Source: Cryobacterium sp. PAMC25264
GTDB taxonomy: Bacteria; Actinomycetota; Actinomycetes; Actinomycetales; Microbacteriaceae
Length of the DNA stretch: 64,000 bases
NCBI RefSeq assembly: GCF_019443325.1
Contig: NZ_CP080383.1
Span: forward strand, 868,001-932,000
Direction: 5' to 3'
Shown one piece after another: positions 1-64,000 of the stretch. Position numbers and translations under genes: made by a program. The stretch's first letter is position 1. Every line of letters starts with the position of its first letter. The notes below the pieces were generated by a model. It searched no databases, was not told the DNA's origin, and worked only from the letters and a program-made list of their open reading frames with translations.

Positions 1-1
1 A

Positions 2-1075
2 TCTGGGCTGCTGATCATCGTTCCTGTGTTGGAACGCACCCTTGGTGCACTGGCCGTTTTCGGAGCGGTCGCGATCTGCGCGGTCGCCTGGCTGATCGGG
101 ACAGTCATCCGCCACAATGTGCTCGTCGTTGAACCTCTAAAGGGGGCCGGCAGCCTCGACCGGGCGACGCTACTGCTGGGGCGCATCGCTGACGCCACCA
201 TCGTCGTCGCGTATATCATCTCGGTCGCGCTGTATCTGCGGATCATGGCTCAATACCTTGTGAGGTTTTTTGCATCGAGCGCACCGGACTTCCTCGAACC
301 GTTGATCGCGTGCGTAGCGGTGGCGCTGATTGTCGCGCTCGGGATACTCCGTGGTTTCAGGGGACTAGAGAGACTAGATCGCGTCTCTGTCGTCGCCGTC
401 CTCCTTCTCACCTTTGTTCTCGGTGCGGTGCTACTGTTCCACGACGGCTCGAGCCTGGTTGGTGGCGACCTGACAATGCCACCGGTGCCACGCATGAATC
501 CGCTAGAAATCCTCCTGGTGCTCGGCGGGATCGTGATCACTGTCCAGGGCTTTGAGACCGTCCGCTACCTGGGCGACCAGTATGACGCCGTCGCGAGAGT
601 GCGCGCATCACGGGTTGCGCAGATTATCTCGGCGTTCATCTACATCGGCTTCGTCGCCGTCGCGACCCCCGTCATGGGACTCGGCACCCCCGCAGGTGCC
701 GACAGCACACTGTTGGACATCACCACCCGCATCGCACCATGGCTCGCACTCCCGCTGGTACTGTCCGCGGTTCTCAGCCAGTTCAGCGCGGCGATCGCGG
801 ATACTGCCGCTGCCGACGGAAACCTTCGAGGCCTGAGCCGATGGTTCCATGGTCCACGGCCATACCTGATCAGTGGAGCAGCCGCTATCGCGATCGCCGC
901 AACGGTGCCAACTTTTACGATCGTCGCCGTCGCCTCCCGCGCATTCGCTGCGTATTACGCAATTGAGGCCGTGATCGCGATGCGCACCTCGAACGGCTTC
1001 GCGCGCAAGAGTTTTTACGCTGTACTCGCGCTCCTCTTGGTCGCGATCGCACTGTTCGCCTTGCCTGCGTCATAG
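2..1075 (+). CDS. Polytopic membrane permease, 5' end cut by window
   Basis: The reading frame is open from base 2, so the gene almost certainly starts upstream; a GTG at 26 is only the first visible start-like codon. The visible ~358 residues form about nine hydrophobic segments separated by short loops, with the layout of an APC-superfamily amino-acid/nucleobase permease. Segment six carries a GFETVRYLGDQYD stretch and a later one an AIADTAAADGNL stretch, the kind of broken-helix polar sequence that can line a substrate path. No soluble domain is seen. Substrate cannot be assigned. It is followed by about 340 bases without a gene and then a convergent gene, so it ends its transcription unit. 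The alternative is another family of secondary transporter. Confidence 0.7.
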   Translation, partial: SGLLIIVPVLERTLGALAVFGAVAICAVAWLIGTVIRHNVLVVEPLKGAGSLDRATLLLGRIADATIVVAYIISVALYLRIMAQYLVRFFASSAPDFLEPLIACVAVALIVALGILRGFRGLERLDRVSVVAVLLLTFVLGAVLLFHDGSSLVGGDLTMPPVPRMNPLEILLVLGGIVITVQGFETVRYLGDQYDAVARVRASRVAQIISAFIYIGFVAVATPVMGLGTPAGADSTLLDITTRIAPWLALPLVLSAVLSQFSAAIADTAAADGNLRGLSRWFHGPRPYLISGAAAIAIAATVPTFTIVAVASRAFAAYYAIEAVIAMRTSNGFARKSFYAVLALLLVAIALFALPAS

Positions 1076-1415
1076 GCCTTGATCTCGCAGTTCGCGCCCA
1101 GCGCAGACATGCGTGACGCGAGTGCGGATCATCCTCACGCTGCAGGCAATCAGTGACGCACTCAGCTCGGCAGTTAGCACGACATCATTTCATCTCGGAA
1201 TTCTGGCGCCTCCGATGCGGCCGGAGTGCGAAATTCGGCTGGGCCACGCGAGCCGTCGTTATGGCCGTACCGCCGAGAAGCATCGATTCCTTGATGGCCG
1301 CCCGTAGGCAGTTTTCAGTGTCCGCCGGCGCTCCTTCATCTGGACGCCATCTGGGTGTGCCGTTTCGATTGGTAAGACGTCTCGCCCGGTGCTCGTCGTG
1401 TCGTCAGGAATGACC
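1076..1415. other. Intergenic, no supported gene
   Basis: These 340 bases lie between the permease stop and the convergent GAF-ANTAR gene. Short open frames exist on the plus strand (from 1113 and 1153) but show no ribosome site, no domain and arginine/serine-rich shadow-like composition. No clear terminator hairpin with a T-tract was found. Confidence 0.5.
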
Positions 1416-2153
1416 TCAGCGATGTATGCCGGCGGCGATTTTCTGGACTGTCAGGTGCCGGTTGCTGATCTGGTCAGCGACTGTCCTGATCGTCATGTTT
1501 CGGTCACGGGCATACTTTCGGAGAAGAAGGAACGCCTCATCCATATTCATCGATAGCTCGTTGGCGACCACTCCCTTGGCTTGTTCGATCAGAATGCGGC
1601 TGTCTAGTGCTCGGTGAAGTTGTTCCTCGATAAGATGGCCTTCACGGATTACTCGCTCTTGAAGTATCCCGATTGTCGCGACGTCGGCCAGAGCTTGGGC
1701 GACTGCAGCGTCTCGTTCGCTCACCTCGCCCGCTGCGGTCCCGAAAAGGTTCATGGTTCCTATGACTTTGGCGTGAAGCTTCAACGGAGTCGCCAGAACA
1801 GATCTGAAACCAGCCGCCGATGCGGCCTTCTGAAAAAGGGGCCATTTCTCAGACATCGATATTTCTTCGACGGAGACCGCTTTGCCGGAACGGAAACAAT
1901 CGATGCATGGTCCGTCGCTGGCGTCCAATTGCATCATTTCAACGAATTCCGCTGCTTCACTCGTCGAGGTCATGAGTTGTAAGTCCCCATTCCCATCGAC
2001 GAGCATGAGTCCGCCCGCTTTCACTTTGAGAATTCCGGCGCACTCCTCTACGAGCGTGTGGAGCAGGTCCACCATGTCGTACTCGGTGGTGAGTGTGTCA
2101 GCGACCATGACGAAAGCGGCGGTGATGCGCGCCTCCCGCGAGGTACCGTCCAT
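1416..2153 (-). CDS. GAF-ANTAR regulator (first of pair)
   Basis: Predicted 245-aa cytoplasmic regulator. Residues ~20-160 form a GAF domain, with a DGPCIDCFRSG stretch and a TPLKL..IGTMNLFG strand typical of ANTAR-linked GAFs. The C-terminal ~60 residues form an ANTAR domain (IEQAKGVVANELSMNMDEAFLLLRKYA read in pieces), a three-helix RNA-binding fold that acts by transcription antitermination. The ATG at 2153 is preferred because AAGGA lies 7 bases upstream. A GTG at 2177 in the same frame overlaps the stop of the upstream GAF-ANTAR gene (GTGA) but has a poor ribosome site. The two genes are clearly co-transcribed. The GAF ligand is unknown. Confidence 0.88.
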   Translation of the reverse strand: MDGTSREARITAAFVMVADTLTTEYDMVDLLHTLVEECAGILKVKAGGLMLVDGNGDLQLMTSTSEAAEFVEMMQLDASDGPCIDCFRSGKAVSVEEISMSEKWPLFQKAASAAGFRSVLATPLKLHAKVIGTMNLFGTAAGEVSERDAAVAQALADVATIGILQERVIREGHLIEEQLHRALDSRILIEQAKGVVANELSMNMDEAFLLLRKYARDRNMTIRTVADQISNRHLTVQKIAAGIHR

Positions 2154-2173
2154 TGTGTGTTCCTTACGTCGAG

Positions 2174-2848
2174 TCACGAGTGAACTTCGTCAAACCTGAG
2201 GGTGCGAGTGACAATCTGATGCGCCACGGAGTCGATCGAACTTCCGGTTGCGAAAGCGTAAGCCTGCATACGGGCGAATGCCTCGGTGGCGCCGACGTCC
2301 AATTGCGAGATGATCATTCCTGTGGCCTGGTGTACTTCGCGGCGCAGCGAAGGCGTCGTTTCTGACTCATGAGAATCGTGGTGCTCGGCCGCGTGCAATG
2401 CCTTCTGAACCGCAGAGCTGGCAACGCGCCCAGCCAAATAAGAAGCATGCGTGGTGAAATCCCTGTCGATGGGGCGGGGCTCAATGCAGTAAAGATCCAC
2501 GACCCCCACGAGCGCTGCACCCAAGAGCATCGGGAAGCAGAACAGTGCCCCCACTCCGAGCTCTCGAGCAGCTGGCAGAAAAATGGGCCACGTTGCGGGA
2601 CTGGACACGGCCAGATTCGGGCACAGCACCGGGGATCGACTTGTGGCGACTTCCCAATGTGGTCCCTCGCCCAGTTCCAACTGAAGAGAATCGATCCGGG
2701 CAGCAAGCCGGTCGCTTGCGCAGACGGTTGCCTGGCTCGAACGGTAGACGACGACCGTGATCGAAGCTCCCGTCACACCGAGGTCGCTCACAAACGATGA
2801 GCACAAATCGACAGAACCCGTGCGATCCGATCCAGACAGCGGGGCCAT
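2174..2848 (-). CDS. GAF-ANTAR regulator (second of pair)
   Basis: A 224-aa protein with a GAF-like domain (residues ~15-140, containing GEGPHWEVATSRSPVLCPNL and a GALFCFPMLLGAALVGVVDLY core) and a C-terminal ANTAR domain (VHQATGMIISQLDVGATEAF then FARMQAYAFATGSSIDSVA). It lies upstream of, and overlaps, the next GAF-ANTAR gene. The pair resembles actinobacterial GAF-ANTAR pairs thought to sense small ligands and bind two-hairpin antiterminator RNAs. The N-terminus is short for a GAF, and an upstream in-frame start was not found. Its targets are unknown; the aspT leader region is a possible but unproven target. Confidence 0.85.
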   Translation of the reverse strand: MAPLSGSDRTGSVDLCSSFVSDLGVTGASITVVVYRSSQATVCASDRLAARIDSLQLELGEGPHWEVATSRSPVLCPNLAVSSPATWPIFLPAARELGVGALFCFPMLLGAALVGVVDLYCIEPRPIDRDFTTHASYLAGRVASSAVQKALHAAEHHDSHESETTPSLRREVHQATGMIISQLDVGATEAFARMQAYAFATGSSIDSVAHQIVTRTLRFDEVHS

Positions 2849-3110
2849 GTGCGACTTTCAACGAGACGTTGACTGTACGGGGAACCCAGTCAACGTTCGG
2901 AGGAGTCCGGGAAGGCCATGCCCCCTCACGCGAGCATAGCGTGCCGGAGTGGCCCGCCGCTGGCTTCGCACTTGACGAGCGCTTCACTGCACTGGGGCAG
3001 TTCGTGAAAGTTCTCGAAGATGTGGTTCAGATGAGTTGTGGTGCGCGTATGGTTACAGACATTGCTCCGGCCCTTGGCAGTGGTCCACTACTGACCCCCA
3101 AGGAGCATTC

Positions 3111-3248
3111 ATGATCGTCCGCGTTTTCGGCACGAAGACCTCGATCCCGCTGCCGGCAGCCCCGGTGGATCTCTCCTGGGCTGACCTGCAGAGACCGTGC
3201 CGATCGACATTCACTGGTGGCAATCGGATTCGGCGCAGGCTGATGTGA
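3111..3248 (+). CDS. Small ORF with strong ribosome site, possibly frameshifted
   Basis: A 46-codon ORF begins at an ATG preceded by AAGGAG with six bases of spacing, the best ribosome site in this gap. Its start reads MIVRVFGTKTSIPLPAAP. After about codon 28, a +1 or -1 shift gives an equally plausible continuation, ETVPIDIHWWQSDSAQADVT, stopping at about 3260, so this may be a small protein disrupted by an indel. No homologue is recognised. It could also be a leader. Real translation initiation is likely, function unknown. Confidence 0.35.
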   Translation: MIVRVFGTKTSIPLPAAPVDLSWADLQRPCRSTFTGGNRIRRRLM

Positions 3249-3627
3249 CATCGAAGGCATGAATGCGTTTAGCGTCACCGCTGGTGTCATCAGCCTGGAT
3301 TAGTGCGTTGACGCGGCACTTGTCGATTCAAGATTTTCCAACTGCCCGACAGCGTGAATCGCGCGCGGAGAGCATCGCTGCCGAGCGTGAGTGTTGGCGC
3401 CTCTCTCGGAGAAACCCCGGACACGATTTTGGATCAACCGCCGGATCTTCCAAGCGCAACGTGCAGGCCGTAATCGATCTGGGTGTTGATCAAAACACCA
3501 CCGTCGTCTTCCCCGCTCCCCTGATTTCAACCGCTACCGAGAACCGCGCCTTATTGAACAGTGAAACCGTTCGGCCAACGCCAGCCCGATCGACCTCCCC
3601 GGCTACAACCCAAAAGAAGGATCTTTC
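3249..3627. other. Intergenic / leader region upstream of aspT unit
   Basis: About 380 bases with no convincing gene; the short ORF from 3263 has no ribosome site or recognisable domain. The region must carry the promoter of the aspT-aspD unit, but no -35/-10 pair could be chosen with confidence. Confidence 0.4.
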
Positions 3628-3756
3628 ATGATTGCATCGTCCCTGCCGCGCGCGCGCGCCGCTTTGGATCAGTCACACGCGCGCCTTTGTGGGTCCGCTC
3701 CGGCGAAACAGCCCCATAGGCGTGGTGCACCAGAGATTGCGCAGCTGGTCCGATGA
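3628..3756 (+). CDS. 42-codon ORF translationally coupled to aspT
   Basis: The ATG at 3628 follows AAAAGAAGGA with seven bases of spacing. The frame runs 42 codons (MIASSLPRARAALDQSHARL and on) and stops with a TGA that overlaps the aspT ATG as ATGA at 3753-3756. The aspT start itself has a poor ribosome site, so coupling through this ORF is a reasonable explanation for aspT initiation. The peptide is basic with one Cys and no membrane segment. It could be a regulatory leader peptide or a small protein, and homologues were not recognised. Confidence 0.5.
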   Translation: MIASSLPRARAALDQSHARLCGSAPAKQPHRRGAPEIAQLVR

Positions 3757-5462
3757 GTTTCCTCAATGGACTGTTCACCGCCCAACCACTCCTGGCATTG
3801 TTTCTCACCCTTGCGTTGGGGTACTTGATAGGCAAAATTCGGATCGGAAGTTTTGTTCTGGGCGGGATCGCCGGAACTCTTTTGGTTGGCGTGGTCATCG
3901 GTCAAGTCGGGGTAGCGATTGACCCTGGAATTAAAACGATCTTCTTCGCTCTGTTCATCTACGCCGTCGGGTTTCAGGGTGGACCGCAGTTCTTCCACGC
4001 GTTGAACCGTCGCTCTCTCAACCAACTCGCCTCTGCAGTCGTGATGACCATAGCCGGGTTGATTACTGTGCTGGTCGGGGCCTGGATGTTTGGTCTTGAT
4101 CGAGGGTTGGCTGCCGGTTTGGCCAGCGGCGGGCTCACGCAGTCAGCCATCCTCGGCACCGCAGGCGATGCAATCGCACACCTCGGGCTACCGGCCGCCG
4201 TGACAAAAACGATGCAGACCAACGTCGCCGTCGGTTACGCCGTCACCTATATTTTCGGGTCCCTTGGACCGATCATTCTGGTGACGTGGTTCCTACCCAT
4301 GCTCAAACGGTGGGATGTTCGGGCAGAGGCCGTGAAACTCGCGGCCACAATGTCCGGCGGTCACGCTGAACTCGAGCCCGGACAGCTCAACGCGGTCCGT
4401 CCTGTGGTGACGCGGTTCTTCAACCTGGACAAGGCGAGAGGCGCCAGTGGGAAGACCGCACTCGAATTGGACGCAGCTCTCTCTGACGCTGCCGTGGAGG
4501 CGGTTATTCGTTCCGGTGCAGCCATCGGCCTTACCGAAAAAACAGTGCTCCAGGCCGATGATTTAGTCGCCCTCTCAGGTACACGGGAGGCAATTATTGA
4601 AGGCGCAACGCTTCTCGGCGAAGAACAGTCGGGGCCCGACGGATTCAGGTTGGTTGAAGAATCCCGAGAGCTCATTCTGACAAACAAAACCCTAACGTCT
4701 CGGCCATTGAGCGAGCTCAAAAAGCATGTCGGCGTGGACACCGGGCATGGGGTCTATCTGACAAGGGCCAAGCGGATGGGCATCGACCTGCCGCTACTAG
4801 ACAAGGTCACATTCAACCGCGGCGACGAACTCCACTTCATCGGCCGTCCCACCGATCTCAATCGGGTGCAGTCAAAAATCGGCTACAAAATCAGCGCTGC
4901 CGCCGTGGCCGACTTCGTTTTCTTCGGCATCGGTATGACCATTGGTCTGCTCATCGGGCTAATCACGTTCACGCTGTGGGGCGTGCCCATCTCCCTCGGA
5001 AGTGGCGTCGGATGCCTCCTCGCCGGCCTCCTGTTCGGATGGTTGCGCAGCGTGCACCCCCGTTACGCTGCCCTCCCACTCGGGGCCTCCAATTTCCTGC
5101 GCGACTTCGGACTCGCCGTGTTCGTCGGAATCGTGGGCATCACCGCGGGCCCTCAGGCCCTCATAGCGATCCAACAGCACGGAATTACGCTGTTCCTCCT
5201 CGGCGTTGGCGTCACCCTGATCCCACCGATCCTGACGTTCTTCTTCTCCTTCTACGTGCTTCGCATTCGCAATCCGATTGAAGCTCTAGCGTGCGTCGCC
5301 GGCGGCCGAAGCTCCAACCCAGCCTTTGCCGCGCTCCTGGAGAAGGCCGGAAACGCCACCCCCGTGGTCTCCTTCACGATCACCTACGCCGTAGCCAACG
5401 TATTCCTGACCTTGTGGGGCCCCGTGATCGTCGGCCTCATCACAAAAAATGCCACCGCGTAA
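3753..5462 (+). CDS. aspT: Aspartate:alanine exchanger AspT
   Basis: Inner-membrane electrogenic antiporter that imports aspartate and exports the alanine made from it. With AspD it forms a proton-motive metabolic cycle that consumes one cytoplasmic proton per turnover (known for AspT/AspD). The 569 residues show the family layout: an N-terminal block of membrane segments (~15-190), a central soluble part with two TrkA_C/RCK_C-like domains (~205-380), and a C-terminal membrane block (~385-565). Conserved features include a GGLTQSAILGTAGDA stretch in the first half and the repeat-related AGGRSSNPAF in the second, matching the internal duplication of the YidE/YbjL-AspT family. The 569-aa length is normal. 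It sits 22 bases upstream of aspD in the same direction, and its start overlaps a small upstream ORF. Confidence 0.92.
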   Translation: MSFLNGLFTAQPLLALFLTLALGYLIGKIRIGSFVLGGIAGTLLVGVVIGQVGVAIDPGIKTIFFALFIYAVGFQGGPQFFHALNRRSLNQLASAVVMTIAGLITVLVGAWMFGLDRGLAAGLASGGLTQSAILGTAGDAIAHLGLPAAVTKTMQTNVAVGYAVTYIFGSLGPIILVTWFLPMLKRWDVRAEAVKLAATMSGGHAELEPGQLNAVRPVVTRFFNLDKARGASGKTALELDAALSDAAVEAVIRSGAAIGLTEKTVLQADDLVALSGTREAIIEGATLLGEEQSGPDGFRLVEESRELILTNKTLTSRPLSELKKHVGVDTGHGVYLTRAKRMGIDLPLLDKVTFNRGDELHFIGRPTDLNRVQSKIGYKISAAAVADFVFFGIGMTIGLLIGLITFTLWGVPISLGSGVGCLLAGLLFGWLRSVHPRYAALPLGASNFLRDFGLAVFVGIVGITAGPQALIAIQQHGITLFLLGVGVTLIPPILTFFFSFYVLRIRNPIEALACVAGGRSSNPAFAALLEKAGNATPVVSFTITYAVANVFLTLWGPVIVGLITKNATA

Positions 5463-5484
5463 TCACACCCAGAAAGGCCTAGTA

Positions 5485-7080
5485 ATGCCCACACCGGACT
5501 ATTCAAGCTTCACGAAGCTCAGCCCCTTTGAGCTGAAGGACAAGCTCATCTCCGTCGCGTCTTCTGATGCGCAGCGTCTAATGCTGAACGCGGGGCGAGG
5601 GAACCCCAACTTTCTAGCCACACTCCCACGCTGGGCCTTTTTGACCCTGGGTGAGTTCGCGATGAGGGAAGCCGAACGGTCGTACTCCTACCTCGACAGC
5701 GGTTTCGGTGGGCTACCCGAGCAGGCAGGCATCGTGCAGCGCTTCGAGGCCTTTGCTGCCCACCAGGATCACAGCCAGGGCATCACGTTCTTGCGGTCAG
5801 CGTTGTCATACGTCAAAGACCAGCTCGGACTCGACCGTGACGAGTTCCTCTTCGAGATGGTGAGCGCGTTCCTCGGCTGCACCTACCCGACTCCGCCACG
5901 AATTCTGCAGCACGTTGAAGAAATCGTCAAAGCGTACCTCGCGCAAGAGATGTTTGGCCCGATCAAAACCGACGGAGAGTTTTCCCTCTTTGCCACCGAG
6001 GGCGGGACAGCGGCGATGGCGTACATCTTCAGCAGCCTTGCCGTAAATGGACTCATCCACTCTGGCGAGAAAATCGCAATCGCCACCCCGATCTTCTCTC
6101 CCTACCTGGAGATCCCCGCTCTCGCGGAATACGGCCTTGAGATCATCGACATTCGACTGGACCGCACGGCCGACTGGCAGCTGCCACAGAGCGAGATCGA
6201 CAAGCTTCTGGACCCCACCGTCAGGGTATTCTGTGTGGTAAACCCCAGCAACCCACCGTCGTCAAAGCTCTCGACTGCCGTGCTCGATCAACTCACCGAG
6301 CTGGTAAACACGAAGCGTCCTGACCTCATGATCATCACGGATGACGTGTACGGAACCTTCGCAGACGACTTTGTCTCACTTTTTGCCGTCTTGCCGCGGA
6401 ACACTCTCCTCGTCTACTCATTCTCCAAGTTCTTCGGCGCTACCGGCTGGCGACTCGGTGCCATCGCGCTGAACACCTCCAACGTCATCGACGAGCTACT
6501 GGCTGCTTTGCCTGAAGGCGAAAAACTTCGTCTTGACACTCGGTACGCTTCCTTAACAGCAAAGCCCCGCGAACTGGCGTTCATTGACCGCCTGGTCGCT
6601 GACAGCCGCGCAGTTGCCCTGAATCACACTGCTGGACTGTCGACTCCGCAGCAGGCACAGATGGCGCTCTTCGCCCTGAACGGGTTGATGGACAGACTTG
6701 GCCAGTACAAAACAGCTGCGAAGCAGCTCATCCGCCAGCGTTACCAAACCCTCTACCGCAGCATGGGGGTCACGGCCGAGTTCGAACCGAACGACGTCAA
6801 CTATTACAGCCTGATTGACCTTCAGGAACTCGGCGGCCGACTCTACGGCGCCGAATTCAAGCACTGGTTCATCACGCAGGACCTGGGAATCAAATTCCTC
6901 TTTCGGCTCGCCGACGAAACCGGGGTCGTTCTGCTCCCCGGCAATGGGTTCGAGGTGCTCGATACTTCTGCCCGCGTCTCCCTGGCCAACCTCACCGACA
7001 ACGAGTACCGTGCAATTGGTGCTGCCACCCGTCACATCATGGATGAATACAACGACATGTTCACCCTCGCGTCGGCCTAA
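5485..7080 (+). CDS. aspD: Aspartate 4-decarboxylase AspD
   Basis: PLP-dependent fold-type I enzyme converting L-aspartate to L-alanine and CO2 (EC 4.1.1.12), usually with some aspartate aminotransferase activity; cytoplasmic, normally a dodecamer. The 531 residues carry the family hallmarks: NAGRGNPNFLATLPR near the N-terminus, CVVNPSNPPSSKL, ITDDVYGTF for cofactor binding, and the PLP lysine in YSFSKFFGATGWRLG (about K315). The ATG at 5485 is chosen over 5449 because AGAAAGG lies 7 bases upstream and because it leaves a normal 22-base gap after aspT. Pairing with aspT confirms the assignment over a simple aminotransferase. Confidence 0.95.
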   Translation: MPTPDYSSFTKLSPFELKDKLISVASSDAQRLMLNAGRGNPNFLATLPRWAFLTLGEFAMREAERSYSYLDSGFGGLPEQAGIVQRFEAFAAHQDHSQGITFLRSALSYVKDQLGLDRDEFLFEMVSAFLGCTYPTPPRILQHVEEIVKAYLAQEMFGPIKTDGEFSLFATEGGTAAMAYIFSSLAVNGLIHSGEKIAIATPIFSPYLEIPALAEYGLEIIDIRLDRTADWQLPQSEIDKLLDPTVRVFCVVNPSNPPSSKLSTAVLDQLTELVNTKRPDLMIITDDVYGTFADDFVSLFAVLPRNTLLVYSFSKFFGATGWRLGAIALNTSNVIDELLAALPEGEKLRLDTRYASLTAKPRELAFIDRLVADSRAVALNHTAGLSTPQQAQMALFALNGLMDRLGQYKTAAKQLIRQRYQTLYRSMGVTAEFEPNDVNYYSLIDLQELGGRLYGAEFKHWFITQDLGIKFLFRLADETGVVLLPGNGFEVLDTSARVSLANLTDNEYRAIGAATRHIMDEYNDMFTLASA

Positions 7081-7135
7081 CGCTAAACGCAAATGTCTCG
7101 CACTCCGCCCGGTTCACCCGTCTGGTATTCGACCA

Positions 7136-7383
7136 TAGCCTCCAACCAGGACTTGAACGCGCGTCGACGCTCGTTGAAGCAGTCCGTACAAAGCTCTCGA
7201 AGCCGAGGGCTACCTCACAGCCCGAACTGGCGGAGGCACCCGTGTCAGCCAAAGCGCAACGACGACGCCACGGCCAGTGTTGGAAGCCGCCCGCCAGCTC
7301 GCCAGCACCAGCACGCGCGCTGGCACTGGCTTGGACGACACCATCCGCATCCTCCGGGCGGTCTGGCCCGAGCAGTGCAACTA
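7136..7383 (+). pseudogene. Decayed GntR/MocR-type regulator fragment
   Basis: Two overlapping frames together read like the end of a GntR winged helix. The first frame gives RASTLVEAVRTKL. One base out of frame it continues as EAEGYLTARTGGGTRVS, the typical wing of MocR/GntR proteins, and runs to a stop at 7381-7383. The rest of the helix-turn-helix and the aminotransferase-like domain are missing. Its position directly behind a PLP enzyme gene fits the habit of MocR regulators to neighbour PLP or aminotransferase genes. The call rests on a short motif, so it is tentative. Confidence 0.4.
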
Positions 7384-7785
7384 ATTCGCACCACGGGAGG
7401 CGGCGCCGCAATCCTGACGAGCCCTCGAGACGCCTGCCGCGACTCGGATCATCCTCAATCCGATCACCACCAGCATGGCTGTTGAAGGGTCGCCTCTGCG
7501 CTGCACCGCCTACGACCAAGGTGTCGCGAAACCGAAATGTCTCGTATCCCATGGGATATGCGGCAGGGAGGTATTGGCAATCTTCTGCAGCAAGACCGCT
7601 GCGGAAGAACCAGGTGCAGAAGAGATCGACGTGAGAAGTCCGCAGGTCGCTATCGTCCTCGTCGCGCTGATTTTCCTCGGTTCGGCGACGGCGTGAGCGG
7701 TCCAGAACCCGGTGCCAAAGGTTTTCTCAAAACGAGGCCTCATTTGACTCGACCTGTTGATTCACGGTCGGTCGCTGAGGGATCT
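7384..7785. other. Gene debris with palindrome; no intact gene
   Basis: No full gene is supported. A GTG at 7631 starts a 21-codon hydrophobic stretch (RSPQVAIVLVALIFLGSATA) that stops at once, looking like the beginning of a truncated membrane protein. A perfect 14-base palindrome lies at 7545-7558. The convergent gene on the minus strand ends at 7786. Confidence 0.4.
7545..7558. promoter_or_regulatory. Palindrome TATCCCATGGGATA, copy 1
   Basis: Perfect 14-base palindrome, preceded by TGTCTCG and followed by TGCGGC. Near-identical sites occur at 13451 and 14212, and the flanking CTCG/CGAG bases extend the dyad when the copies are combined. This looks like an operator of a dimeric regulator (GntR-type operators often have such a form), but no intact regulator gene is close. 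Confidence 0.45.
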
Positions 7786-8703
7786 TCACGGCAGGAACTG
7801 CTGACCCTGGTCAACGGCGACCGGGCGCCCGCGAAGCGGCATGGTCGGGGTCTCGTCCTTTCGCGCTTCGCGCACTCGGTTCGCCTTCATGCGAGCACCC
7901 TCATACGCTCGATGCTCAGGTCTCGCAGAGTCTCCTGCCGTGGCAGCCGGAGAGAAGTATCGATCCCGCACTTGCGCCCATCCGACTAGGACGATCATGA
8001 CGGCGACGAAGGCCAGCGATACCCATCCCGATCCGATCCCCGTGCCGCCTTCGGCCTGTGGCTTCCCCAGCCCGTCGGCGACGGATGCGCCCAAGGGGCG
8101 TGTGAGGACGTAGGCGAACCAGAACGCGAAGACCCCACCGAACCCCCACCACCGGTACCCGGCCGCTGGAATCAGAATGAGCGCCGCGAAGAGCAGCACC
8201 GACGAAACGTAGCCGAGTCCCAGCCCCACGGCAAAGTAATCTCCCACGGCCGTGCCGAGCGCGAAAGTGCCAACCACCGCTGCCCAGTAGAACGCTTCTC
8301 GTCGCGTCGTTACGATTTCGTGCACGGACATGGTGCCCTCGACACGCCACCACAACCCGAATACCACCGCCAGTGCCACCCCGTATAGACCAGCAGACAC
8401 GAGGTAGGGCAGTCCCATGACGACGTGGACGACGTCCGCTGCCATCGTCCCGAAGACACCAACCGCCGCCACGGCTAACCAGTACACCCAGGGCACGTAT
8501 CTCCGCCGGGTCAGTTGCAGCGCCAAGGCTCCCCCGAAGAAGAGGAATCCGAGCAACACCGCCAGCACGGGCGGCATCACACGTATCGAGAAGTCCGATA
8601 CGGACTCGCCGAGCGCGGTTGAGAGCGCTTTCGTGGCCCAGAACAGCACCGAGGGCACTGCCACCCGGGACAAACCGTTTGACTGCACATAAATGCTTCG
8701 CAT
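7786..8703 (-). CDS. COG4705-type membrane protein
   Basis: A 305-aa polytopic protein. After a short N-terminus it has about eight hydrophobic segments with the repeated pattern seen in COG4705 membrane-anchored proteins: WATKALSTALGESVSDF, RRYVPWVYWLAVAAVGVFGT, TTRREAFYWAAVVGTFALGT and FWFAYVLTRPLGASVADGLG. The ATG at 8703 is chosen because AAGGAG lies five bases upstream; an in-frame ATG at 8814 lacks a site and adds only charged sequence. The C-terminal ~50 residues are hydrophilic and basic. It is a paralogue of the upstream gene and is probably co-transcribed with it. Biochemical role unknown; the family is often found beside two-component systems, as here. Confidence 0.8.
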   Translation of the reverse strand: MRSIYVQSNGLSRVAVPSVLFWATKALSTALGESVSDFSIRVMPPVLAVLLGFLFFGGALALQLTRRRYVPWVYWLAVAAVGVFGTMAADVVHVVMGLPYLVSAGLYGVALAVVFGLWWRVEGTMSVHEIVTTRREAFYWAAVVGTFALGTAVGDYFAVGLGLGYVSSVLLFAALILIPAAGYRWWGFGGVFAFWFAYVLTRPLGASVADGLGKPQAEGGTGIGSGWVSLAFVAVMIVLVGWAQVRDRYFSPAATAGDSARPEHRAYEGARMKANRVREARKDETPTMPLRGRPVAVDQGQQFLP

Positions 8704-8841
8704 CCTGGCTCCTTCTCGCGTATCCCAACCACCGAGGAGTGCTGGGTCTTTCTGATGCGGTTCATGAATCGCGGCGGGCGGGAATCGGCGGATCCATTGG
8801 AGCTGCGGCCGCACCTGCCACGAGCGCTTCAGTCAGAGCCT

Positions 8842-10092
8842 TTATGAGTTGAGTGTTGCCAGCAGGGTGGTGACAGCGTCACTCTCAGTGGCTCGGTCGG
8901 GTGAGGATGAGCGAATCGCTGTCAGCACACGGTCAATTTGTCCGTCGATAACCGACCATCCGCTGCCGTCCAGAGGTTTCAAGGTTGATTGATCTTTGTC
9001 CCACGCTGTCTCGAGGTCAGCAATGCGGATGACGGCGCCAGCGTGGTCGCCAGCTTTCACCAGGTCGAGAGTGTCTTGCAGGACAACCCGGTAGTTGTCC
9101 ACGTTGCCGGAGGGGAAGTGCGCGGTCGCTGACTGGCCGGGCGCGAGGACAGCGCTGACACTGGTGCCTTCTTCGCTTGCGGCGGCGGTGCTGTGCGGTT
9201 GTACTCCGGCCCACACAAGTAAGCCGCCAGCGACAGCCGCGACCACCGCGAAGTATCCGATCATGACCCGTTCCCGGTTCCGAGTCGTCGTGATGGGTCC
9301 ACGGGAGCGCTGGTTCTCTGCAGCGTCGACACGGGTCACGCTGAGATATATGACGGTAGCGAGGATGGCGGTGAGGAAAATGATGCTGGTCAGTCCAACC
9401 CCCAGCCCAAGTCCGCCGTCGGTGACGGGGAACCCCATCCAATCGCCGAGGTTTGCCCCCAGGGGGCGGGTGAGGATGTATGCGAGCCAGAACGAGAGCA
9501 CCGGGTTGGCCCCGAGTCGCCAGCCGACGACGACAGCGATAATGAGTCCGGCCGGCAGCAGCACCGAAACGCCGGGGCTCCATCCCGTGATTTCCAGGAT
9601 CCAGTCGCCGGACGCGGTGCCCAAGGCGAATGTGACGAGGATGGCGAGCCAGTAGAACAGCTCGCGCCGGGTAGTGGTGATGCTGTGAATGGACAAGGTC
9701 CGTTGGCTTCGCCACCACACAGCAAACACGATCGCCAGAACCGCGGCAAAGACGGTTGTGCTCAGCGCCAGTGGAACCCCAAGGTCGTCCGTCAGAATGT
9801 CGGTGTACAGCGTGCCGGCGACACTGACGACCACAACGGTAAGCCAATAGACGAACGGGACGTATCGGCGCAGGAGCAGTTGCCATGCAAGCGTCACGGC
9901 CAGCACGGCGGTGAAGATGATGGAAGTCAGCTCCAGGCCGACACCGAGGGTCATGTTTATCCAGTCGGCGAAACTCTCCCCTACCGTGGTGCACAAGATC
10001 TTGATGACCCAGAACCACAGCGTGATCTCAGGCACTTTGCTCAGCATGGCCTGGCTTGTCCGCAAGGGCGCAGCGTCCGTTGTCTTCGTCAT
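8842..10092 (-). CDS. COG4705-type membrane protein with extracytoplasmic tail
   Basis: The first ~260 residues of this 416-aa protein duplicate the fold of the downstream paralogue (WFWVIKILCTTVGESFADW, RRYVPFVYWLTVVVVSVAGT, TTRRELFYWLAILVTFALGT, FWLAYILTRPLGANLGDWMG). An additional membrane segment at ~280-300 (MIGYFAVVAAVAGGLLVWAG) is followed by a ~115-residue soluble tail. The tail reads like the short extracytoplasmic domains of periplasmic helix-rich sensors (VDNYRVVLQDTLDLVKAGDHAGA, then VLTAIRSS). No good ribosome site is seen before the ATG. A direct-repeat element shared with the 12.7-kb promoter lies at 10117-10135, just upstream, suggesting control by the adjacent two-component system. 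Confidence 0.8.
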   Translation of the reverse strand: MTKTTDAAPLRTSQAMLSKVPEITLWFWVIKILCTTVGESFADWINMTLGVGLELTSIIFTAVLAVTLAWQLLLRRYVPFVYWLTVVVVSVAGTLYTDILTDDLGVPLALSTTVFAAVLAIVFAVWWRSQRTLSIHSITTTRRELFYWLAILVTFALGTASGDWILEITGWSPGVSVLLPAGLIIAVVVGWRLGANPVLSFWLAYILTRPLGANLGDWMGFPVTDGGLGLGVGLTSIIFLTAILATVIYLSVTRVDAAENQRSRGPITTTRNRERVMIGYFAVVAAVAGGLLVWAGVQPHSTAAASEEGTSVSAVLAPGQSATAHFPSGNVDNYRVVLQDTLDLVKAGDHAGAVIRIADLETAWDKDQSTLKPLDGSGWSVIDGQIDRVLTAIRSSSPDRATESDAVTTLLATLNS

Positions 10093-10116
10093 GCATCGGA
10101 GGTTACGGATGCCGCG

Positions 10117-10135
10117 CTAAGGATCCTCTGAGAAT
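10117..10135 (+). promoter_or_regulatory. Candidate OmpR-type regulator box, copy 1
   Basis: CTAAGGATCCTCTGAGAAT: half-sites CTAAG and CTGAG lie 11 bases apart, the helical spacing used by OmpR/PhoB-family dimers. Sixteen of 19 bases match the element at 12673-12691. It lies 24 bases upstream of the COG4705-type gene at 10092, in the gap after the histidine kinase gene. Confidence 0.4.
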
Positions 10136-10215
10136 GAAAGCTCAGGAGCGCCTCGTTCTACCGTCCATAAGGCGCCGCCCAGCCATGCCGGCTTTGAAAC
10201 GGACGGGCTCGCGAC

Positions 10216-11214
10216 TTATTTCGGTGGGCGTGGGAACTGAAGCGTGATTGTGGTTCCTGAGGCGGACGTGGTGGTCACCGTGGCGCTTCCGCCGTAACGA
10301 CTCACGGTGTCCTGTACCAGGGAGAGTCCGATGCCGAATCCGGTGCTTGCGGTGCCGCCACCATCAACTGCCTGGGCGGATCTTGCGAATCGGTCGAAGA
10401 CGCGGTCGGCGCTGATGCCCTGAATCCCGGGGCCCTGATCGGCAACGTCAATGCGCACCATGTCACGGCTGCACGACACAGCCAGCGTGATGCTTCGCCC
10501 CTGCGGGGAGTGTTTGATCGCGTTGTCGATCAGAGCAACGAGGCTGCGATGAAGACTGGTCTCCGGGATTGCCACAACCACATCGGCGGCGATCGGAGTG
10601 AGCGTGATCTGCACCCCTCGGTCTTTGGCAATCATCCGCATCGCTGACACAGCCGCGTGAACGGCGCGGTCGACCGAGATCGGCGACACGGCGGCGGCGG
10701 GTGAGACGTCAATGGAATCGAGGAGGTCTGCGACAACCCCGGCGAGAGCTCGCGAGTCATTGTGGATTTCTTCCACCAGTTCCCGGTGCGGATCATCGGG
10801 CGAGAGGGAGCGAGCGAGAAGCTGGATGCGGGCATCGGCAACTGCCAGTGGCGTACGCAGCTCGTGGGATGCGTCAGCAACAAAGCGCCGTTGCCGCCGC
10901 AGAGCGTCAACCAATGGGGCGACAGCGCGGCGCGTCACGAAGACGCTGACAATAGCCGCCAGCGAGATGGCCACCATCCCCACGATGACACCCCACACGA
11001 TGACGTCGACACCGTCGATATCAACAGCTGTCTCGTGCGGGCCGGGGCTGAACAGCACGTCGAGCGGTATTTGCGTGAAGACCACTGAGAGAGCGGCGGC
11101 TAATACCGCCACCACCAGCGTGGAGACGGCGACTGTGATCGTCACGCCAACTCGTCGGGATGCGTTACGCACGAGACGCGCATCAGCGTCTAGCGGCGCG
11201 GCGCGCGTCGTCAC
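10216..11214 (-). CDS. Membrane sensor histidine kinase (OmpR-family partner)
   Basis: A 332-aa kinase with two membrane segments (~20-45 and ~70-95) around a very short extracytoplasmic loop, then HisKA (phospho-acceptor His in FVADASHELRTPLAVAD) and a HATPase_c domain with N box (LIDNAIKHSP), G1 (DVADQGPGI) and G2 (GFGIGLSLVQD). The short loop resembles intramembrane-sensing kinases. The GTG start at 11214 overlaps the response-regulator stop (GTGA), so the pair is translated together. Its likely targets are the neighbouring membrane-protein and PAP2 genes, which share a direct-repeat box. Confidence 0.93.
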   Translation of the reverse strand: MTTRAAPLDADARLVRNASRRVGVTITVAVSTLVVAVLAAALSVVFTQIPLDVLFSPGPHETAVDIDGVDVIVWGVIVGMVAISLAAIVSVFVTRRAVAPLVDALRRQRRFVADASHELRTPLAVADARIQLLARSLSPDDPHRELVEEIHNDSRALAGVVADLLDSIDVSPAAAVSPISVDRAVHAAVSAMRMIAKDRGVQITLTPIAADVVVAIPETSLHRSLVALIDNAIKHSPQGRSITLAVSCSRDMVRIDVADQGPGIQGISADRVFDRFARSAQAVDGGGTASTGFGIGLSLVQDTVSRYGGSATVTTTSASGTTITLQFPRPPK

Positions 11215-11876
11215 AGCATCCCCAGCCGATAGCCGCGGCCGCGGACAGTGGTGACGATGTCTGGCTCTGTTTTGCGGCGCAGATAGTGCACGTAGGTATC
11301 GACCGTGCCGGGCGTATCATCAGCGGAAAAAACTGCGCGAAGTATGTCGTCGCGGGTGAACGTGCGTTCAGGGTGTACCGCCAACAGCTTCAACAAATCG
11401 CATTCGCGCTCTGTGAGGATCACCCGGCCATCGTAAGGAGAGTAGACGGCACGTGACTCGGGATAGAACTCCAACGCCCCGATCCGCACGAACGGCCCCT
11501 CGCCCGCGGCCACCCTGCGGATCGCCCTTAGTCGTGCGAATAGCTCGTCGAACTCGAACGGCTTCACAAGATAGTCGTTCGCACCAGCGTCCAAGCCCCG
11601 CACCTTGTCTTGGACGGTACCCAGTGCGGTGAGGATCAGAATCGGCGTCGTCGTGCCCGCCTTGCGGAGCGTTTCCACGATCGAGATGCCGTCCATGGTG
11701 GGCAGGCGCCGGTCAACGATCATCACATCGTAAGAACCATCTGCTGCAGACGACAGTGCGTCTGCACCGTCCGGCGTCAACGTCACCTCGTACACCTCAT
11801 CCAGCACACGCGCCATGATCGGCCCCAGCGAGGGGTCGTCCTCTGCCAGCAGCAACCGCGGTCGCTTCTCAGACAT
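11211..11876 (-). CDS. OmpR/PhoB-family response regulator
   Basis: A 221-aa regulator with a receiver domain (acidic pair AEDD near the N-terminus, phospho-acceptor Asp in MIVDRRLPTMDG, Lys in LVKPFEFDEL) and a C-terminal winged helix (LTERECDLLKLLAVHPERTF, then GTVDTYVHYLRRKTE). The ATG at 11876 is chosen because AGGAGGT lies five bases upstream; the ATG at 11891 has no site. It overlaps the histidine kinase by four bases and lies just downstream of the broken PAP2 gene in the same direction. Confidence 0.93.
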   Translation of the reverse strand: MSEKRPRLLLAEDDPSLGPIMARVLDEVYEVTLTPDGADALSSAADGSYDVMIVDRRLPTMDGISIVETLRKAGTTTPILILTALGTVQDKVRGLDAGANDYLVKPFEFDELFARLRAIRRVAAGEGPFVRIGALEFYPESRAVYSPYDGRVILTERECDLLKLLAVHPERTFTRDDILRAVFSADDTPGTVDTYVHYLRRKTEPDIVTTVRGRGYRLGML

Positions 11877-11887
11877 CACCCACCTCC

Positions 11888-12649
11888 TCACTCAACGTTG
11901 CCTACCGATACCACTGTCACGCCCTCGTCAGCCAAACGCGACTCCAACCGCGGCTCGCCCTTCTCCACTGTGACCACCACCTCAGAGGACCCCTGCGTCC
12001 CTGGCCGCCGACGGGTGAACAAGTGCATCCGACCGGTCACCTCATACACAGCCACGACGATCACGGGCACAAGCAGAATCGAGGCGACCACATCCGTGGG
12101 GTAATGCACCCCGAGATACACCCGTGACCACGCGGTCACCGCTACGATCACCGACCCCGCCGCGACCGCAGCGATCCAATCGCCTCGCCACCAACACGAC
12201 CACGGTCGTCGCAAGAGCCGCAGCAAAAGCGGTATGGCCGCTCGGGTAACTGTATGTCGTCGGGTCCACAGCAACCGGATGCTGCATCAAACCCGCGTCC
12301 GGTCGAAGCCGCTGAACGATGACCTTCACCACGTCCGCCAGAACCCACGGCACCCCCAACAGCAAAATTGTCCGCACACCGGCAACCCATGCCCGGTCAA
12401 CGACACCCGTCCACACAACCAGGAGAAACCCACACACACAGCACCCACCGGACCGAACAAGACATTTACGCCCAAAGCGACAGAATCCAGAACCGGCGCG
12501 TGGGCCGCATTTACCCCCACCACGATCTGCGACTCTGCTGCGGCCCAGCCTGCTGAACCAACGATGACCAAACCGAGACACACCACCAGAATGATCTCGA
12601 TCAGCACCACAATGGTCCACCTCACCGAAAACAATCTGAGTACGCGCAT
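11888..12649 (-). pseudogene. PAP2-family phosphatase broken by two frameshifts
   Basis: All three signature motifs of a PAP2/phosphatidic acid phosphatase-type membrane enzyme are present but in different frames. The N-terminal membrane part (MRVLRLFSVRWTIVVLIEI) is in one frame. KVIVQRLRP and SYPSGHTAF are in a second, from about 12390 to 12190. SRVYLGVHYPTD and the last membrane helix are in a third. Each transition needs only a one-base indel and no segment is missing. The gene is therefore either recently inactivated or carries sequencing errors. Such enzymes dephosphorylate lipid pyrophosphates or phosphatidic acid at the outer membrane face. It would be co-transcribed with the two-component pair. 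Confidence 0.8.
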
Positions 12650-12672
12650 ACATACACACTCCCCACCGACCA

Positions 12673-12691
12673 CTAAGAAGGCTCTGAGAAT
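12673..12691 (+). promoter_or_regulatory. Candidate OmpR-type regulator box, copy 2
   Basis: CTAAGAAGGCTCTGAGAAT in the divergent region between the PAP2 gene (minus, start 12649) and the acidic secreted protein (plus, start 12792). It matches the box at 10117 at 16 of 19 bases, with the same 11-base spacing of CTAAG and CTGAG. Ten of its bases (AAGGCTCTGA) recur on the minus strand at 8833-8842, upstream of the other COG4705-type gene. Confidence 0.45.
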
Positions 12692-12791
12692 CCAATGGGA
12701 ATAGCTACGGTTCGGATCCTGAGTGGCTTCTTATAAGGCATCAGCGACGCTTTCCGTGTGGACCAACCCCCACAGAAGCGGAAGACAGAAC

Positions 12792-13112
12792 ATGCGTACA
12801 AAGAAGCACATACTCGTCGGATCCGGAGTCGGCGCGACAGCGCTACTCCTCGCAGTCGTCGCAGGTGTCGCGGTAAGCCTGCCCGCTCAAGCGGCCAACC
12901 CAACCGAGTCATCCGTTTCCACGCCGGCAACCGCTGTCAATACGGACCAGGAATCTTCGGACGACAACGGGACCCCCGATAACGACCCTGAAACAGCAGA
13001 CGACCAGGGCGCGGGTGAACCCGACCAAGAGACAGCCGACGACAACGGAATCGAGGACGGCACGAACGACGGAGAAACCGCCGACGACGCAACCCCAGCG
13101 CCGACAAACTGA
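12792..13112 (+). CDS. Small acidic secreted protein
   Basis: A 106-aa protein with a Sec signal peptide (charged RTKKH, a hydrophobic core of about 20 residues, and an AxA-type site PAQA-A at ~32). The mature part is almost wholly Asp, Glu, Asn, Gly, Thr and Pro, with repeated units such as ETADDNG and DDNGTPDNDP. No fold is expected; such acidic repeats can bind divalent cations or cationic peptides. The ATG at 12792 is preferred over 12723 because GGAAG lies upstream and the signal peptide begins there. It is divergent from the PAP2/two-component operon and shares its putative control box. A strong hairpin follows. Confidence 0.7.
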   Translation: MRTKKHILVGSGVGATALLLAVVAGVAVSLPAQAANPTESSVSTPATAVNTDQESSDDNGTPDNDPETADDQGAGEPDQETADDNGIEDGTNDGETADDATPAPTN

Positions 13113-13130
13113 TCAGAGAGCCTCCCCTGC

Positions 13131-13163
13131 GCTGCCCGCGGGAAAAAATCGCCCGCGGGCAGC
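13131..13163 (+). terminator. GC-rich hairpin after the acidic protein gene
   Basis: Perfect 12-base arms GCTGCCCGCGGG and CCCGCGGGCAGC flank a nine-base loop, 18 bases after the stop at 13112. There is no T-tract, so this is a terminator-like hairpin rather than a classical intrinsic terminator. The transposase fragment begins at its right edge. Confidence 0.55.
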
Positions 13164-13259
13164 GGTCGCGACCGCTCTGCCGGTGGTCAGAACCAGCTTC
13201 ACGGCCTCGTCTTTGTACTCAGGAGTGAACTCCCGACGTGATCTTGCAATAGTGAACAT
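13164..13259 (-). mobile_element. IS3-family OrfA fragment
   Basis: On the minus strand the sequence encodes RSRREFTPEYKDEAVKLVL followed by TTGRAVATAA, the N-terminal helix-turn-helix of an IS3-family transposase OrfA. It breaks off at the hairpin, before the normal ARELGI-type continuation. Only ~30 codons remain, with no OrfB. It is a relic. Confidence 0.75.
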
Positions 13260-13450
13260 TCTCTCTTGTGAGGTGTCCACTCCAAGGGGCCCGGGCCAGA
13301 CCCACCCTTTCGTCATATGTTTAAGCTAGCTCACGCTGCTCGAGGGATCTGATTCAAGGCCACCAGAGCGTGGCCGCCAGATGTCTCCTCTTGCGTTTTA
13401 CCTGCCCAATACCGGCGAGTCCGAATGTGTCTCACAACCCAGGTGCCTCA

Positions 13451-13464
13451 TTTCCCATGGGATA
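13451..13464. promoter_or_regulatory. Palindrome TTTCCCATGGGATA, copy 2
   Basis: One base short of the perfect palindrome at 7545; followed by TGCGAC, as in copy 1 (TGCGGC). It lies downstream of the lipoprotein gene, in a gap with no other gene. Confidence 0.4.
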
Positions 13465-13531
13465 TGCGACAGTGCGATGCGGATCGCGGCTTGCTGCGGT
13501 GATCCCGTCTCTTCGGGTTGCGATAGAGGAT

Positions 13532-14005
13532 TTACTCCTGCTGAGCAAAGTCCTTCACGTAAGACAGAATGACAACCTCATCGCCGACGGATTCGCATTC
13601 GTTCCAGCCGCTTAGCGAGTTGCCCTCCACGAGCAACAGAGCTTTCACCTCTTCACTTGTCACGATGTAACCGCGAGACGGCTCGATCAACTCACCAATA
13701 CTTACCTCGCCGTTTGCTAACTTCACGATGTTGGACCGTGGTTCTGTCAGCTGGGTGCCAACTGGCCACACAGCAAGGCGTGACGTCTCCGAATCAGGAT
13801 CGATGATGACAACACATCCTTCTTCGACCCCCACAAGACCTTCAACTGCGTATGGCTCGCCCTGCGGGCGGACTATTCCTGAAGCGACCGTAGACGCCTC
13901 GTCAGGTACGGGATCGGTGCCATCAACGGTTGGTATCGCTGAGCTGCATCCAGATAGAACGAGTGCGCACCCAAGCGCGACAGCCGCTCTGAATCCTTTC
14001 TTCAT
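13532..14005 (-). CDS. Putative lipoprotein
   Basis: 157 residues with a lipoprotein signal (MKKGFRAAVALGCALVLSGC, lipobox LSGC, lipidated Cys 20), so it is expected on the outer face of the membrane. The mature ~135 residues contain two or three Cys and short beta-like stretches (GCVVIIDPDSETSRLAVWPVGTQL, IVTSEEVKALLLVEG). They resemble small actinobacterial lipoproteins of unknown function. No domain is recognised. A single-gene unit flanked by palindromic elements at 13451 and 14212. Confidence 0.72.
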   Translation of the reverse strand: MKKGFRAAVALGCALVLSGCSSAIPTVDGTDPVPDEASTVASGIVRPQGEPYAVEGLVGVEEGCVVIIDPDSETSRLAVWPVGTQLTEPRSNIVKLANGEVSIGELIEPSRGYIVTSEEVKALLLVEGNSLSGWNECESVGDEVVILSYVKDFAQQE

Positions 14006-14211
14006 TTTTCCCCCTCATATGGTCGCCGTTGTCAACGGCAAAGGTCCGGACGCAGAAGTCCTTCACGTCTCCGCTGCTGGAACTCTAACCCTCCGAATCA
14101 AAGCGCGTTCTCCAGTGAATGTCCGGCCGGGTGCTTTGAGTTTCACTGCGCCTCGCACAGCATGCCGCCGCCAGGCCCGGCTGCTGGATGTCTCGCAACT
14201 CATGCGCCTCA

Positions 14212-14225
14212 TATCCCATGGGATA
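14212..14225. promoter_or_regulatory. Palindrome TATCCCATGGGATA, copy 3
   Basis: Identical 14-base core to copy 1; here the right flank is CGAGAC, the reverse complement of the left flank GTCTCG of copy 1. It lies about 200 bases upstream of the lipoprotein start and just past the end of the DUF2255 gene. Confidence 0.45.
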
Positions 14226-14273
14226 CGAGACGTCGAAGATCGCCTTCTCACATAATGAGCGCCGACACCGTAA

Positions 14274-14669
14274 TCATGGCATCTGGTTCGGGCCGGCATC
14301 GGGGACGACCCTCATCGTGTAGCGGCGGGTGCCCGATGAGAGGACCGCACTGACGCCAGGTCCGCGGTATTTCTTTCCGTAGGCCGCGTCGACGGCGTTG
14401 ATCGTGGCCTCGTCGTCGACGTCTTCTATCGTGACAGGGTAGCGGCGGTCACCGTTGATGAAGGCCGCCTGGTGGGAGCGTTGGACGCGCCGGTACCACT
14501 TCGACGTTTGGCCGAACCCATTGCGGATATACCCGGCGCCGTCGACGACAACCGCCCAGATCTCGGTGCCGATCTCCCCGCCGGTCTTGAGCGTCGTCGC
14601 GATCATTAAATCGTCCGTATGAGACAAGTAGTCGATCAGGCCGTCGCCGTTCCCTTGCTGTGTGCTCAC
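14274..14669 (-). CDS. DUF2255-family protein
   Basis: 131-aa soluble protein with the features of the DUF2255 family: an early acidic LIDYLSHTDDLMI stretch, IWAVVVDGAGYIRNGFGQTSKWYRRVQ with the split-barrel-like flavin/nitroreductase-related pattern, and a C-terminal DAAYGKKYRG. Function is not established. The GTG at 14669 is favoured; a TTG at 14687 is possible and would almost touch the stop of the broken hydrolase just upstream (14684-14686). The two were probably one operon. Confidence 0.75.
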   Translation of the reverse strand: MSTQQGNGDGLIDYLSHTDDLMIATTLKTGGEIGTEIWAVVVDGAGYIRNGFGQTSKWYRRVQRSHQAAFINGDRRYPVTIEDVDDEATINAVDAAYGKKYRGPGVSAVLSSGTRRYTMRVVPDAGPNQMP

Positions 14670-14683
14670 GTCGATGCTCAAGC

Positions 14684-15045
14684 TCAAAGGTGGTCGCGGT
14701 AGAAGGCCGTGAGGCGTTCGACAGCTTGATCGACGTAAACGGGCTCGTCGTACATTTCGTAGTGACCGGCACCCTCGATCACGAGCAGGTCAACAGGGTT
14801 GGGAGCGAGCTCCCAGAGCTTCATCCCAGATTCGTTTGTCCGGTGTTGCCTTTGCGTCCGGCAATGATCACCTGGAGCGGCTGAGTGAGTAGCTGGTCAA
14901 CAAGGTGGTACGCGTTGCTGCAGAAGCGCTGATTCTGCCTGATCTGGAATGGGACGACGCCAACAGCTCGAGTCTGTCCGTATTGGCCAGAGGGCCTATT
15001 TGCCGCCGACTCATCGACAAGGCCTCGAGAGATCGCGAGTCGTGA
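14684..15045 (-). pseudogene. Alpha/beta hydrolase C-terminal remnant, frameshifted
   Basis: Two frames on the minus strand combine into the end of an alpha/beta hydrolase. One gives AYHLVDQLLTQPLQVIIAGRKG and breaks near 14830. The other gives ESGMKLWELAPNPVDLLVIE, then GAGHYEMYDEPVYVDQAVER and a stop at 14684, which includes the expected catalytic His region (GAGHYEMYD). The N-terminal half with the nucleophile is missing. Confidence 0.65.
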
Positions 15046-15114
15046 GGCCTTGTCCCGTGGTCCCGCGCATGACTTCGTCGAGGCCGCCACCCCGGTGGCC
15101 ACGATGGGCGACCA

Positions 15115-15708
15115 ATGACCGGCACAACCAGCCACGAGTTTCTTTCTGCCAGGGCCGCCGCACTATGGCGACTCGAAGATCACCTCGACCCGCGATCAGC
15201 CTCCTACGCTGAAGCGGACCAAGCCGGTGCCGGCGGCGATGACCCCGCTGGTCTTCGTAGCAGCCGAGCGATGAACTGGGTCCGAGCGTTGGGCGCCTAC
15301 GAAGAGTTCTGGCGTGAAACTGGGCGGACTCCGCGAGAGAACACCCGCAACCGTGCCAGTCTGCCAGCGGCCGAGAGACGGCTGGGGGAGTGGGCCCGCT
15401 ATCAGCGACGATTCGAAGACGGTCTGAGCCGATACCAAGAAATCAGGCTCGATATCTCACCGGCCTTCGCCTGGGACCCCCACCATCAGAGCTGGCAACA
15501 GCACTTCGATTCCTGCACTCGCCACGTGACGGCGACCGGCCAGCTGCCATACCTCAACGCGGCAGACCCGAGCGAGTTCGCGCTTGCCCGATGGCTGGGG
15601 AGGCAGCTGCGCCAGCTCCAGACCGGCACCCTGTTGCCGGACCGCGCGGACAAGCTGCCGGAACTGCTGACCATGAAAAACCGACTCATCGACACTGACT
15701 GGATCTGA
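15115..15708 (+). CDS. Helicase-associated-domain protein
   Basis: 197 residues with two units resembling the helicase-associated (HA) domain: NWVRALGAYEEFWRETGRTP plus LPAAERRLGEWARYQRR in the middle, and WQQHFDSCTRHVTATGQLPY plus FALARWLGRQLRQL at the C-terminus. HA repeats usually follow SF2 helicases in actinobacterial plasmids and islands; here they stand alone without helicase motifs. A role in nucleic-acid binding is inferred. No ribosome site is evident before the ATG. It opens a run of plus-strand accessory genes. Confidence 0.6.
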   Translation: MTGTTSHEFLSARAAALWRLEDHLDPRSASYAEADQAGAGGDDPAGLRSSRAMNWVRALGAYEEFWRETGRTPRENTRNRASLPAAERRLGEWARYQRRFEDGLSRYQEIRLDISPAFAWDPHHQSWQQHFDSCTRHVTATGQLPYLNAADPSEFALARWLGRQLRQLQTGTLLPDRADKLPELLTMKNRLIDTDWI

Positions 15709-15745
15709 ACGCGGCCGAGTCGGAGGCTCGCCTTAGGTTGAGAGC

Positions 15746-15835
15746 ATGACCATCGTAAGAATGGCTGAGCCGCACTCCAGCGGGACAATCGCTGTTCCCC
15801 TCGACTGGGCGGTCCGGGTACCCGGCGATGACTGA
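15746..15835 (+). CDS. 29-codon ORF coupled to metallophosphoesterase gene
   Basis: ATG preceded by AGGTTGAGAG; the ORF (MTIVRMAEPHSSGTIAVPLD and on) stops at 15833-15835 and overlaps the metallophosphoesterase ATG at 15828 by eight bases. The downstream ATG has no ribosome site of its own, so coupled initiation is likely. No homologue recognised. Confidence 0.35.
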   Translation: MTIVRMAEPHSSGTIAVPLDWAVRVPGDD

Positions 15836-16664
15836 GGCAGCCAGGCGAGGACCGTTATCCACCGCAACCCGTATCGGCTTTCTGGGCGACGTCCACGGAG
15901 ACCTGCAGCACGTTCTGGTCGTCGCCCGAACAATGGCGAACAGGGGCATTGGGCGCCTGGTCGTGCTTGGTGATTTTGGGTTCTTGTGGCCGGGACACAA
16001 CTGGGGCATCGATGTGGACAAGCTCAGTCGGCGGTTGGCCTCCATGTCCCAAACGATCGCCTTCGTGGACGGCAATCACGAGAGCTTCGACCTGCTTTAC
16101 CGGTTTCCGCTCGCCGACGACGGTCTCCGTTGGATCAGGCCCAATATCGTCCACATCCCACGCGGCTACAGAACCGTCCTCGCGAGCGGTGCCACCCTTG
16201 CCGCACTCGGGGGCGCCAACTCCATAGATATCGGCCACCGTGTCCTGGGACGCTCCATCTGGGCGGAAGAATCAATCACCGAGGCAGACCTAGTTGCACT
16301 CGGACATGACCACGCAGATATCCTTCTCGGCCACGATGCTCCGCTTCATATACCAACCCTGGATGCGAACCTGGCAGCGACGGACAGGTACTGGCCAACC
16401 GCCGGCCTCGAGTACTCGGCAGCAGGACGCGCCATGTTCCACCGCGGCTTCCTCCAGGTGCAACCCAAGCTTCACCTCGGCGGCCACTACCACCAGCACA
16501 TCGACGAGCACGTAAGGTATGCAACCGGCCACGCCAACTTCAAGACCCGTGTCGTGATCCTGGACCAAGGCGGTTCCCGATCGGCTATCAGCCAAGCCAT
16601 TCTCGATGTCCACACCCTCGAACTTGAATACCTGGCCCGAGGCGGCGAAAGCCCCGTGCGCTGA
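15828..16664 (+). CDS. Calcineurin-like metallophosphoesterase
   Basis: 278-aa enzyme of the metallophosphoesterase superfamily with the metal-binding motifs in order: GFLGDVHGDLQHV (D21, H23), VVLGDFGFLWPG, FVDGNHESFD, LLGHDAP and GGHYHQHID. The substrate (protein phosphate, dinucleotide polyphosphate or cyclic nucleotide) cannot be told. The pattern matches single-domain MPEs encoded on phages and plasmids. It is cytoplasmic with no signal peptide. It lies between an HA-domain gene and an unknown gene, all on the plus strand. Confidence 0.88.
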   Translation: MTEAARRGPLSTATRIGFLGDVHGDLQHVLVVARTMANRGIGRLVVLGDFGFLWPGHNWGIDVDKLSRRLASMSQTIAFVDGNHESFDLLYRFPLADDGLRWIRPNIVHIPRGYRTVLASGATLAALGGANSIDIGHRVLGRSIWAEESITEADLVALGHDHADILLGHDAPLHIPTLDANLAATDRYWPTAGLEYSAAGRAMFHRGFLQVQPKLHLGGHYHQHIDEHVRYATGHANFKTRVVILDQGGSRSAISQAILDVHTLELEYLARGGESPVR

Positions 16665-16717
16665 GTCCACCGAACACCCCGTCCACGAGACATCGGACTG
16701 AACGAGAGGGAAGCGCT

Positions 16718-17500
16718 ATGAACTTGTCAGACGAAGGCAATCAGCCCGACCCACTCTCAACAGCGCGCGCCGTCATGCGTCGCGTCAAGCACCGACTGCC
16801 CGCAGACGAATTCGAGGTCGCTGACGCGACACTCTTCCTCTCCTCTGAATCCACCGTGCCGCGCGCAGCGTTCGCCGTCGTTTTCACCGGCGTCCCGCTT
16901 GGCATGGTGGCCGTGCAGTTCGAGGTGCCCGACGACATCGACACGATGGTTGACTCACTAGTGGCCGGGTTGCTCGAGAAGAGGCAGCGCAGCTGGGAAG
17001 AGAACGGACCTGCTTCCGGGCCAATGTCGCTCGCAGACCTCACCCCGCAGGAGACCCTCTACGACGATCGCTCCAGCGACACCGAGGCTGCCTCAAAAGC
17101 TCGCGACGAGGCGCCGGACTCTCAGGTCGACCGAGTGACCCTTGACCGCAGCGGAGTTTGGGTTCTCACCACGAGTTCCGGCGCCCGCGTGCTCGTAGCC
17201 GTAATAGTAGAACCGAGCACAACGAGACCGATGGTTACCGTGACCAGATTCGCCGCGGCCGGCTACGGCGACCAGTTCAACGGCGCTCCATTGACGGTTG
17301 CCGTGAGCGATCCTCCCGAAGTCGGCATGCGGTGGAGCGCGGAGGTAATCGCGGTGGATTCAAAGTATGTCGCGCACGACAGGATCGTTTACGGAAGCCA
17401 CAACGCCATGTACATATCAACGCCCGTGACCATGATCCAAGAGCTCACATACGACATGCTTGCCGCCGCCACGGGCACACCGGGTCAAAGCGCGACGTGA
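16718..17500 (+). CDS. Hypothetical protein, 260 aa
   Basis: Starts at an ATG with GAGAGGGAA upstream. It has two segments: an N-terminal ~130 residues rich in acidic and alanine residues, with a hydrophobic strand VPRAAFAVVFTGVPLGMVAVQFEV, and a C-terminal ~110 residues with beta-rich sequence (VWVLTTSSGARVLVAVIVE, VTRFAAAGYGDQFNG). No membrane segment, signal or known domain. It follows the metallophosphoesterase by 53 bases and may share its transcript. Confidence 0.6.
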   Translation: MNLSDEGNQPDPLSTARAVMRRVKHRLPADEFEVADATLFLSSESTVPRAAFAVVFTGVPLGMVAVQFEVPDDIDTMVDSLVAGLLEKRQRSWEENGPASGPMSLADLTPQETLYDDRSSDTEAASKARDEAPDSQVDRVTLDRSGVWVLTTSSGARVLVAVIVEPSTTRPMVTVTRFAAAGYGDQFNGAPLTVAVSDPPEVGMRWSAEVIAVDSKYVAHDRIVYGSHNAMYISTPVTMIQELTYDMLAAATGTPGQSAT

Positions 17501-17559
17501 CCTCATGACACCCATCCATGTGCGCCTAATGCAGCAACAGAGTGCTCGAATCGGAAGAA

Positions 17560-17970
17560 ATGGACAGATTCGACCGGCTGCAGAAAAAACTTCAAGCAAT
17601 TTTCAGGGAGCTCGGTGAGCAGTCCGAGACGACGCTCGGCCTGAATTTATGGACTGTCGGAAGAGCAATCGTTCACTTTTCGCGCCGCCGGGCACGCAAA
17701 ATGAATGCAATTTCTGGCACGTTTATTGAGGACGGCTCACTCATCTCGTGTCTTGGTGCGGCCCCGTATCGCCACGGAGAGCATTGGCGCCGGTCAAAAT
17801 TTTCGAATGACGGAGGCGCTCCTATCCCAGTCAGCCTCGGCGTTTGGGAGCGAGTTGGTAATTCCACACGTCGCGTAAACCGCAAGATCTCACACGTGGG
17901 GAACTATCTCGCAGCTGGCGTCAGCGCCGCAAAAGTCTTCGAAAATCGACTTGACGGTTTGGACAGCTGA
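17560..17970 (+). CDS. Hypothetical basic protein, 136 aa
   Basis: Start chosen at ATG 17560 (GTG 17542 is in frame, and a GGAAGAA lies just before the ATG). It begins with a charged helix MDRFDRLQKKLQAIFRELGE, then RRARK-rich sequence; no domain recognised. The last codons lie inside the left arm of an 18-base perfect inverted repeat, so the gene end and the hairpin overlap. Confidence 0.5.
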   Translation: MDRFDRLQKKLQAIFRELGEQSETTLGLNLWTVGRAIVHFSRRRARKMNAISGTFIEDGSLISCLGAAPYRHGEHWRRSKFSNDGGAPIPVSLGVWERVGNSTRRVNRKISHVGNYLAAGVSAAKVFENRLDGLDS

Positions 17971-18015
17971 GGGCCTTTGGTTGCGGACCTTTTGATACTG
18001 TCCAAACCGTCAAGT
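17949..18015. repeat. Perfect 18-bp inverted repeat
   Basis: Arms ACTTGACGGTTTGGACAG (17949-17966) and CTGTCCAAACCGTCAAGT (17998-18015) with a 31-base spacer. The left arm overlaps the stop of the preceding gene. It is too AT-balanced and lacks a T-tract for an ordinary terminator; a recombinase or regulator site, or a plasmid-type element, is possible. Confidence 0.8.
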
Positions 18016-18031
18016 AGCTGAGACGGGGCGC

Positions 18032-18072
18032 TGTTAGCGCCCCTCAGACGCGGTGTTAGCGACCGTCAGACG
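18032..18072 (+). repeat. Two 19-bp direct repeats, 22-base period
   Basis: TGTTAGCGCCCCTCAGACG (18032-18050) and TGTTAGCGACCGTCAGACG (18054-18072) match at 17 of 19 bases. Each can also fold as a small hairpin (GGGGCGC-TGTTA-GCGCCCC for the first). They lie 38 bases before the next start codon, as expected for operators or iterons. Confidence 0.75.
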
Positions 18073-18110
18073 TCGTCTACGCTCATGGCTACCAAGGAAA
18101 ACGAGGAGTC

Positions 18111-18713
18111 ATGAACACCCGAACCGAACCCGAAGCAACCGGTGGTGAGCTCGACCTCAGCGCAGCTCGACATGGCGCCGCGCATGCCATCGCGCACCTG
18201 CATTTCGGCGTGACCTTTGGTTCTGTAGGTCTCAGTCCTTCCGGTTGGTGCGAAGTCATCGATCCGGGGTGGGCAGCGAATGCTCAGACAAACGCGCGGA
18301 TCGCATTGGCCGGCCCGTGCATGGATCTAGCAGTCGACCTGATCGAAGATGAGGGCGATGAACCGATCGTCGTGCCATGGCTCGAGTCCTGGCGAGATGA
18401 CGTGGTGAACCAAGGAGACGGCTATCGAGACGACATGGTTGCAGCCCGTGGCGGCGTGGCCAACGAGGCAGCCTGGGCCCTGGCGTTATGTCGAACCAAT
18501 TTCGACCTCATCGATGAGGCAGCGATGCTGCTTGTCGCGGCCGCCACCAATGTCGAATACCTGACGTTCGCGGCCCAGCTCGATGGCCGGACACTAGCTG
18601 TCGGTCCTGACGAGCTGGAAGCCGCATACGACGACTTCGCGGGCGGACTGCTGGCACTCGAGGTTATCGATGAAGCAGTGATCGAGCACCTAGCGAGCGA
18701 GCTGGTGAAGTAG
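18111..18713 (+). CDS. Zincin-like protein with degenerate HEXXH
   Basis: 200 aa, ATG with GAGGAG upstream. Residues 21-35 read HGAAHAIAHLHFGVT, matching in position and context the HEAGHAVVALxLG helix of FtsH/M41-type and related phage/plasmid metallopeptidases. The catalytic Glu is Gly and the spacing is HGAAH, so proteolysis is unlikely unless another residue substitutes. The following ~60 residues (RIALAGPCMDLAVDLIEDEGDE) fit the third-ligand helix region of the family. It is followed directly (TAG-ATG) by another gene. Probably a binding or regulatory relative of island metallopeptidases. Confidence 0.55.
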   Translation: MNTRTEPEATGGELDLSAARHGAAHAIAHLHFGVTFGSVGLSPSGWCEVIDPGWAANAQTNARIALAGPCMDLAVDLIEDEGDEPIVVPWLESWRDDVVNQGDGYRDDMVAARGGVANEAAWALALCRTNFDLIDEAAMLLVAAATNVEYLTFAAQLDGRTLAVGPDELEAAYDDFAGGLLALEVIDEAVIEHLASELVK

Positions 18714-19064
18714 ATGACGAAGCTCAGCTTTGATGACCAGGACGAACTCGGTCGCGCCATCGCGGACGCCGTTACGGGAGTCTTCGACTGCCGCGGCAAA
18801 GCGGCAGGCCTGTCGCCGCTCTCGTGGACCATCAGTGCCGAAGACGAGACCGAATTCGAGGGAGCCCACCCCGGTGGACAGGGCGACTTAGGCGCTGAAC
18901 GACTTTGCATCGACTGGGCAGAATTCCTCGGCCTTCATGAGGAGCGCGGTGGGGACGAAGGCTGCCGAGCATGGTCCGGTGAGCTCGGGAACATGCGCCT
19001 CAGGCTCTTCGCGATCACCGACATGGACCTGCACGCATCGATCTATCTGTCTGACGCAGGGTAG
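18714..19064 (+). CDS. Hypothetical acidic protein, 116 aa
   Basis: The ATG follows the upstream stop without a gap, so translation is coupled. Acidic soluble protein (MTKLSFDDQDELGRAIADAV near the start) with no membrane segment or known motif. Its pairing with the zincin-like protein suggests a partner. Confidence 0.6.
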   Translation: MTKLSFDDQDELGRAIADAVTGVFDCRGKAAGLSPLSWTISAEDETEFEGAHPGGQGDLGAERLCIDWAEFLGLHEERGGDEGCRAWSGELGNMRLRLFAITDMDLHASIYLSDAG

Positions 19065-19390
19065 CTGATCCTTCACGTCGGCGAATAACCGCATGGTAGG
19101 CAGCGACCTCGCTGCACAGCCATCTAAAGTATCGCCGAGCCAGCGAACGGATGGCCGACGTCCTAGCGTGTCAATGGAGTCGGTAGTGTGCCGCGGGCCG
19201 GCGACTCCCTAGGAATGAATCACCACGTACGCTCATGTCTCTGTAGAACAACGCCGATTTGCGAATGCACCGAGACCAACGATTGGGTGGTCCCGCAGGC
19301 TGCTTGCAAGAAGTTCACGTACTTGCGGTGTTCGTGCATTGTCGGAGGTCGCTCTTACACTCGGGTTATCAAACGAAGGGCATAGCCGCG
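19065..19390. other. Intergenic, no supported gene
   Basis: About 325 bases between two plus-strand genes. Short ORFs such as 19188-19385 have no ribosome site or domain. No terminator or repeat seen. Confidence 0.4.
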
Positions 19391-19681
19391 ATGACACAAA
19401 CACCGGAACTGATCTACTGCCTCCGGGGCGCCCGCGCTTGCCAAACACATCGTGTTTCCTATCGCGCCTGGGAACGCTACGTCAACGCAGAGCTGGCGGC
19501 GCTAACCGATAACAAGGATCCGGTTCTCAACGAAGCAATCATCACAGGCATTTGGGGCAGGACGTGGCTTCCTCTGCGAAAGCCAGCTGCAATTGTGGCT
19601 GGGGTGATTGGTCTGTTTCGGAGCGGGGAAACGACGCGGACTGGTTGGCCTCCTGCCTTTGCCAGGATGGACGGGCTTTGA
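19391..19681 (+). CDS. Hypothetical ORF, possibly 5' part of a broken gene
   Basis: 96 codons from ATG 19391 (MTQTPELIYCLRGARACQTH and on). The first ~60 residues look like real protein (VSYRAWERYVNAELAALTDN), but the end is low-complexity and runs into a second ORF in another frame from 19608, so the two may be pieces of one disrupted gene. No domain recognised. Confidence 0.3.
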   Translation: MTQTPELIYCLRGARACQTHRVSYRAWERYVNAELAALTDNKDPVLNEAIITGIWGRTWLPLRKPAAIVAGVIGLFRSGETTRTGWPPAFARMDGL

Positions 19682-20351
19682 GGGCCGAGCACAAGCCAAG
19701 ATACGCTGCCGCCCACTGGAAGCAGACCCCCTGGCAGCCTTTTCGTCCCGAGCCATCGTGCCTGGACAAGCGATGGATTGGCTTTTCGCCGTTGATCCCG
19801 CCTGTGACGCTGAGCACAGTATTGCAGGCTGCAACGCGAATCACCCACGTTTCTATCGAGACACCGACCAGAAAAGTCACCTAGCGGCACCTCAGATTCT
19901 GGCCTACAGCCATTGTCCTGGTATTGAGGTCCGTGAGATAACCGTCATCAACGATGCAAGCCTCGACGTCAATGTCATCTGGGACACAAACGACGTCAAT
20001 AGGACAGGTGCCCGGAAGGAGCCGAAGAGCTTCCCCATCTTCCTGGACACGACGTACTTCCCAGTGCGCACGACCGCTGATGTACTCAACGGCATCGCCA
20101 AGTTACTGCCGCGGGAGAAAGCCGTGAGTTTGACCGCCGACAATCGTGCCACGCTTCGAGCGATCTTCGAAGCAATGTGGGTCAGAGCGGGGACCCCGGA
20201 AATCTCGTCTGCAGCCGAGTCCTGGGTGCGTCAGGATGTGCGAGATTGCATCCGAACGTCGCGGCACGAGCTTGTCGATGAAGAGCCGCCTGCCGCACAC
20301 GACTTCCAGAGTTGGAAGGATTACGTCGGGTCAGCGCACGAGACTGCTTAA
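19608..20351 (+). CDS. Hypothetical protein (or 3' part of a broken gene)
   Basis: Up to 247 codons. The part from ~19773 on reads as a normal soluble protein (MDWLFAVDPACDAEHSIAGC, ILAYSHCPGIEVREITVIND, FPIFLDTTYFPVRTTADVLN). The first 50 residues may be out-of-frame sequence. Several Cys/His pairs are present but no known motif. It stops 116 bases before a convergent gene. Confidence 0.45.
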   Translation: MVCFGAGKRRGLVGLLPLPGWTGFEGRAQAKIRCRPLEADPLAAFSSRAIVPGQAMDWLFAVDPACDAEHSIAGCNANHPRFYRDTDQKSHLAAPQILAYSHCPGIEVREITVINDASLDVNVIWDTNDVNRTGARKEPKSFPIFLDTTYFPVRTTADVLNGIAKLLPREKAVSLTADNRATLRAIFEAMWVRAGTPEISSAAESWVRQDVRDCIRTSRHELVDEEPPAAHDFQSWKDYVGSAHETA

Positions 20352-20467
20352 CGGGCTCACAGGAATTCAGAGTGCGTCCCATGCCACGGCCCGGTTTGCA
20401 GGGCGTCGATGAATCGAGCGCTCTCAATTAGTTCGAGAGGTTCCGCGATAGTGAGATCCAGGCGGTC

Positions 20468-21367
20468 TCACGACGAGGGTTGAGTGTTGGTCCCAAGCCG
20501 GAGATACCGCGGGGGCATTCTTGGCTTGAGCCGCGCTTCGTCTTCGGCGAGTCTGCGAAGTTGTTCCGAGAGGGCAGCGGTCGGGGCGTACCCGTTAGTG
20601 CTGCTGAGCAGAAATGCCTTTGCTGCAGCGATCCGATCTGGGGTGCGCCAGACGCTCTGCCAGCCATCTGTCTCGATGAGATTTCGTGCGACGACGCCTA
20701 AATCCGACTCGATCTCAGCGTATGCACCGATGGCCTTCACGCCCGCTAGCTCGACGGCGTCGCGAACCGCGCCCAGCACGAGCCCAGGGTCATCGTCTTC
20801 CTTGAGCAGGCCGCCGGCGAGACGCGTTGCTAGGGCCTTGCGGCCGCGAGTGCCTATACCGCGAACTGCGGGGAGTGCCTCTATCTCTTCAGCGAGTTCC
20901 CTCCGTCTGGCCCACATCGCGGCAACGTCTCTGGACCGGTTCTCCCGATCCCGTTCCTCTTGCTGGCCCTGCAGCTCACCTATTCGATCGCTCCACTCAG
21001 GAGTAGCCATATAGAGGAAGCTTTCGCCGGCAGCGACCCAACGAACGTACACGCCGTCGAGCTCGCCGTCATATTTCTTGTAGTCCTTGACCTCGGGCTC
21101 AAGTGCCGCACTTTCGTTTTCTTCGCTCACCTCTGAGATGAAGTCCTCGAAACTGAACTCCGTCGCGTCGATAGAAAGGAACGGCGCGTTCATCGCTCTT
21201 GCAACATCCAGCGCTTCGCCGAGTCCCACCTGAGCACTGACGAAAATAACGGTCGGTTCGGTACCGAAACTGGCGCTTAGGACTGGGAGGCCGCGTTCGC
21301 GTGCGCCGGCTCTCGCATCCTTGAGCACAAGCGCCATTTCGGGTCGTGGCGTGTGTTCGATCGTCAT
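20468..21367 (-). CDS. Hypothetical protein with central coiled coil, 299 aa
   Basis: Start taken at the ATG for MTIEHTPRPEMALVLKDARA; an ATG at 21478 adds only Arg/Pro-rich sequence. The N-terminal ~80 residues alternate beta/alpha (VLSASFGTEPTVIFVSAQVG). The middle is a charged helix (GELQGQQEERDRENRSRDVA). Then comes an Ala/Leu-rich helical part with an AVRGIGTRGRKALATRLAGG stretch resembling a small helix-hairpin-helix. Cytoplasmic, no known family recognised. Lies alone between convergent and divergent neighbours. Confidence 0.55.
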   Translation of the reverse strand: MTIEHTPRPEMALVLKDARAGARERGLPVLSASFGTEPTVIFVSAQVGLGEALDVARAMNAPFLSIDATEFSFEDFISEVSEENESAALEPEVKDYKKYDGELDGVYVRWVAAGESFLYMATPEWSDRIGELQGQQEERDRENRSRDVAAMWARRRELAEEIEALPAVRGIGTRGRKALATRLAGGLLKEDDDPGLVLGAVRDAVELAGVKAIGAYAEIESDLGVVARNLIETDGWQSVWRTPDRIAAAKAFLLSSTNGYAPTAALSEQLRRLAEDEARLKPRMPPRYLRLGTNTQPSS

Positions 21368-21694
21368 GGCATGACTGTACCGACTTTCCTGGGGGGAGCA
21401 GCCTGGGCGCCTGATAGGCGGTGGTGGCCTCGTGTTTCTCGATCGACCCGAACCAAGAACGCGGTCGTCCCTGAACATGGGGCATGGACCTGAATCGATT
21501 GCTGCACCACGCTGTCTTCACTGTCTGTCCACCTGCAAAGCGGCAGTTGCCCCGAGCGTCCTCACTGGGCGTGCCCATGCTGCCGCATCCCGCTTTTCAG
21601 TTCATGATGCAGGCCTGGCGACGCAGCCTGGTCTGCGTATGTTCTGAACGAGCCGGCGGTCGCAAGCTCGCGGCGCTGCCGATACCGTTGTGAA
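21368..21694. other. Intergenic, no supported gene
   Basis: About 327 bases separating two divergent genes; it must hold both promoters. Short plus-strand ORFs (21432, 21484) look like shadows. No repeat or palindrome of note. Confidence 0.4.
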
Positions 21695-22369
21695 ATGCCA
21701 ACGCTTAACGAGATACCTGAAGAGTTTCGGCTCAACTACTTCATGGGTGACATTGTCATCAGTGACAGCTTCGCCGAGCACGAGGCGCGAGTGATGTGGA
21801 ACACACTGCGAACTGCTGAACTTGTGAGAGGTAGGCGCCCCGAGATGTTCGGGCGGCTTCTGCCGGGGCTCCACGAAGCGTTTGTCTCGCCGAGAGTGCC
21901 CAAGGAGCTTCGGGAGATCGCCGTGTCCTTGATTGAAACGACGCGAAAGTGGCACAGTTACAGACGCGACTTGGTTCACAACCTGTTGACTGTGGGTTGG
22001 GGACGAGACGACGACGTGCACTCCGCGCTCGGGAAGCATCCGCCGCGACCAATGAGAGAAATCGTGAAGTGTGCCGAGGGGCTCCGGACTTCCGGCTATC
22101 GGCTCCGGGGCCTCTGTATCATCACGCCGTATTGGATTGGCGGGACGGGCGATGGCTGGGACGATGCGGAAGGGTTAAGGTCGTGGACGCGTGTAGCGAT
22201 GGGCCATATCGCGGATGTTCCCAGGTCCATTTTGGGAACTGAGGGGCCTGCGCCCGAGCCGCCGGGCGGATGGGATGCGATCGTCGCCGCCGCCAACACG
22301 CAGCGCGAGGCTGACGACGCCCGCCTTGACGACTACCAGATAGAAATCAACCAGGGCGACAAGGGCTGA
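21695..22369 (+). CDS. Hypothetical protein with RxxxxH (HEPN-like) motif
   Basis: 224-aa soluble, mostly helical protein. Residues ~88-104 read WHSYRRDLVHNLLTVGW, which contains an R-x4-H motif followed by Asn, as in HEPN RNases where the Arg and His form the active site. The surrounding helices (EHEARVMWNTLRTAELV and LREIAVSLIETTRKW) fit a HEPN-like bundle. The C-terminal ~70 residues are Pro/Gly-rich and acidic. Assignment is inferred from the motif only. It stands alone on the plus strand just upstream of an IS3 element. Confidence 0.5.
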   Translation: MPTLNEIPEEFRLNYFMGDIVISDSFAEHEARVMWNTLRTAELVRGRRPEMFGRLLPGLHEAFVSPRVPKELREIAVSLIETTRKWHSYRRDLVHNLLTVGWGRDDDVHSALGKHPPRPMREIVKCAEGLRTSGYRLRGLCIITPYWIGGTGDGWDDAEGLRSWTRVAMGHIADVPRSILGTEGPAPEPPGGWDAIVAAANTQREADDARLDDYQIEINQGDKG

Positions 22370-22688
22370 GACGAGCACGCCAACGAGGAGTCATTCCGGC
22401 CATTGGGAGATCTGGCGCCGTCACTCTCCCCGGAGTAAAGAACTCTCGGCTGTGAGAGCTAGCTTTCCCCAACTAGTGAGTGGTGTGCTTCTTCAGAAGT
22501 AGTACCAGAATCATTCGCCTCATTGGACCTTTCGTCGCGCTGTCCAAAGCTTTTGCCGAGGCCCTACGTGTCAGGGTTGGGTGAGGCCAGTAGCTCAGAG
22601 CAAGTCCGCCGTTTGATGTAGGGCGAGAACCAGGAAGTCCCCGATCATGTCCAGCCCATCGTTGATCGTCGTGCGCGACGATAGTTCC

Positions 22689-23087
22689 ATGAGTAACCGA
22701 AGTCCCGGCCCAAGGTCCGGCGGTCCCACGCCCCGCCGGTCCTACACGCCCGCGCAGAAGCTTGAGCATCTAGCCGCCTATGACGATGCCATCACCCGTA
22801 ACGAGGGCGGCGCGTATTTGCGCGAGCAGGGCATCTATTCCTCGCAGATCACGGAGTGGCGAAAGCTCCGCGACGCGGGCGTTCTTGAGGGTAAACAGCC
22901 GGGCGAGAAGATCGGCCGGTTGAGCGCGGAGCAAGCCGAGATCGCGAAGTTGCGCCGGCAACTGTCGCAGGCTGAGCAGCGGTTGGCGACCACGGAAGTA
23001 GCGCTGACGATCATGGGAAAAGCACACGAGCTCTTGGAGCAGTTGTCCAAGAGCTCGCGGGACGAACCCCCGCACACGAAATCCTGA
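22689..23087 (+). CDS. IS3-family transposase OrfA
   Basis: 132 aa from ATG 22689. N-terminal helix-turn-helix (RRSYTPAQKLEHLAAYDDAI, then YSSQITEWRKLRDAGVL) followed by a leucine-zipper-like coiled coil (AEIAKLRRQLSQAEQRLATT), the usual OrfA layout. The stop overlaps the OrfB ATG as TGATG. Confidence 0.88.
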   Translation: MSNRSPGPRSGGPTPRRSYTPAQKLEHLAAYDDAITRNEGGAYLREQGIYSSQITEWRKLRDAGVLEGKQPGEKIGRLSAEQAEIAKLRRQLSQAEQRLATTEVALTIMGKAHELLEQLSKSSRDEPPHTKS

Positions 23088-24096
23088 TGGCCGCCTACCG
23101 CGACCTCACCGCCGCAAACGTCCCGACCCGCACCGCGGCCCGGCTGGCCGGAGTATCTCGGGCCACCGCAACGCGAACACCGGTCCAAACCCCGACACGG
23201 CGGGTCTCGGCGGTGCCAGTGAACAAGCTCAGCGAGGCCGAGCGAGCCCAGATCCTGACGTTGGTTCTATCGCCCGAGCTGGTGGATCTGGCGCCGATCC
23301 AGATCTATGCCCGCCTGCTGGATCAGGGCGTGTATCTGGCGTCGATCTCCACGATTTACCGGGTGTTGGCGACGAACAAGCTCGTCAAGGAACGCCGCCG
23401 TCTGGCCCGCCACCCTGCCCGGGCGATCCGGAACTGGTCGCGACCGGGCCCGGCCAGGTCTACTCGTGGGACATCACCAAGCTCGCCGGGCCCGTCAAAG
23501 GCCGCTACTTCGACTGCTACGTGATGATCGATATCTACTCCCGCTACATCGTCGGCGCCTACGTTCACGCCTCAGAATCCGGCGAGCTCGCAGTGGAGAT
23601 GATGAAGGAAACCTTCGGCATCCACGGCGTTCCCCACGTTGTTCACGCCGACCGCGGCACGTCGATGACATCGAAGACCGTGGCCGCGTTGCTCTCGGAT
23701 TTGGAGGTCACGAAGTCGCATTCACGGCCCCGGGTGAGCAACGACAACCCGTACTCCGAGGCGTGGTTCAAGACGCTGAAGTTCGCCCCGGTGTTCCCGG
23801 AACGCTTCGGCACTCTCGGCGAAGCACGCCTCTTCATGAACCGATTCGTCGAGGGCTACAACCACACCCACCACCACACCGGCATCGGGTTGAACACGCC
23901 CGCCGACGTTCACTACGGCCTCGCCGCCGGCCGCGCCATCGAACGCGGCAAGGTCCTCGCCGCCGCCCGAGCACAGAACCCGGAACGCTTCAGCAGCAGT
24001 GCCCCACCGAAGATCCTCGCCCTACCCGGGCCAGCCTGGATCAACCAACCAGCCGAACCAGCCGTCGTGGAGGCCGAACGGAAACTAGCCGCCTAA
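23087..24096 (+). pseudogene. IS3-family transposase OrfB, one frameshift
   Basis: The integrase core is complete but split. The first frame runs from the ATG to about 23430 (LAPIQIYARLLDQGVYLASI, then STIYRVLATN). A one-base shift then restores ELVATGPGQVYSWDITKLAG (first catalytic Asp), VVHADRGTSM (second Asp) and SNDNPYSEAWFKTLKF (Glu). Without a programmed shift the protein is inactive. A sequencing error is possible. Confidence 0.85.
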
Positions 24097-24109
24097 ACTC
24101 ACGCTGGCC

Positions 24110-24604
24110 TCATTCACCTTGACAAATTCCGAGGAGGTCGAGGCTGAGTAGGTCAGAGAGATCTATTGACGTAGCCAAGGTTGTTTCATAGTGACTCGTA
24201 TGAAACGCATAGAGGATCTCGTTGAGTCGCTCACGATTTTCGTCGCGAACTAGCAAGCGCACGCGGCCAGCTGCTGAGTTGTAGTCGACGTAGTAGATGC
24301 TGAAGCTAGTTAGCCCGGCCGCACGATTCGCTTCCACTTGATCGGCGGCCTGCTTGGCTGCTTTCGCTACCGAATCGAGCAATCCAAGGTAGATCGGTAG
24401 CTTGACATCACGATCCGCCGTCTTCGTGTCGTGTGTAAGTCGACTAGCCTCCAACGAAACACGGGAGGCATCAATGGCAGAGCGAGTCTTGTCCATCTCC
24501 GCGTTCTTGCGGACGGTGTACCAAGCCGCCCCCGCTCCGAGCAGTATTGAAACCAGAGGAAGCACGAAGCCGGAGAGGAGAGAGCGCCAATCATCAGGGG
24601 TCAT
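24110..24604 (-). CDS. Membrane-anchored hypothetical protein, C-terminus replaced by IS3 end
   Basis: 164 residues from the ATG for MTPDDWRSLLSGFVLPLVSI. One N-terminal membrane anchor (SGFVLPLVSILLGAGAAWY), then a helical charged region (KTRSAIDASRVSLEASRLTH) and a soluble tail. The last four residues (CQGE) and the stop are encoded by the inverted end of the IS3 element, so the native end is lost. If the IS is removed, the frame continues at 22568 for 31 more codons (IRRASAKALDSATKGPMRR and on) to a stop at 22473. No family recognised. Confidence 0.6.
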   Translation of the reverse strand: MTPDDWRSLLSGFVLPLVSILLGAGAAWYTVRKNAEMDKTRSAIDASRVSLEASRLTHDTKTADRDVKLPIYLGLLDSVAKAAKQAADQVEANRAAGLTSFSIYYVDYNSAAGRVRLLVRDENRERLNEILYAFHTSHYETTLATSIDLSDLLSLDLLGICQGE

Positions 24605-24696
24605 ACCTGAGCCTAGGCCGCGTTCCATCAGTTGGTGTGGCTGCACCAGGAACCTTCGATCTTTCGCCCCGCAGGGCTCGTCGAGCATCAGTCGCG

Positions 24697-25245
24697 TTAC
24701 ACCAAGTCAGCGGCCGCCCAGGCAATCTGACGGCACAGCACACGTAGATCGTCAAGTTCGACCAGTGCCAAAGGATTGCCGTCCAGATTGAGCAACGGCG
24801 TGTGGTGAAGAATCAGCAAAGTCTCGGTGGCCGGCACGACGCTACTCGGCAACGCCCGCCAGCTCACCTCGAGGTTGACGTTGATCCAATGAACGATGGA
24901 GTCCCGGTCAGGCTTCTCGAAGCTGAAGTTGTACTTGTTCACCTTGTTCGCGAGCGAACCGGCCCGCGGGCGGAACCCCAGAACGGCTCCGATGCTGCGG
25001 AAGAAGGTGCCGTGCCCACGACCTCGGAGTTCGTTTCGGAGCATCCGGTCCTTGAGCGACGTTGCCTTCCCTATATAAATCAAGCGCGACGAGCGTTCGC
25101 CGAGTAGTGACTCGAATGGTTCTGGCAACGTTGACCCGATGCGGAGTCGAATGGCGTAGAGGCCGGGGGAGGGCGGTACGTCGGAATCGATGGACTCGGC
25201 GGGACGGAATGAGGCATCGTCGACGAGTTCTGCAGCGATGGTCAC
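24697..25245 (-). CDS. GIY-YIG nuclease-fold protein
   Basis: 182 aa. The GLYAIRL (residues ~28-34) and LIYIGKATSLKDRM (~55-68) segments give the GIY and YIG strands with the conserved Arg in the following helix, and HWINVNLEVSWRAL may carry the later part of the fold. Such proteins cleave DNA or, in phage-defence islands, act as standalone endonucleases. The catalytic Glu is less clear: a late ETLLILHHTPLLNLDGNPLA segment is typical (E plus HTPLLN). It is nine bases from a coding neighbour on the same strand, so the two may be co-transcribed. Confidence 0.75.
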   Translation of the reverse strand: MTIAAELVDDASFRPAESIDSDVPPSPGLYAIRLRIGSTLPEPFESLLGERSSRLIYIGKATSLKDRMLRNELRGRGHGTFFRSIGAVLGFRPRAGSLANKVNKYNFSFEKPDRDSIVHWINVNLEVSWRALPSSVVPATETLLILHHTPLLNLDGNPLALVELDDLRVLCRQIAWAAADLV

Positions 25246-25370
25246 AGCTGCAATCTTAGGCCGAGGGGGTCAGACGTCGAGATAGAAAGAGTCGAGCATT
25301 GACCCAGCCGCTGAGCGCCCCTAGCTCCGATGCAGAGTGGCGGCAGTTTTTCCGCGCCGTACCGCCCCGT

Positions 25371-26039
25371 TTACGAGTTTCTCTGTGCCGCCTTTAGCTC
25401 AGCGAGTCTTTTGCTCGCCTCCGCAGCAGCCCGCTCTGCCTTCTTCAGTTCGCGCTCGGCGCGGACGATGTTTTCGTCGCGCATCCCCCTGGCCACGGCG
25501 ATGCGGGCAGCAGCATCAATGCTCTTCGCTGAGGAAACGACTCCGCGCGTGATCTCGCACTTCGGGCACCATTGTGTCGCGAAGCTCGGCTCTCGATTGG
25601 TGTGGTGGACGCTCTGCTCGACCATGTGTCCGCACGTCAGCGTGCGCTCCCAGTTATCGAGTTCTTCCTCCCGTCGCACCAATCCAGCGAGGATTCGCTG
25701 GATGCTCTCGTTCTGCTCGGGAGACAACGGGAGCGGCGGACAGCAATAACCGCAGTGCGTAGCCCGCGAGCCTGCCATGCTCCAGCGGTGCGCGTCGCAG
25801 GTCGAGTGCATCCGACGGTAGAGCGCTTGGTCTGAGTCGTAGATCACGCGTTGCTCGTCCGTGAGATACATCGTCCCCGGCCAGTCGCCAAGGTTATCGA
25901 TCACGGGTAGCCCGCAGCCGCGGCACGGCTCGCCTGCAGCGGCTTGTTCGCGAGTTAGGTACATGCCCTTCTCGCGCCATTCGCGGCGCTTGGCTTCGTC
26001 GCGATGAGCGCGAGCCTCTTCCTTGAGTGCGTTGGTCAT
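25371..26039 (-). CDS. Hypothetical protein with multiple Cys pairs
   Basis: 222 aa, soluble and charged. It contains PCRGCGLP, HCGYCCPP, TCGHMVEQ and WCPKCEI, giving two to three potential zinc-binding sites, between basic helices (KEEARAHRDEAKRREWREKG at the start, ELKKAERAAAEASKRLAELK at the end). It resembles the endonuclease-like zinc-finger proteins of actinobacterial phages and islands, but no catalytic motif is seen. Function unknown; nucleic-acid binding is plausible. Confidence 0.6.
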   Translation of the reverse strand: MTNALKEEARAHRDEAKRREWREKGMYLTREQAAAGEPCRGCGLPVIDNLGDWPGTMYLTDEQRVIYDSDQALYRRMHSTCDAHRWSMAGSRATHCGYCCPPLPLSPEQNESIQRILAGLVRREEELDNWERTLTCGHMVEQSVHHTNREPSFATQWCPKCEITRGVVSSAKSIDAAARIAVARGMRDENIVRAERELKKAERAAAEASKRLAELKAAQRNS

Positions 26040-26334
26040 GCGGCGCTTTTCTGCTCGGGCAGCCTTCTGTTCTTCGGTGAGTGGTACGTGGCCCTCCAGT
26101 CGCGATGTCGGTGGTTTAGTTGAGAACGCAAGTCCGCCTCAACCATTCAGAAAGGACCATTGCTCTGAACGTGAGGGTAACCGGCTGTTTGCCAGTTCGG
26201 AAGTTCACCCCGACACGGTCCAGGAATGCTGCACTGTGGCGCCGAACGGCTTCTATAGAAGGGACGGCGGAATGTTGATCCGGCAAACTCGATGAACGAA
26301 TGCAGATGAAAATTGTTCCGATAGCCTTGCCGAC

Positions 26335-28029
26335 ATGGATGCGACCTCTGTAATTCGATCGATAACGATCAGCGACGGAACTACGGTGGCGCTTCCAGAG
26401 CAAGGTGTCGTTCTCCTAGTCGGCCCGAACAACGCAGGAAAAAGTCAGGCCCTGCGAGACATCGCCAGGCAGGCAACCTCAAAATCAAGGGATGGGGTTG
26501 TTGTCACAGCTTCCGATGTGTCCTACGTGGGATCGAAGTCCGATCTCTTGGAGACGTTCGAAAAAGACAAAGCAATAATTCGGGCGCCCGGATCCGATGA
26601 CCGAGTATCTGTCGGCAAGTCGGAGATGCCTCTGAGTCAACTGCTCGCCCTTTGGAGTGGAAGTAATCAACACCACGTCGGCGGTTACTTTCTCCAGCAC
26701 GCGGACACCGAGAGTCGATTGAATGCAAGTCGCCCCGTTGGCGCGCTCAATTTGTATGAGAAGAATCCGAGTCATCCGCTGCACCGCCTTTACATGCGCC
26801 AGGATCTCGAGGTCCGGCTCAATGGAATCTGCCGAGAGGCTTTCGACAAGGGTCTGATACTCGACACTTGGGCCGGCGGCTCAAGCTGGGCACTTCGTGT
26901 CGGGGAATTAGCCCCGCCCAACAGCTCGAGACCAGACCAAAAGTACCTGGAGGAGCTCAGGGAGCTGCCGCTGCTGCACACTCAGGGCGACGGGATGCGC
27001 TCGATGATGGGGTTGCTGCTCAACCTGATGACGGGCCATCAATCGATCTCTCTCGTGGACGAGCCGGAGGCCTTTTTGCACCCGCCACAGGCAAGGTTCT
27101 TGGGCAAGCTTTTGTCCGAGGATACGTCCGAGTCACTACGGACGATTTTTTTGAGCACCCACAGCTCCGATGTCGTCCACGGAGTACTTGAGGGTTCCGC
27201 GAACACCACCGTTGTCCGGCTGCGACGGCAAGGGAACACCAACGAGGCCGCAGTTCTGGATAACGATGCCGTTCGAAAACTTTGGAGTGACCCGCTCCTC
27301 CGCTACTCCAATTTGCTTGAAGGACTGTTCACTGATGCCGTTGTTGTTTGTGAATCGGACGCGGATTGCAAATTTTTTGCTTCGATCCGAGACACACTGA
27401 GCGCGACTGAAGTCGATACGCGTCGCGCGGACATTCTGTTCACGAGCTGTGGCGGGAAGAGCCGAATGCATGTTGCCGTCGAGTCGCTGCGCGCCGCGAG
27501 CGTGCCAGTCGCGGTGGTCGGCGACTTCGACGTTTTGAACGACTGGCCAACTCTCTCCCGACTGGTCAAGAGCGCGGGAGGCAATCCGTTGGATTTCGAG
27601 CCCGACTGGCGGATACTTTCTGGGGCGCTAACCGCGAAAGCCCGAACCCCCTCAGTGATAGGAATGAAGGAGGCTGTGGCTAAGGCATTCGAGGCGGTGA
27701 CTGAGGTGACGACGAAGTCCCTCGCGCCAGTACGCGAGGCCCTCAAGATCGAGAACGGGTGGGATCGTGTGAAGAACACCGGCCTTACGGGCGTTCCGAA
27801 GGGCGACGCGTACCTCGCTGCGTCCCGCCTCCTTGACGGGCTCGGCGCTATTCATATCCACTTGCTTCCAGTCGGCGAGATGGAGGATCTGGTACCCATG
27901 GTCAGCGGCCACGGGCCAGCTTGGCTGGCCGAGGTTCTCGAGCGGAGACTGCACGAGGGCCCAGATGGCGACAGTGCGCGCGGCTTCTTCAATGAAGTAA
28001 TCCAGTCGATCGCTCCCGGCGCGGAATAG
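26335..28029 (+). CDS. OLD-like ATPase-TOPRIM nuclease
   Basis: 564-aa single-chain protein combining an ABC-type ATPase and a TOPRIM domain, as in OLD-family nucleases and GajA, which cut DNA and act in phage defence. Walker A is GPNNAGKS (30-37), Walker B is SLVDEPEAFLHP (D242, E243), followed by a FLSTHSSDVVH switch. TOPRIM residues are E340 in VVVCESDADCKFF and D397/D399 in VVGDFDVLND. No UvrD-like GajB or other partner lies next to it, so it fits a standalone OLD-like protein, although the genes on both sides are nuclease-like. The ATG lacks a strong ribosome site. Confidence 0.85.
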   Translation: MDATSVIRSITISDGTTVALPEQGVVLLVGPNNAGKSQALRDIARQATSKSRDGVVVTASDVSYVGSKSDLLETFEKDKAIIRAPGSDDRVSVGKSEMPLSQLLALWSGSNQHHVGGYFLQHADTESRLNASRPVGALNLYEKNPSHPLHRLYMRQDLEVRLNGICREAFDKGLILDTWAGGSSWALRVGELAPPNSSRPDQKYLEELRELPLLHTQGDGMRSMMGLLLNLMTGHQSISLVDEPEAFLHPPQARFLGKLLSEDTSESLRTIFLSTHSSDVVHGVLEGSANTTVVRLRRQGNTNEAAVLDNDAVRKLWSDPLLRYSNLLEGLFTDAVVVCESDADCKFFASIRDTLSATEVDTRRADILFTSCGGKSRMHVAVESLRAASVPVAVVGDFDVLNDWPTLSRLVKSAGGNPLDFEPDWRILSGALTAKARTPSVIGMKEAVAKAFEAVTEVTTKSLAPVREALKIENGWDRVKNTGLTGVPKGDAYLAASRLLDGLGAIHIHLLPVGEMEDLVPMVSGHGPAWLAEVLERRLHEGPDGDSARGFFNEVIQSIAPGAE

Positions 28030-28184
28030 CCGAACTCTTCTCGAATAAGCAACATATCTCGGGAGCCGGGCGGGGGCGATCAAGGGCAAGGGATTGTGCT
28101 CCCACAGGGTGCTTGACCGAGCGGCAACTGTGTCTTCGCCGTGAGCGGAGCCTAGCTGTATCGAGTCATGACCTTGGTAACACT

Positions 28185-28263
28185 TGGCTGATGGCTGATG
28201 GCTGATGGCTGATGGCTGATGGCTGATGGCTGATGGCTGATGGCTGATGGCTGATGGCTGATG
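28185..28263. repeat. Heptanucleotide tandem repeat (TGGCTGA), 11.3 copies
   Basis: Eleven perfect copies plus two bases of TGGCTGA with no variation between copies. It lies in the 28030-28382 gap between the OLD-like gene and the next nuclease-like gene, which otherwise holds no gene. Perfect copies imply recent expansion. The plus strand has a stop in every frame of the repeat; the minus strand is open in all frames. Confidence 0.95.
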
Positions 28264-28382
28264 TGTGTTGCGCTTTGACGTTGGCCAAATACGCGGCCTG
28301 ATTTCGAGTCCGCCTATTGCTGGCATCCGCTTTTGATCGGCCATGTCGTATTCGATCTGCGAACCTTGCCATGCTGACCAGC

Positions 28383-28961
28383 ATGGTAGATACCAAAATG
28401 AGCAAGTCCGCCGGTGAGCATTGGACGTGTGCAGCGCTTTCTCTCCTTGGCTGGGGCGTCGCGCTTACGCGTGATGGTCTGGAGCGGACGGACATACTCG
28501 CCGTGCAAACGGGAGGCGATCGTCGGATGATCGAGGTCCAGGTAAAGGCTGCGCGTGGTCTCGGCGATAAGGTCAGTTGGCCTCTGGGACCTAACGCTCA
28601 GCTGCCCTCGATTTCCGACCGGGAATGGTTTGTGCTCGTGATGCTCCTCGACAACCTGGTGATGTCACCGCGCGCGTTCGTCGTGCCGCGCGACCATGTC
28701 GCAGCGGCTGCGTGGATCTCGCATATGAATTGGCTCACCGACCCGTCCGCAGAGTTGGGGAAACGCAATGCCACAGTGGAGAGAGCGCGGGTGTTAGCTC
28801 CTGTTTGGAGCCGCTACGAGAACCGGTGGGACCTCCTCGGCGGAAGTGCACATGAGGCACCGGTGCTTCTCCCGACGGAGTACCGAAGCCTTGCTAGTGA
28901 CCCGCGAGTTGGACTGCCGCCTAAGCATCCGTGGCACTCCGGCGTGCCGGAATGGCAGTAG
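28383..28961 (+). CDS. PD-(D/E)XK nuclease-like protein
   Basis: 192 aa from ATG 28383 (28317, 28371 and 28398 are possible starts; none has a clear ribosome site). GEHWTCAALSLLGWGVALTR is followed by DGLERTDILAVQ and RRMIEVQVKAARG, the E...D-x(n)-ExK arrangement of a restriction-endonuclease fold (D in RTDILA, EVQVK). The C-terminal third is Pro/Trp-rich. It belongs to small stand-alone endonuclease-like proteins that recognise foreign or modified DNA or act as homologues of Holliday-junction-type nucleases. Expression could be affected by the tandem repeat 120 bases upstream. Confidence 0.65.
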   Translation: MVDTKMSKSAGEHWTCAALSLLGWGVALTRDGLERTDILAVQTGGDRRMIEVQVKAARGLGDKVSWPLGPNAQLPSISDREWFVLVMLLDNLVMSPRAFVVPRDHVAAAAWISHMNWLTDPSAELGKRNATVERARVLAPVWSRYENRWDLLGGSAHEAPVLLPTEYRSLASDPRVGLPPKHPWHSGVPEWQ

Positions 28962-29665
28962 ACCCGAGGAGCACAGGAGAGCCGGAGCGGAAGCACTCCG
29001 TTTGAAACGTGCCGCGCAGACCGTACCGGCCGATGTCTGCCCCCTCTGATTAGATGAGCTCAAGCAGAAACGGCGCGATCATGACGGACACGACAGTGAG
29101 ACTCGGCGGGAATGCCGTGAGGGGATTCATTGCCGCCTTCTCGGACGCCAGGCGCCGACACTACGAAGACAAGCGTGTTCTCCGGCGTCAAGCGGCGGCG
29201 GACTTGCTGTCCTGGATCTCTGAACTCCGTCAGCTGTTGGTAATGCTGGAAGCGGAGTGTGATGAGGCCGCATGGAAAGATACGATGACGCGGTCGTACG
29301 CGTCGGTGCGCCGGGTTCGCCAGCTCACTCCCCGAGGGTGGGGGCATCTGCACCACTCGATTTTTGATGCGGTAGGCAACGGTGCCGGCGGTGTGGTGTG
29401 GATAGACGTGGCACCGTCATGGGCGGGGGACGCGCTCAGTTATAGCCCGGAGTGGTCCATTTACGCTGCTGTTAGCGGCCATGCCAAACTGCCCATAGGC
29501 GGCCACGGAACTGCCCACTGACGGCCAGTAGAACTGCCCGCTGGTGGCCATGAGATCTGCCCACTTCTATTTCTGAACCCCCGCCCGGTTACACGGCGGG
29601 AGCCCCTTCCTGGGATTTGATGACGGTGTCTAGTCGCATCAAAGTCGCCCAGGAAGAGGCCCTGA

Positions 29666-31192
29666 ATGAAGTTTGACGGAGAAATCATGGAAATACTCGC
29701 TGCCTACGACCTGACCGGGTCGTTGCGCGCCACAGCCGAGCTCACCGGCTGCTCGCACCACACCGTTGCCCGGCACGTCGCGGCCCGCGACGCGGGCCGG
29801 CCGATCGCCGAGCCCGCGTTCCGGGGCCGGGTCACGGACCCGTTTATGCCCAAGATCGAGGAGTGGGTCGAGAAGTCGAAAGGCAAGATCCGTGCCGACA
29901 AAGCCCACGAGAAACTCCGCGCGCTGGGCTACGACGGGTCAGAGCGGTCGACTCGGAGGGCGGTCGCGCAGGTCCGCGCGGCGTTCCGGCTGGGCCAGGT
30001 GCGAGTGCACCGGCCCTGGATCACCGAGCCGGGCATGTGGTTGCAGTATGACTTCGGCGACGGCCCCGTCATCGACGGCAAGAAGACGGTGTTGTTCGTC
30101 GCCTGGTTGGCCTGGGCGAGGTTCCGCATCGTGATCCCGCTGCGCGACCGGACCGCGCCGAGCGTGTTCGCGGCGTTGGATCGCTCCTTCCGGCTCCTCG
30201 GCGGGGCCCCGACCTACGTGCTGACCGACAACGAGAAGACGGTCACCGTCTCCCATGTTGCCGGGGTGCCGGTGCGGAACCCGCAGACGGTCGAGTTCGC
30301 CCGGCACTACGGGGTGACGGTGCTGACTTGCCAGCCCGCGGACCCGGCCTCCAAGGGCGGGGTGGAGTCGTCGGTGAAGCTCGCCAAGGCTGACATCGTG
30401 CCCAAAGACACCAACCTCCGGGCCGAATACGCCTCGTTCGCTGAGGTCGAAGCGGCCTGCGAAGCGTTCATGGCCCTGGTCAACAACCGGGAGCACCGCG
30501 CCACGAAGCGGAAGCCTGCGGTGATGCTCGAGGAGGAACGGCCCCGGCTGCACCGGGTCCCCGACACTGCGCACACCGTCGCGCTCGGTCTGACCAGAGC
30601 CGTTCCGGAGAACACCCCAATGGTCACGTTCGAGACCGGCCAGTACTCGGTCCCGGCGCACCTGCTCGGCGCCCGCGTGTTCGTTCGCAGCCACGGTGTT
30701 GGGGCCGACGAGCAGGTCGTCATCGTCCACGTCGGCAGCGACGGCCCCGTCGAGGTCGCCCGGCACCACCGGGCCCGGCCCGGCAGTCCCCGCATCGACG
30801 ACGCTCACTTCCCTGACCACAAGGAGAAGGTCCCGGGCGACTACACGATCACTCCGCGCAGCACTGCCGAGACTGAGTTCTTGGCCATCGGCGCCGGCGC
30901 GCACGCCTGGTTGCTCGAGGCCGCCGCGGTCGGCACCGCTCGGATGAACGTGAAGATGGCTGAGGCCGTTGCGCTGGCCAAGATCAGCGGCACTGCCCGA
31001 GTCGACGAAGCCCTCGGCCAGGCTGCCACTTACGGTCGCTTCGCGACCGGCGACCTCGCCTCCCTGTTGAACGCGGGCGGCGCCCGCCCGCCGGCGCGGT
31101 CGGCGACCGAGACCAGCTCGCTGGCGCAGGGCACCGCCGGGTGGGCTGCGATCGGTCAGACCACCGGAGACGAGCTGGAGCAGAGCGCATGA
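29666..31192 (+). CDS. istA: IS21 transposase IstA
   Basis: 508 aa, ATG after AGGAAGAGG. N-terminal helix-turn-helix (MEILAAYDLTGSLRATAELT, then SHHTVARHVAARDAG), then an RNase H-like integrase core with WLQYDFGDGPV (first Asp), PTYVLTDNEKT (second Asp) and the Glu in KGGVESSVKLAK, followed by the beta-barrel domain. Full length; no frameshift. Its stop overlaps the istB ATG (ATGA). Confidence 0.95.
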   Translation: MKFDGEIMEILAAYDLTGSLRATAELTGCSHHTVARHVAARDAGRPIAEPAFRGRVTDPFMPKIEEWVEKSKGKIRADKAHEKLRALGYDGSERSTRRAVAQVRAAFRLGQVRVHRPWITEPGMWLQYDFGDGPVIDGKKTVLFVAWLAWARFRIVIPLRDRTAPSVFAALDRSFRLLGGAPTYVLTDNEKTVTVSHVAGVPVRNPQTVEFARHYGVTVLTCQPADPASKGGVESSVKLAKADIVPKDTNLRAEYASFAEVEAACEAFMALVNNREHRATKRKPAVMLEEERPRLHRVPDTAHTVALGLTRAVPENTPMVTFETGQYSVPAHLLGARVFVRSHGVGADEQVVIVHVGSDGPVEVARHHRARPGSPRIDDAHFPDHKEKVPGDYTITPRSTAETEFLAIGAGAHAWLLEAAAVGTARMNVKMAEAVALAKISGTARVDEALGQAATYGRFATGDLASLLNAGGARPPARSATETSSLAQGTAGWAAIGQTTGDELEQSA

Positions 31193-31968
31193 GCGTCACC
31201 CAGGCCGCCGCACCCGCCCTTCCAGCCGAACTAGAAGCGTTGATGCGGCAGCTGAAGATGCCCTACGCCCGCGCCCTGGCCCCCGAGCTCATCGCGACCG
31301 CCCGGGCGCAACGATGGGAACCGGCCGAGATCATCAAGGCCCTGTTCGTTGAGGAAGTCACCGGCCGGTCCCGGTCGATGCTCGCCACCCGGCGCAAGGC
31401 GGCGGGGTTCCCGACGGGGAAGACGTTCGATACCTGGGACGAGGCCGCGTCCTCGATCCCGGTTCCCACCCAGCAGGCGTTGCGGACGTTGGAATGGATC
31501 GGCCGGAAGGAGAACGTCGTCGTTTGCGGCCCCTCTGGGACCGGGAAGACGTTCTTCCTCGAGGCCCTCGGCCAGCAAGTCGTCGAGGCCGGCATGCGGG
31601 TCGCGTGGTTCCGCCTCGAAGACCTCGGCGCCCTCGTTCGCGCGCACCGCGCCGATGACTCCGTCGGCCGGGTCGTGGCCCGGATCCTGCGCTCGGACCT
31701 GATCGTGATCGATGACATCGGGCTTCTCGAAGTGGGTGCTGACGCGGCCGAGGGCCTCTATCGACTCGTCGATGCCGCCTACGAGAAACGGTCCATCGCG
31801 ATCTCGTCGAACCTGCACCCGGCCGGCTTTGAAGAGCTCATGCCCAAGACCCTCGCGACGGCGACCGTTGACCGGCTCCTGCACCACGCTCACGTCTGCC
31901 AGACCTCGGGCGACTCGATCCGCCTCACCCAGGCCCTCGCCGGGAAGGGCGTCACGAAGATGAGTTAG
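31189..31968 (+). CDS. istB: IS21 helper ATPase IstB
   Basis: 259-aa AAA+ ATPase that loads with IstA on the target and drives strand transfer. Walker A GPSGTGKTF, Walker B LIVIDDIGL, sensor SSNLHP, and an N-terminal DNA-binding helical part (ALAPELIATARAQRWEPAEI). The ATG at 31189 overlaps the istA stop; an upstream ATG at 31141 lies inside istA and is not used. Confidence 0.95.
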   Translation: MSVTQAAAPALPAELEALMRQLKMPYARALAPELIATARAQRWEPAEIIKALFVEEVTGRSRSMLATRRKAAGFPTGKTFDTWDEAASSIPVPTQQALRTLEWIGRKENVVVCGPSGTGKTFFLEALGQQVVEAGMRVAWFRLEDLGALVRAHRADDSVGRVVARILRSDLIVIDDIGLLEVGADAAEGLYRLVDAAYEKRSIAISSNLHPAGFEELMPKTLATATVDRLLHHAHVCQTSGDSIRLTQALAGKGVTKMS

Positions 31969-32489
31969 ACCAACGACGACCGCGCATGGCCAAGGCCACC
32001 AACACCCAGGTGGGCAGATCTGTTGGCCATGAGTGGGCAGTTTCCGTGGCCACCAGCGGGCAATTCTGCTGGCCGCCTACGGGCAGTTCTTAATGGCCAT
32101 TGACACGCTGCGGAGTACCTCGACTACGCGCAGGGGCGGATTCAAGCCGGGCACAACGCGTACGACGCCCGGACGGCAGCAAAGGTGACTCTGCTCAGCT
32201 ACCAGGACTGGCTGATCCGAACCCACCGGTATGGCGAGGACATTTAACGCGGGCGCACCACCTCCGCGGCAGGCGCGTTGAGGAGCGACGAGTGGAACTG
32301 GGCCGGTCTGGCGGGTTTCGGCCCTACTGGCATAACAGGGCGTTTTCGGCGGTGCACACTACGGCTCAGCGCGCACGGGAGTAGTGCCTGACGGTCCGTA
32401 GCGTATCTATGCCAATAGGCGTCGTTCTCAGGAAAAACTTCGGTACGCTCTACCTAAAGTGCACAGTGTGCGTGGGGGGAAAGAATTTA

Positions 32490-33188
32490 GTGCCGATGAT
32501 GGGCGATTTCAGCGTTGGTAGTGAGCGACCCTCTGCCACGCGCACGCAGCATGCCATCAGAATTATGGTACTGCTGGACCGCTGTGGTGAGGCGACAATT
32601 GATGGCGACCCCGATTCCTCGGTTCGGGTTGTGCGGAGTGAACTCCGCCTGCAAGCAATGGACTTCTGGATGCGGAATCCTGACTACTTGGCCGACGAGC
32701 TCATAAGCCAGGTTCAGTCGGGGAATCTTGACAGCTCCTATTTGACAACTTCCAGCGACCTTCTCGACGGAGCCGAGCCAGACCTCCATTGGTATCCGAT
32801 GCCGCGCTGGTTCTACGGCGCTTATGAAGCCATTGACGACGCGGTCGCGTTGCTGGAGACCTACGGTCTCGCGACATTTCGACGCAGTGGCGAAGTCGGG
32901 TCAAAGAGCCAGCGCAACATGCTGTTTCTCAACGAGAAGGGGGCCAAAGCTGTCGTCGAACTCGAGAAAGACCCCGTGTTGAGCTGGTACACACGCCAAG
33001 CTGGCCTCGTGGCGCTGGTGGCGAAAGACACGGTTGGATCCAAACTCAAGGAGCGCCAGTACGAGCAAGCGACATACGCAGGTACGGAGCTTGGCCTCGA
33101 AATCGCGTCGATTTCTGATCGTGTTCGAAAGCGGTTGAGTGAATTGGGAGTGTCCGCAATCGGCGGCGTAACAGGAGATGAAGCATGA
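32490..33188 (+). CDS. First gene of ABC/SMC-like conflict operon: winged-helix-like protein
   Basis: 232 aa from the GTG at 32490, chosen because GGGGGGAAAG lies six bases upstream; ATG 32496 is next and ATG 32409 would add 27 unconvincing residues. The middle reads HAIRIMVLLDRCG then a Trp/Tyr-rich WFYGAYEAIDDAVALLETYG and MLFLNEKGAKAVVELE, the helix-turn-helix-wing pattern of an adapter or MarR-like fold. The C-terminal third is helical. It would act as the kleisin-like or middle component of an ABC-three-component system. The ATPase ATG overlaps its stop (ATGA), so the two are made together. Confidence 0.65.
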   Translation: MPMMGDFSVGSERPSATRTQHAIRIMVLLDRCGEATIDGDPDSSVRVVRSELRLQAMDFWMRNPDYLADELISQVQSGNLDSSYLTTSSDLLDGAEPDLHWYPMPRWFYGAYEAIDDAVALLETYGLATFRRSGEVGSKSQRNMLFLNEKGAKAVVELEKDPVLSWYTRQAGLVALVAKDTVGSKLKERQYEQATYAGTELGLEIASISDRVRKRLSELGVSAIGGVTGDEA

Positions 33189-35389
33189 GCGCGCTTGCTG
33201 AAGAGATTGTCAAACGTCTCAGTCGGAAACAGAAATCCAAACGGCTCAGTATTGAGGTACCTACGGTCGACAAGGTGCTGGAAGACCTGAGCATTCCCAC
33301 TTCGGCCTCAAAGGGCGTGCCAGTCGGTCTTCGAGTCAAACGGGTGGCGTTCAGTGGCACGAAGCGTCTTCCTCCGGAGCACCCTGACGCTGAGGGTCAT
33401 CCAATCGAAGAGGTAGGGGCAACAGGATTCCAGCTCGAGCTCGGACTCAACGACGCTGAGCAACGCGCGGAATCTGGACTGAACGATGCCTCAGTATGGA
33501 CGGGCGAGACCAATGTTGCCGATGAGGGCGTAGATGAAAAGGTACCCCGTGCCTTAGTGCCGTTTGCTTTCGAATGGGAGCCGCAGGAAGGCGTGAACGG
33601 TATCGGTTCGGGGCGGAATCTCCGGGGTAAGTCGACCATAATGAATTTGCTTCTGTGGTCGCTGTCTGGCCGTTGCACAGAATTCTCGCCAGATACTCGC
33701 CGATGGATTGAGCATGTTGAGGTGGACTGGTTGGTTGGAAACGAGACACTCCGGGTTTCGTTCGACGCCGAGAACGGGGTCGCGAACAACGGAAGGGTTA
33801 CATCGCTCCGGGATGACGGAGGCGCAGAGAACGTGGTCGCCAGGTTCGATGGTGACTCATTCGAAGATGCGATGAGCTCTGTGATGCTCAACCGACTTCG
33901 GTTGGAGATTTTCACAGTGTCGCAGGCAGGCAAGGCAGTACCGCATAAATGGGCGTCATACGTAAACGCTCTTTGGGTGCGTCCGAAATACCTCAAGTCG
34001 ATCATCGGCAAGGAGCCGGTACTTAGTATCAGGCTGATGCAGATGTTTATCGGTACAGATTGGGTACCGGTCCTTGCGGCGGCTTCGACTGTGGCCGGGG
34101 TACTGGCTTCGGAGCAAAAGGCCAATCAAGAACGTACGAAAACTGCCACGGATGCCGTTGGGGCTGCTCGGGTTGAAGCACAGAAGAAGGTTGACGATTT
34201 TCAGGCCCAGATCGCGGCGTTGCCCGCCGGTACTCCAGATCTGGCCAAGACGACTGCAGCGAGCCTACGCGCCGGCGACATTGCACTCGAGATTCACGCA
34301 CTCGAGACTCAGCTGCTGAATAGGTCGGTCGCCGCAGACACGATCCGGCAGCAAATAAAGGCAGCGAAGGCTCGCCAGCACACAGAGTACGAGCATTCCT
34401 TGCTGACGAAATTCTTCCATCAGATGGAGCCAACAGTCTGTCCGAGGTGCACAGCCACGGTGACCAAAGCGCGACGGGCTGCGGAACCGGATGAGCATAA
34501 ATGCTCTGTATGCACCAGCGATCTGAACCTGGAGGCGCTCAAGGCGAAAGTCGTGATTGCCGCTTCCGTAGACATTGCTGTGGCGTCATCGCTGGTCGAT
34601 TCCGCCTCCGTGAACGTCGCGGAGTCAGACGAGCAGCATCCGGCGCCGCGCAGCGAGATCGATGCGTTGTCAGACGCTCTTCAATCCGCTGAGTCTGGAA
34701 TAGCGCCGCTGCGCAGTCGCCGTGACGAGTTAGCGGAAGCGCGGGAAGTAGCTAGCAATGAGGCGGTGCTTGATACCGTTCTGCTCGCTGCAGCGCGGGA
34801 GCGGCAGAAGCTAGAGATTGAGCTTGCGAGGGCCGAGGGAGCAGTTGACGCACTAGCGCTTTCTGTTACCCCAGCGGCGGGGATGCCTGTCGACCCAATT
34901 CATCTTGCGGTGGCGGAGGGTGCTGTCGAAGTCTTGACCAGGTGGGTGAAGCTCCACCAGGATCCACTGCTGATGACTATCTCAGGGGAGATTGAGCGTC
35001 TAACTGTAAGCTTCGGCGGCGACAGCTTGAGCCATTTCAAGTTGGACGGCGCAGCCAACCTGAGCCTTCGCAAGGGCGGCGACCCAGCGTCGTACGGGCA
35101 GCTGACGCCGGGGGAACAACTTCGAGTTAAGATAGCCACGGTCATCGCTCTCATCAAACACGGCTACGCCGAGAACATCGGTAGGCACCCTGGCTTCCTG
35201 CTACTTGATTCGCCCGCTGCGGAGGAAATGCCGGACGGTGATCTGGCGACAATGGTGTCCGCGCTCCTTGAGGTTGCGCGCGAGGCGCCAATGCAGATCA
35301 TTGTCGCGACTAGAAATACCGGCCCGCTGGAAGAGTTACTTCACTTTAAGAACCGCATAATCGCGACAGGCAACGACTATGTCTGGTGA
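33185..35389 (+). CDS. SMC/Rad50-like ATPase with apical zinc ribbon
   Basis: 734 aa. An unusual ~135-residue leader precedes Walker A (G143 to K149/S150, RNLRGKSTI). Coiled-coil arms run at ~300-415 and ~447-560 around a four-Cys ribbon (C419-P-R-C422 and C440-S-V-C443). The ABC signature is QLTPGEQLRVKIA (~639-651) and Walker B is FLLLDSPAAEE (D675). The residue after the Walker-B Asp is Ser, not the usual Glu, so hydrolysis may use E680/E681 or be slow. SMC-like ATPases of this size act as DNA or RNA sensors in Lamassu- and ABC-3C-type defence. No hook of the single-CxxC Rad50 form; the ribbon could self-close or dimerise. Confidence 0.8.
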   Translation: MSALAEEIVKRLSRKQKSKRLSIEVPTVDKVLEDLSIPTSASKGVPVGLRVKRVAFSGTKRLPPEHPDAEGHPIEEVGATGFQLELGLNDAEQRAESGLNDASVWTGETNVADEGVDEKVPRALVPFAFEWEPQEGVNGIGSGRNLRGKSTIMNLLLWSLSGRCTEFSPDTRRWIEHVEVDWLVGNETLRVSFDAENGVANNGRVTSLRDDGGAENVVARFDGDSFEDAMSSVMLNRLRLEIFTVSQAGKAVPHKWASYVNALWVRPKYLKSIIGKEPVLSIRLMQMFIGTDWVPVLAAASTVAGVLASEQKANQERTKTATDAVGAARVEAQKKVDDFQAQIAALPAGTPDLAKTTAASLRAGDIALEIHALETQLLNRSVAADTIRQQIKAAKARQHTEYEHSLLTKFFHQMEPTVCPRCTATVTKARRAAEPDEHKCSVCTSDLNLEALKAKVVIAASVDIAVASSLVDSASVNVAESDEQHPAPRSEIDALSDALQSAESGIAPLRSRRDELAEAREVASNEAVLDTVLLAAARERQKLEIELARAEGAVDALALSVTPAAGMPVDPIHLAVAEGAVEVLTRWVKLHQDPLLMTISGEIERLTVSFGGDSLSHFKLDGAANLSLRKGGDPASYGQLTPGEQLRVKIATVIALIKHGYAENIGRHPGFLLLDSPAAEEMPDGDLATMVSALLEVAREAPMQIIVATRNTGPLEELLHFKNRIIATGNDYVW

Positions 35390-35462
35390 CAACGGTTTAT
35401 CTGTCTGACAGGTCATCCGGCACCATTCATACGACGCGCACTTCGCTGAACGGAGGTCCCTC

Positions 35463-37562
35463 GTGAGCGCGCCAGTGGCGAACGCCCTCGCTGCCGAATT
35501 GATGCGTCTTGCCCAGATCTCCGCGGGACGTCGATTCCCGGCGAATTCGATCGAGGTCCTTGGCGGTTGGGAACGAATCACGTTGGACGTCGGAACTCTT
35601 GTCGGCGAACCGACGCTTCCACTTCTGGCGCGACTAGTCGCAAGAGACGCCGGCGCGGTACCGAACGGACTCGCTACTGCCGCTCTGCTAGCAGTTGTTG
35701 ACACTGTCTTGGCAACATCTCAGCCAGCGTTGTTTCGGGATTCGATTGATGCTCTGCTCGATGCGGAGGGCGCGACGCGGGTGACAGGTGACCGCCTGGC
35801 CGCAGGTTTGTTACCAATCGTGGAGAGCTTCTTCGCCATCGGAAGTCGTGAGCCGGTCGCAGACATGGCCTCAGCTGATGCGTTGGAAGTGCTGACCCGC
35901 GTGGCAGCTGCCGGATACGGTTCTCGGTTTGGCCTATTCGCGCTCCTCGAACGATTCTCGACTCCGACGGTCCTACCTATGGCGCGGGCAGCAGTCCGGT
36001 CTATTGGTACTGCAGTGGATATCTGGCCAGAAGCGGACAGCCTTATAAGTTGTGTGCGCGCCTTGGGAGGCCTGGACCCAGTGGACGGTGCAGATCCGGT
36101 ACTTTCAGTGGCGGTGGAGTCGGATGCGACTTGGGTGCTTGGGATGGTCTCGGTCCTTCGTTCGTTGCGCGCCGATTCGATCAAGGAAATGGCCCCCTAC
36201 GTCGACGACGCCTACCAGTTCTTCGACGTTGCAGCTAAAGCATATGGTCGGCCCGATGCGTCGATAATGCTGTCGGTGATGGACGCTCTTCGGGAACTTA
36301 TTCGCGCCATCATCTCGGGAACTCCGTCGGAAGCGTTAGGGAGCAAGGCACTTTCGGCAAGTGCAATCGCTGACCTTCAAGCCCGCGTACTCAGATTCAG
36401 CATCGGTGGGCACGGGCTTGACCACTGGTATGTCGAAAGTAAGAGTGTGTCGCTCGCGGCCTGGGCTAACTTTGCCGGCGATCTTGACCGCCTTCGGGTC
36501 GAGTTTGCGAAGGACGCCTTTTATCAGGCCGAGGTAATTGTCGGCGCACTCTTGAACGTGTATGTGAGCGATCGATCATTCAGAATTCATCGTCGTGAGG
36601 GTGACATCGCTGGCGTTCAGGACTTGGTTCAGCCTGTAATCGAGGCGGGTTTCGCGACTAAGGCCAGTCATCTCAGCAACCTTGAACAGCATGCGGCTAT
36701 TCTCGACGCACGCCTTGCGAAGGAAAGCGATGAGGCCCTCCAAGAGCAGCGGGATGCTGCATACCAAATTATTGAGATCGTCCGGCGGACGGCGAAGGGG
36801 GAAGGGGCGCCGGGAAAAGGCGAAGGCGGCGCCCCGTTGCCGCCGCTCCCCGCTTTGCTTAGCCGTCTCGTCAGGCCTGGATCGGTAGAAGAGAACCTGC
36901 TACAGCAGATGCCTTTGGAATTACAGGAGGCTATTGCCGAAGGTATGGACGGCGTTGCGGACGGGCGCAGGTACTTGAACATCGTGCAGAGGGAGGTGTT
37001 TGACGGCATCCGGGCAAAGTTGGTGGAGTGCTCCGATTACAAAGGTGAAGTGATTCCGCTCTTTGACGAGGTCTTGCTACTCATTCTGAACTTCGTTGTG
37101 AGCCGAACGGCGGCGGATTCTGGTCACTATCCATATCTCTTCGACGAAGCGGCGAAGGAGATCGAAATCCATGAGGACCTCTACAACTATCTGGTCGGAA
37201 ACCTCGGTGCTCGCGCAGAGTACGAAGTCTCGCATGTTGGCGGCGGCAGGGTCGATTTGCGCTTGAAGTTTGACCGCTTCGCCATTCACATAGAAATGAA
37301 GGTCGACAGCACCCAGGTATCGATGGATGACAAGACTGCGTACCTCAAGCAAGCTGCGAGCTATCAAGGGAACGACATCATGGTCGGTTTCCTTATCGCT
37401 CTACGCCATAAGGCCTTCAAGAAGGGTGGGCCGGCAGCGCACCTGCGGTCGTTGATGGGGCACACTACCTTCGCGATCCCTGGGGACTCGGAGCCGCGCC
37501 ACATCGTGACGGTGGCAGTTCCGGGGAGTCGGACAAAGCCGTCGGCCTCCACCGCCAGTTAG
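35463..37562 (+). CDS. Large protein with C-terminal PD-(D/E)XK nuclease domain
   Basis: 699 aa, GTG start with GGAGG six bases upstream, 73 bases after the ATPase. Residues ~1-540 are helical without a known domain; a Gly/Lys-rich linker GEGAPGKGEGGAPLPP sits at ~447. The last ~140 residues read EDLYNYLVGNL (E571), GGGRVDLRL (D598), IHIEMKV (E611, K613) and KQAASYQ (Q630), the E-D-ExK-Q order of PD-(D/E)XK nucleases. No membrane segment. It is the likely effector: nuclease at the C-terminus, with the long helical part docking on the ATPase. Lamassu effectors usually carry the nuclease at the N-terminus. Confidence 0.75.
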   Translation: MSAPVANALAAELMRLAQISAGRRFPANSIEVLGGWERITLDVGTLVGEPTLPLLARLVARDAGAVPNGLATAALLAVVDTVLATSQPALFRDSIDALLDAEGATRVTGDRLAAGLLPIVESFFAIGSREPVADMASADALEVLTRVAAAGYGSRFGLFALLERFSTPTVLPMARAAVRSIGTAVDIWPEADSLISCVRALGGLDPVDGADPVLSVAVESDATWVLGMVSVLRSLRADSIKEMAPYVDDAYQFFDVAAKAYGRPDASIMLSVMDALRELIRAIISGTPSEALGSKALSASAIADLQARVLRFSIGGHGLDHWYVESKSVSLAAWANFAGDLDRLRVEFAKDAFYQAEVIVGALLNVYVSDRSFRIHRREGDIAGVQDLVQPVIEAGFATKASHLSNLEQHAAILDARLAKESDEALQEQRDAAYQIIEIVRRTAKGEGAPGKGEGGAPLPPLPALLSRLVRPGSVEENLLQQMPLELQEAIAEGMDGVADGRRYLNIVQREVFDGIRAKLVECSDYKGEVIPLFDEVLLLILNFVVSRTAADSGHYPYLFDEAAKEIEIHEDLYNYLVGNLGARAEYEVSHVGGGRVDLRLKFDRFAIHIEMKVDSTQVSMDDKTAYLKQAASYQGNDIMVGFLIALRHKAFKKGGPAAHLRSLMGHTTFAIPGDSEPRHIVTVAVPGSRTKPSASTAS

Positions 37563-37760
37563 TCGACTAGGGCTGCTGCAGGCTGGGGAGATGCGGGCTC
37601 TCGAACGAGGTCAGGGAACGGGGCTGCGTCTAATTTGGCAGCGGTGCGGTGCGGCGCCGCCCATGCTTACGAGGCAGGGCGTTTTTGGCAGTATGCATCT
37701 TTCAGGCAAATTCGTGACCGTGGATCGGTCGGCTGTCGCCTAATTGTGCAGGGAGCTGTC

Positions 37761-37863
37761 CGTGCGGGAGAACGAAACCCTCATTCACACGCCCCTTACG
37801 TGTGCCGCGTGTCGGTCGTGGGTGTTCCATCCGGAGAGTGATGCCGCCTCAATCCATGTTTGA
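37761..37863 (+). CDS. 33-codon ORF with CxxC
   Basis: GTG after GGGAG. The ORF reads RENETLIHTPLTCAACRSWV and ends FHPESDAASIHV, with a single CxxC and a His a few residues on. It overlaps the next ATG by eight bases. Tiny zinc-binding or leader peptide; support is weak. Confidence 0.3.
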
Positions 37864-37936
37864 AAAGGAGCGGCGTCAGACTTGGGGCTTCACAACGACC
37901 CAGGAGGTCGCTGAATTCTCTGGTGACGTCTTATGA
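37856..37936 (+). CDS. 26-codon ORF in an overlapping chain
   Basis: Reads MFEKERRQTWGFTTTQEVAE then FSGDVL and stops with TGA inside an ATGA shared with the next ORF. Either a coupled small peptide or one exon-like piece of a frameshifted gene with its neighbours. Confidence 0.25.
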   Translation: MFEKERRQTWGFTTTQEVAEFSGDVL

Positions 37937-38169
37937 AACGACCAGTCTCTCCAAGTCCTATCGCCACGATCTCGGCGTTAGACCCGAGATGGGCGGGCAA
38001 CAATATAAGCCTGTCGGCAGTGCGCGACGAGCTGGTGCCGTTCATCGAGTCAGCAGGCGACATGGAACCATTGCAGCGAGCGGAAGCGAGCCCTGAGAAT
38101 CGCCGGGCCTACGTTTCGGCGTGGCTCAATGAGCATCCCGACGTCGCAACGGAATCGACTTCGGAATAG
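37933..38169 (+). CDS. 78-aa small protein
   Basis: ATG overlaps the previous stop. Sequence MKRPVSPSPIATISALDPRW, then NISLSAVRDELVPFIESAGD, and a charged helical end. No membrane segment or domain. It reads as a normal small soluble protein more than as a shadow, and with the two ORFs before it could form one short gene broken by two shifts. Confidence 0.4.
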   Translation: MKRPVSPSPIATISALDPRWAGNNISLSAVRDELVPFIESAGDMEPLQRAEASPENRRAYVSAWLNEHPDVATESTSE

Positions 38170-38245
38170 GCGGGCCCCGTCACCTGCCACCTCACCCGGT
38201 TCCAGGGCGCGTGTAAGCGTCGTGGCCCTAGTATCAAAGGGCAGG

Positions 38246-38374
38246 ATGGCGGCATATATGCGTGCACGGCTCGTTTCCGAATTGAGCGTGCAAGAAATCA
38301 AGGTGGGGCGACCTGATGCCCTGACGAGAGAGATTGAGGAAGTGTTTCTCTTTGCCAAATCCAGAAATGTCTGA
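38246..38374 (+). CDS. 42-aa helical ORF overlapping the interrupted nuclease gene
   Basis: ATG with AAAGGGC upstream; the protein is one amphipathic helix pair (RARLVSELSVQEIKVGRPDA, then LTREIEEVFLFAKSRNV). Its stop lies eight bases inside the next gene (ATG 38367), which itself has a poor ribosome site, so coupled translation is likely. Confidence 0.35.
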   Translation: MAAYMRARLVSELSVQEIKVGRPDALTREIEEVFLFAKSRNV

Positions 38375-38476
38375 AACGTATGGGGATGCCACAGCGCCGA
38401 TAGCCGGCGAGTTCGGCGTCAACCACGCCCTGTGGGATGTCTTTGATCGTCTTGAGACTGAAGTCGCAGATGCCGT

Positions 38477-39902
38477 GGTCACGTCCCGCTGAGTGGTGGA
38501 GTTTCTCAACACCGTGCGGGTCAGTTGTTTTAGTTTAGGCGGCGGCTAGTTCTGGGAGGATCACCGCCTCGTCGATTACCTCGGTGGGGTTGTTCATGGT
38601 GGCCAGCTCGAGCATGGATGCTTCGGAGAAGTAGCGGCGTTCGCCGGCTTCCCACTCGTCGTGCTGCTCGATCAGAACCGACCCGGCCAGGCGCAGCAGC
38701 GCGGCTGCGTTGGGGAAGACACCGACCACGTCGGTGCGGCGTTTGATCTCTTTGTTCACCCGTTCGAGCGGGTTGGTGGACCAGATCTGGCGCCAGTGCC
38801 GCCGGGGAAACCCGGCGAACGCGAGCAGGTCGGGTTGCGCGTCGACGAGCATCGCGGCGACCTTCGGGTGCGAGCGGCCCAGCATGGTGGTGACCTCGCG
38901 GAACTGTTTCTCGATGTGCTCTTGGTCGGGCTGGGCGAAGATGGTGCGGATGATCGAGGCGACCATGTCCTGGGAGCCCTTCGGGATCACGGCGAGGACG
39001 TTGCGCATGAAATGCACCCGGCATCTCTGCCAGCCGGCGCCCTGGAAGACGGTGCCGATGGCCTTCTTCAGCCCGGTGTGAGCGTCAGACATGACGAGCT
39101 TGACCCCGTCCAGGCCTCGGGTCTTCAACGACCGCAAGAAGCTAGTCCAGAAGCCCTCGTTCTCGCTGTCACCCACGTCAAAGCCCAGCACTTCCCGGCG
39201 CCCGTCCGCGGCGACCCCGACCGCGACGACGATGGCCTGGGACACGATCCGGTGCCCAACCCGGGCTTTGCAGTAGGTGGCGTCCAGGAACACGTAGGGG
39301 AAGTCTTGGGCCGCGAGGGTGCGGTCGCGGAACTCGGCGACCTCGGCGTCTAGGCCCGCGCAGATCCGGGATACCTCGGACTTGGAGATCCCGGTGTCAG
39401 CGCCGAGCGCTTTGACGAGGTCGTCGACTTTGCGGGTCGAGACGCCGTGCACGTAGGCCTCCATCACGACCGCGAACAACGCCTGATCGACCCGGCGACG
39501 CCGCTCAAGCAGAGCCGGGAAGAACGACCCAGCGCGTAGCTTCGGGATCTTCAGATCGAGGTCGCCGGCGGTGGTCGACAAGGTCCTCGGTCGGGTGCCG
39601 TTGCGGTGGGTGGTGCGGTCGCCGGTGCGCTCAAACGGGGCGGCACCGATGAACGCGGTCGCTTCCGCATCGATGAGTTCTTGGTAAAGAGTTTCCGTCG
39701 CGACCCGAATTCGGTCGGTGACGTCGGTGAGTTTGAGTTCTCCCAGCAGGTCGAGCAGGGCAGACTGGTCTAGAGCCATCGTGGTTTGTGTCTTTCTGTG
39801 AGTTGCTTTAGTCGGTACTCACTGACCCTCCCACGGTGGCTCTTTACGTTGACGAAGCAACGCTCAAGAGCGGGAAACCACACCACTCACAGGGACGCAA
39901 CC
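38477..39902 (-). mobile_element. IS256-family element with 8-bp target duplication
   Basis: 1,426 bp. Inverted ends of 31 bases match at 24 positions without gaps (both begin GGT, share CGTCCC, TGAGTGGTG and GTTTC). GATGCCGT is repeated perfectly at 38469-38476 and 39903-39910. One transposase gene on the minus strand. Confidence 0.95.
38535..39779 (-). CDS. IS256-family (mutator-type) transposase
   Basis: 414 aa, intact. It carries FPYVFLDATYCKAR (first Asp), GLDGVKLVMSDAHTGLKKAI (second Asp) and WSTNPLERVNKEIKRRT (Glu), with the CRVHFMRN motif between, as expected of the IS256/mutator family. The HRNGTRPRTL stretch near the start is typical. No frameshift, so the element is potentially active. 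Confidence 0.95.
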   Translation of the reverse strand: MALDQSALLDLLGELKLTDVTDRIRVATETLYQELIDAEATAFIGAAPFERTGDRTTHRNGTRPRTLSTTAGDLDLKIPKLRAGSFFPALLERRRRVDQALFAVVMEAYVHGVSTRKVDDLVKALGADTGISKSEVSRICAGLDAEVAEFRDRTLAAQDFPYVFLDATYCKARVGHRIVSQAIVVAVGVAADGRREVLGFDVGDSENEGFWTSFLRSLKTRGLDGVKLVMSDAHTGLKKAIGTVFQGAGWQRCRVHFMRNVLAVIPKGSQDMVASIIRTIFAQPDQEHIEKQFREVTTMLGRSHPKVAAMLVDAQPDLLAFAGFPRRHWRQIWSTNPLERVNKEIKRRTDVVGVFPNAAALLRLAGSVLIEQHDEWEAGERRYFSEASMLELATMNNPTEVIDEAVILPELAAA

Positions 39903-40604
39903 GATGCCGTCGTCAGAGCACTGGTTTCGATGTTGCCCAGTCAAACGCGTGCGCTCCTGGAAGACCTCGGCGGTACTTCGGGACAACGCCACCTGTATGG
40001 GTACACGAAAGGGGCGTTCCGGCCAGACTTGATGCTGTTCGATGACGAAGGCCAGATCCGTGTCGTGGTCGAGATCAAATGTGGCGCCCAAGGTAACTCG
40101 ACGTCCCTGAATCACATTCGAATTGGTGGCCAGTTTGCGGGAGAGGCCGGTAGACAATTCGATGACCCGACGGCTCGTCAGATCCTTAATGCTGCGGGTA
40201 TTGACGCGAACTCCGATATTGACTTCCATGACGAGAAGACTTGTTTCCTACCTTGTATAGGGCATTCGAAGATGGATCCAAAGGGTCGAGTCCGCGCTGG
40301 GATTGCCCAGATCGACGCTTACAGAGTCTCACGTCGATGGATTCCCGAAGACGTGAAACTTGATGACGCAGAGAAGGCCGCGTGGGTATTCCTCGATAGC
40401 GAGGGACGTTCAGCTGCACAAGCATTTCCCTCTTCGAGGCCGGGGAATACGTGGGCGTTTTCTGCGGGAGCTTGGGATGCGGTTAGCTTTCTCGAGCTGG
40501 CGGACGCGATCGATAAGGAGACGAGGTACTTGGCGCCGGCGACAGACAGAGTCAAGGTTGATCGCCTTGTCTATGCACTTCGGTCTCGAGTGCGCCCGCA
40601 ATAA

Positions 40605-40875
40605 TCCAAGTTCTGGCCAGTCAGGTCCTTCCAATGCGCGCTAGTGCTCCTAACCATCGCGCTTTGGGGAGCTTTGCGGTTTCGTGCCGCGCCTCTAATG
40701 GGCTCCCCATCGCGCCGAAAGGCTTCCAACTCCGACCGTGCAAACACGACTCGGAGGAGTGCGGCTCAGCGCGGTTGAAGTAAGTGGAGGAAAATCCGGG
40801 AATCGCGGAGGAAAACGACACACACGATCTGGCGCGATCCCTGTCCTGCTGCCTTTCGTGAACAGCCCACCAAAT
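40605..40875. other. Intergenic region, no gene found
   Basis: About 270 bases between the interrupted nuclease gene and the terminator. No ORF with a ribosome site, and no tRNA-like cloverleaf was recognised. A CCACCA lies at 40867-40872, just before the terminator, but no tRNA body can be built in front of it. Confidence 0.35.
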
Positions 40876-40908
40876 GTCCCGGAAACTCAAGGGTTTCCGG
40901 GACTTTTT
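40876..40908 (+). terminator. Intrinsic terminator
   Basis: Perfect 11-base arms GTCCCGGAAAC and GTTTCCGGGAC with a TCAAGG loop, followed directly by TTTTT on the plus strand. The best intrinsic terminator in the window. It closes plus-strand transcription coming from the island. Confidence 0.9.
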
Positions 40909-40969
40909 GGTTAAGAGATACGAGAACTCGACCTCTCTTTTCACCGACGACTGGGGCCTGGAGCCCCTG

Positions 40970-41140
40970 GTGGACGTCCACGAGCTGGCGTCCTATATGG
41001 GCATTCTGATTCCGACGGTCTACGACTGGCCGGTGGACGGCAAAGGCCCCGCCTACCGGTTCGGCAAACACCTAAAATTCGCCATCTCCGACGTGCGCGC
41101 CTGGATCTCCCACCAGCGAGCCCACGAACTTGTCGCCGGC
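40970..41140 (+). pseudogene. Excisionase-like helix-turn-helix remnant
   Basis: From a GTG with GGAG upstream the frame reads VDVHELASYMGILIPTVYDW, then GPAYRFGKHLKFAISDVRAW and ISHQRAHE. This is the MerR/Xis-type winged helix found in front of integrases in actinobacterial elements. It continues into out-of-frame integrase sequence without its own stop, so the border with the next gene has decayed. Confidence 0.7.
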
Positions 41141-42025
41141 CAGCCTGTTCAGCGTCCTGGTGATCTACTGGCTGGGGGGCACCGATCTGGAAGGCCGGGT
41201 CTCCCGGGCCACTCGGAACCTGTACGAGCGCGGCAGGCACACGCTCGTCTCACCGGCGTTCGACCATTTGACGTTGCGGGAGATCGGGGTGGCACTGTGC
41301 GACAAGTTCATCAGGCAGTTGGCCAGGCCGTCCTACAATCGCGCCAAACAGGCCCGGGTCGTGCTGCGCTTCGCCCTGGAGCTGTGCGGCACGAAGTTCT
41401 GCCGCGGAACCCGATGGACCACGTCGCCCGCCTCCACCGCGAGCCGCACATCCCCGCCGCGCTCATGGCCCCCGAGGCCAACGTGATCCGCGTGACGATC
41501 GCCCAGCGGGAGAGCGCCGCCGACCACATCTCCGGCCCCAAGCCCGACGGCAAGATCGGCTCGATGATCGAGGTGATGCTCGGCGCGTCCGCTTGAATCG
41601 GTGAGGTCCTGGCCATCCGCCGCCGGTACATCGACATCACTAGCCCCGTACCGTCCATCTGCCTGGCCGGCACCATCGTCAGCCGCAAGGGGGAGTAGAT
41701 CTCCCGGCAGGACCACCCAAAAAGAACGAAGCCCACCCGCGTTATCGCCCTCCCCACCTTCACCTCCGACGCGGTCCGCCGGCGGCTCGCCAAAGTCGGG
41801 AGCATGGGCCTGGATGAACTGCTGTTCCAATCCCGGGACGGCACCCCGCTGACCACCGCAAACGTGCGCCGTCAGCTGCGACAGGTTCTCGAGGGTGCCG
41901 GCATCAACGGGGTGACCCCGCACATGTTCCGCCGCACGGTAGCGACCGCGGTCACCACCGCCGCGCTCCTCGACCGGGCGAAGGAGATCAGAAGTTTCGC
42001 GAGATGCGGTCAGTGCTGCAGATAG
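41130..42025 (+). pseudogene. Tyrosine recombinase (integrase), decayed
   Basis: Frame pieces in order: RNLYERGRHTLVSPAFDHLT and RPSYNRAKQARVVLRFALEL (core-binding domain), then in another frame LPRNPMDHVARLHREPHIPA, then SMIEVMLGASA-stop-IGEVLAI, a second stop, and VTPHMFRRTVATAVTTAALL (H-x-x-R). The first stop replaces the Arg of the RIGE motif (CGA to TGA), the second lies at 41697. The C-terminal Tyr region is lost at ~42000. It was once the island's integrase. Confidence 0.85.
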
Positions 42026-42103
42026 CGTCATAAGGGCGGCGCATGGCTTATCTCTGACGACGCCAGTCCACTGGGGTGGCGTATGTATGACGCTCGCTCG
42101 CGC

Positions 42104-42669
42104 TTAGTCGGTGCGAAGACCGCGCAGCGCGAGCTCGACGAAGCGTGCCGAGGCGGGTATTTCATTCCCGGGCGAGTGGGCGATCACTCCCGCGTTCCCT
42201 TGGAGGATAGCGAGCACGTCGCCCACAGTGACGTCGTGACGCAGCATTCCGGCGTTGGTGGCGTGCTGGGCGATAGAGGCAAACATCGAGCCGATGTGTC
42301 CTGCGGGTCCGTCAGTGTTGCGGCGCTCACGCTGTCAGCGATCGCGCCCGCAAGGCCAGGGTGCAAAGCCTGATGAGCCGCGCACGTGCGAATCGATGCG
42401 GTGAATGCCTCCCAGGGGTCGCCTGCGGAAGCGGGGTCGGTAGCTGCTTCCTGCATGCCTGAAAGCTCCTCAGCGATAATTTCGCGAAGCAGGTGGTCTT
42501 TCGTAGGGAAACGGCGCTGCGCTGTGGCGAATCCCACACCAGCGCGCCGCGCAATTTCGGCCATCGAGACGTCAATTCCGTCGCTGGCAAATGCAGCGCG
42601 CCCGGCGTCCAGAATCAGCTGGCGATTGTGCGCGGCGTCCGCTCGCAGTCGACGTTCGGCAACAGCCAT
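42104..42669 (-). pseudogene. TetR-family regulator, one frameshift
   Basis: The DNA-binding part is intact: RQLILDAGRAAFASDGIDVS, then MAEIARRAGVGFATAQRRFP. The ligand-binding part continues to about 42310 and then changes frame to GMLRHDVTVGDVLAILQGNA, ending LALRGLRTD at 42104. Divergent from the MDR oxidoreductase gene with an operator-like dyad between them, so it presumably controlled that gene. The shift may be a sequencing error. Confidence 0.8.
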
Positions 42670-42720
42670 GGCCTGTCCTCTCTCTTCAGCACGATACCGG
42701 TGGGGCGAAGTCTGTAAGTG

Positions 42721-42739
42721 GTAACCCCTGTCCAGTTAC
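42721..42739. promoter_or_regulatory. Operator-like dyad GTAAC-N9-GTTAC
   Basis: GTAACCCCTGTCCAGTTAC lies between the divergent TetR-like gene (start 42669) and the oxidoreductase gene (start 42804); the five-base arms are perfect. Location and size suit a TetR-type operator. Confidence 0.5.
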
Positions 42740-42803
42740 ATGCTATCGTCTGCAAGTGGAGAGGCCACACCACTTAGTGGTCAAATATTGCAAGGAGCAC
42801 ATC

Positions 42804-43775
42804 ATGGAGAGCATGCGGGCAGTCCTGTTCAATCGGTACGGCAACCCGGAGGAACTTTATCAGGGGACTCTTCCGAGGCCGGAGGCGCGAGCAGGAGAGG
42901 TCCTTGTGCGAGTCGACGCCGCCTCAGTCAACGGCGCGGACCTGTTGCTTCGGTCGGGCAAGCTCGGTCTTCTCACCGGCCGTCGTTTTCCAAAGCAACT
43001 CGGGATCGATTTTGCCGGAACACTCATCGCCACAGATCCCGGAGCCGATCTTGGCGGGCTGGCTATCGGCGACCAGGTATGGGGCATAGTCGATGAGAGG
43101 GGAGGGCCCCGCTCGCTCGCCGAGTTCCTGAGTGTTCCCGCGATCCAGATCGCGCGGGCACCGAACAATCTGACTCCGGAGGACGCGGTCACGCTCCTCG
43201 CCGGCGGCACGACCGCTTATACCGGTCTCGTGGAAAAGGCCCGCGTGCAGCGCGGTGAGCGAGTGCTTGTGCGGGGTGCGGCAGGTGGCGTCGGCAGCGT
43301 GGCCGTGCAGCTCGCGAAGATGCTCGGGGCGCACGTGACGGCGCTCGCGGGTGCGTCCGGCCAAGAATTCGTGAGGGGATTGGGAGCTGATGCCGTGTAC
43401 GACTACCGGGTAACGCCGCGCGAGGAGCTGGGCAGGTATGACGTCATTTTTGATACGCACGGGAGTGACCTGCTCGCGTTTCGCCGCCTGCTGGCGCCGG
43501 GCGGAAGAATGGTGTCGATCGCTTTCGACAAGGAGGCGCCAATACGCAGCCTTGTGACCATTGCCGCCAGCGCGGCTTTCGGCGCTCGACGCATCCGCTT
43601 CTTCAGGGGCAAGCCTGAACGGCGCGACTTCCAGCGGCTCACCGCACAGGTCGAGCGGGGAGAGATCCGCTCCGTACTCGATCGCGTCTTTCCGCTGGCC
43701 CGGTCTGCGGACGCACATGCCGCACTTGAAACCCACGGCGTACACGGGAAAGTGGTCATCTCGATCTCAGAGTAA
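42804..43775 (+). CDS. MDR-family NAD(P)-dependent oxidoreductase (quinone-oxidoreductase-like)
   Basis: 323 aa, ATG with AAGGAG six bases upstream. GroES-like N-terminus (MRAVLFNRYGNPEELYQGTL, VDAASVNGADLLLRSG) and a Rossmann domain with VRGAAGGVGSVAVQLAKMLG as nucleotide site; the zinc-ligand Cys are missing, as in zeta-crystallin-like quinone oxidoreductases. It reduces quinones or enones with NADPH. Divergent from a broken TetR regulator. Confidence 0.85.
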   Translation: MESMRAVLFNRYGNPEELYQGTLPRPEARAGEVLVRVDAASVNGADLLLRSGKLGLLTGRRFPKQLGIDFAGTLIATDPGADLGGLAIGDQVWGIVDERGGPRSLAEFLSVPAIQIARAPNNLTPEDAVTLLAGGTTAYTGLVEKARVQRGERVLVRGAAGGVGSVAVQLAKMLGAHVTALAGASGQEFVRGLGADAVYDYRVTPREELGRYDVIFDTHGSDLLAFRRLLAPGGRMVSIAFDKEAPIRSLVTIAASAAFGARRIRFFRGKPERRDFQRLTAQVERGEIRSVLDRVFPLARSADAHAALETHGVHGKVVISISE

Positions 43776-43839
43776 GCCGCAGAGGGATCCGTCTACGTGA
43801 CGTAAGGCGCGACATGAATGCCGCCACCGATAGTCCCCC

Positions 43840-43870
43840 TTGACTCTGTGGTTGGAATATGGTTTTGAGT
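43840..43870 (+). promoter_or_regulatory. MerR-type promoter A (SpoIIM-like gene)
   Basis: -35 TTGACT, 19-bp spacer, -10 TTGAGT; the ATG at 43877 begins seven bases after the -10, close to the expected transcription start. The dyad ACTcTGTG-N6-ATAtGGT matches the five other copies listed at 46582, 59784, 62971, 63693 and 63749. Confidence 0.65.
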
Positions 43871-43876
43871 GGTCGC

Positions 43877-44539
43877 ATGACTACCCAAGCAGGTTTCCGA
43901 ACGACCAAACGACGCACCAACGTCCTTCTCAGACCATTCCAGATCATTCGCGAAAACCGCCGAACGTTAGTCGTCCTGAACGTAGCGCTGTTCGGGCTGT
44001 TGGTGGCGGGTTTCATTGTGGGGATGCTCTTCCCTGACCTGAGCGCTAAGCAGGTGAACGGGCTCGTCGAGGACGGCACGGCGGACCAAATCGCGCCGCT
44101 TCTTGGCAACGTCTGGTTCTTCGCGCTGGCGATTCTCTTCAACAACGTAGTGAACGTCGGCGCCGTAATCGTCGTGCCCTCCCTCGTTGTGCCGTTCGCC
44201 GGCATTGCCTATCTCGGCTACACAGTGGCCGAGATCGGCCTGACCCTCGCCGCAAGTGGATCGGACCTCTGGGGCGCGATGCTCCCACATCTCGTGACGG
44301 TGGTCATCGAGATAGAGGCCTACGTGCTCCTCGCCCTCGGCGCCTATCTCCTCGGTCGGTCCTGGATCTTCCCCCGAACAGTCGGTGCCTCCAACCGGCG
44401 CTGGGGCTACCTTCGTGGACTCCAGCAGTTCGGCTGGCTGGTCCTGCCCGCGTTCGTGCTGCTGGTCATCGGCGCGCTCTACGAGGCGGTCACGTTGATC
44501 TACGTCATCGTGCCTCAGTTCGCCGAGCTCGCCGGATAG
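43877..44539 (+). CDS. SpoIIM-like (DUF95) membrane protein
   Basis: 220 aa from ATG 43877, which sits at the predicted transcription start. Five to six membrane segments with a hydrophilic N-terminus (RPFQIIRENRRTLVVLNVAL) and a conserved VIVVPSLVVPFAGIAYLGYT core, the layout of SpoIIM/DUF95 proteins. Paralogue of 53703-54374. Non-spore-forming bacteria use such proteins in membrane remodelling or as partners of exporters; the exact role is unknown. The upstream ORF start at 43859 lies inside the promoter and is discarded. Confidence 0.75.
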   Translation: MTTQAGFRTTKRRTNVLLRPFQIIRENRRTLVVLNVALFGLLVAGFIVGMLFPDLSAKQVNGLVEDGTADQIAPLLGNVWFFALAILFNNVVNVGAVIVVPSLVVPFAGIAYLGYTVAEIGLTLAASGSDLWGAMLPHLVTVVIEIEAYVLLALGAYLLGRSWIFPRTVGASNRRWGYLRGLQQFGWLVLPAFVLLVIGALYEAVTLIYVIVPQFAELAG

Positions 44540-44600
44540 TGCAATAGAGGCGGGTAGGAAAAGCGGTGTGAGGCACCGAGCAACTAGCGATTCATGCCGG

Positions 44601-45539
44601 TTACCGGTTCTCGCGGGCTGCTGCCATCGTCGCGAGCGCCAGTCTCGCCGTCTCCGCGACGAGCGCGTCATCGTATGCCACGTCGGGGTCGTTTCGGGTC
44701 GTGAAGACCGTGATAATCAACGGAATTCCGTCCGGGGGGATCACGACGGCCACATCGTTGCGGATCGCTCCGGAGCCTCCCGATTTATCGGCGACTTCCC
44801 AACCTTCCGGCGCCCCGGCACGAATCAGGGTATCCCCGGTCGCATTCCCTGTCATCCAGTCGATGAGGGTGGAACGGTCGGCGTCATCCAGAATCTCGCC
44901 CGAGACAATTCGCTCCAAGGTCTTCGTGAAGGCTCGTGGAGTCGACGTGTTGGCAGTGTTCTCGGTGGTGACCGTGTTCAGACCAGGCTCGTTGTCGACC
45001 ACGTCAGTCACGGTGTCGCCGTACCCTTCGATGATCTTGTCGAGGCCGGCCGGGCCTCCGAATTGCTTGAGCATGAGGTTCATGGCGGTGTTGTCACTCG
45101 CGCGTATGGCGGCCATGGCGACATCACCGAGTGGCAGGCCGGTGTCGAGGTGTTCGCTGGTGACGGGGGAGTAGCCGGCCTCGAGGACATCCGCCTCAGA
45201 CCAGGTGATGACACGGTCCAGCTCTTCAGTCGTGGTCTGGTCGAGCAGGGCTGCTGCAGCCAGCGTTTTGAGAGTGGATGCGTAGCCAAAGCGGCTGTCG
45301 CCTTGGTAGTCGAGGGTCGAGCCGTCAGCGGTATCGATCACGCTGAGCCCGATCCGAGCGTCGTACTGGTTCTCGAGTTCGTCTAGTGCGGTCTGCAGTG
45401 CTGAATCCGCCGGTTCTGTGGCGTCCCGCGAGGGCGTGCCTGCTGGCGTGTTCAGCGCGGCCGCGGTGCACCCGGAGGATGCGACCATCAGTAGCGAGCC
45501 GAGGACGATCGTCGTCCATCGTTTGTTCTGGGTAGCCAT
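44601..45539 (-). CDS. bla: Class A beta-lactamase, lipoprotein-anchored
   Basis: 312 aa. Lipobox SSGC (Cys 24), then the full class A set: S88-T-L-K91, S148-D-N150, E184-P-G-L-N188 (omega-loop E166/N170 equivalents) and K252-S-G. All catalytic residues are intact, so an active penicillinase or cephalosporinase is expected outside the membrane. It follows the CPBP gene by 70 bases with its own AAGAAGG site and no promoter-like element in between, so it is likely driven by MerR-type promoter F. Confidence 0.92.
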   Translation of the reverse strand: MATQNKRWTTIVLGSLLMVASSGCTAAALNTPAGTPSRDATEPADSALQTALDELENQYDARIGLSVIDTADGSTLDYQGDSRFGYASTLKTLAAAALLDQTTTEELDRVITWSEADVLEAGYSPVTSEHLDTGLPLGDVAMAAIRASDNTAMNLMLKQFGGPAGLDKIIEGYGDTVTDVVDNEPGLNTVTTENTANTSTPRAFTKTLERIVSGEILDDADRSTLIDWMTGNATGDTLIRAGAPEGWEVADKSGGSGAIRNDVAVVIPPDGIPLIITVFTTRNDPDVAYDDALVAETARLALATMAAARENR

Positions 45540-45609
45540 GACTGCCTTCTTGATCTTGTGTCTTGTGCGGTGTTGACCTGATAGGTGTAAGGCCGAGGGT
45601 GGGGGGAAC

Positions 45610-46521
45610 TTAGCCGGCGGACACCAGCACCTTCGGACCGGTTGCGTTGCGCTTCTTGCGCTCGATCAGCCAAACCATGCCTACCGCTGCGACGTTCATC
45701 ACCATCAGGATCACTAGTGACGCTCCAGGGCCGGAGCCGGCGCCGCGGTCGACTACGGTCGCTTCGTTGCCCGAGAACAGGGTATTGATGATGCTCACGA
45801 CGATGTTGTTTGAGACGTGGAAGGCCATCGCAGCTTCGAGCCCGCCGCTGATCATGCCCATTGCCACCGTGCACGCCGTGAAAACGAACATGTAGCTGAC
45901 AAACCACGGGTCGAATGACACATGGACGAGGGCGAACAATGCTCCCGACAGGACGATGCCCAGGAGGATCGCGGGGCGTACACCGCGAAACCACGACCCG
46001 GCCGCCGGAACGACTGCCCCTCTGAACGCGACTTCCTCGCCGGCGGCCTGCAGGGGCGTGGCCACCAAGGTCACGAGAATGACGACAATCGTGGTGGCTC
46101 CAACCTCGAAGCTGACCCAACCCGTCGACTCGGGAGCGATGAGGGCAGTGGCGATCCCACTGAGTCCGACCGGCACCGCTGAAAGGGCGAAATAGAGTCC
46201 GAGACGCCGCCAATCAAACTTGCGGTTGTGGCTGAAAACGCTCCGCCACGAAATCTTTGCCAACCAGGCTACGAGCACCGTTGCGATGAGCGCCGTGATA
46301 GCAGTGCTGACTCCTGACGCAAGTAATGTCAACGGCGTCAGTCGAGGCTTCAACGGATCCGCAGGACCTTCAATCATTGCGACAGCTTGGAAAACTAGGA
46401 CCTGCACCACGAGCAACAACAGAGGCACGGCGATGAGAACGACTAGCGACTTCCACCGGGGGAGACGGAAGTGGACCCCGAAAGGTCGGTCGGCAAGGGC
46501 GGGGCGAAGCGGGCTGGTCAT
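45610..46521 (-). CDS. CPBP-family intramembrane metalloprotease
   Basis: 303 aa with about eight membrane segments. Motif 1 EEVAFRGAVVP (EExxxR), motif 2 FALVHVSFDPW (FxxxH) and motif 3 HVSNNIVVS (HxxxN) define the CPBP (CAAX-protease-like) family. ATG 46521 is chosen because CAGGAGACAGC precedes it. First gene of the unit with the beta-lactamase. Confidence 0.9.
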   Translation of the reverse strand: MTSPLRPALADRPFGVHFRLPRWKSLVVLIAVPLLLLVVQVLVFQAVAMIEGPADPLKPRLTPLTLLASGVSTAITALIATVLVAWLAKISWRSVFSHNRKFDWRRLGLYFALSAVPVGLSGIATALIAPESTGWVSFEVGATTIVVILVTLVATPLQAAGEEVAFRGAVVPAAGSWFRGVRPAILLGIVLSGALFALVHVSFDPWFVSYMFVFTACTVAMGMISGGLEAAMAFHVSNNIVVSIINTLFSGNEATVVDRGAGSGPGASLVILMVMNVAAVGMVWLIERKKRNATGPKVLVSAG

Positions 46522-46581
46522 AGCTGTCTCCTGAAAGAAATTGTGAGCGCGCACCGGGCAGCGCGCGTCTCGTCTCTCACG

Positions 46582-46612
46582 AGTGCACACCATGTGGTTA
46601 CAACAAGGTCAA
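46582..46612 (-). promoter_or_regulatory. MerR-type promoter F (CPBP-bla)
   Basis: Minus strand: -35 TTGACC, 19-bp spacer, -10 TGCACT. The dyad ACCtTGTT-N6-ACAtGGT is near perfect. About 60 bases upstream of the CPBP ATG with a normal ribosome site between. Confidence 0.65.
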
Positions 46613-46728
46613 GCCAAGAATCTCGCCGCCGGCGGAACACATCACCCCTCCTACACAAAAATCCAGACCCACCAGATCAAGGGAGACATCACAGATCGCG
46701 TCTCCATTTCGTCGCCTGCATCCCCTAG

Positions 46729-48535
46729 GAGACTGCTGATTTATCGGGGCGTTTAAGGCGCGCCTTTGTTGGTTTCGGCGGAGGTGTTTAAGACTTGATT
46801 CATGCAGGGTCGTGATGATGGTCAGCGTCAGTTGTTGGATGTCGGTGTGTTCGCTGGGCACATGTTGCCGGCGGGGTCGGTGTTCGCTTTTCTCGCTGAG
46901 CACCGGCACGAGTTGTTCCCGGATGACGCGTTCGCGGACCTGTTTCCGTCGGGTCGTGGCCGGCCCTCGACGCCCGCGGACGTGATCGCATCGGTGATGG
47001 TGCTGCAGACCCTGCACTCGTTATCGGACCGGGAAACCGCGGAAGCCGTCACGTTTGATCTGCGGTGGAAAGCGGCCTGCGGGTTCGGGTTGACGGAAAC
47101 ATCGTTCCACCCGACGGTGTTGACGTATTGGCGACGCCGCCTCGCGGCAAGCACCCGCCCGCACCGAATTTTCGACGCCGTCGCCGAGGTTATTGCCGGT
47201 TCTGGGGCGTTGTCGGGTCGGAAGCGGCGGGCGTTGGACTCCACGATTTTGGATGACGCGGTCGCCCGCCAGGACACGGTGACGCAGTTGGTCGCGCAGA
47301 TCCGCCGGGTCGGTCGGGAGATCCCCGGCGCCGACATGATCGTGGCCGGCCTGCCCGGCCATGACTACGAGAAGCCCGGCAAGCCCGACATCGCCTGGGA
47401 CGACAAGGCGGCCAGGGACGAACTCGTTTCCCGCCTCGTGACCGACGCCCTGGCGTTGCTTGCGGCAATCGACACGACGTCATTGACCGACTCGCAGCAG
47501 GAGACGGTCGCGTTGCTCGCCCTCGTCGCGGGCCAGGACGTCGAGCCGGCTGAGGGGTCCGATGGCTCGGATGGGCGGTGGCGGATCGCGCGGAAGGTCG
47601 CGCCGGACCGGGTGATCTCGACCGTTGACCCGGACGCCCGCCACGCGCACAAGAGCCGGGAGAAGAAGCAAGACGGTTTCAAAGCCCACATCGCGATCGA
47701 GCCCGATACGGGTCTGGTGACCGCGGCCGTGTTGACGAAAGCGTCCGGGCCCAAGAACAGTGACGCGGCCCGCGGCGCGGCCCTGGTGGCCGCTGACACG
47801 AGCATCGGCTCGGACACGGTCGAGGTCCTCGGTGATTCTGCCTACGGCAGCGGGGACCTCCTCGCCGAGGTCACCGCGGCCGGGCATGTTCCGATCATCA
47901 AACCGATGCCGTTGAGTCGGGCGGTTCCGGGCGGATTCACAATCGATGACTTCAGCATCGACGAAGCTAAGCGCACGGTGACGTGTCCTGCGGGGAACAC
48001 CCGACCGATCACCGTGAAACGTAATGTCACATTTGGCGCCGTTTGCGCGAGCTGCCCGCTCCGAGCCCAGTGCACGAGCGCCGTCGACGGTCGCAAAATG
48101 GTTTTGCATCCGCAGCAGCAGATCCAACGCGAGCACCGCGCACGCGCGCTGGACCCTGACTTTCAAGCCGTCTACCGGCAGCACCGGCCGATGGTTGAAC
48201 GCTCGATCGCATGGATGACTCGCGGCGCGAGACGAGTCCCTTACCGCGGCGTCGTGAAGAACCACGCCTGGTGGAACAACCGCGCCGCCGCGATCAACCT
48301 GAAACGACTCCTGAGCCTTGGCCTCACCAGCCAGAACGGGGTTTGGGCACTTGGCTGAAGACCCCAGGCAGGGCAGACACCCCAGCCCTCACACCGACCC
48401 CGACGACCACCTTCTACTGGCCAGACTCGCGACACCGAATCGATCCCGCAAGCAGCCCAAACACGACCACACCCGACTCAAAAAACGGGCCCCCGACTCG
48501 CCGGGCCCACCGCAGCCATCTAAATCAGCAGTCTC
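46729..48535 (+). mobile_element. IS1182-family element with CTAG target duplication
   Basis: 1,807 bp. Perfect 15-base inverted ends GAGACTGCTGATTTA and TAAATCAGCAGTCTC. CTAG flanks both sides (46725-46728 and 48536-48539). It carries one intact transposase gene. Confidence 0.95.
46802..48358 (+). CDS. IS1182-family transposase
   Basis: 518 aa, intact. N-terminal HEL..DDAFADLFPSGRGRPS unit, RALDSTILDDAVARQDTVTQ (Asp) and VEVLGDSAYGSGDLL (second Asp), a CPLRAQC Cys region, and a C-terminal RPMVERSIAWMTRGARRVPY with the catalytic Glu. This is the IS1182 (DDE_Tnp_1-type) layout, full length, so potentially active. Confidence 0.95.
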   Translation: MQGRDDGQRQLLDVGVFAGHMLPAGSVFAFLAEHRHELFPDDAFADLFPSGRGRPSTPADVIASVMVLQTLHSLSDRETAEAVTFDLRWKAACGFGLTETSFHPTVLTYWRRRLAASTRPHRIFDAVAEVIAGSGALSGRKRRALDSTILDDAVARQDTVTQLVAQIRRVGREIPGADMIVAGLPGHDYEKPGKPDIAWDDKAARDELVSRLVTDALALLAAIDTTSLTDSQQETVALLALVAGQDVEPAEGSDGSDGRWRIARKVAPDRVISTVDPDARHAHKSREKKQDGFKAHIAIEPDTGLVTAAVLTKASGPKNSDAARGAALVAADTSIGSDTVEVLGDSAYGSGDLLAEVTAAGHVPIIKPMPLSRAVPGGFTIDDFSIDEAKRTVTCPAGNTRPITVKRNVTFGAVCASCPLRAQCTSAVDGRKMVLHPQQQIQREHRARALDPDFQAVYRQHRPMVERSIAWMTRGARRVPYRGVVKNHAWWNNRAAAINLKRLLSLGLTSQNGVWALG

Positions 48536-48599
48536 CTAGGAGTTGTGAACCGGACGACTCATCCCTGCGTCGGCGCCAATGAAGTCGACGAATCCGGGT

Positions 48600-49577
48600 T
48601 CACGCACCAGCGTGCGACAGCCCGGTGAGGATCGTCTCAAGGCTTTCGGGGTCGAGACGTGTGCCCGGCTCGTTGAATCCGCTGCCTGGCGCCGCGGCGA
48701 TTTCAGCGAGAGTGCGCAGATCTTCTTTGAACACGTGATTCGCGTTGGCCGGAAAAGAGAAGGTTATGTGGGTCATTCCAGCAGTGGCTTCTTGGAGAGG
48801 CGTGCCGTCGGCGTGCATGTCTACCTGAAGGTCTTTCGCACCGATCAGTACCAGGACGGGAATCTGCACCTTCGCCAGCGAATCACTTGCGGACTCGATC
48901 CACAGCTCGCGGGCGAACGGGAGATTAGCCGGCGCCTCGAACCCGGCAAGCACCATCTTTATACTGTCCGGCAAGCTCGAGTCAGGGTTCATCTGTTGCC
49001 CGGCCGCGTAGCGAGCGGCGGCCTTCTTCACCTGGGTCATGAGGTCGGGGTTGCCGGGATTCTGGGCGGCCTGGAGCGCTAGCTGCGACAGCAGCACTTC
49101 CTGTATCGGGCGGCCGGGTGGCCCAGCCAGAACGATCCCGGCTAAGGGGATGTCTCGGGGAGTTGTCGCGTAATGGAGCACGTGAAGGGTTCCTTCGCTA
49201 TGACCGAGCCCGAAGATCCTCGAGGTATCCACGCAGGCCTGCTGGGAGAGCGTCGCGATGGCCGCGACCAGCTCGTTCAAATGCGACTGCATACTCATCC
49301 TCCCGATGAGCTTCTCGGCGTTCTCCATCGCGTGTGTGCCGGACGCCCGCTTGTCGTAGCGAAGAGAGGCGATGCCTGCATCAGCGAACGCCTCCGCGAG
49401 GAGTCGGCCGCTTCCATTGTTGCCGGGCACCAGTGGCGAACACCAATCGCGGTCGGTCGGCCCGCTGCCGGCGACAAGGACTACTGCCGTGAACGGCCCA
49501 TCACCGGCGGGGCACACAAACGTGCCCTCCATCGTGATGCCGTCCAGCGTCCACGTCAGATCAAATGCGTTTGTCAT
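48600..49577 (-). CDS. Alpha/beta hydrolase
   Basis: 325-aa soluble alpha/beta hydrolase of the S9-like/dienelactone-hydrolase type. Oxyanion GSGPTDRDWC, nucleophile GHSEG, acid in LIGAKDLQVDM and His in ANHVFKED. No signal peptide. Substrate unknown. It is separated from the CPBP cluster by a different promoter and lies beside the IS1182 element. Confidence 0.85.
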   Translation of the reverse strand: MTNAFDLTWTLDGITMEGTFVCPAGDGPFTAVVLVAGSGPTDRDWCSPLVPGNNGSGRLLAEAFADAGIASLRYDKRASGTHAMENAEKLIGRMSMQSHLNELVAAIATLSQQACVDTSRIFGLGHSEGTLHVLHYATTPRDIPLAGIVLAGPPGRPIQEVLLSQLALQAAQNPGNPDLMTQVKKAAARYAAGQQMNPDSSLPDSIKMVLAGFEAPANLPFARELWIESASDSLAKVQIPVLVLIGAKDLQVDMHADGTPLQEATAGMTHITFSFPANANHVFKEDLRTLAEIAAAPGSGFNEPGTRLDPESLETILTGLSHAGA

Positions 49578-49653
49578 GTGTGCGGTTCCATTCTTTCGGC
49601 TGGGCCCGTCGCAGCGACGCCGACGGGGCGGTGAACGCGGTGAGCGGAACGCC

Positions 49654-50016
49654 TCAGCTCGACCGGCAGGCGGCGTTGATCATGTCCACCTGTCCGAGGG
49701 GATTGTCGACGGTGAGGACGAGCCGGTCGAAGCGTTGGGCAGCGTCCAGTTCGACGACGATGGCTTTTTCCAACCCGACGGTATTCCAGAACTGTCGCTT
49801 GCCGTTCGTGTAGAAGGTGCCCGCCACTTTGCGTGGAAGGTGCAGGCCGGGGAAACGGATGCCTGGGGGATCATCAATTACGGTCGGGTCGAAAAAAGCC
49901 CCTCTCACCTGTGTCAGCGGAATCTCAATACGGCGGGTGAACGACCACAGCCTGTCCAGGCCCCGAGGCTCGACCACCAGCTGGTCGTCGGCAATGGTCA
50001 GTCGGTTGCCGCTCAC
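49654..50016 (-). CDS. Small PH-like-domain protein
   Basis: 120 aa from the GTG at 50016 (GGAGGG upstream), overlapping the CPBP stop (GTGA). All-beta with a final helix (IADDQLVVEPRGLDRLWSFT, IEIPLTQVRGAFFDP, LVLTVDNPLGQVDMINAAC), the pattern of a bacterial PH-like domain. The ORF on the same bases from 50328 is a shadow in its first half. Last gene of the three-gene operon 51658-49654. Confidence 0.6.
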   Translation of the reverse strand: MSGNRLTIADDQLVVEPRGLDRLWSFTRRIEIPLTQVRGAFFDPTVIDDPPGIRFPGLHLPRKVAGTFYTNGKRQFWNTVGLEKAIVVELDAAQRFDRLVLTVDNPLGQVDMINAACRSS

Positions 50017-51053
50017 GTCCGGTTCCCTCCGGCGCGAGCCCAGACTGCCTCGTCGATCGATGCCGGCTCTGCTTCGACCGCGGTCTGCGCGGTCGCCGGG
50101 CGGCGGAACTGACCAGTGGCGACGAGGACGATGACAAGAGCGAGCGGGACGATCCACCCGCTCCATCCCAACACGGTCGCCTGCGTAGTATCGATGTGCT
50201 CGCCCGCCATGGAAAAGATCAGGATGGTGCCGGCAGCCCCGTTGAACGCTGCGTGGGCAAGCGCCGCGGGCCACACCGAATTGGAGCGCAGCCGCAGCCA
50301 GCCGAAGACCGCACCAATCAGGATGCACATGCCGACCATCATGGTGAGGCCGAGCCAGCCCGGCGCGTCGGGATAGTTGTATCCGAGGAGGATCATCGGT
50401 GCGTGCCAGAGCCCCCAGACGACGCCCGAGATCACGATCGCCGCGACCGTTCCGAGCGGCATGAGCTTGGGGAGAAGCCAGCCTCGCCAGCCGAGTTCTT
50501 CTCCGAGTGCCGGAATGAGGTTGAGGAACGCCGCCACGGGGAGCATGAGCAGCTGGATAGCAACAAGCGTGCCGAGATCCATCGTCAACTCGCCCGTACC
50601 CGCAGCTTGTGCCCGTTCGGCGAGGTCCTGCTCAAATCCCGAGAAGTTCACGAAGTCGGCCGGATACACCCCCAGCAGCGCACCAATAGGTAACGAGACG
50701 AGAACCAGCGCGATGGGCACGAAGATTCCCAGGAGGGAGTATTTGACCAGCCGGCGCACGGGCTTCAGTGGCCAGAGCCCGAGCACTCTTGCTTTTTGTC
50801 GATCCCGGTCGACGAAGAACACCATGATCAGCGCCGCGATCGCGGGAGAGGCCATGGTCGCGACCGCGATGATCCCGATCGTGGCTGTCGGGCTGTCGAG
50901 TCCGTCGCCGAACCAGAGCGGGAGCGCGATAAGCCACGCGAGCACGAAAGCGATCGACAGGAAAATGGCAATTGAGCGGATGTCGCGGCGACTCAACCGA
51001 GAACGTGCTGGGGGGTCGATCGGGGAAGCTCCTCCGGAGGCATGGTCGCTCAT
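50013..51053 (-). CDS. CPBP-family intramembrane metalloprotease (second copy)
   Basis: 346 aa with eight membrane segments. [12 protein letters not shown] (EExxxR), WGLWHAPM (the FxxxH position) and HAAFNGAAG (HxxxN) are all present. ATG 51053 overlaps the previous stop (ATGA); the in-frame ATG at 51311 belongs to the previous gene's antiframe. A ~30-residue loop [20 protein letters not shown] lies in the first half. Middle gene of the operon. Confidence 0.88.
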
Positions 51054-51658
51054 GTCGTCTGCTCCGGGAGGATGTGCAGACCAGCAATGGTCCGGTCGTC
51101 CCGGAATGCGATCCGCGCCGTGTAATCGCCCGCCTCCATGGACAGTGGCGTGTTGGTGACCGTCACATCGCTGGCTCGCGACACAACCGGTTCGCCCTGG
51201 CCTTCGAACCCTCCGGACAGGCCCACGATCTGCGACCACGCCGCCGCCAGGGCATCCTCCGACAGGCCGTCGCGCATGGCCGGGTCGAATCGCTCGGTGA
51301 CGAGCTTCCATCGACCGGCCGCAAGGTCTTGGACGACCGATCGGGCCAATTCGGCGGCGTCGTTGAGGGGTGTGGTGTTCATGAGTTCTCCTGTTCGTGG
51401 GTCAATCGGTTTTCCGTAGCGCTGAAATGCTGCTTGCCGGCTCACGCCGAGAGCGTCGCCGATTGCCTGCCAGGTAGCGCCGCGCTCACGCGACTGTTGC
51501 ACGACGGCACGAACGATGTCTTCTGCCGCCACCTGAATTCTGAGCGAGTACCCGATCGCGCCGGCAAAATCGTCGCTGTCTGTTAGAACGCGAGCCGCGA
51601 GGAAAGCGTCTGTGTGCCGCTTGAGCTCTTGCATTGCGTGTGTCAAGTTGTTTTGCAT
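51050..51658 (-). CDS. Helix-turn-helix plus DUF3887-like protein
   Basis: 202 aa. N-terminal ~80 residues with [20 protein letters not shown], a helix-turn-helix of the ParB/phage-type, then a DUF3887-like beta-rich domain ([34 protein letters not shown]). Probably the transcriptional regulator of its own operon, with the domain sensing a cell-envelope signal. TTGACA occurs twice just upstream (17-base offset). Confidence 0.75.
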
Positions 51659-51749
51659 TTGTCAAGCGTAGCTTTACAGTGCTCGTTTTAGCAACAGCAT
51701 GTCGCTTAATGGACACTCCGGATTGACTCTGTGCCAGTTGGGTGGCCTT

Positions 51750-52955
51750 CTAGCGGGACGGGAAGGCGTGCGTTCGGCCGACGGCGACGATCAGGGCGGC
51801 AAGCGCGGACAGCCCAATCATGGCGACGGGGAGCGCTGCCGGTCCGCTGTCGTCCACGAGGAGCGCACCGATCGCTCCTCCGCCGAAGATGGCCAGGTTG
51901 AAGGCTGTTGTGAGCATCGCGTTCGCAATGTCCACGCTCTCGCCAGCCGCATCGCCGATCGCCGTCTGAAGCTGCGTCGCGGCGCCACCGAATGCCACGC
52001 CCCAGAGGGCAATAGCGAGGATCGTCACTGGGAGCGACGCCGGGAAAATGAGCAACAGTGCACCGGCGATGACGAAAGTCGCCGTACTCGCGAGGGCGAG
52101 GCGTCGAAGTGAACGGTCGATGAGGGCGCCCGTGATCCAGATACCTACCAAAGCGGCGATTCCGAAGGCGAAGAGGGCGGCGTCAGGGCGGAGGTCGACC
52201 CCCACGCCGTCGAGGTACGGTGCGATGTACGTGTACAGCAGGTTGTGGGCGAGCATCCAGGCGAACACCACACCGAGCACCACGGCCACTCCCGGGATCA
52301 AGAGGACACGGCCGAGGCCGAGCCGAGTGTCTGATCGTTGTCCTGGCGCGTTCGGCACGAATGCGAGCACCAAGAGAACGACGACCACGGTGAGTGCGGA
52401 GACGCCGACGAAGGACCATCGCCAGCCGACCATCGAACCGAGCCAAGCGCCGAGTGGCGTTCCGATGGAAAGCGCGAGCGGGGTGCCGGCCATGGCGATC
52501 GCGAGGGCGCGGCCGGCATGTTCGGGGGCGACGATGCGACGCGCGTACCCCGCCAGCATGCCCCAGATCAGTCCGGAGAACGCCCCGGCGATGAAGCGCA
52601 CACCAAGCGCTGCCACGAGAGTGGGCGCGATCGCTGTGAGGGTGTTCGCGAGCAAGAAGCCGAGCAGCCCGATGACAAGCAGCGGCTTGCGGGATACGCC
52701 CCGCGTCATCGCGATCGTGGGGATGGCCGCGATGACGGTACCGAGTGCATAAGCGGTGATGAGCTGCCCGGCGGTGCCGTCACTGACCTCGAACTCGGCG
52801 GCGAGCTGGGGGAGTAGCCCGGCGGGAAGCGTTTCCGTCATGATGATGATGAATCCCGAGAGGGCCATCAGGACGAGAGCAAGAACGGGCAGTCGATTCT
52901 TGGGGTCCGACTCTATCGACGCGGTGGTTCTGGGTAGTGAAACGGACACTGGCAT
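51750..52955 (-). CDS. MFS exporter, DHA1 type
   Basis: 401 aa with 12 predicted membrane segments and the MFS antiporter signature GTPLALSIGTPLGAWLG in helix 5; motif A is weak. The DHA1 group exports sugars, drugs or amino acids, and this one resembles the arabinose/chloramphenicol-efflux branch. Divergent from a TetR gene with operator-like repeats between, so it is likely repressed by it. Confidence 0.88.
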   Translation of the reverse strand: MPVSVSLPRTTASIESDPKNRLPVLALVLMALSGFIIIMTETLPAGLLPQLAAEFEVSDGTAGQLITAYALGTVIAAIPTIAMTRGVSRKPLLVIGLLGFLLANTLTAIAPTLVAALGVRFIAGAFSGLIWGMLAGYARRIVAPEHAGRALAIAMAGTPLALSIGTPLGAWLGSMVGWRWSFVGVSALTVVVVLLVLAFVPNAPGQRSDTRLGLGRVLLIPGVAVVLGVVFAWMLAHNLLYTYIAPYLDGVGVDLRPDAALFAFGIAALVGIWITGALIDRSLRRLALASTATFVIAGALLLIFPASLPVTILAIALWGVAFGGAATQLQTAIGDAAGESVDIANAMLTTAFNLAIFGGGAIGALLVDDSGPAALPVAMIGLSALAALIVAVGRTHAFPSR

Positions 52956-52970
52956 CTCTCCTCGGTTTAC

Positions 52971-53031
52971 GGAATGAACGTTCCTATATTGATCGACAAG
53001 TCGTCATGTGTCAAACTGGAACGAACGATCC
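52971..53031. promoter_or_regulatory. Two TetR-type operator-like sites
   Basis: GGAATGAACGTTCC (52971-52984) and GGAACGAACGATCC (53018-53031) match at 12 of 14 bases and are imperfect dyads; they lie in the divergent gap between the MFS gene and the TetR gene. Confidence 0.55.
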
Positions 53032-53043
53032 GAAAGGGCTGAG

Positions 53044-53649
53044 ATGGCACAAAAGGGACGACCGAGGACCTTCGTAGAACACGAGGTGCTCGACGCCGCA
53101 ATGCGGGTGTTCTGGCGACACGGTTATGAAGCGTCGTCGATCACGGAACTTCGTGCGCAGACCGGTCTCTCGGCAGCGAGCCTCTACGGCGCCTTCGGGT
53201 CTAAGGAGGGCCTGTTCGAGCGTGCGATCGAGCACTATATCGCCGGTCCGGGAAGGGTAAGTGAACTCGTTGGCGACCTAACACTCGACCCGCTCGATGC
53301 GCTCGGCCAGATGCTTCACGGGACGGTAGCGATGCAGTCGGACCCCGCGTATCCGGGAGGTTGTCTCGTCGCGTTGTCGGCCACCGTCGGTGCGGGCGGA
53401 GACGATGACGTCGCGGCCCGGAAAACTGTCGCCGCACGCCGCGCGGAGGACCGTTCAGGCATTGAGGCGTGCATCCGTCGAGGTGTCGATACCGGCGCAG
53501 TCCGTGCCGATCTCGATCCTGGGATATCGGCGATCATGGTGCACTCCTTTGTGTTGGGTGTCTCCACGCAACTGCTCGATGGTGTGCCGCCCGCCGCGCT
53601 TCATACCGCTGCCGATCTGCTCCTCACCGGCCTGTCAGGAGCGATCTGA
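53044..53649 (+). CDS. TetR-family regulator
   Basis: 201 aa from ATG 53044 (GAAAGGGCT upstream; 53008 is in frame but has no site). N-terminal helix-turn-helix VLDAAMRVFWRHGYEASSIT and ELRAQTGLSAASLYGAFGSK, then the helical ligand domain with AYPGGCLVALSA. It presumably represses the divergent exporter. Confidence 0.92.
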   Translation: MAQKGRPRTFVEHEVLDAAMRVFWRHGYEASSITELRAQTGLSAASLYGAFGSKEGLFERAIEHYIAGPGRVSELVGDLTLDPLDALGQMLHGTVAMQSDPAYPGGCLVALSATVGAGGDDDVAARKTVAARRAEDRSGIEACIRRGVDTGAVRADLDPGISAIMVHSFVLGVSTQLLDGVPPAALHTAADLLLTGLSGAI

Positions 53650-53702
53650 CCCCTCTGGCGGGAACATGGTTGTGACCCTCGTGGATGGACGGCACCCGAC
53701 AG

Positions 53703-54374
53703 CTACAGCAGGAGCTGCTGGAGCGGGTAGACGAAGTACCGAAGTGAATACGCCTCCCACACCGCGCCGATGATGAGCAAGGCGATGGCGGGCAGCGCCA
53801 GAAGACCGAGCTGCTTCAGGCCCTGAAGGTAGCCTCTGCGCCGATTCGGCGCTCCGACACTGCGGGGGAACAGCCAACTACTCCCGAGGCGGTACGTGCC
53901 GAGCGCCACGATCACGTAGGCCTGGAGTTCGATGACGAAGGTGAGGGAATGGGGAATGAGCGATACCCATCCTTCTGGCGTGCCCGGCGCAAGTGTTATG
54001 CCCGTCTGGACCGCCCAATATCCGAAGAACGCGAGCCCGGCGAAGGGCACGACAAGCGACGGCAGCACGATGGTCAGCAGGCTCAGTTGGAAGACGTTCA
54101 CGGCGAGGATCACCAGGGCGAACAGCGGTGGGATATTGATCAGCCAAACCACCATCGCCTCGGTACCGTTTTCCTGCAAGCCCGTGACCTTCGCCACACT
54201 GAGCGCGGGAAAGGCGAGTCCGATCAGGAACCCGATGATGGCCAAGCCGTACGTGGCCAGGTTGATGATGAGATATGCACGCTTGTTCTCGCGGATGATC
54301 TTCAGAGGGCGCCGCCAGAGCGGCGGACGTGAAGTGAGTTCTGTGGAGATCGGTAGTGATGTCATGTGTCCCAT
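53703..54374 (-). CDS. SpoIIM-like (DUF95) membrane protein, second paralogue
   Basis: 223 aa from the ATG at 54374 (GGAG four bases upstream; 54365 and 54431 are alternatives). Same fold as the 43877 gene (RPLKIIRENKRAYLIINLAT; LTIVLPSLVVPFAGLAFFGY; FPRSVGAPNRRRGYLQGLKQ). A weak MerR-type sequence (CTGACC, 19 bases, CTGGAG) lies just upstream, less like the consensus than the six listed. Convergent with the TetR gene. Confidence 0.75.
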   Translation of the reverse strand: MGHMTSLPISTELTSRPPLWRRPLKIIRENKRAYLIINLATYGLAIIGFLIGLAFPALSVAKVTGLQENGTEAMVVWLINIPPLFALVILAVNVFQLSLLTIVLPSLVVPFAGLAFFGYWAVQTGITLAPGTPEGWVSLIPHSLTFVIELQAYVIVALGTYRLGSSWLFPRSVGAPNRRRGYLQGLKQLGLLALPAIALLIIGAVWEAYSLRYFVYPLQQLLL

Positions 54375-54475
54375 CACACTCCAGCAGTCAGCCCGCGTGC
54401 AGTGGTCAGACGTCATCAGATGATGTGACACTGCGTCACTACCGTCGGCACTTCGCTGACGCGATCGTTGAGTTC

Positions 54476-54721
54476 ATGAAAATCCTCGATTTGGCGCTGA
54501 ACGCACTCATTGTTCTCGGCGCAACGGTCTTCCTGGCCTATGTCGGCTACTACTACTTCGACTTCGGTCTCTTCATGACCCTTCCGGCAAGCATCGTGGA
54601 CATATTCCTCGGGAACGGGGCGTTACAGTACATAGGACTTGGGCTCGGCGTCGCGGCAATGCTCGCGAAACCCCCCGTCGGCCGCGAGATCAAGCGGCAG
54701 GACGCCGAGAACCGGAGCTAG
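54476..54721 (+). CDS. Small membrane protein, 81 aa
   Basis: From the ATG at 54476 (poor ribosome site; the ORF continues upstream to 54356 without one). Two to three membrane segments (LALNALIVLGATVFLAYVGY; LGNGALQYIGLGLGVAAML) and a basic tail. Directly upstream of a histidine kinase gene, possibly its partner. Confidence 0.55.
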   Translation: MKILDLALNALIVLGATVFLAYVGYYYFDFGLFMTLPASIVDIFLGNGALQYIGLGLGVAAMLAKPPVGREIKRQDAENRS

Positions 54722-54765
54722 CCATCGACCACAACGCAAGCGGCGAAGCTCCAATCATCACGCGA

Positions 54766-55857
54766 ATGCGTCGCGTGGCGATGGTCACGGCTGTCGCCGC
54801 CATTGCGCCGCCGAGCATCATCGGTATCGTGCTCACGTCGACCTCGTGGTCCGAGGGATTGATGGTCGTTCTCGGGTTCCTGGTCACCCTCGCTCTGCTG
54901 CGCAAGTGGAGCCTGGAGGGGTACCCGCGTCTGGCGATCCTTGCGTTTATGTTCACTACGGCCTCGTGGATCATTGGGGCGCTGACGGCCTCGAGCCCGA
55001 TCGGTTTCGTGCCGATGGCGCTCATCGGCGCGCTTCTTCTAGCACGAGCACGAAGACGGCGATTATGGATCGCGGTTTTCGCGCTCGCGGTCGCGACGAT
55101 CGGGGCGAGCTCCTTCGTCTTCCACCCCGCCACGTGGGCGCTCGCGGCGGCCTACCTCGCGGTCCCGACTTTCGGCGCGCTCTTTGTCGTGGCGGTCATA
55201 TTGCTCAGTGAGCAGGCCTGGCAGGTCGTGCGGCGGCTTGAACGCGCGCAGGAAACAGAGGCTGAGCTCGCAGTCGCGCGCGAGCGGATGCGCTTCACCG
55301 GTGACCTCCACGATATCCAGGGTCATTCGCTGCATGTCATCAAGCTCAAAGCGGCACTCGGCCGACGCGTGGCTCACACCGATCCCGACCGGGCTGAGCT
55401 GGAGTTCTCCGAGATCCGCCGTCTTGTCGACGAGACGATCGTGGAGACGAGAGCGCTGACCTATGCGCGCTATGAGCTGAATCTGGTGGCGGAACTCGAG
55501 AACGCCAAGCGGCTCGTCGAGGCTGCGGGTGTGGCCGTTCAGGTGAGATTCGACGACGCCGGCGAGAGCTCCGCGCATCCCTTGTTGGCACAGGTGCTCC
55601 GGGAGGCCACCACGAATCTGCTTCGCCATGCGCGTCCGACCATCGTGAGGATAACCGCATCGCGGAGGTCCTTGGAAGTCGCCAACGACGGCGCAGTCGA
55701 TGCCGTCGACTCCCCGCTGAGAGGGCTTGCGCACCTGCGGGATCGCGTGGAGAGCGCGGGCGGCGACCTGCGGGTCGAACGATCGGCGGATAGCTTCGTC
55801 GTATCCGCTCGGATCGATCCCGACATCGGAACCAGTGAGACCGGGGCCAAGAGATGA
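54766..55857 (+). CDS. DesK-like sensor histidine kinase
   Basis: 363 aa. Five membrane segments with short loops, then HisKA_3 (FTGDLHDIQGHSLHVIKLK, His in DLHD) and a HATPase domain (REATTNLLRHARPT N box, GLAHLRDRVESAGGDLRV). A membrane-fluidity or envelope sensor of the NarL-partner type. Four-base overlap with the regulator. Confidence 0.92.
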   Translation: MRRVAMVTAVAAIAPPSIIGIVLTSTSWSEGLMVVLGFLVTLALLRKWSLEGYPRLAILAFMFTTASWIIGALTASSPIGFVPMALIGALLLARARRRRLWIAVFALAVATIGASSFVFHPATWALAAAYLAVPTFGALFVVAVILLSEQAWQVVRRLERAQETEAELAVARERMRFTGDLHDIQGHSLHVIKLKAALGRRVAHTDPDRAELEFSEIRRLVDETIVETRALTYARYELNLVAELENAKRLVEAAGVAVQVRFDDAGESSAHPLLAQVLREATTNLLRHARPTIVRITASRRSLEVANDGAVDAVDSPLRGLAHLRDRVESAGGDLRVERSADSFVVSARIDPDIGTSETGAKR

Positions 55858-56471
55858 GCGAGGCGGATGCCATCAGGATCGTCCTGGCCGATGACGAGCT
55901 GCTACTGCGGGTGGCCCTTTCGGCGCTCCTCACGCTCGACGGCACCATCGACGTCGTGGCGCAGGCGGGCAACGGCGAGGAGTCCGTGACCGCAACGCTT
56001 CAGCATCACCCGGATGTACTTGTCATTGATCTCGAGATGCCTGAGATGGACGGCCTGGAGGCCGTCGCCTCGATCATGTCGACACGTCCCGAGCAACGCG
56101 TGCTGATGCTCACCCGGCACGCGCGACAGGGTGTCCTCCGGCGAGCGCTCAAGCTTGGCGTGCTTGGGTTCATGAGTAAGGGCGCTGATCCGGAGGAGAT
56201 CGCCGAGGCCATCCGCAAGGTGAACGAGGGTCAGCGCTGGATCGCGCACGACGTGCTGGAGGCCTCGGTCGTCGACGACTCACCTTTGACCGAACGCGAG
56301 GCCGATGTCCTACGGGAGACGCGCGAGGGGTACTCGGTCAGAGACATCGCCAGGCGATTGCACCTCGCGCCTGGCACTGTTCGAAATTACCTCTCCTACG
56401 CCACCCAGAAGACCGCGACCTCAACGCGACACGACGCAGCCAGGGCAGCCCGCGATCGCGGATGGCTGTGA
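55854..56471 (+). CDS. NarL/DesR-family response regulator
   Basis: 205 aa. Receiver (acidic ADDE, phospho-Asp in LVIDLEMPEMDG, Lys in FMSKGADPEE) and LuxR-type helix-turn-helix (LTEREADVLRETREGYSVRD then IARRLHLAPGTVRNYLSYAT). ATG overlaps the kinase stop. Confidence 0.93.
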   Translation: MSEADAIRIVLADDELLLRVALSALLTLDGTIDVVAQAGNGEESVTATLQHHPDVLVIDLEMPEMDGLEAVASIMSTRPEQRVLMLTRHARQGVLRRALKLGVLGFMSKGADPEEIAEAIRKVNEGQRWIAHDVLEASVVDDSPLTEREADVLRETREGYSVRDIARRLHLAPGTVRNYLSYATQKTATSTRHDAARAARDRGWL

Positions 56472-56642
56472 CCCATCGGCGGCAAAGCTGGCTCCCGTGC
56501 GCCACGGGATCGGAGCATCCCAACTTCACCGACCCGATGGCTCCTGCCCGAACCGGAGTCTTCACGCCCAACGGCGATTCAGACCGCGCTGCTTGAAAAT
56601 TGCGAATAGCAACGAAATCACCTCAACGAAAGCTGGCGAAAA

Positions 56643-57023
56643 ATGACACACCTAGATGCCATCACCACGCTCGAGACAGCGATCAACTCCCATGACGCCA
56701 ACAGCATCGCCGCGTGCTTCTCTGCCGGCTATGTTTCCGAAACCCCTCATCACCCGTCTCGGAATTTCGAGGGTCGCGCAACCGTGCTGCGTAATTGGAC
56801 CGCGATACTCGGCCGATTCCCCAATCTGACGGCGCGAGTTCTTCGTCGCGCGATCAATGGCGACGAAGTCTGGTCGGAATGGGAGATGGACGGCACCGCG
56901 GCCGACGGCACTTCGGCAGGAATCGTAGGCCCCGTAATCTGGCGCACCGATTCGAACGGCCTGGTGTCCTGGGCGCGGTTCTACCTCGAGCCTGCAACCG
57001 ATGAGCCGATCAGGCCGTCCTGA
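56643..57023 (+). CDS. SnoaL-like (NTF2-fold) protein
   Basis: 126 aa. NTF2/SnoaL fold (ETAINSHDANSIAACFSAGY, FPNLTARVLRRAINGDEVW, RFYLEPAT). Small stand-alone members act as isomerases or hydrolases or have no known function. Possibly in one transcript with the next two genes. Confidence 0.75.
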   Translation: MTHLDAITTLETAINSHDANSIAACFSAGYVSETPHHPSRNFEGRATVLRNWTAILGRFPNLTARVLRRAINGDEVWSEWEMDGTAADGTSAGIVGPVIWRTDSNGLVSWARFYLEPATDEPIRPS

Positions 57024-57050
57024 ACGACCACCCAATAGAAACGAGACGAC

Positions 57051-57251
57051 ATGCTCAGAATGACGGGAACGATTCTTCTCGCCGTCGGCTTCCTCATGGT
57101 CGCCGGTGCGTGGGCCATCACCGACCCTTTCGCCACCGACGCGAACATCGGGGCCGGCGGGCTCATCCTGCTTGGCCTGCCTGCAGGAGGGGTCGGCATC
57201 TTGGTCTTGCTCGTCGACGGAATCCTCAGGCTGCGCAGGCGTGACGCGTGA
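57051..57251 (+). CDS. Small membrane protein, 66 aa
   Basis: Two membrane segments (TILLAVGFLMVAGAWAI; LLGLPAGGVGILVLLVDGIL) with a basic end. No family recognised. Same strand and spacing as the flanking genes. Confidence 0.55.
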   Translation: MLRMTGTILLAVGFLMVAGAWAITDPFATDANIGAGGLILLGLPAGGVGILVLLVDGILRLRRRDA

Positions 57252-57299
57252 CCAAGCTCCGAGCACCTTAAGACCGACCCACAGGAAGAGGCCCACTCA

Positions 57300-58220
57300 A
57301 TGCGCGCATGGATAGCAGACCAGTCAAGCCACGCAGGACTTTCGTTTCGCGAACTGCCCGATCCGCCCCAACGTGAAGATGAAGCTCTCATCCAGGTAAA
57401 GGTATTTGCTCCGAACCCGGGAGATCTCGCGGCGCTCGCCACCGCGGAACCCGGATCAGTCCCAGGCTGGGACGGTGCCGGGACCGTGCTCCGTAGCGCT
57501 CCGAACGGGAGCGGGCCCGAGGAAGGCCAGTCCGTGATCTTCCTTGGGAGCCACGGCGGCTGGGCTCAGATGCGGAGTGTTCCGACAGCGACGATCGCCG
57601 TGACACCGAACGGTGCAGACCCGGCGCTGATGAGCACGATTCCGGTCCCGGTCACCAGCGCTCTTCGGGCGCTTCGGGGGCTTGGATCGCTGCTCGGGCG
57701 GCGTCTGCTCGTGGTGGGTGCCAACAGCGCCGTGGGAGCGGCCGCCGTTCAGCTGGCGGCCAGATCCGGGGCGCACGTCGTCGCGATCGCGCGGGACCAG
57801 GCGGCTCACGACCGAATCAAGCAGCTCGGAGCGGCAGAGGTGCACGCGACGATGGACACCGTATCGGTGCCGGTCTTCGCGGCAGTGGACGTCGTGGGCG
57901 GACCGCATCTCGTCGCCGCGTATTCCTTGCTCGCGCCGGGAGGTACGGTCATTGCGCTGGGACATGCCGCCGGTCACGACGAGCACTTCCCGTTCGGCGC
58001 GTTTGTCGCCGGCCCGACAAACTTCGACAGAACGATTTCGACGTTCTTCCTCGGTAGCCACAACGGGCTTGGGCCCGAAATGGAGTATCTGGCAGCCGAA
58101 GTCCACGCCGGTCGACACACGATCGGTGACCTCGACCGGAGGTCATGGACAGCCCTCGGACCATGGGTCGCCGACGGCGCTGCGCGGTCGACGAACCGGG
58201 TCGTCTTCCTGGTGGACTGA
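57300..58220 (+). CDS. MDR-family zinc-free oxidoreductase
   Basis: 306 aa. GroES-like part (MRAWIADQSSHAGLSFRELP; VFAPNPGDLAALA) and Rossmann domain with VVGANSAVGAAAVQLAARSG. No zinc ligands. Likely NADPH-dependent quinone or enone reductase. ATG follows AGGAAGAGG. Convergent with the next gene. Confidence 0.85.
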   Translation: MRAWIADQSSHAGLSFRELPDPPQREDEALIQVKVFAPNPGDLAALATAEPGSVPGWDGAGTVLRSAPNGSGPEEGQSVIFLGSHGGWAQMRSVPTATIAVTPNGADPALMSTIPVPVTSALRALRGLGSLLGRRLLVVGANSAVGAAAVQLAARSGAHVVAIARDQAAHDRIKQLGAAEVHATMDTVSVPVFAAVDVVGGPHLVAAYSLLAPGGTVIALGHAAGHDEHFPFGAFVAGPTNFDRTISTFFLGSHNGLGPEMEYLAAEVHAGRHTIGDLDRRSWTALGPWVADGAARSTNRVVFLVD

Positions 58221-58235
58221 TCCAGGACGCTCGGG

Positions 58236-59777
58236 TCATAGCCGACACGTTGCGTCAGCCGGAGGGGGCGTGAGATCGACAAGGTATGCGACGACGACGG
58301 AGTCGATACATTCGTTTCCCGAGATCACTGACCCGTGCTGCGCTCCCTCAACGGTCAGCAGGCTTCCACCCAGTGTTTCGGCGAGGCTGATGCCACCCTG
58401 ATGCGGAGTGACCGGGTCACCGGTCACGGACACTGTCAATGTTGGAGGCAGACCCTTGATATCGGTTGCGTAAGGGAAACCCAGCGTCGGCTCAACCGGC
58501 CACCCCTCACACAGGGCAGGCGCGACCTTCACAGGCGTCCCCGGGTCGAGGAAAGGGGCGGCGGCCAGTGCGGCGCTGACGAGCTCAGCCTGGCCCGCCG
58601 GGCTGAAGCGGTCCTCGTCCAGGCAGTCGATGGCCACCGTCGCCTCCGCGGAATTGGCATAGCTGCCGTCGGAGGACCGTTCGTGGTAGAGGTCTCTGAG
58701 CCACAGAAGGGTGTCACCGCGGCCCGCAGCAAGTTCGGTGAGGCCCGCGATGACGAGCGGCCACAAGTCGGCACTGTACAGCCCCATGACAACGCCGTCG
58801 TTGGCTGCCGTGTAGCTCAGCTCACGACCTTCGCCGGCTGGGAGCGGTGTCTCGAGGAGGGGACGCACGAGCTGCTGGTATGTCTGTGTCGCGGTGTCAG
58901 TGTGTGCGCCGAGCGGGCAGTCGCCCTGTGTCGCGCAGAATGCCGCGAGTGACTCAAAGCCGCGCTGCAGTCCCTCCCATTGCACGACGTTGCGCTCAAG
59001 AGTTCCCGTATGCGGGTCCATCGCACCGTCGAGTACCAGGGCTCGCACGTTCTCCGGGAACATTTCTGCGTACACGGCACCCAACCTGGTGCCGTAGCTC
59101 ACCCCGACATAACTGAGACTGTCGTCGCCGAACACTTCCCGCAGAACATCCAAGTCCTGGGCCGCATCCCTCGTTCCCAGGTGCGCTAAGACGTCGACGC
59201 CGCCGACGCTGTCGGCGCAGGCGTCGACAAGAGGGCGCGAATCCGGCAGAGACAACAGACTCGCGGCCAACGCGTCATCGTCACGCTCTCCATCGGTGTA
59301 GCAGTCGATCGCCGGGGTGCTGGTGCCGGTTCCGCGCGGATCAAACCCGACGAGATCGAATTGCTCGGTGACGGGACTGTTCACCCACGCGTGCGCCACA
59401 TCAGCCGCGTACCCGACCCCGGGTAGTCCGGGACCCCCAGGATTGATGAAGAGCGATCCGATCGGCTCCGTGCCTGTCGCGGGGATGCGGAAGACAGCGA
59501 TTTGCGCGGTGCCCACGTCTGGGTTCTCGTAGTCGATAGGAACATCGACGTGCCCGCACTCACCCGGAACGAGGACATCGCCAGTGAGGACGGGCGTCTC
59601 GCAGGGCTCGAGAGTGAGCTCTTGATTGTAAAAGCTCGCGAGCGATACCTGTGCTTGCTGCGGCTGAGGCGAGGGAACACACGCGCTCACCAGCAGCACC
59701 ACCGGCACAATTACGGCGAGCGCACGGAGGCGATTTCGGACTAGACCTACTGGTGGGCAAAGAGTATTCCGTGGCAT
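58236..59777 (-). CDS. Secreted lipoprotein hydrolase (S33/TAP-like)
   Basis: 513 aa from the ATG at 59777. Lipobox LVSAC, alpha/beta hydrolase with oxyanion NPGGPG, nucleophile VSYGTRLG and late His HGSVISGNECI, plus a TAP-type C-terminal lid; the family cleaves N-terminal amino acids or antibiotics/esters outside the cell. The GTG at 59792 lies in front of the -10 of promoter E, whereas 59777 is at the expected transcription start, so 59777 is preferred. Confidence 0.85.
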   Translation of the reverse strand: MPRNTLCPPVGLVRNRLRALAVIVPVVLLVSACVPSPQPQQAQVSLASFYNQELTLEPCETPVLTGDVLVPGECGHVDVPIDYENPDVGTAQIAVFRIPATGTEPIGSLFINPGGPGLPGVGYAADVAHAWVNSPVTEQFDLVGFDPRGTGTSTPAIDCYTDGERDDDALAASLLSLPDSRPLVDACADSVGGVDVLAHLGTRDAAQDLDVLREVFGDDSLSYVGVSYGTRLGAVYAEMFPENVRALVLDGAMDPHTGTLERNVVQWEGLQRGFESLAAFCATQGDCPLGAHTDTATQTYQQLVRPLLETPLPAGEGRELSYTAANDGVVMGLYSADLWPLVIAGLTELAAGRGDTLLWLRDLYHERSSDGSYANSAEATVAIDCLDEDRFSPAGQAELVSAALAAAPFLDPGTPVKVAPALCEGWPVEPTLGFPYATDIKGLPPTLTVSVTGDPVTPHQGGISLAETLGGSLLTVEGAQHGSVISGNECIDSVVVAYLVDLTPPPADATCRL

Positions 59778-59783
59778 AGAACG

Positions 59784-59814
59784 AGCAGACACTATGTGGA
59801 CGGCACCGGGTCAA
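59784..59814 (-). promoter_or_regulatory. MerR-type promoter E (secreted hydrolase)
   Basis: Minus strand: -35 TTGACC, 19-bp spacer, -10 TCTGCT; the ATG begins seven bases after the -10. Dyad ACCcgGTG-N6-ACAtaGT. Confidence 0.65.
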
Positions 59815-59876
59815 GTGCAGAGGTATCCGTACCGGGATCACCCAGCGCGGTAACCGGTGGCCCGCAGAGCCTGGTC

Positions 59877-61763
59877 CTAGCGGATCGGTCCGTTGTGTTG
59901 GAGCCAGAAGTCGATCGCTGCACGCCGCGGTCGCGGGGACACAACGCTACCGTCTGGCCCGAATTCCATGACGTCGTCGGAGCCGTGCGCAACCGTCGGC
60001 CACGCGGGCAGGCCGGTTCCGTTCGGGTTGCCCGTGCGCACGAAATTGAGCCAGTACCCGCTCATCTGATCGCGGAGCCTGTAGTCGGCCTCCTGGTACA
60101 CGCTGTTGTCAACGGCACCAAGGTTGTCATACGCGTAGGCAACCTCGGCGCCGTGGTACGCGCCGAACTTCTCGAGTCCCGTGTCCGGAGGTACGTGGGA
60201 GAAGTAGTAGAGGTACGCGTCTTCCGTGCCGGTATCGGTTTGTAGTTGTGCCCAGAGGAGCATCGCACGTGTCATGACGCTGTCTGTCTGGGCTCTCAGA
60301 GACGAATCGAGGACCTGCTGCTCGGTTTCGCCCGGGTAGAGCCCGAGGAAGCGCTCCGAGTTGTTGCCGTAGGTCTGTTGGACGGACGCCTGATATTCGG
60401 ACACGCTGATCTGTGGCGGGCTTGCGAGGGCCAGCGACGCTTCGTCTGCGTTGCTTCCCACGAGAGTGGGAACATCCAGCTGCTCTCCCGAGGCGTAGAT
60501 CTCCGCGGCCGCCTTTTCGAGTACGTACCCGTCGACGGAAGGCCGCCAGTGACCGGCAAGTGAGTCCGATGCATCCAGGATTTGCTCGACGGACATGTCG
60601 CGCATGTCCTGTAGGGATGCGTTGCCAAGTGCCGTGCTGACGCGCCGCCCTGCCTCCTCCGCCGCCTCACGTGTATCGAACTGGTCGCCGGCTTCTGTGT
60701 CGCCAGTGGTGCCCAGGCACGCGCCGCTGCCGCCGATGATGCCGTCGACCAAACCTTCCGCAAGTGGTGTCGCTCCCAGAATGCACACGCTCTCGCCGCC
60801 TGCGGACTCTCCTGCGACGGTCACACGGTCCGGGTCGCCTCCGAAGCCGGCGATGTTGTCTCGAATCCACTGCAGGGCGGCGATTTGGTCGAGAAGACCA
60901 TAGCTGCCTGAGGCGCCATAGTCCGACTCGGCGGCGAGATCCGGATGCGAGAAGAACCCAAGTACTCCCAACCGGTAGTCGATCGTGACGGTGATCACGT
61001 CGCCCCGAGAGGCCAGAGCTTCGCCATCGTACAGAGGCAGCGCACCGGATCCGGTGGCGAAGCCCCCGCCAGGAATGTAGACAAGGACTGGTCGCGGCAC
61101 CGAGGCGGATGCCGAGCTACGCCAGATATTGAGGGACAGGCTCTCCTCACTCACTGGATACGGGTTGAGGAACGTGTCCTCGAGCGGCATATCGACGACC
61201 TGCGAGAGCGCTCGGGTGAGGAACCGGGACGTGCCTTGGACGGGTGCGGATGAGAAGCGGTCCGCGGTGAAGACCTCCGTGCGCGCCGTGAGTGGCTCCG
61301 GAGCCAGCCAGCGCAGATCACCCACCGGAGGCTGGGCATACGGGATCCCGGCGAAGATCTCCACCGCACGATCGTCATTGGTCACACCACGAACGGGGCC
61401 GTCGTGCGTTGCAACAACGTCGGTGAGCAGCGGATCTGCGCCCCCGGCCTCGCGGACCATCGGCGCCGGGTAGGCAAAGAGGGCAGTTGTGAAAACGATC
61501 ACCGCGGTAAGCAGCCACGCGCCCACCTGAAGAAGAGCGTGGCCGCGAAGCCATCTTCGGGCAGCGGTGGCCGCGGCCACAATCATGACGCCCACCAACA
61601 CCCAACCCCACCACGGGCTCCGATTGAGCCACAGAAGTACGGCAGCGACGGCGGTGAGGGGGATGAGCGGCAGCCAAAACCTCATCGTTCTGGCGAACCG
61701 TGAGCGCGTGCGCTCTCCAGAGATCATCAGCGTGGCTTCGCCTGAGGTGCGACCGGTTTTCAT
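59877..61763 (-). CDS. Membrane-anchored type B carboxylesterase
   Basis: 628 aa. Three to four N-terminal membrane segments (~25-100) then a full carboxylesterase (type B) domain: GIPYAQPPVGDLRW, oxyanion IPGGGFATG, nucleophile GESAGGES, acid ADEASLAL and His GAYHGAEVAY. The catalytic domain faces outside. Second gene of a unit with the serine hydrolase (77-base gap, no terminator), so likely driven by promoter D. Confidence 0.88.
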   Translation of the reverse strand: MKTGRTSGEATLMISGERTRSRFARTMRFWLPLIPLTAVAAVLLWLNRSPWWGWVLVGVMIVAAATAARRWLRGHALLQVGAWLLTAVIVFTTALFAYPAPMVREAGGADPLLTDVVATHDGPVRGVTNDDRAVEIFAGIPYAQPPVGDLRWLAPEPLTARTEVFTADRFSSAPVQGTSRFLTRALSQVVDMPLEDTFLNPYPVSEESLSLNIWRSSASASVPRPVLVYIPGGGFATGSGALPLYDGEALASRGDVITVTIDYRLGVLGFFSHPDLAAESDYGASGSYGLLDQIAALQWIRDNIAGFGGDPDRVTVAGESAGGESVCILGATPLAEGLVDGIIGGSGACLGTTGDTEAGDQFDTREAAEEAGRRVSTALGNASLQDMRDMSVEQILDASDSLAGHWRPSVDGYVLEKAAAEIYASGEQLDVPTLVGSNADEASLALASPPQISVSEYQASVQQTYGNNSERFLGLYPGETEQQVLDSSLRAQTDSVMTRAMLLWAQLQTDTGTEDAYLYYFSHVPPDTGLEKFGAYHGAEVAYAYDNLGAVDNSVYQEADYRLRDQMSGYWLNFVRTGNPNGTGLPAWPTVAHGSDDVMEFGPDGSVVSPRPRRAAIDFWLQHNGPIR

Positions 61764-61839
61764 GATGGGCTCTTGCCTTCCGATCGAGTGTCACCGACTG
61801 CCTGCACGCCTGACTTCGACTGAGGTTCGGAATTCTGGT

Positions 61840-62961
61840 CTAGAGCGAGCAGATGGCGGTGTCGATCAGGCCGCGGAGACGGGCATCCGCTTCTACCGAC
61901 GTGGGGTTCTGAGTGACCGCAATGGCGGCGGCGCGGCCGTCCTCAGCCGCTGCCACCCGGCTGACGGTGCCGGGCACGTCGCCGCCGTGGCCCCACGCAG
62001 TCACCCCGCAGGAAAGCTCAAAGGAGATGAGCCCTAACCCATAGGCGGCACCCTCCCAGAGCGATTCGGCCGGGATCGTCTTTCGCATCTCTTCGAGCTG
62101 AGCAGCCGCCACCACGTCTCCTGTCGCGAGTGCGGAATAGAAAGTGGTGAGGTCCTCGGTGGTCGACACCATTGCGCCGGCTGCGTATCCCCAGGAGGGA
62201 TCGAAGTCCGTGAAGTCGACAGGGGAGTCGCCAAGGGGAATGTAGCTGTGAGGATGATCGCCCCGGATGACTTGTTCGCCCTGGTCCGGGAAATACGTGT
62301 CCTTGAGCCCCAGGGGGACGATGATGCGCGTATCGATCTCTTCGGCCAGTGGCCGGCCGGAGACGGCCTCGATGATCAGCCCAGCCAGGATGTAGTTTGC
62401 ATTGCTGTATTCGAAGCTGGCCCCAGGCGCGTTGGAGACCGGATGCGTGAGCGCGAGGTCGAGTGAAGCCCGAGGTGAGATGTAACGATGCTGCCATTCC
62501 AGCAGGTGGTCGCTGATGTCGCCGTCCATGTCGGGCAGCCCACTCGTGTGCTGCAATAACTGACGGACGGTGATGTCGTGTCCACTGACCTGGGGGTGCC
62601 GGACGACTCCCGGAAGGTACGTCTCGACATCTGCGTCGAGAGAAATTGCGCCCTCGCCGACCAGTTGCATCACGAGTGCGGCGGTGAAGGATTTGGTATT
62701 GCTCCCGATCCTGATCTGGCTATCGGCCCGCACCTTGTCGGGCTCGCCGAGCTCGATCACCCCGGAAGCGTAGGTGCGAACCTTCTCGTTGGAGGCGCGA
62801 ACGGCGACCAAGCCTGCGGGCCACGCGTCGACGGCCATGGTGTGCGCGAGAGCTGCGCGCACTGGGTCGCGGGGTGTCGTGTGTGGCGTGGCCCCGGACG
62901 GAAGGCCGGATAGGGCGAAGACCAGCGCGGATGCCGCGGCGATGGTGTGTGAGAGTTTCAT
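61840..62961 (-). CDS. Secreted serine hydrolase (beta-lactamase/DD-peptidase family)
   Basis: 373 aa. Signal peptide (SHTIAAASALVFALSGLPSG), SxxK as SNTKSF, YxN as YSNAN, and an HGGDVPG near the end in place of KTG, as in class C-like and DD-carboxypeptidase-type enzymes. Likely acts on peptidoglycan or on beta-lactams/esters. Directly downstream of promoter D. Confidence 0.88.
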   Translation of the reverse strand: MKLSHTIAAASALVFALSGLPSGATPHTTPRDPVRAALAHTMAVDAWPAGLVAVRASNEKVRTYASGVIELGEPDKVRADSQIRIGSNTKSFTAALVMQLVGEGAISLDADVETYLPGVVRHPQVSGHDITVRQLLQHTSGLPDMDGDISDHLLEWQHRYISPRASLDLALTHPVSNAPGASFEYSNANYILAGLIIEAVSGRPLAEEIDTRIIVPLGLKDTYFPDQGEQVIRGDHPHSYIPLGDSPVDFTDFDPSWGYAAGAMVSTTEDLTTFYSALATGDVVAAAQLEEMRKTIPAESLWEGAAYGLGLISFELSCGVTAWGHGGDVPGTVSRVAAAEDGRAAAIAVTQNPTSVEADARLRGLIDTAICSL

Positions 62962-62970
62962 GATTTCTCA

Positions 62971-63001
62971 ATGAGAAGGTATGTGCCCTGCACAGGGTCA
63001 A
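62971..63001 (-). promoter_or_regulatory. MerR-type promoter D (serine hydrolase-esterase)
   Basis: Minus strand: -35 TTGACC, 19-bp spacer, -10 TCTCAT; the ATG at 62961 lies nine bases after the -10, so the message has little or no leader. Dyad ACCcTGTG-N6-ACAtaCC. Confidence 0.65.
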
Positions 63002-63075
63002 GTGTTTGCGCTGCGTGGGGGTGAGCCGGGCAGCGTCCCTCCCGAATTGAGAGGAACACCGTTCCGGTTTGTCGC

Positions 63076-63630
63076 TCACAAGCCGAGGAGCCCGAGGATG
63101 CCGGACGCTGCGATCGCGATGACACTCGTCCAGAGCACAATCGCGACGATCTGCCACAGCATGACCCAGCCTTTCGAGACGCCTGTGCTGACGAAAAACG
63201 CGGCCGTTAGCATCGTGGGGAGGGCGAGAGGGGCGAGGATGCTGGCGCCGGGGACTCCGAACCGGACCATCCAGCGACGGAGGCGGGCCCGGCCCTTCGA
63301 GCGTCCGTTCGGCTTTGCGTCGAGCGTTTCAGGCTCGCCTGCGGGCAGCGCATGCCCGCCGGCAGCGACTAATGCGGGCTTCGCCGCACGCCGCGTGACG
63401 ACGCCTTCGCGGATCCGGGATCCCAAAAAGACCACGCCGAACACGCACAGGATGTTGCCGGTCGCGCCTGCGATTGCGGCTACCACGGGGTTGATGCCCG
63501 CGATGATGCCGAAGGCTGTGGCACCTTCGCCCTCGATATATGGGATCGCGCCGGCAACGGCGACGATCACGGGTTGGAGGATGTCGGGAACCTGCTCGAT
63601 CAAGCTCCGAAGCCACTCGTAGGTGTCCAT
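63076..63630 (-). CDS. Small multidrug export protein family (Sm_multidrug_ex)
   Basis: 184 aa. Four to five membrane segments (ILQPVIVAVAGAIPYIEGEG; IAGATGNILCVFGVVFLG; ILAPLALPTMLTAAFFVSTG) with the IPYIEGEGA motif of the small multidrug export family, plus a basic loop. GAGAGG precedes the ATG. Confidence 0.8.
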   Translation of the reverse strand: MDTYEWLRSLIEQVPDILQPVIVAVAGAIPYIEGEGATAFGIIAGINPVVAAIAGATGNILCVFGVVFLGSRIREGVVTRRAAKPALVAAGGHALPAGEPETLDAKPNGRSKGRARLRRWMVRFGVPGASILAPLALPTMLTAAFFVSTGVSKGWVMLWQIVAIVLWTSVIAIAASGILGLLGL

Positions 63631-63692
63631 GTTGAACCTCTCTGGGGATCCCGATCCGGGCCGACCGTTCGGCCGACGCGTGAGATAGCTTT

Positions 63693-63723
63693 AGCAAAGA
63701 CCGTGTTCTTGCCACAGGGTCAA
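63693..63723 (-). promoter_or_regulatory. MerR-type promoter C (export protein)
   Basis: Minus strand: -35 TTGACC, 19-bp spacer, -10 TTTGCT. Dyad ACCcTGTG-N6-ACAcGGT, the best of the six. 70-90 bases upstream of the ATG. Confidence 0.7.
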
Positions 63724-63748
63724 GCGAGCGCGACAACCCAGCGGAACC

Positions 63749-63779
63749 TTGACCCTGTGGCGGGAACATAGTTTTCAAT
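63749..63779 (+). promoter_or_regulatory. MerR-type promoter B (MerR gene itself)
   Basis: Plus strand: -35 TTGACC, 19-bp spacer, -10 TTCAAT, back to back with promoter C. Dyad ACCcTGTG-N6-ACAtaGT. It would let the regulator control itself. Confidence 0.7.
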
Positions 63780-63835
63780 GGTGATCACGAGCGCAGCCGA
63801 TGCTGCCGGCCGCCAGCGAACGATCGGAGTCTGTG

Positions 63836-64000
63836 ATGACGTGGAGCACGCGCGAGGTGGCGGAACTCGCCGGCACGACGGTGAACACGGTGCGTCATTA
63901 CCACCAGGCGGGCATGCTCGAACAGCCCGAACGAACATCCAATGGGTACAAGCAGTACGGGCCTCGCCATCTGGTGAGGCTGCTGCAGATACGTCGGCTT
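63836..64000 (+). CDS. MerR-family regulator, 3' end cut by window
   Basis: ATG with GGAG six bases upstream; 55 codons visible. STREVAELAGTTVNTVRHYH, then QAGMLEQPERTSNGYKQYGP, is a MerR winged helix. The effector domain lies outside the window. It is the probable regulator of promoters A-F, given their shared dyad with the 19-bp spacer that MerR proteins need. Confidence 0.9.
   Translation, partial: MTWSTREVAELAGTTVNTVRHYHQAGMLEQPERTSNGYKQYGPRHLVRLLQIRRL

Follow-up and report, generated by a model that had tools for sequence, protein, structure and literature searches.

A probable Lamassu operon with a putative C-terminal nuclease effector in Cryobacterium sp. PAMC25264

Lamassu systems, a kind of ABC-three-component defence system, are the closest described relatives of the operon studied here. 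In the portion of PMC10586767 consulted, the catalytic domain of the effector LmuA is described as generally N-terminal, this being a usual feature and not a stated condition. The literature consulted comprised portions of the same source and of PMC12904381, PMC12409362, PMC8565338, PMC10482375 and PMC12799240, and the general mechanism of the family was drawn from some of these. Within the portions of the Lamassu literature searched, neither an experiment on the subtype analysed below nor a description of a C-terminal LmuA nuclease was found, and the layout is not claimed as unpublished. The window, that is, the whole stretch of 64,000 nucleotides that was analysed, contains at positions 32490-37562 of the forward strand three tightly packed same-strand genes flanked by two insertion sequences. 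These genes very probably form a Lamassu system for defence against phages or plasmids in the order lmuC-lmuB-lmuA, with an effector that would carry a sensor-controlled nuclease at its C-terminus, in what is an ordinary and probably intact defence operon for its genome.

The three genes and their assignment to Lamassu

The first gene encodes LmuC, the middle component (32490..33188, +; 232 aa from GTG 32490), and is contained in a longer ORF that starts at ATG 32409 (32409-33188, +; 259 aa counted from the first ATG). In 12 of the 13 loci compared, relatives start to resemble the longer ORF at its residue 28 or beyond (in locus L008 from residue 21), and a GGGGGGAAAGAA stretch lies immediately 5' of GTG 32490, so that this codon (residue 28), already favoured in the original prediction, is a likelier start than ATG 32409. 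An ATGA overlap joins the first gene to the second, which encodes LmuB (33185..35389, +; 734 aa). A gap of 73 nt separates the stop of lmuB from the start of the third gene, encoding the LmuA effector (35463..37562, +; 699 aa from GTG 35463), and GGAGG precedes its GTG. The common strand, the ATGA overlap and the recurrence of the trio in 22 loci bear out the coupled three-gene operon that had been proposed.

The three proteins were compared with a catalogue of defence models (PADLOC-DB of 2023) in a profile scan, from which gene order cannot be read. All of them matched models of one named system, Lamassu, almost over their full length: LmuC matched PDLC03872 (E 8e-72, residues 41-247 of the 259-aa ORF), LmuB matched PDLC03864 (E 1.2e-190, full length) and LmuA matched PDLC03853 (E 7.7e-141, residues 19-697). 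As the catalogue already holds a close model for each gene, the first idea of a candidate undescribed system is not supported, and the outcome that had been named as its refutation, matches of all three proteins to one named system, was obtained as far as identity is concerned. None of the three models carries an effector-domain description ('-'). The other suggestion made at that time, a divergent Lamassu relative, is supported by these matches and by a canonical Lamassu locus, L027, with an N-terminal Cap4 nuclease. This locus ties canonical Lamassu to the window subtype because its LmuB and LmuC match the models of that subtype, PDLC03864 at 2.9e-28 (its best model being PDLC03862, at 1.1e-91) and PDLC03872 at 5.5e-10, respectively.

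A separate ABC-ATPase class, resembling Lamassu yet lying outside it, would agree with several of the data: the window LmuA and LmuC matched no more than one PADLOC model each, gene order and effector layout are unlike those of L027, LmuA has no detectable relation to Cap4-type LmuA, and sequence searches gave no convincing solved-structure relative for LmuC, LmuB or LmuA. However, the window LmuB also matches further LmuB models, six of them at E <= 1.3e-4 and another at 0.068, and the matches of the L027 proteins mean that two of the three parts are held in common with canonical Lamassu. We consider a separate class very unlikely, and as a leading view it was rejected on the Lamassu matches of all the genes and the bridging locus.

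The description of the first protein as winged-helix-like found no support, since a Pfam scan returned zero families and a sequence search against solved structures gave just two chance-level matches (E 0.58 and 0.71), with none in a repeat search. The SMC/Rad50-like ATPase predicted for the second gene was confirmed by the full-length PADLOC match and by a conserved Walker A (NLRGKST) and signature (LTPGEQLR), and the middle region of LmuB matches the SbcC-like PHROG phrog_77 (E 7.3e-7). Residues N145, G148, K149, G643-E644 and D675-S676-P677 were invariant in 14/14 aligned sequences, window included. The same was observed for C419, C422, C440 and C443, which together form a zinc motif of two CxxC pairs (CPRC...CSVC, residues 419-443), in place of the one CxxC of a hook. 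These features mark LmuB as a Rad50/SMC-like ABC ATPase with a zinc element in a predicted coiled coil. Its Walker B (LLLDSP) has Ser at the usual position of the catalytic Glu, and DSP instead of DE was found in all 14 aligned LmuB and, by pattern, in nine of 11 loci (L069 and L070 being without a pattern match). The altered Walker B of Lamassu LmuB is described in the consulted portion of PMC10586767 as a change from Glu to Gln, whereas here the residue is Ser; this replacement of Glu suggests little or no ATP hydrolysis by LmuB.

Recurrence, distribution and neighbourhood

The trio was found in C-B-A order in 22/22 inspected loci of the subtype, which span Actinomycetota and Alphaproteobacteria. 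These comprise 10 genome contigs (10/10 in this order), three genome regions chosen for their clear LmuA matches, LmuA being split in one of them, and nine plasmids (9/9), in one of which LmuB appears as two ORFs. For nine chosen proteins from five plasmid loci (five LmuA, two LmuC and two LmuB), the three PADLOC models of the window were the best match. Chance is excluded because at least 24 other homologues of LmuA were found at E <= 1e-110 among 8000 scored candidates and the trio recurs in the 22 loci. Pairwise distances of LmuA, LmuB and LmuC across 21 loci were correlated with r of 0.94-0.99 (reached by 0/1000 permutations each), values that still include the shared ancestry of the hosts.

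A clear LmuA was absent from the 36 other genomes of the same genus, which gave one weak match (G029), and was present in at least three of 395 other genomes of a phylum sample, with at most two candidates scored per genome. The weak matches in G029 and, from the phylum sample, G187 were not counted as relatives, since tblastn matched none of LmuA, LmuB and LmuC at those loci. Among 72,556 plasmid records, 34 contained LmuB relatives, 14 of which cover at least 80% of the query; one plasmid-borne set sits among conjugation genes.

In the window, an IS21-type element lies upstream of the operon (29470..32105, +), with istA at 29666-31192 and istB at 31141-31968 (Pfam rve and IstB_IS21) and inverted repeats within 29470-29565 and 32010-32105. 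Downstream, a Mutator/IS256-type element (38477..39902, -) shows a Pfam Transposase_mut match at E 3.4e-133 for 38535-39779 and an inverted repeat at 38477-38505 and 39874-39902. The surroundings had been described as an island full of nuclease genes, and Pfam analysis of 26 neighbouring and operon ORFs agrees with this in part: two of them encode nuclease-type proteins, one of the GIY-YIG kind and one OLD-like (ATPase-TOPRIM), and several of the others are transposases.

This patchy, mobile-element-linked distribution is consistent with a role in defence. Given the likeness of LmuB to SbcC/Rad50 (phrog_77), a cellular operon for DNA repair or recombination was also considered, but the lack of a clear LmuA in the 36 other genomes of the genus, its scarcity in the phylum sample, the flanking insertion sequences and the plasmid-borne relatives argue against it; we hold this alternative to be extremely improbable, and housekeeping DNA repair was rejected on the patchy distribution. 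More weight has to be given to the proposal that plasmids or other mobile elements, and not phages, are the main targets of the system, having in mind the plasmid-borne LmuB relatives, the set located between conjugation genes and the action of the V. cholerae Lamassu also on plasmids (PMC12409362, consulted portion). Nevertheless, carriage on a plasmid does not reveal the target, and Lamassu systems tested by others stop phages too, according to the portion of PMC8565338 consulted, so we regard a mainly plasmid-directed role as rather unlikely.

The C-terminal domain of LmuA

The C-terminal position assigned to the PD-(D/E)XK-type motif in the original prediction was corroborated. The putative core spans residues 566-634 of 699 (37158..37364, +) and contains the D-(x)n-(E/D)xK motif of PD-(D/E)XK nucleases followed by QxxxY. 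Residues E566, D572, E588, G595-R596, D598, E611-x-K613 and Q630-x3-Y634 were invariant in 23/23 closer and 17/17 more divergent sequences, with the window protein in both sets, and E588, R596, D598, E611xK613 and Q630xxxY634 are kept in effectors down to 17% identity to the window LmuA.

Comparisons with known nuclease families gave weak statistics. An Mrr profile matched the alignment of 17 divergent LmuA in register, although weakly (E 0.0026, probability 11.7%, score 23.8), and none of 200 column shuffles reached this score (maximum 19.7). When 28 Mrr domains were compared with 88 mostly closer LmuA, the score (11.4) was no better than the average over 60 shuffles, to which it was equal, and a higher score (14.0) came from a different slice of LmuA; with just five Mrr domains the E value was 0.18. 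The Mrr signal is thus confined to the 17-sequence divergent alignment, and is supporting, not decisive. Pfam gave PDDEXK_9 at E 0.28 in one of 23 LmuA members; a PDDEXK_9 search gave 0/119 genomes and likewise no controls, and is hence uninformative. One Shedu SduA_C sequence, used out of the four genomes with matches, compared with LmuA at E 0.23, and the LmuA profile produced chance-level matches alone against solved structures (E 1.4 and 1.9).

Taken with the weak profile match, the motifs suggest that the C-terminal domain of LmuA is a DNase. These modest statistics would also be expected if the domain had kept a similar motif for another role, such as binding, but the invariance of the catalytic-type residues in such divergent effectors and the in-register Mrr match, better than 200/200 shuffles, make a non-nuclease domain unlikely. 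A DNase would give a suggested enzymatic activity to an effector model, PDLC03853, that the catalogue lists without description.

Proposed mechanism and comparison with known systems

By analogy with the family, the system would work through DNA sensing, effector release and cell death. LmuB, together with LmuC, would probably bind abnormal DNA from phages and plasmids (ends, hairpins, replication intermediates) and would hold LmuA inactive until this binding released or rearranged it. The C-terminal PD-(D/E)XK-type domain would then cut foreign or damaged DNA and the invader would be stopped, probably at the expense of the cell. Given the little or no ATP hydrolysis suggested by the Ser of Walker B, this would be an ATP-bound switch that turns essentially in one direction. 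A released, tetramerising effector could be carried over to the window LmuA only by analogy, since profile comparison with Cap4-type LmuA (33 of 79 homologues) detected no relation (E 0.31); neither a shared docking domain nor any other kinship was found in that comparison.

A tentative possibility, which we consider less probable than not, is an 'inverted' Lamassu, in which a long N-terminal region lacking any known domain replaces the usual C-terminal part for docking and oligomerisation and an unrelated C-terminal PD-(D/E)XK nuclease replaces Cap4. If this were true, an effector of independent origin would be governed by the shared LmuB-LmuC sensor in another geometry: it could be released and then assemble via its N-terminal region, or become active while attached. 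The data indicate that one sensor pair works with oppositely built effectors, in at least two phyla, and the two layouts give a concrete basis on which to ask at which part the sensor holds LmuA.

Compared with known systems, the window operon is nearest to the subtype defined by PDLC03853, PDLC03864 and PDLC03872, from which no window-specific difference was found. Wadjet (JetABCD) resembles it in that an SMC-like ATPase and a nuclease act together against mobile DNA (PMC10586767, consulted portion). It differs in its four genes and its nuclease (JetD), and no Jet model in PADLOC was matched by LmuA, LmuB or LmuC at E <= 1. SbcCD and Mre11-Rad50 share with the window the SbcC/Rad50-like ATPase and a zinc element in the predicted coiled coil. 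However, SbcCD is widespread, whereas the window operon is patchily distributed, is without a Mre11-type phosphoesterase by Pfam and has an effector with PD-(D/E)XK-type motifs. Canonical three-gene Lamassu (type II, DdmABC, with a Cap4 effector) has related LmuB and LmuC in a nuclease-effector operon, and in L027 LmuB also carries the DSP Walker B and the four-cysteine, paired CxxC element. The gene order had rightly been seen as unlike known Lamassu, being C-B-A in the window and A-C-B in L027. The same is true of the effector: the nuclease of L027 is N-terminal (Cap4, LmuA residues 36-143), in line with the general description, whereas the window protein, matched by the PADLOC LmuA model all the same, departs from this usual feature and carries its catalytic-type residues at the C-terminus.

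Operon layout and identity

In agreement with the original prediction of a three-gene operon, lmuC (32490-33188, with the longest ORF opening at 32409), lmuB (33185-35389), encoding a Rad50/SMC-like ATPase, and lmuA (35463-37562), encoding the effector, all lie on the forward strand. The first two overlap by four bases, and a gap of 73 bases separates lmuB from lmuA, whose GTG start is preceded by GGAGG. In 12 of 13 loci, similarity between LmuC and its relatives begins no earlier than residue 28 of the longest ORF (at residue 21 in locus L008), so that position 32490, as originally chosen, is likely the true start.

Two insertion sequences flank the operon, one of IS21 type (inverted ends within 29470-29565 and 32010-32105) and one of Mutator/IS256 type (ends at 38477-38505 and 39874-39902). 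A 272-aa ORF (39786-40604, +) starts inside the latter, and so may have been cut by it; by eye its RPDLML...VVVEIK resembles a PD-(D/E)XK nuclease, and no family match was found in Pfam, NCBIfam, PADLOC and PHROG scans. The window also encodes a protein with an OLD-like ATPase and a TOPRIM domain (26335-28029, +; PADLOC Old 6.5e-18, Pfam OLD-like_TOPRIM 2e-5), which could represent another defence gene, a GIY-YIG_2 nuclease-type protein (24697-25245, -; Pfam 2.9e-25) and, by sequence, a Beta-lactamase-family protein (44601-45539, -; Beta-lactamase2 5.4e-40).

Pfam and NCBIfam scans of the three operon proteins gave no match above cut-offs. In PADLOC-DB 2.0.0 (2023), all three matched models of one named system, Lamassu: LmuC matched PDLC03872 (E 8e-72, residues 41-247 of 259), LmuB matched PDLC03864 along its entire length (E 1.2e-190), and LmuA matched PDLC03853 (E 7.7e-141, residues 19-697). 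LmuA and LmuC each matched a single model; for LmuB, six further models of that component scored E ≤ 1.3e-4 and one more reached 0.068. Matches of all three to one system were what the original prediction named as refuting novelty, and the proposal that the system might be undescribed is not supported. The operon belongs to a Lamassu subtype already in the catalogue, one whose effector is distinctively laid out. What the analysis mainly adds is the likely activity, and its position, in an effector whose catalogue model (PDLC03853) carries no description, together with evidence for lmuC-lmuB-lmuA (C-B-A) as the layout of a recurring cross-phylum subtype.

Conservation and distribution of the gene set

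The co-occurrence envisaged in the original prediction was observed: the three genes were found together in C-B-A order, on one strand, in 10/10 loci obtained by scanning genome contigs with LmuB, and in the same order in 9/9 plasmid loci opened, out of 15 listed records. Clear LmuA matches led to three genome regions, all of them with this order as well. In one of these (L021, genome G156) LmuA is in two overlapping ORFs (9103-11012 of the locus), which may be a sequencing error, given an assembly of about 150 contigs. Of 72,556 plasmid records, 34 contain an LmuB relative, which spans 80% or more of the query in 14; among 50,697 phage records there was none.

The nine plasmids come from Rhodococcus, Streptomyces (four), Methylobacterium, Roseovarius, Sphingomonas and Mesorhizobium, with LmuA profile matches from E 4.8e-156 to 7.9e-14, broken into two stretches in L064 and L068. 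In the conjugative Roseovarius plasmid (L065) the set, at 3168-7669, is flanked by conjugation genes, with LmuB split between two annotated ORFs. PDLC03853, PDLC03864 and PDLC03872 were the best models for all nine plasmid proteins scanned (five LmuA, two LmuB and two LmuC, from five loci). Pairwise distances among 21 loci, with the window included and L021 and L065 left out for their split genes, correlated at 0.991 (LmuA-LmuB), 0.941 (LmuA-LmuC) and 0.947 (LmuB-LmuC), each value being reached by 0/1000 permutations. The permutations do not correct for shared host ancestry, but the loci come from two phyla. Apparently, the three genes move as a set.

Among 60 genomes (its own, 36 others of the genus and 23 of the order), the LmuA model gave a clear match only in its own; a weak match in G029, of the same genus (7.2e-4), leads to a locus with no match to any of the window's LmuA, LmuB or LmuC. 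In a phylum sample of 396 genomes, own included, with up to two candidates scored in each, at least five matched: its own, G260, G270, G156 and, weakly, G187 (6.3e-4). The LmuC model matched 5 of 246 genomes, own included and one of them weakly. In 14 control genomes, the LmuA model matched one (Methanosarcina acetivorans), the LmuC model none and the LmuB model six, so that LmuB alone is not specific. In these samples of genus, order and phylum, such a patchy distribution is the pattern of a mobile defence gene rather than of a housekeeping gene.

The LmuA C-terminus and the LmuB ATPase

The closer LmuA alignment contained 23 of at least 25 homologues, own included, the short P0023 and P0025 being left out. 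E566, D572, E588, G593-R596, D598, E611, K613, Q630 and Y634 are invariant in it, and in 17 divergent LmuA proteins (down to 17% identity with that of the window) the same holds for E566, D572, E588, G595, R596, D598, E611, K613, Q630 and Y634. Their spacing agrees with a PD-(D/E)XK nuclease core that carries a QxxxY motif, a motif typical of RecB/Cas4-like members.

Against 28 Mrr domains, a profile of the 17 divergent C-termini gave an in-register alignment (E 0.0026, score 23.8, with a probability of only 11.7%), a score reached by 0/200 column shuffles (maximum 19.7) and by no other LmuA slice (maximum 15.4). The same test with 88 mostly closer LmuA proteins gave 11.4, equal to the mean of 60 shuffles, and 14.0 for an N-terminal slice; Pfam support for a nuclease here is negligible. 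With the C-terminal region as query, 82 proteins of 408-726 aa were retrieved, own included; no precomputed Pfam domain is recorded for any of them, and all those with a name are called hypothetical or uncharacterized. Judged from its conserved residues, the LmuA C-terminus likely has a nuclease-type activity.

LmuB carries a Walker A (NLRGKS), a signature (LTPGEQLR), a zinc element (CPRC-x17-CSVC) and, as Walker B, DSP, in which the usual glutamate is substituted. All 14 aligned sequences retain D675, S676, P677 and the four cysteines. In a pattern scan of 11 loci, which includes the canonical Lamassu L027 and shares L021 with that alignment, paired CxxC was found in all 11 and DSP in nine, being absent from L069 and L070. 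For Lamassu, a Glu to Gln change in Walker B has been described, with slow or absent hydrolysis suggested (Liu and others, PMC10586767); by extension from Gln to Ser, ATP hydrolysis by the window LmuB may likewise be slow or absent.

Proposed mechanism and relation to canonical Lamassu

Lamassu sensors are described as recognising DNA ends or hairpin-like structures, and so switching on a nuclease effector (PMC12904381), and LmuA, once set free, as forming a homotetramer in which the Cap4 domain becomes active (addendum of PMC12409362). By analogy, the window operon would follow the same sensor-to-effector logic but with another effector. Least secure is the step by which LmuA would be held and activated, since a sequence search found no relative of known structure for its long N-terminal part.

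A weak LmuC-model match in genome G163 (1.2e-7) pointed to L027, a canonical Lamassu locus with consecutive lmuA, lmuC and lmuB. Its 456-aa LmuA (best model PDLC03848) bears a Cap4 nuclease at residues 36-143 (Pfam 1.1e-13), and no relation to the window-type LmuA was detectable. Its LmuC has PDLC03872 as best model (5.5e-10), and its LmuB, best matched by PDLC03862, also matches PDLC03864 (2.9e-28); because these are the models of the window subtype, the sensor (LmuB) and the middle component (LmuC) are common to both. Whereas the canonical locus L027 has the order A-C-B and an N-terminal Cap4 domain, the window operon has the order C-B-A and conserved catalytic-type residues at the C-terminus of LmuA, both sharing related LmuB and LmuC.
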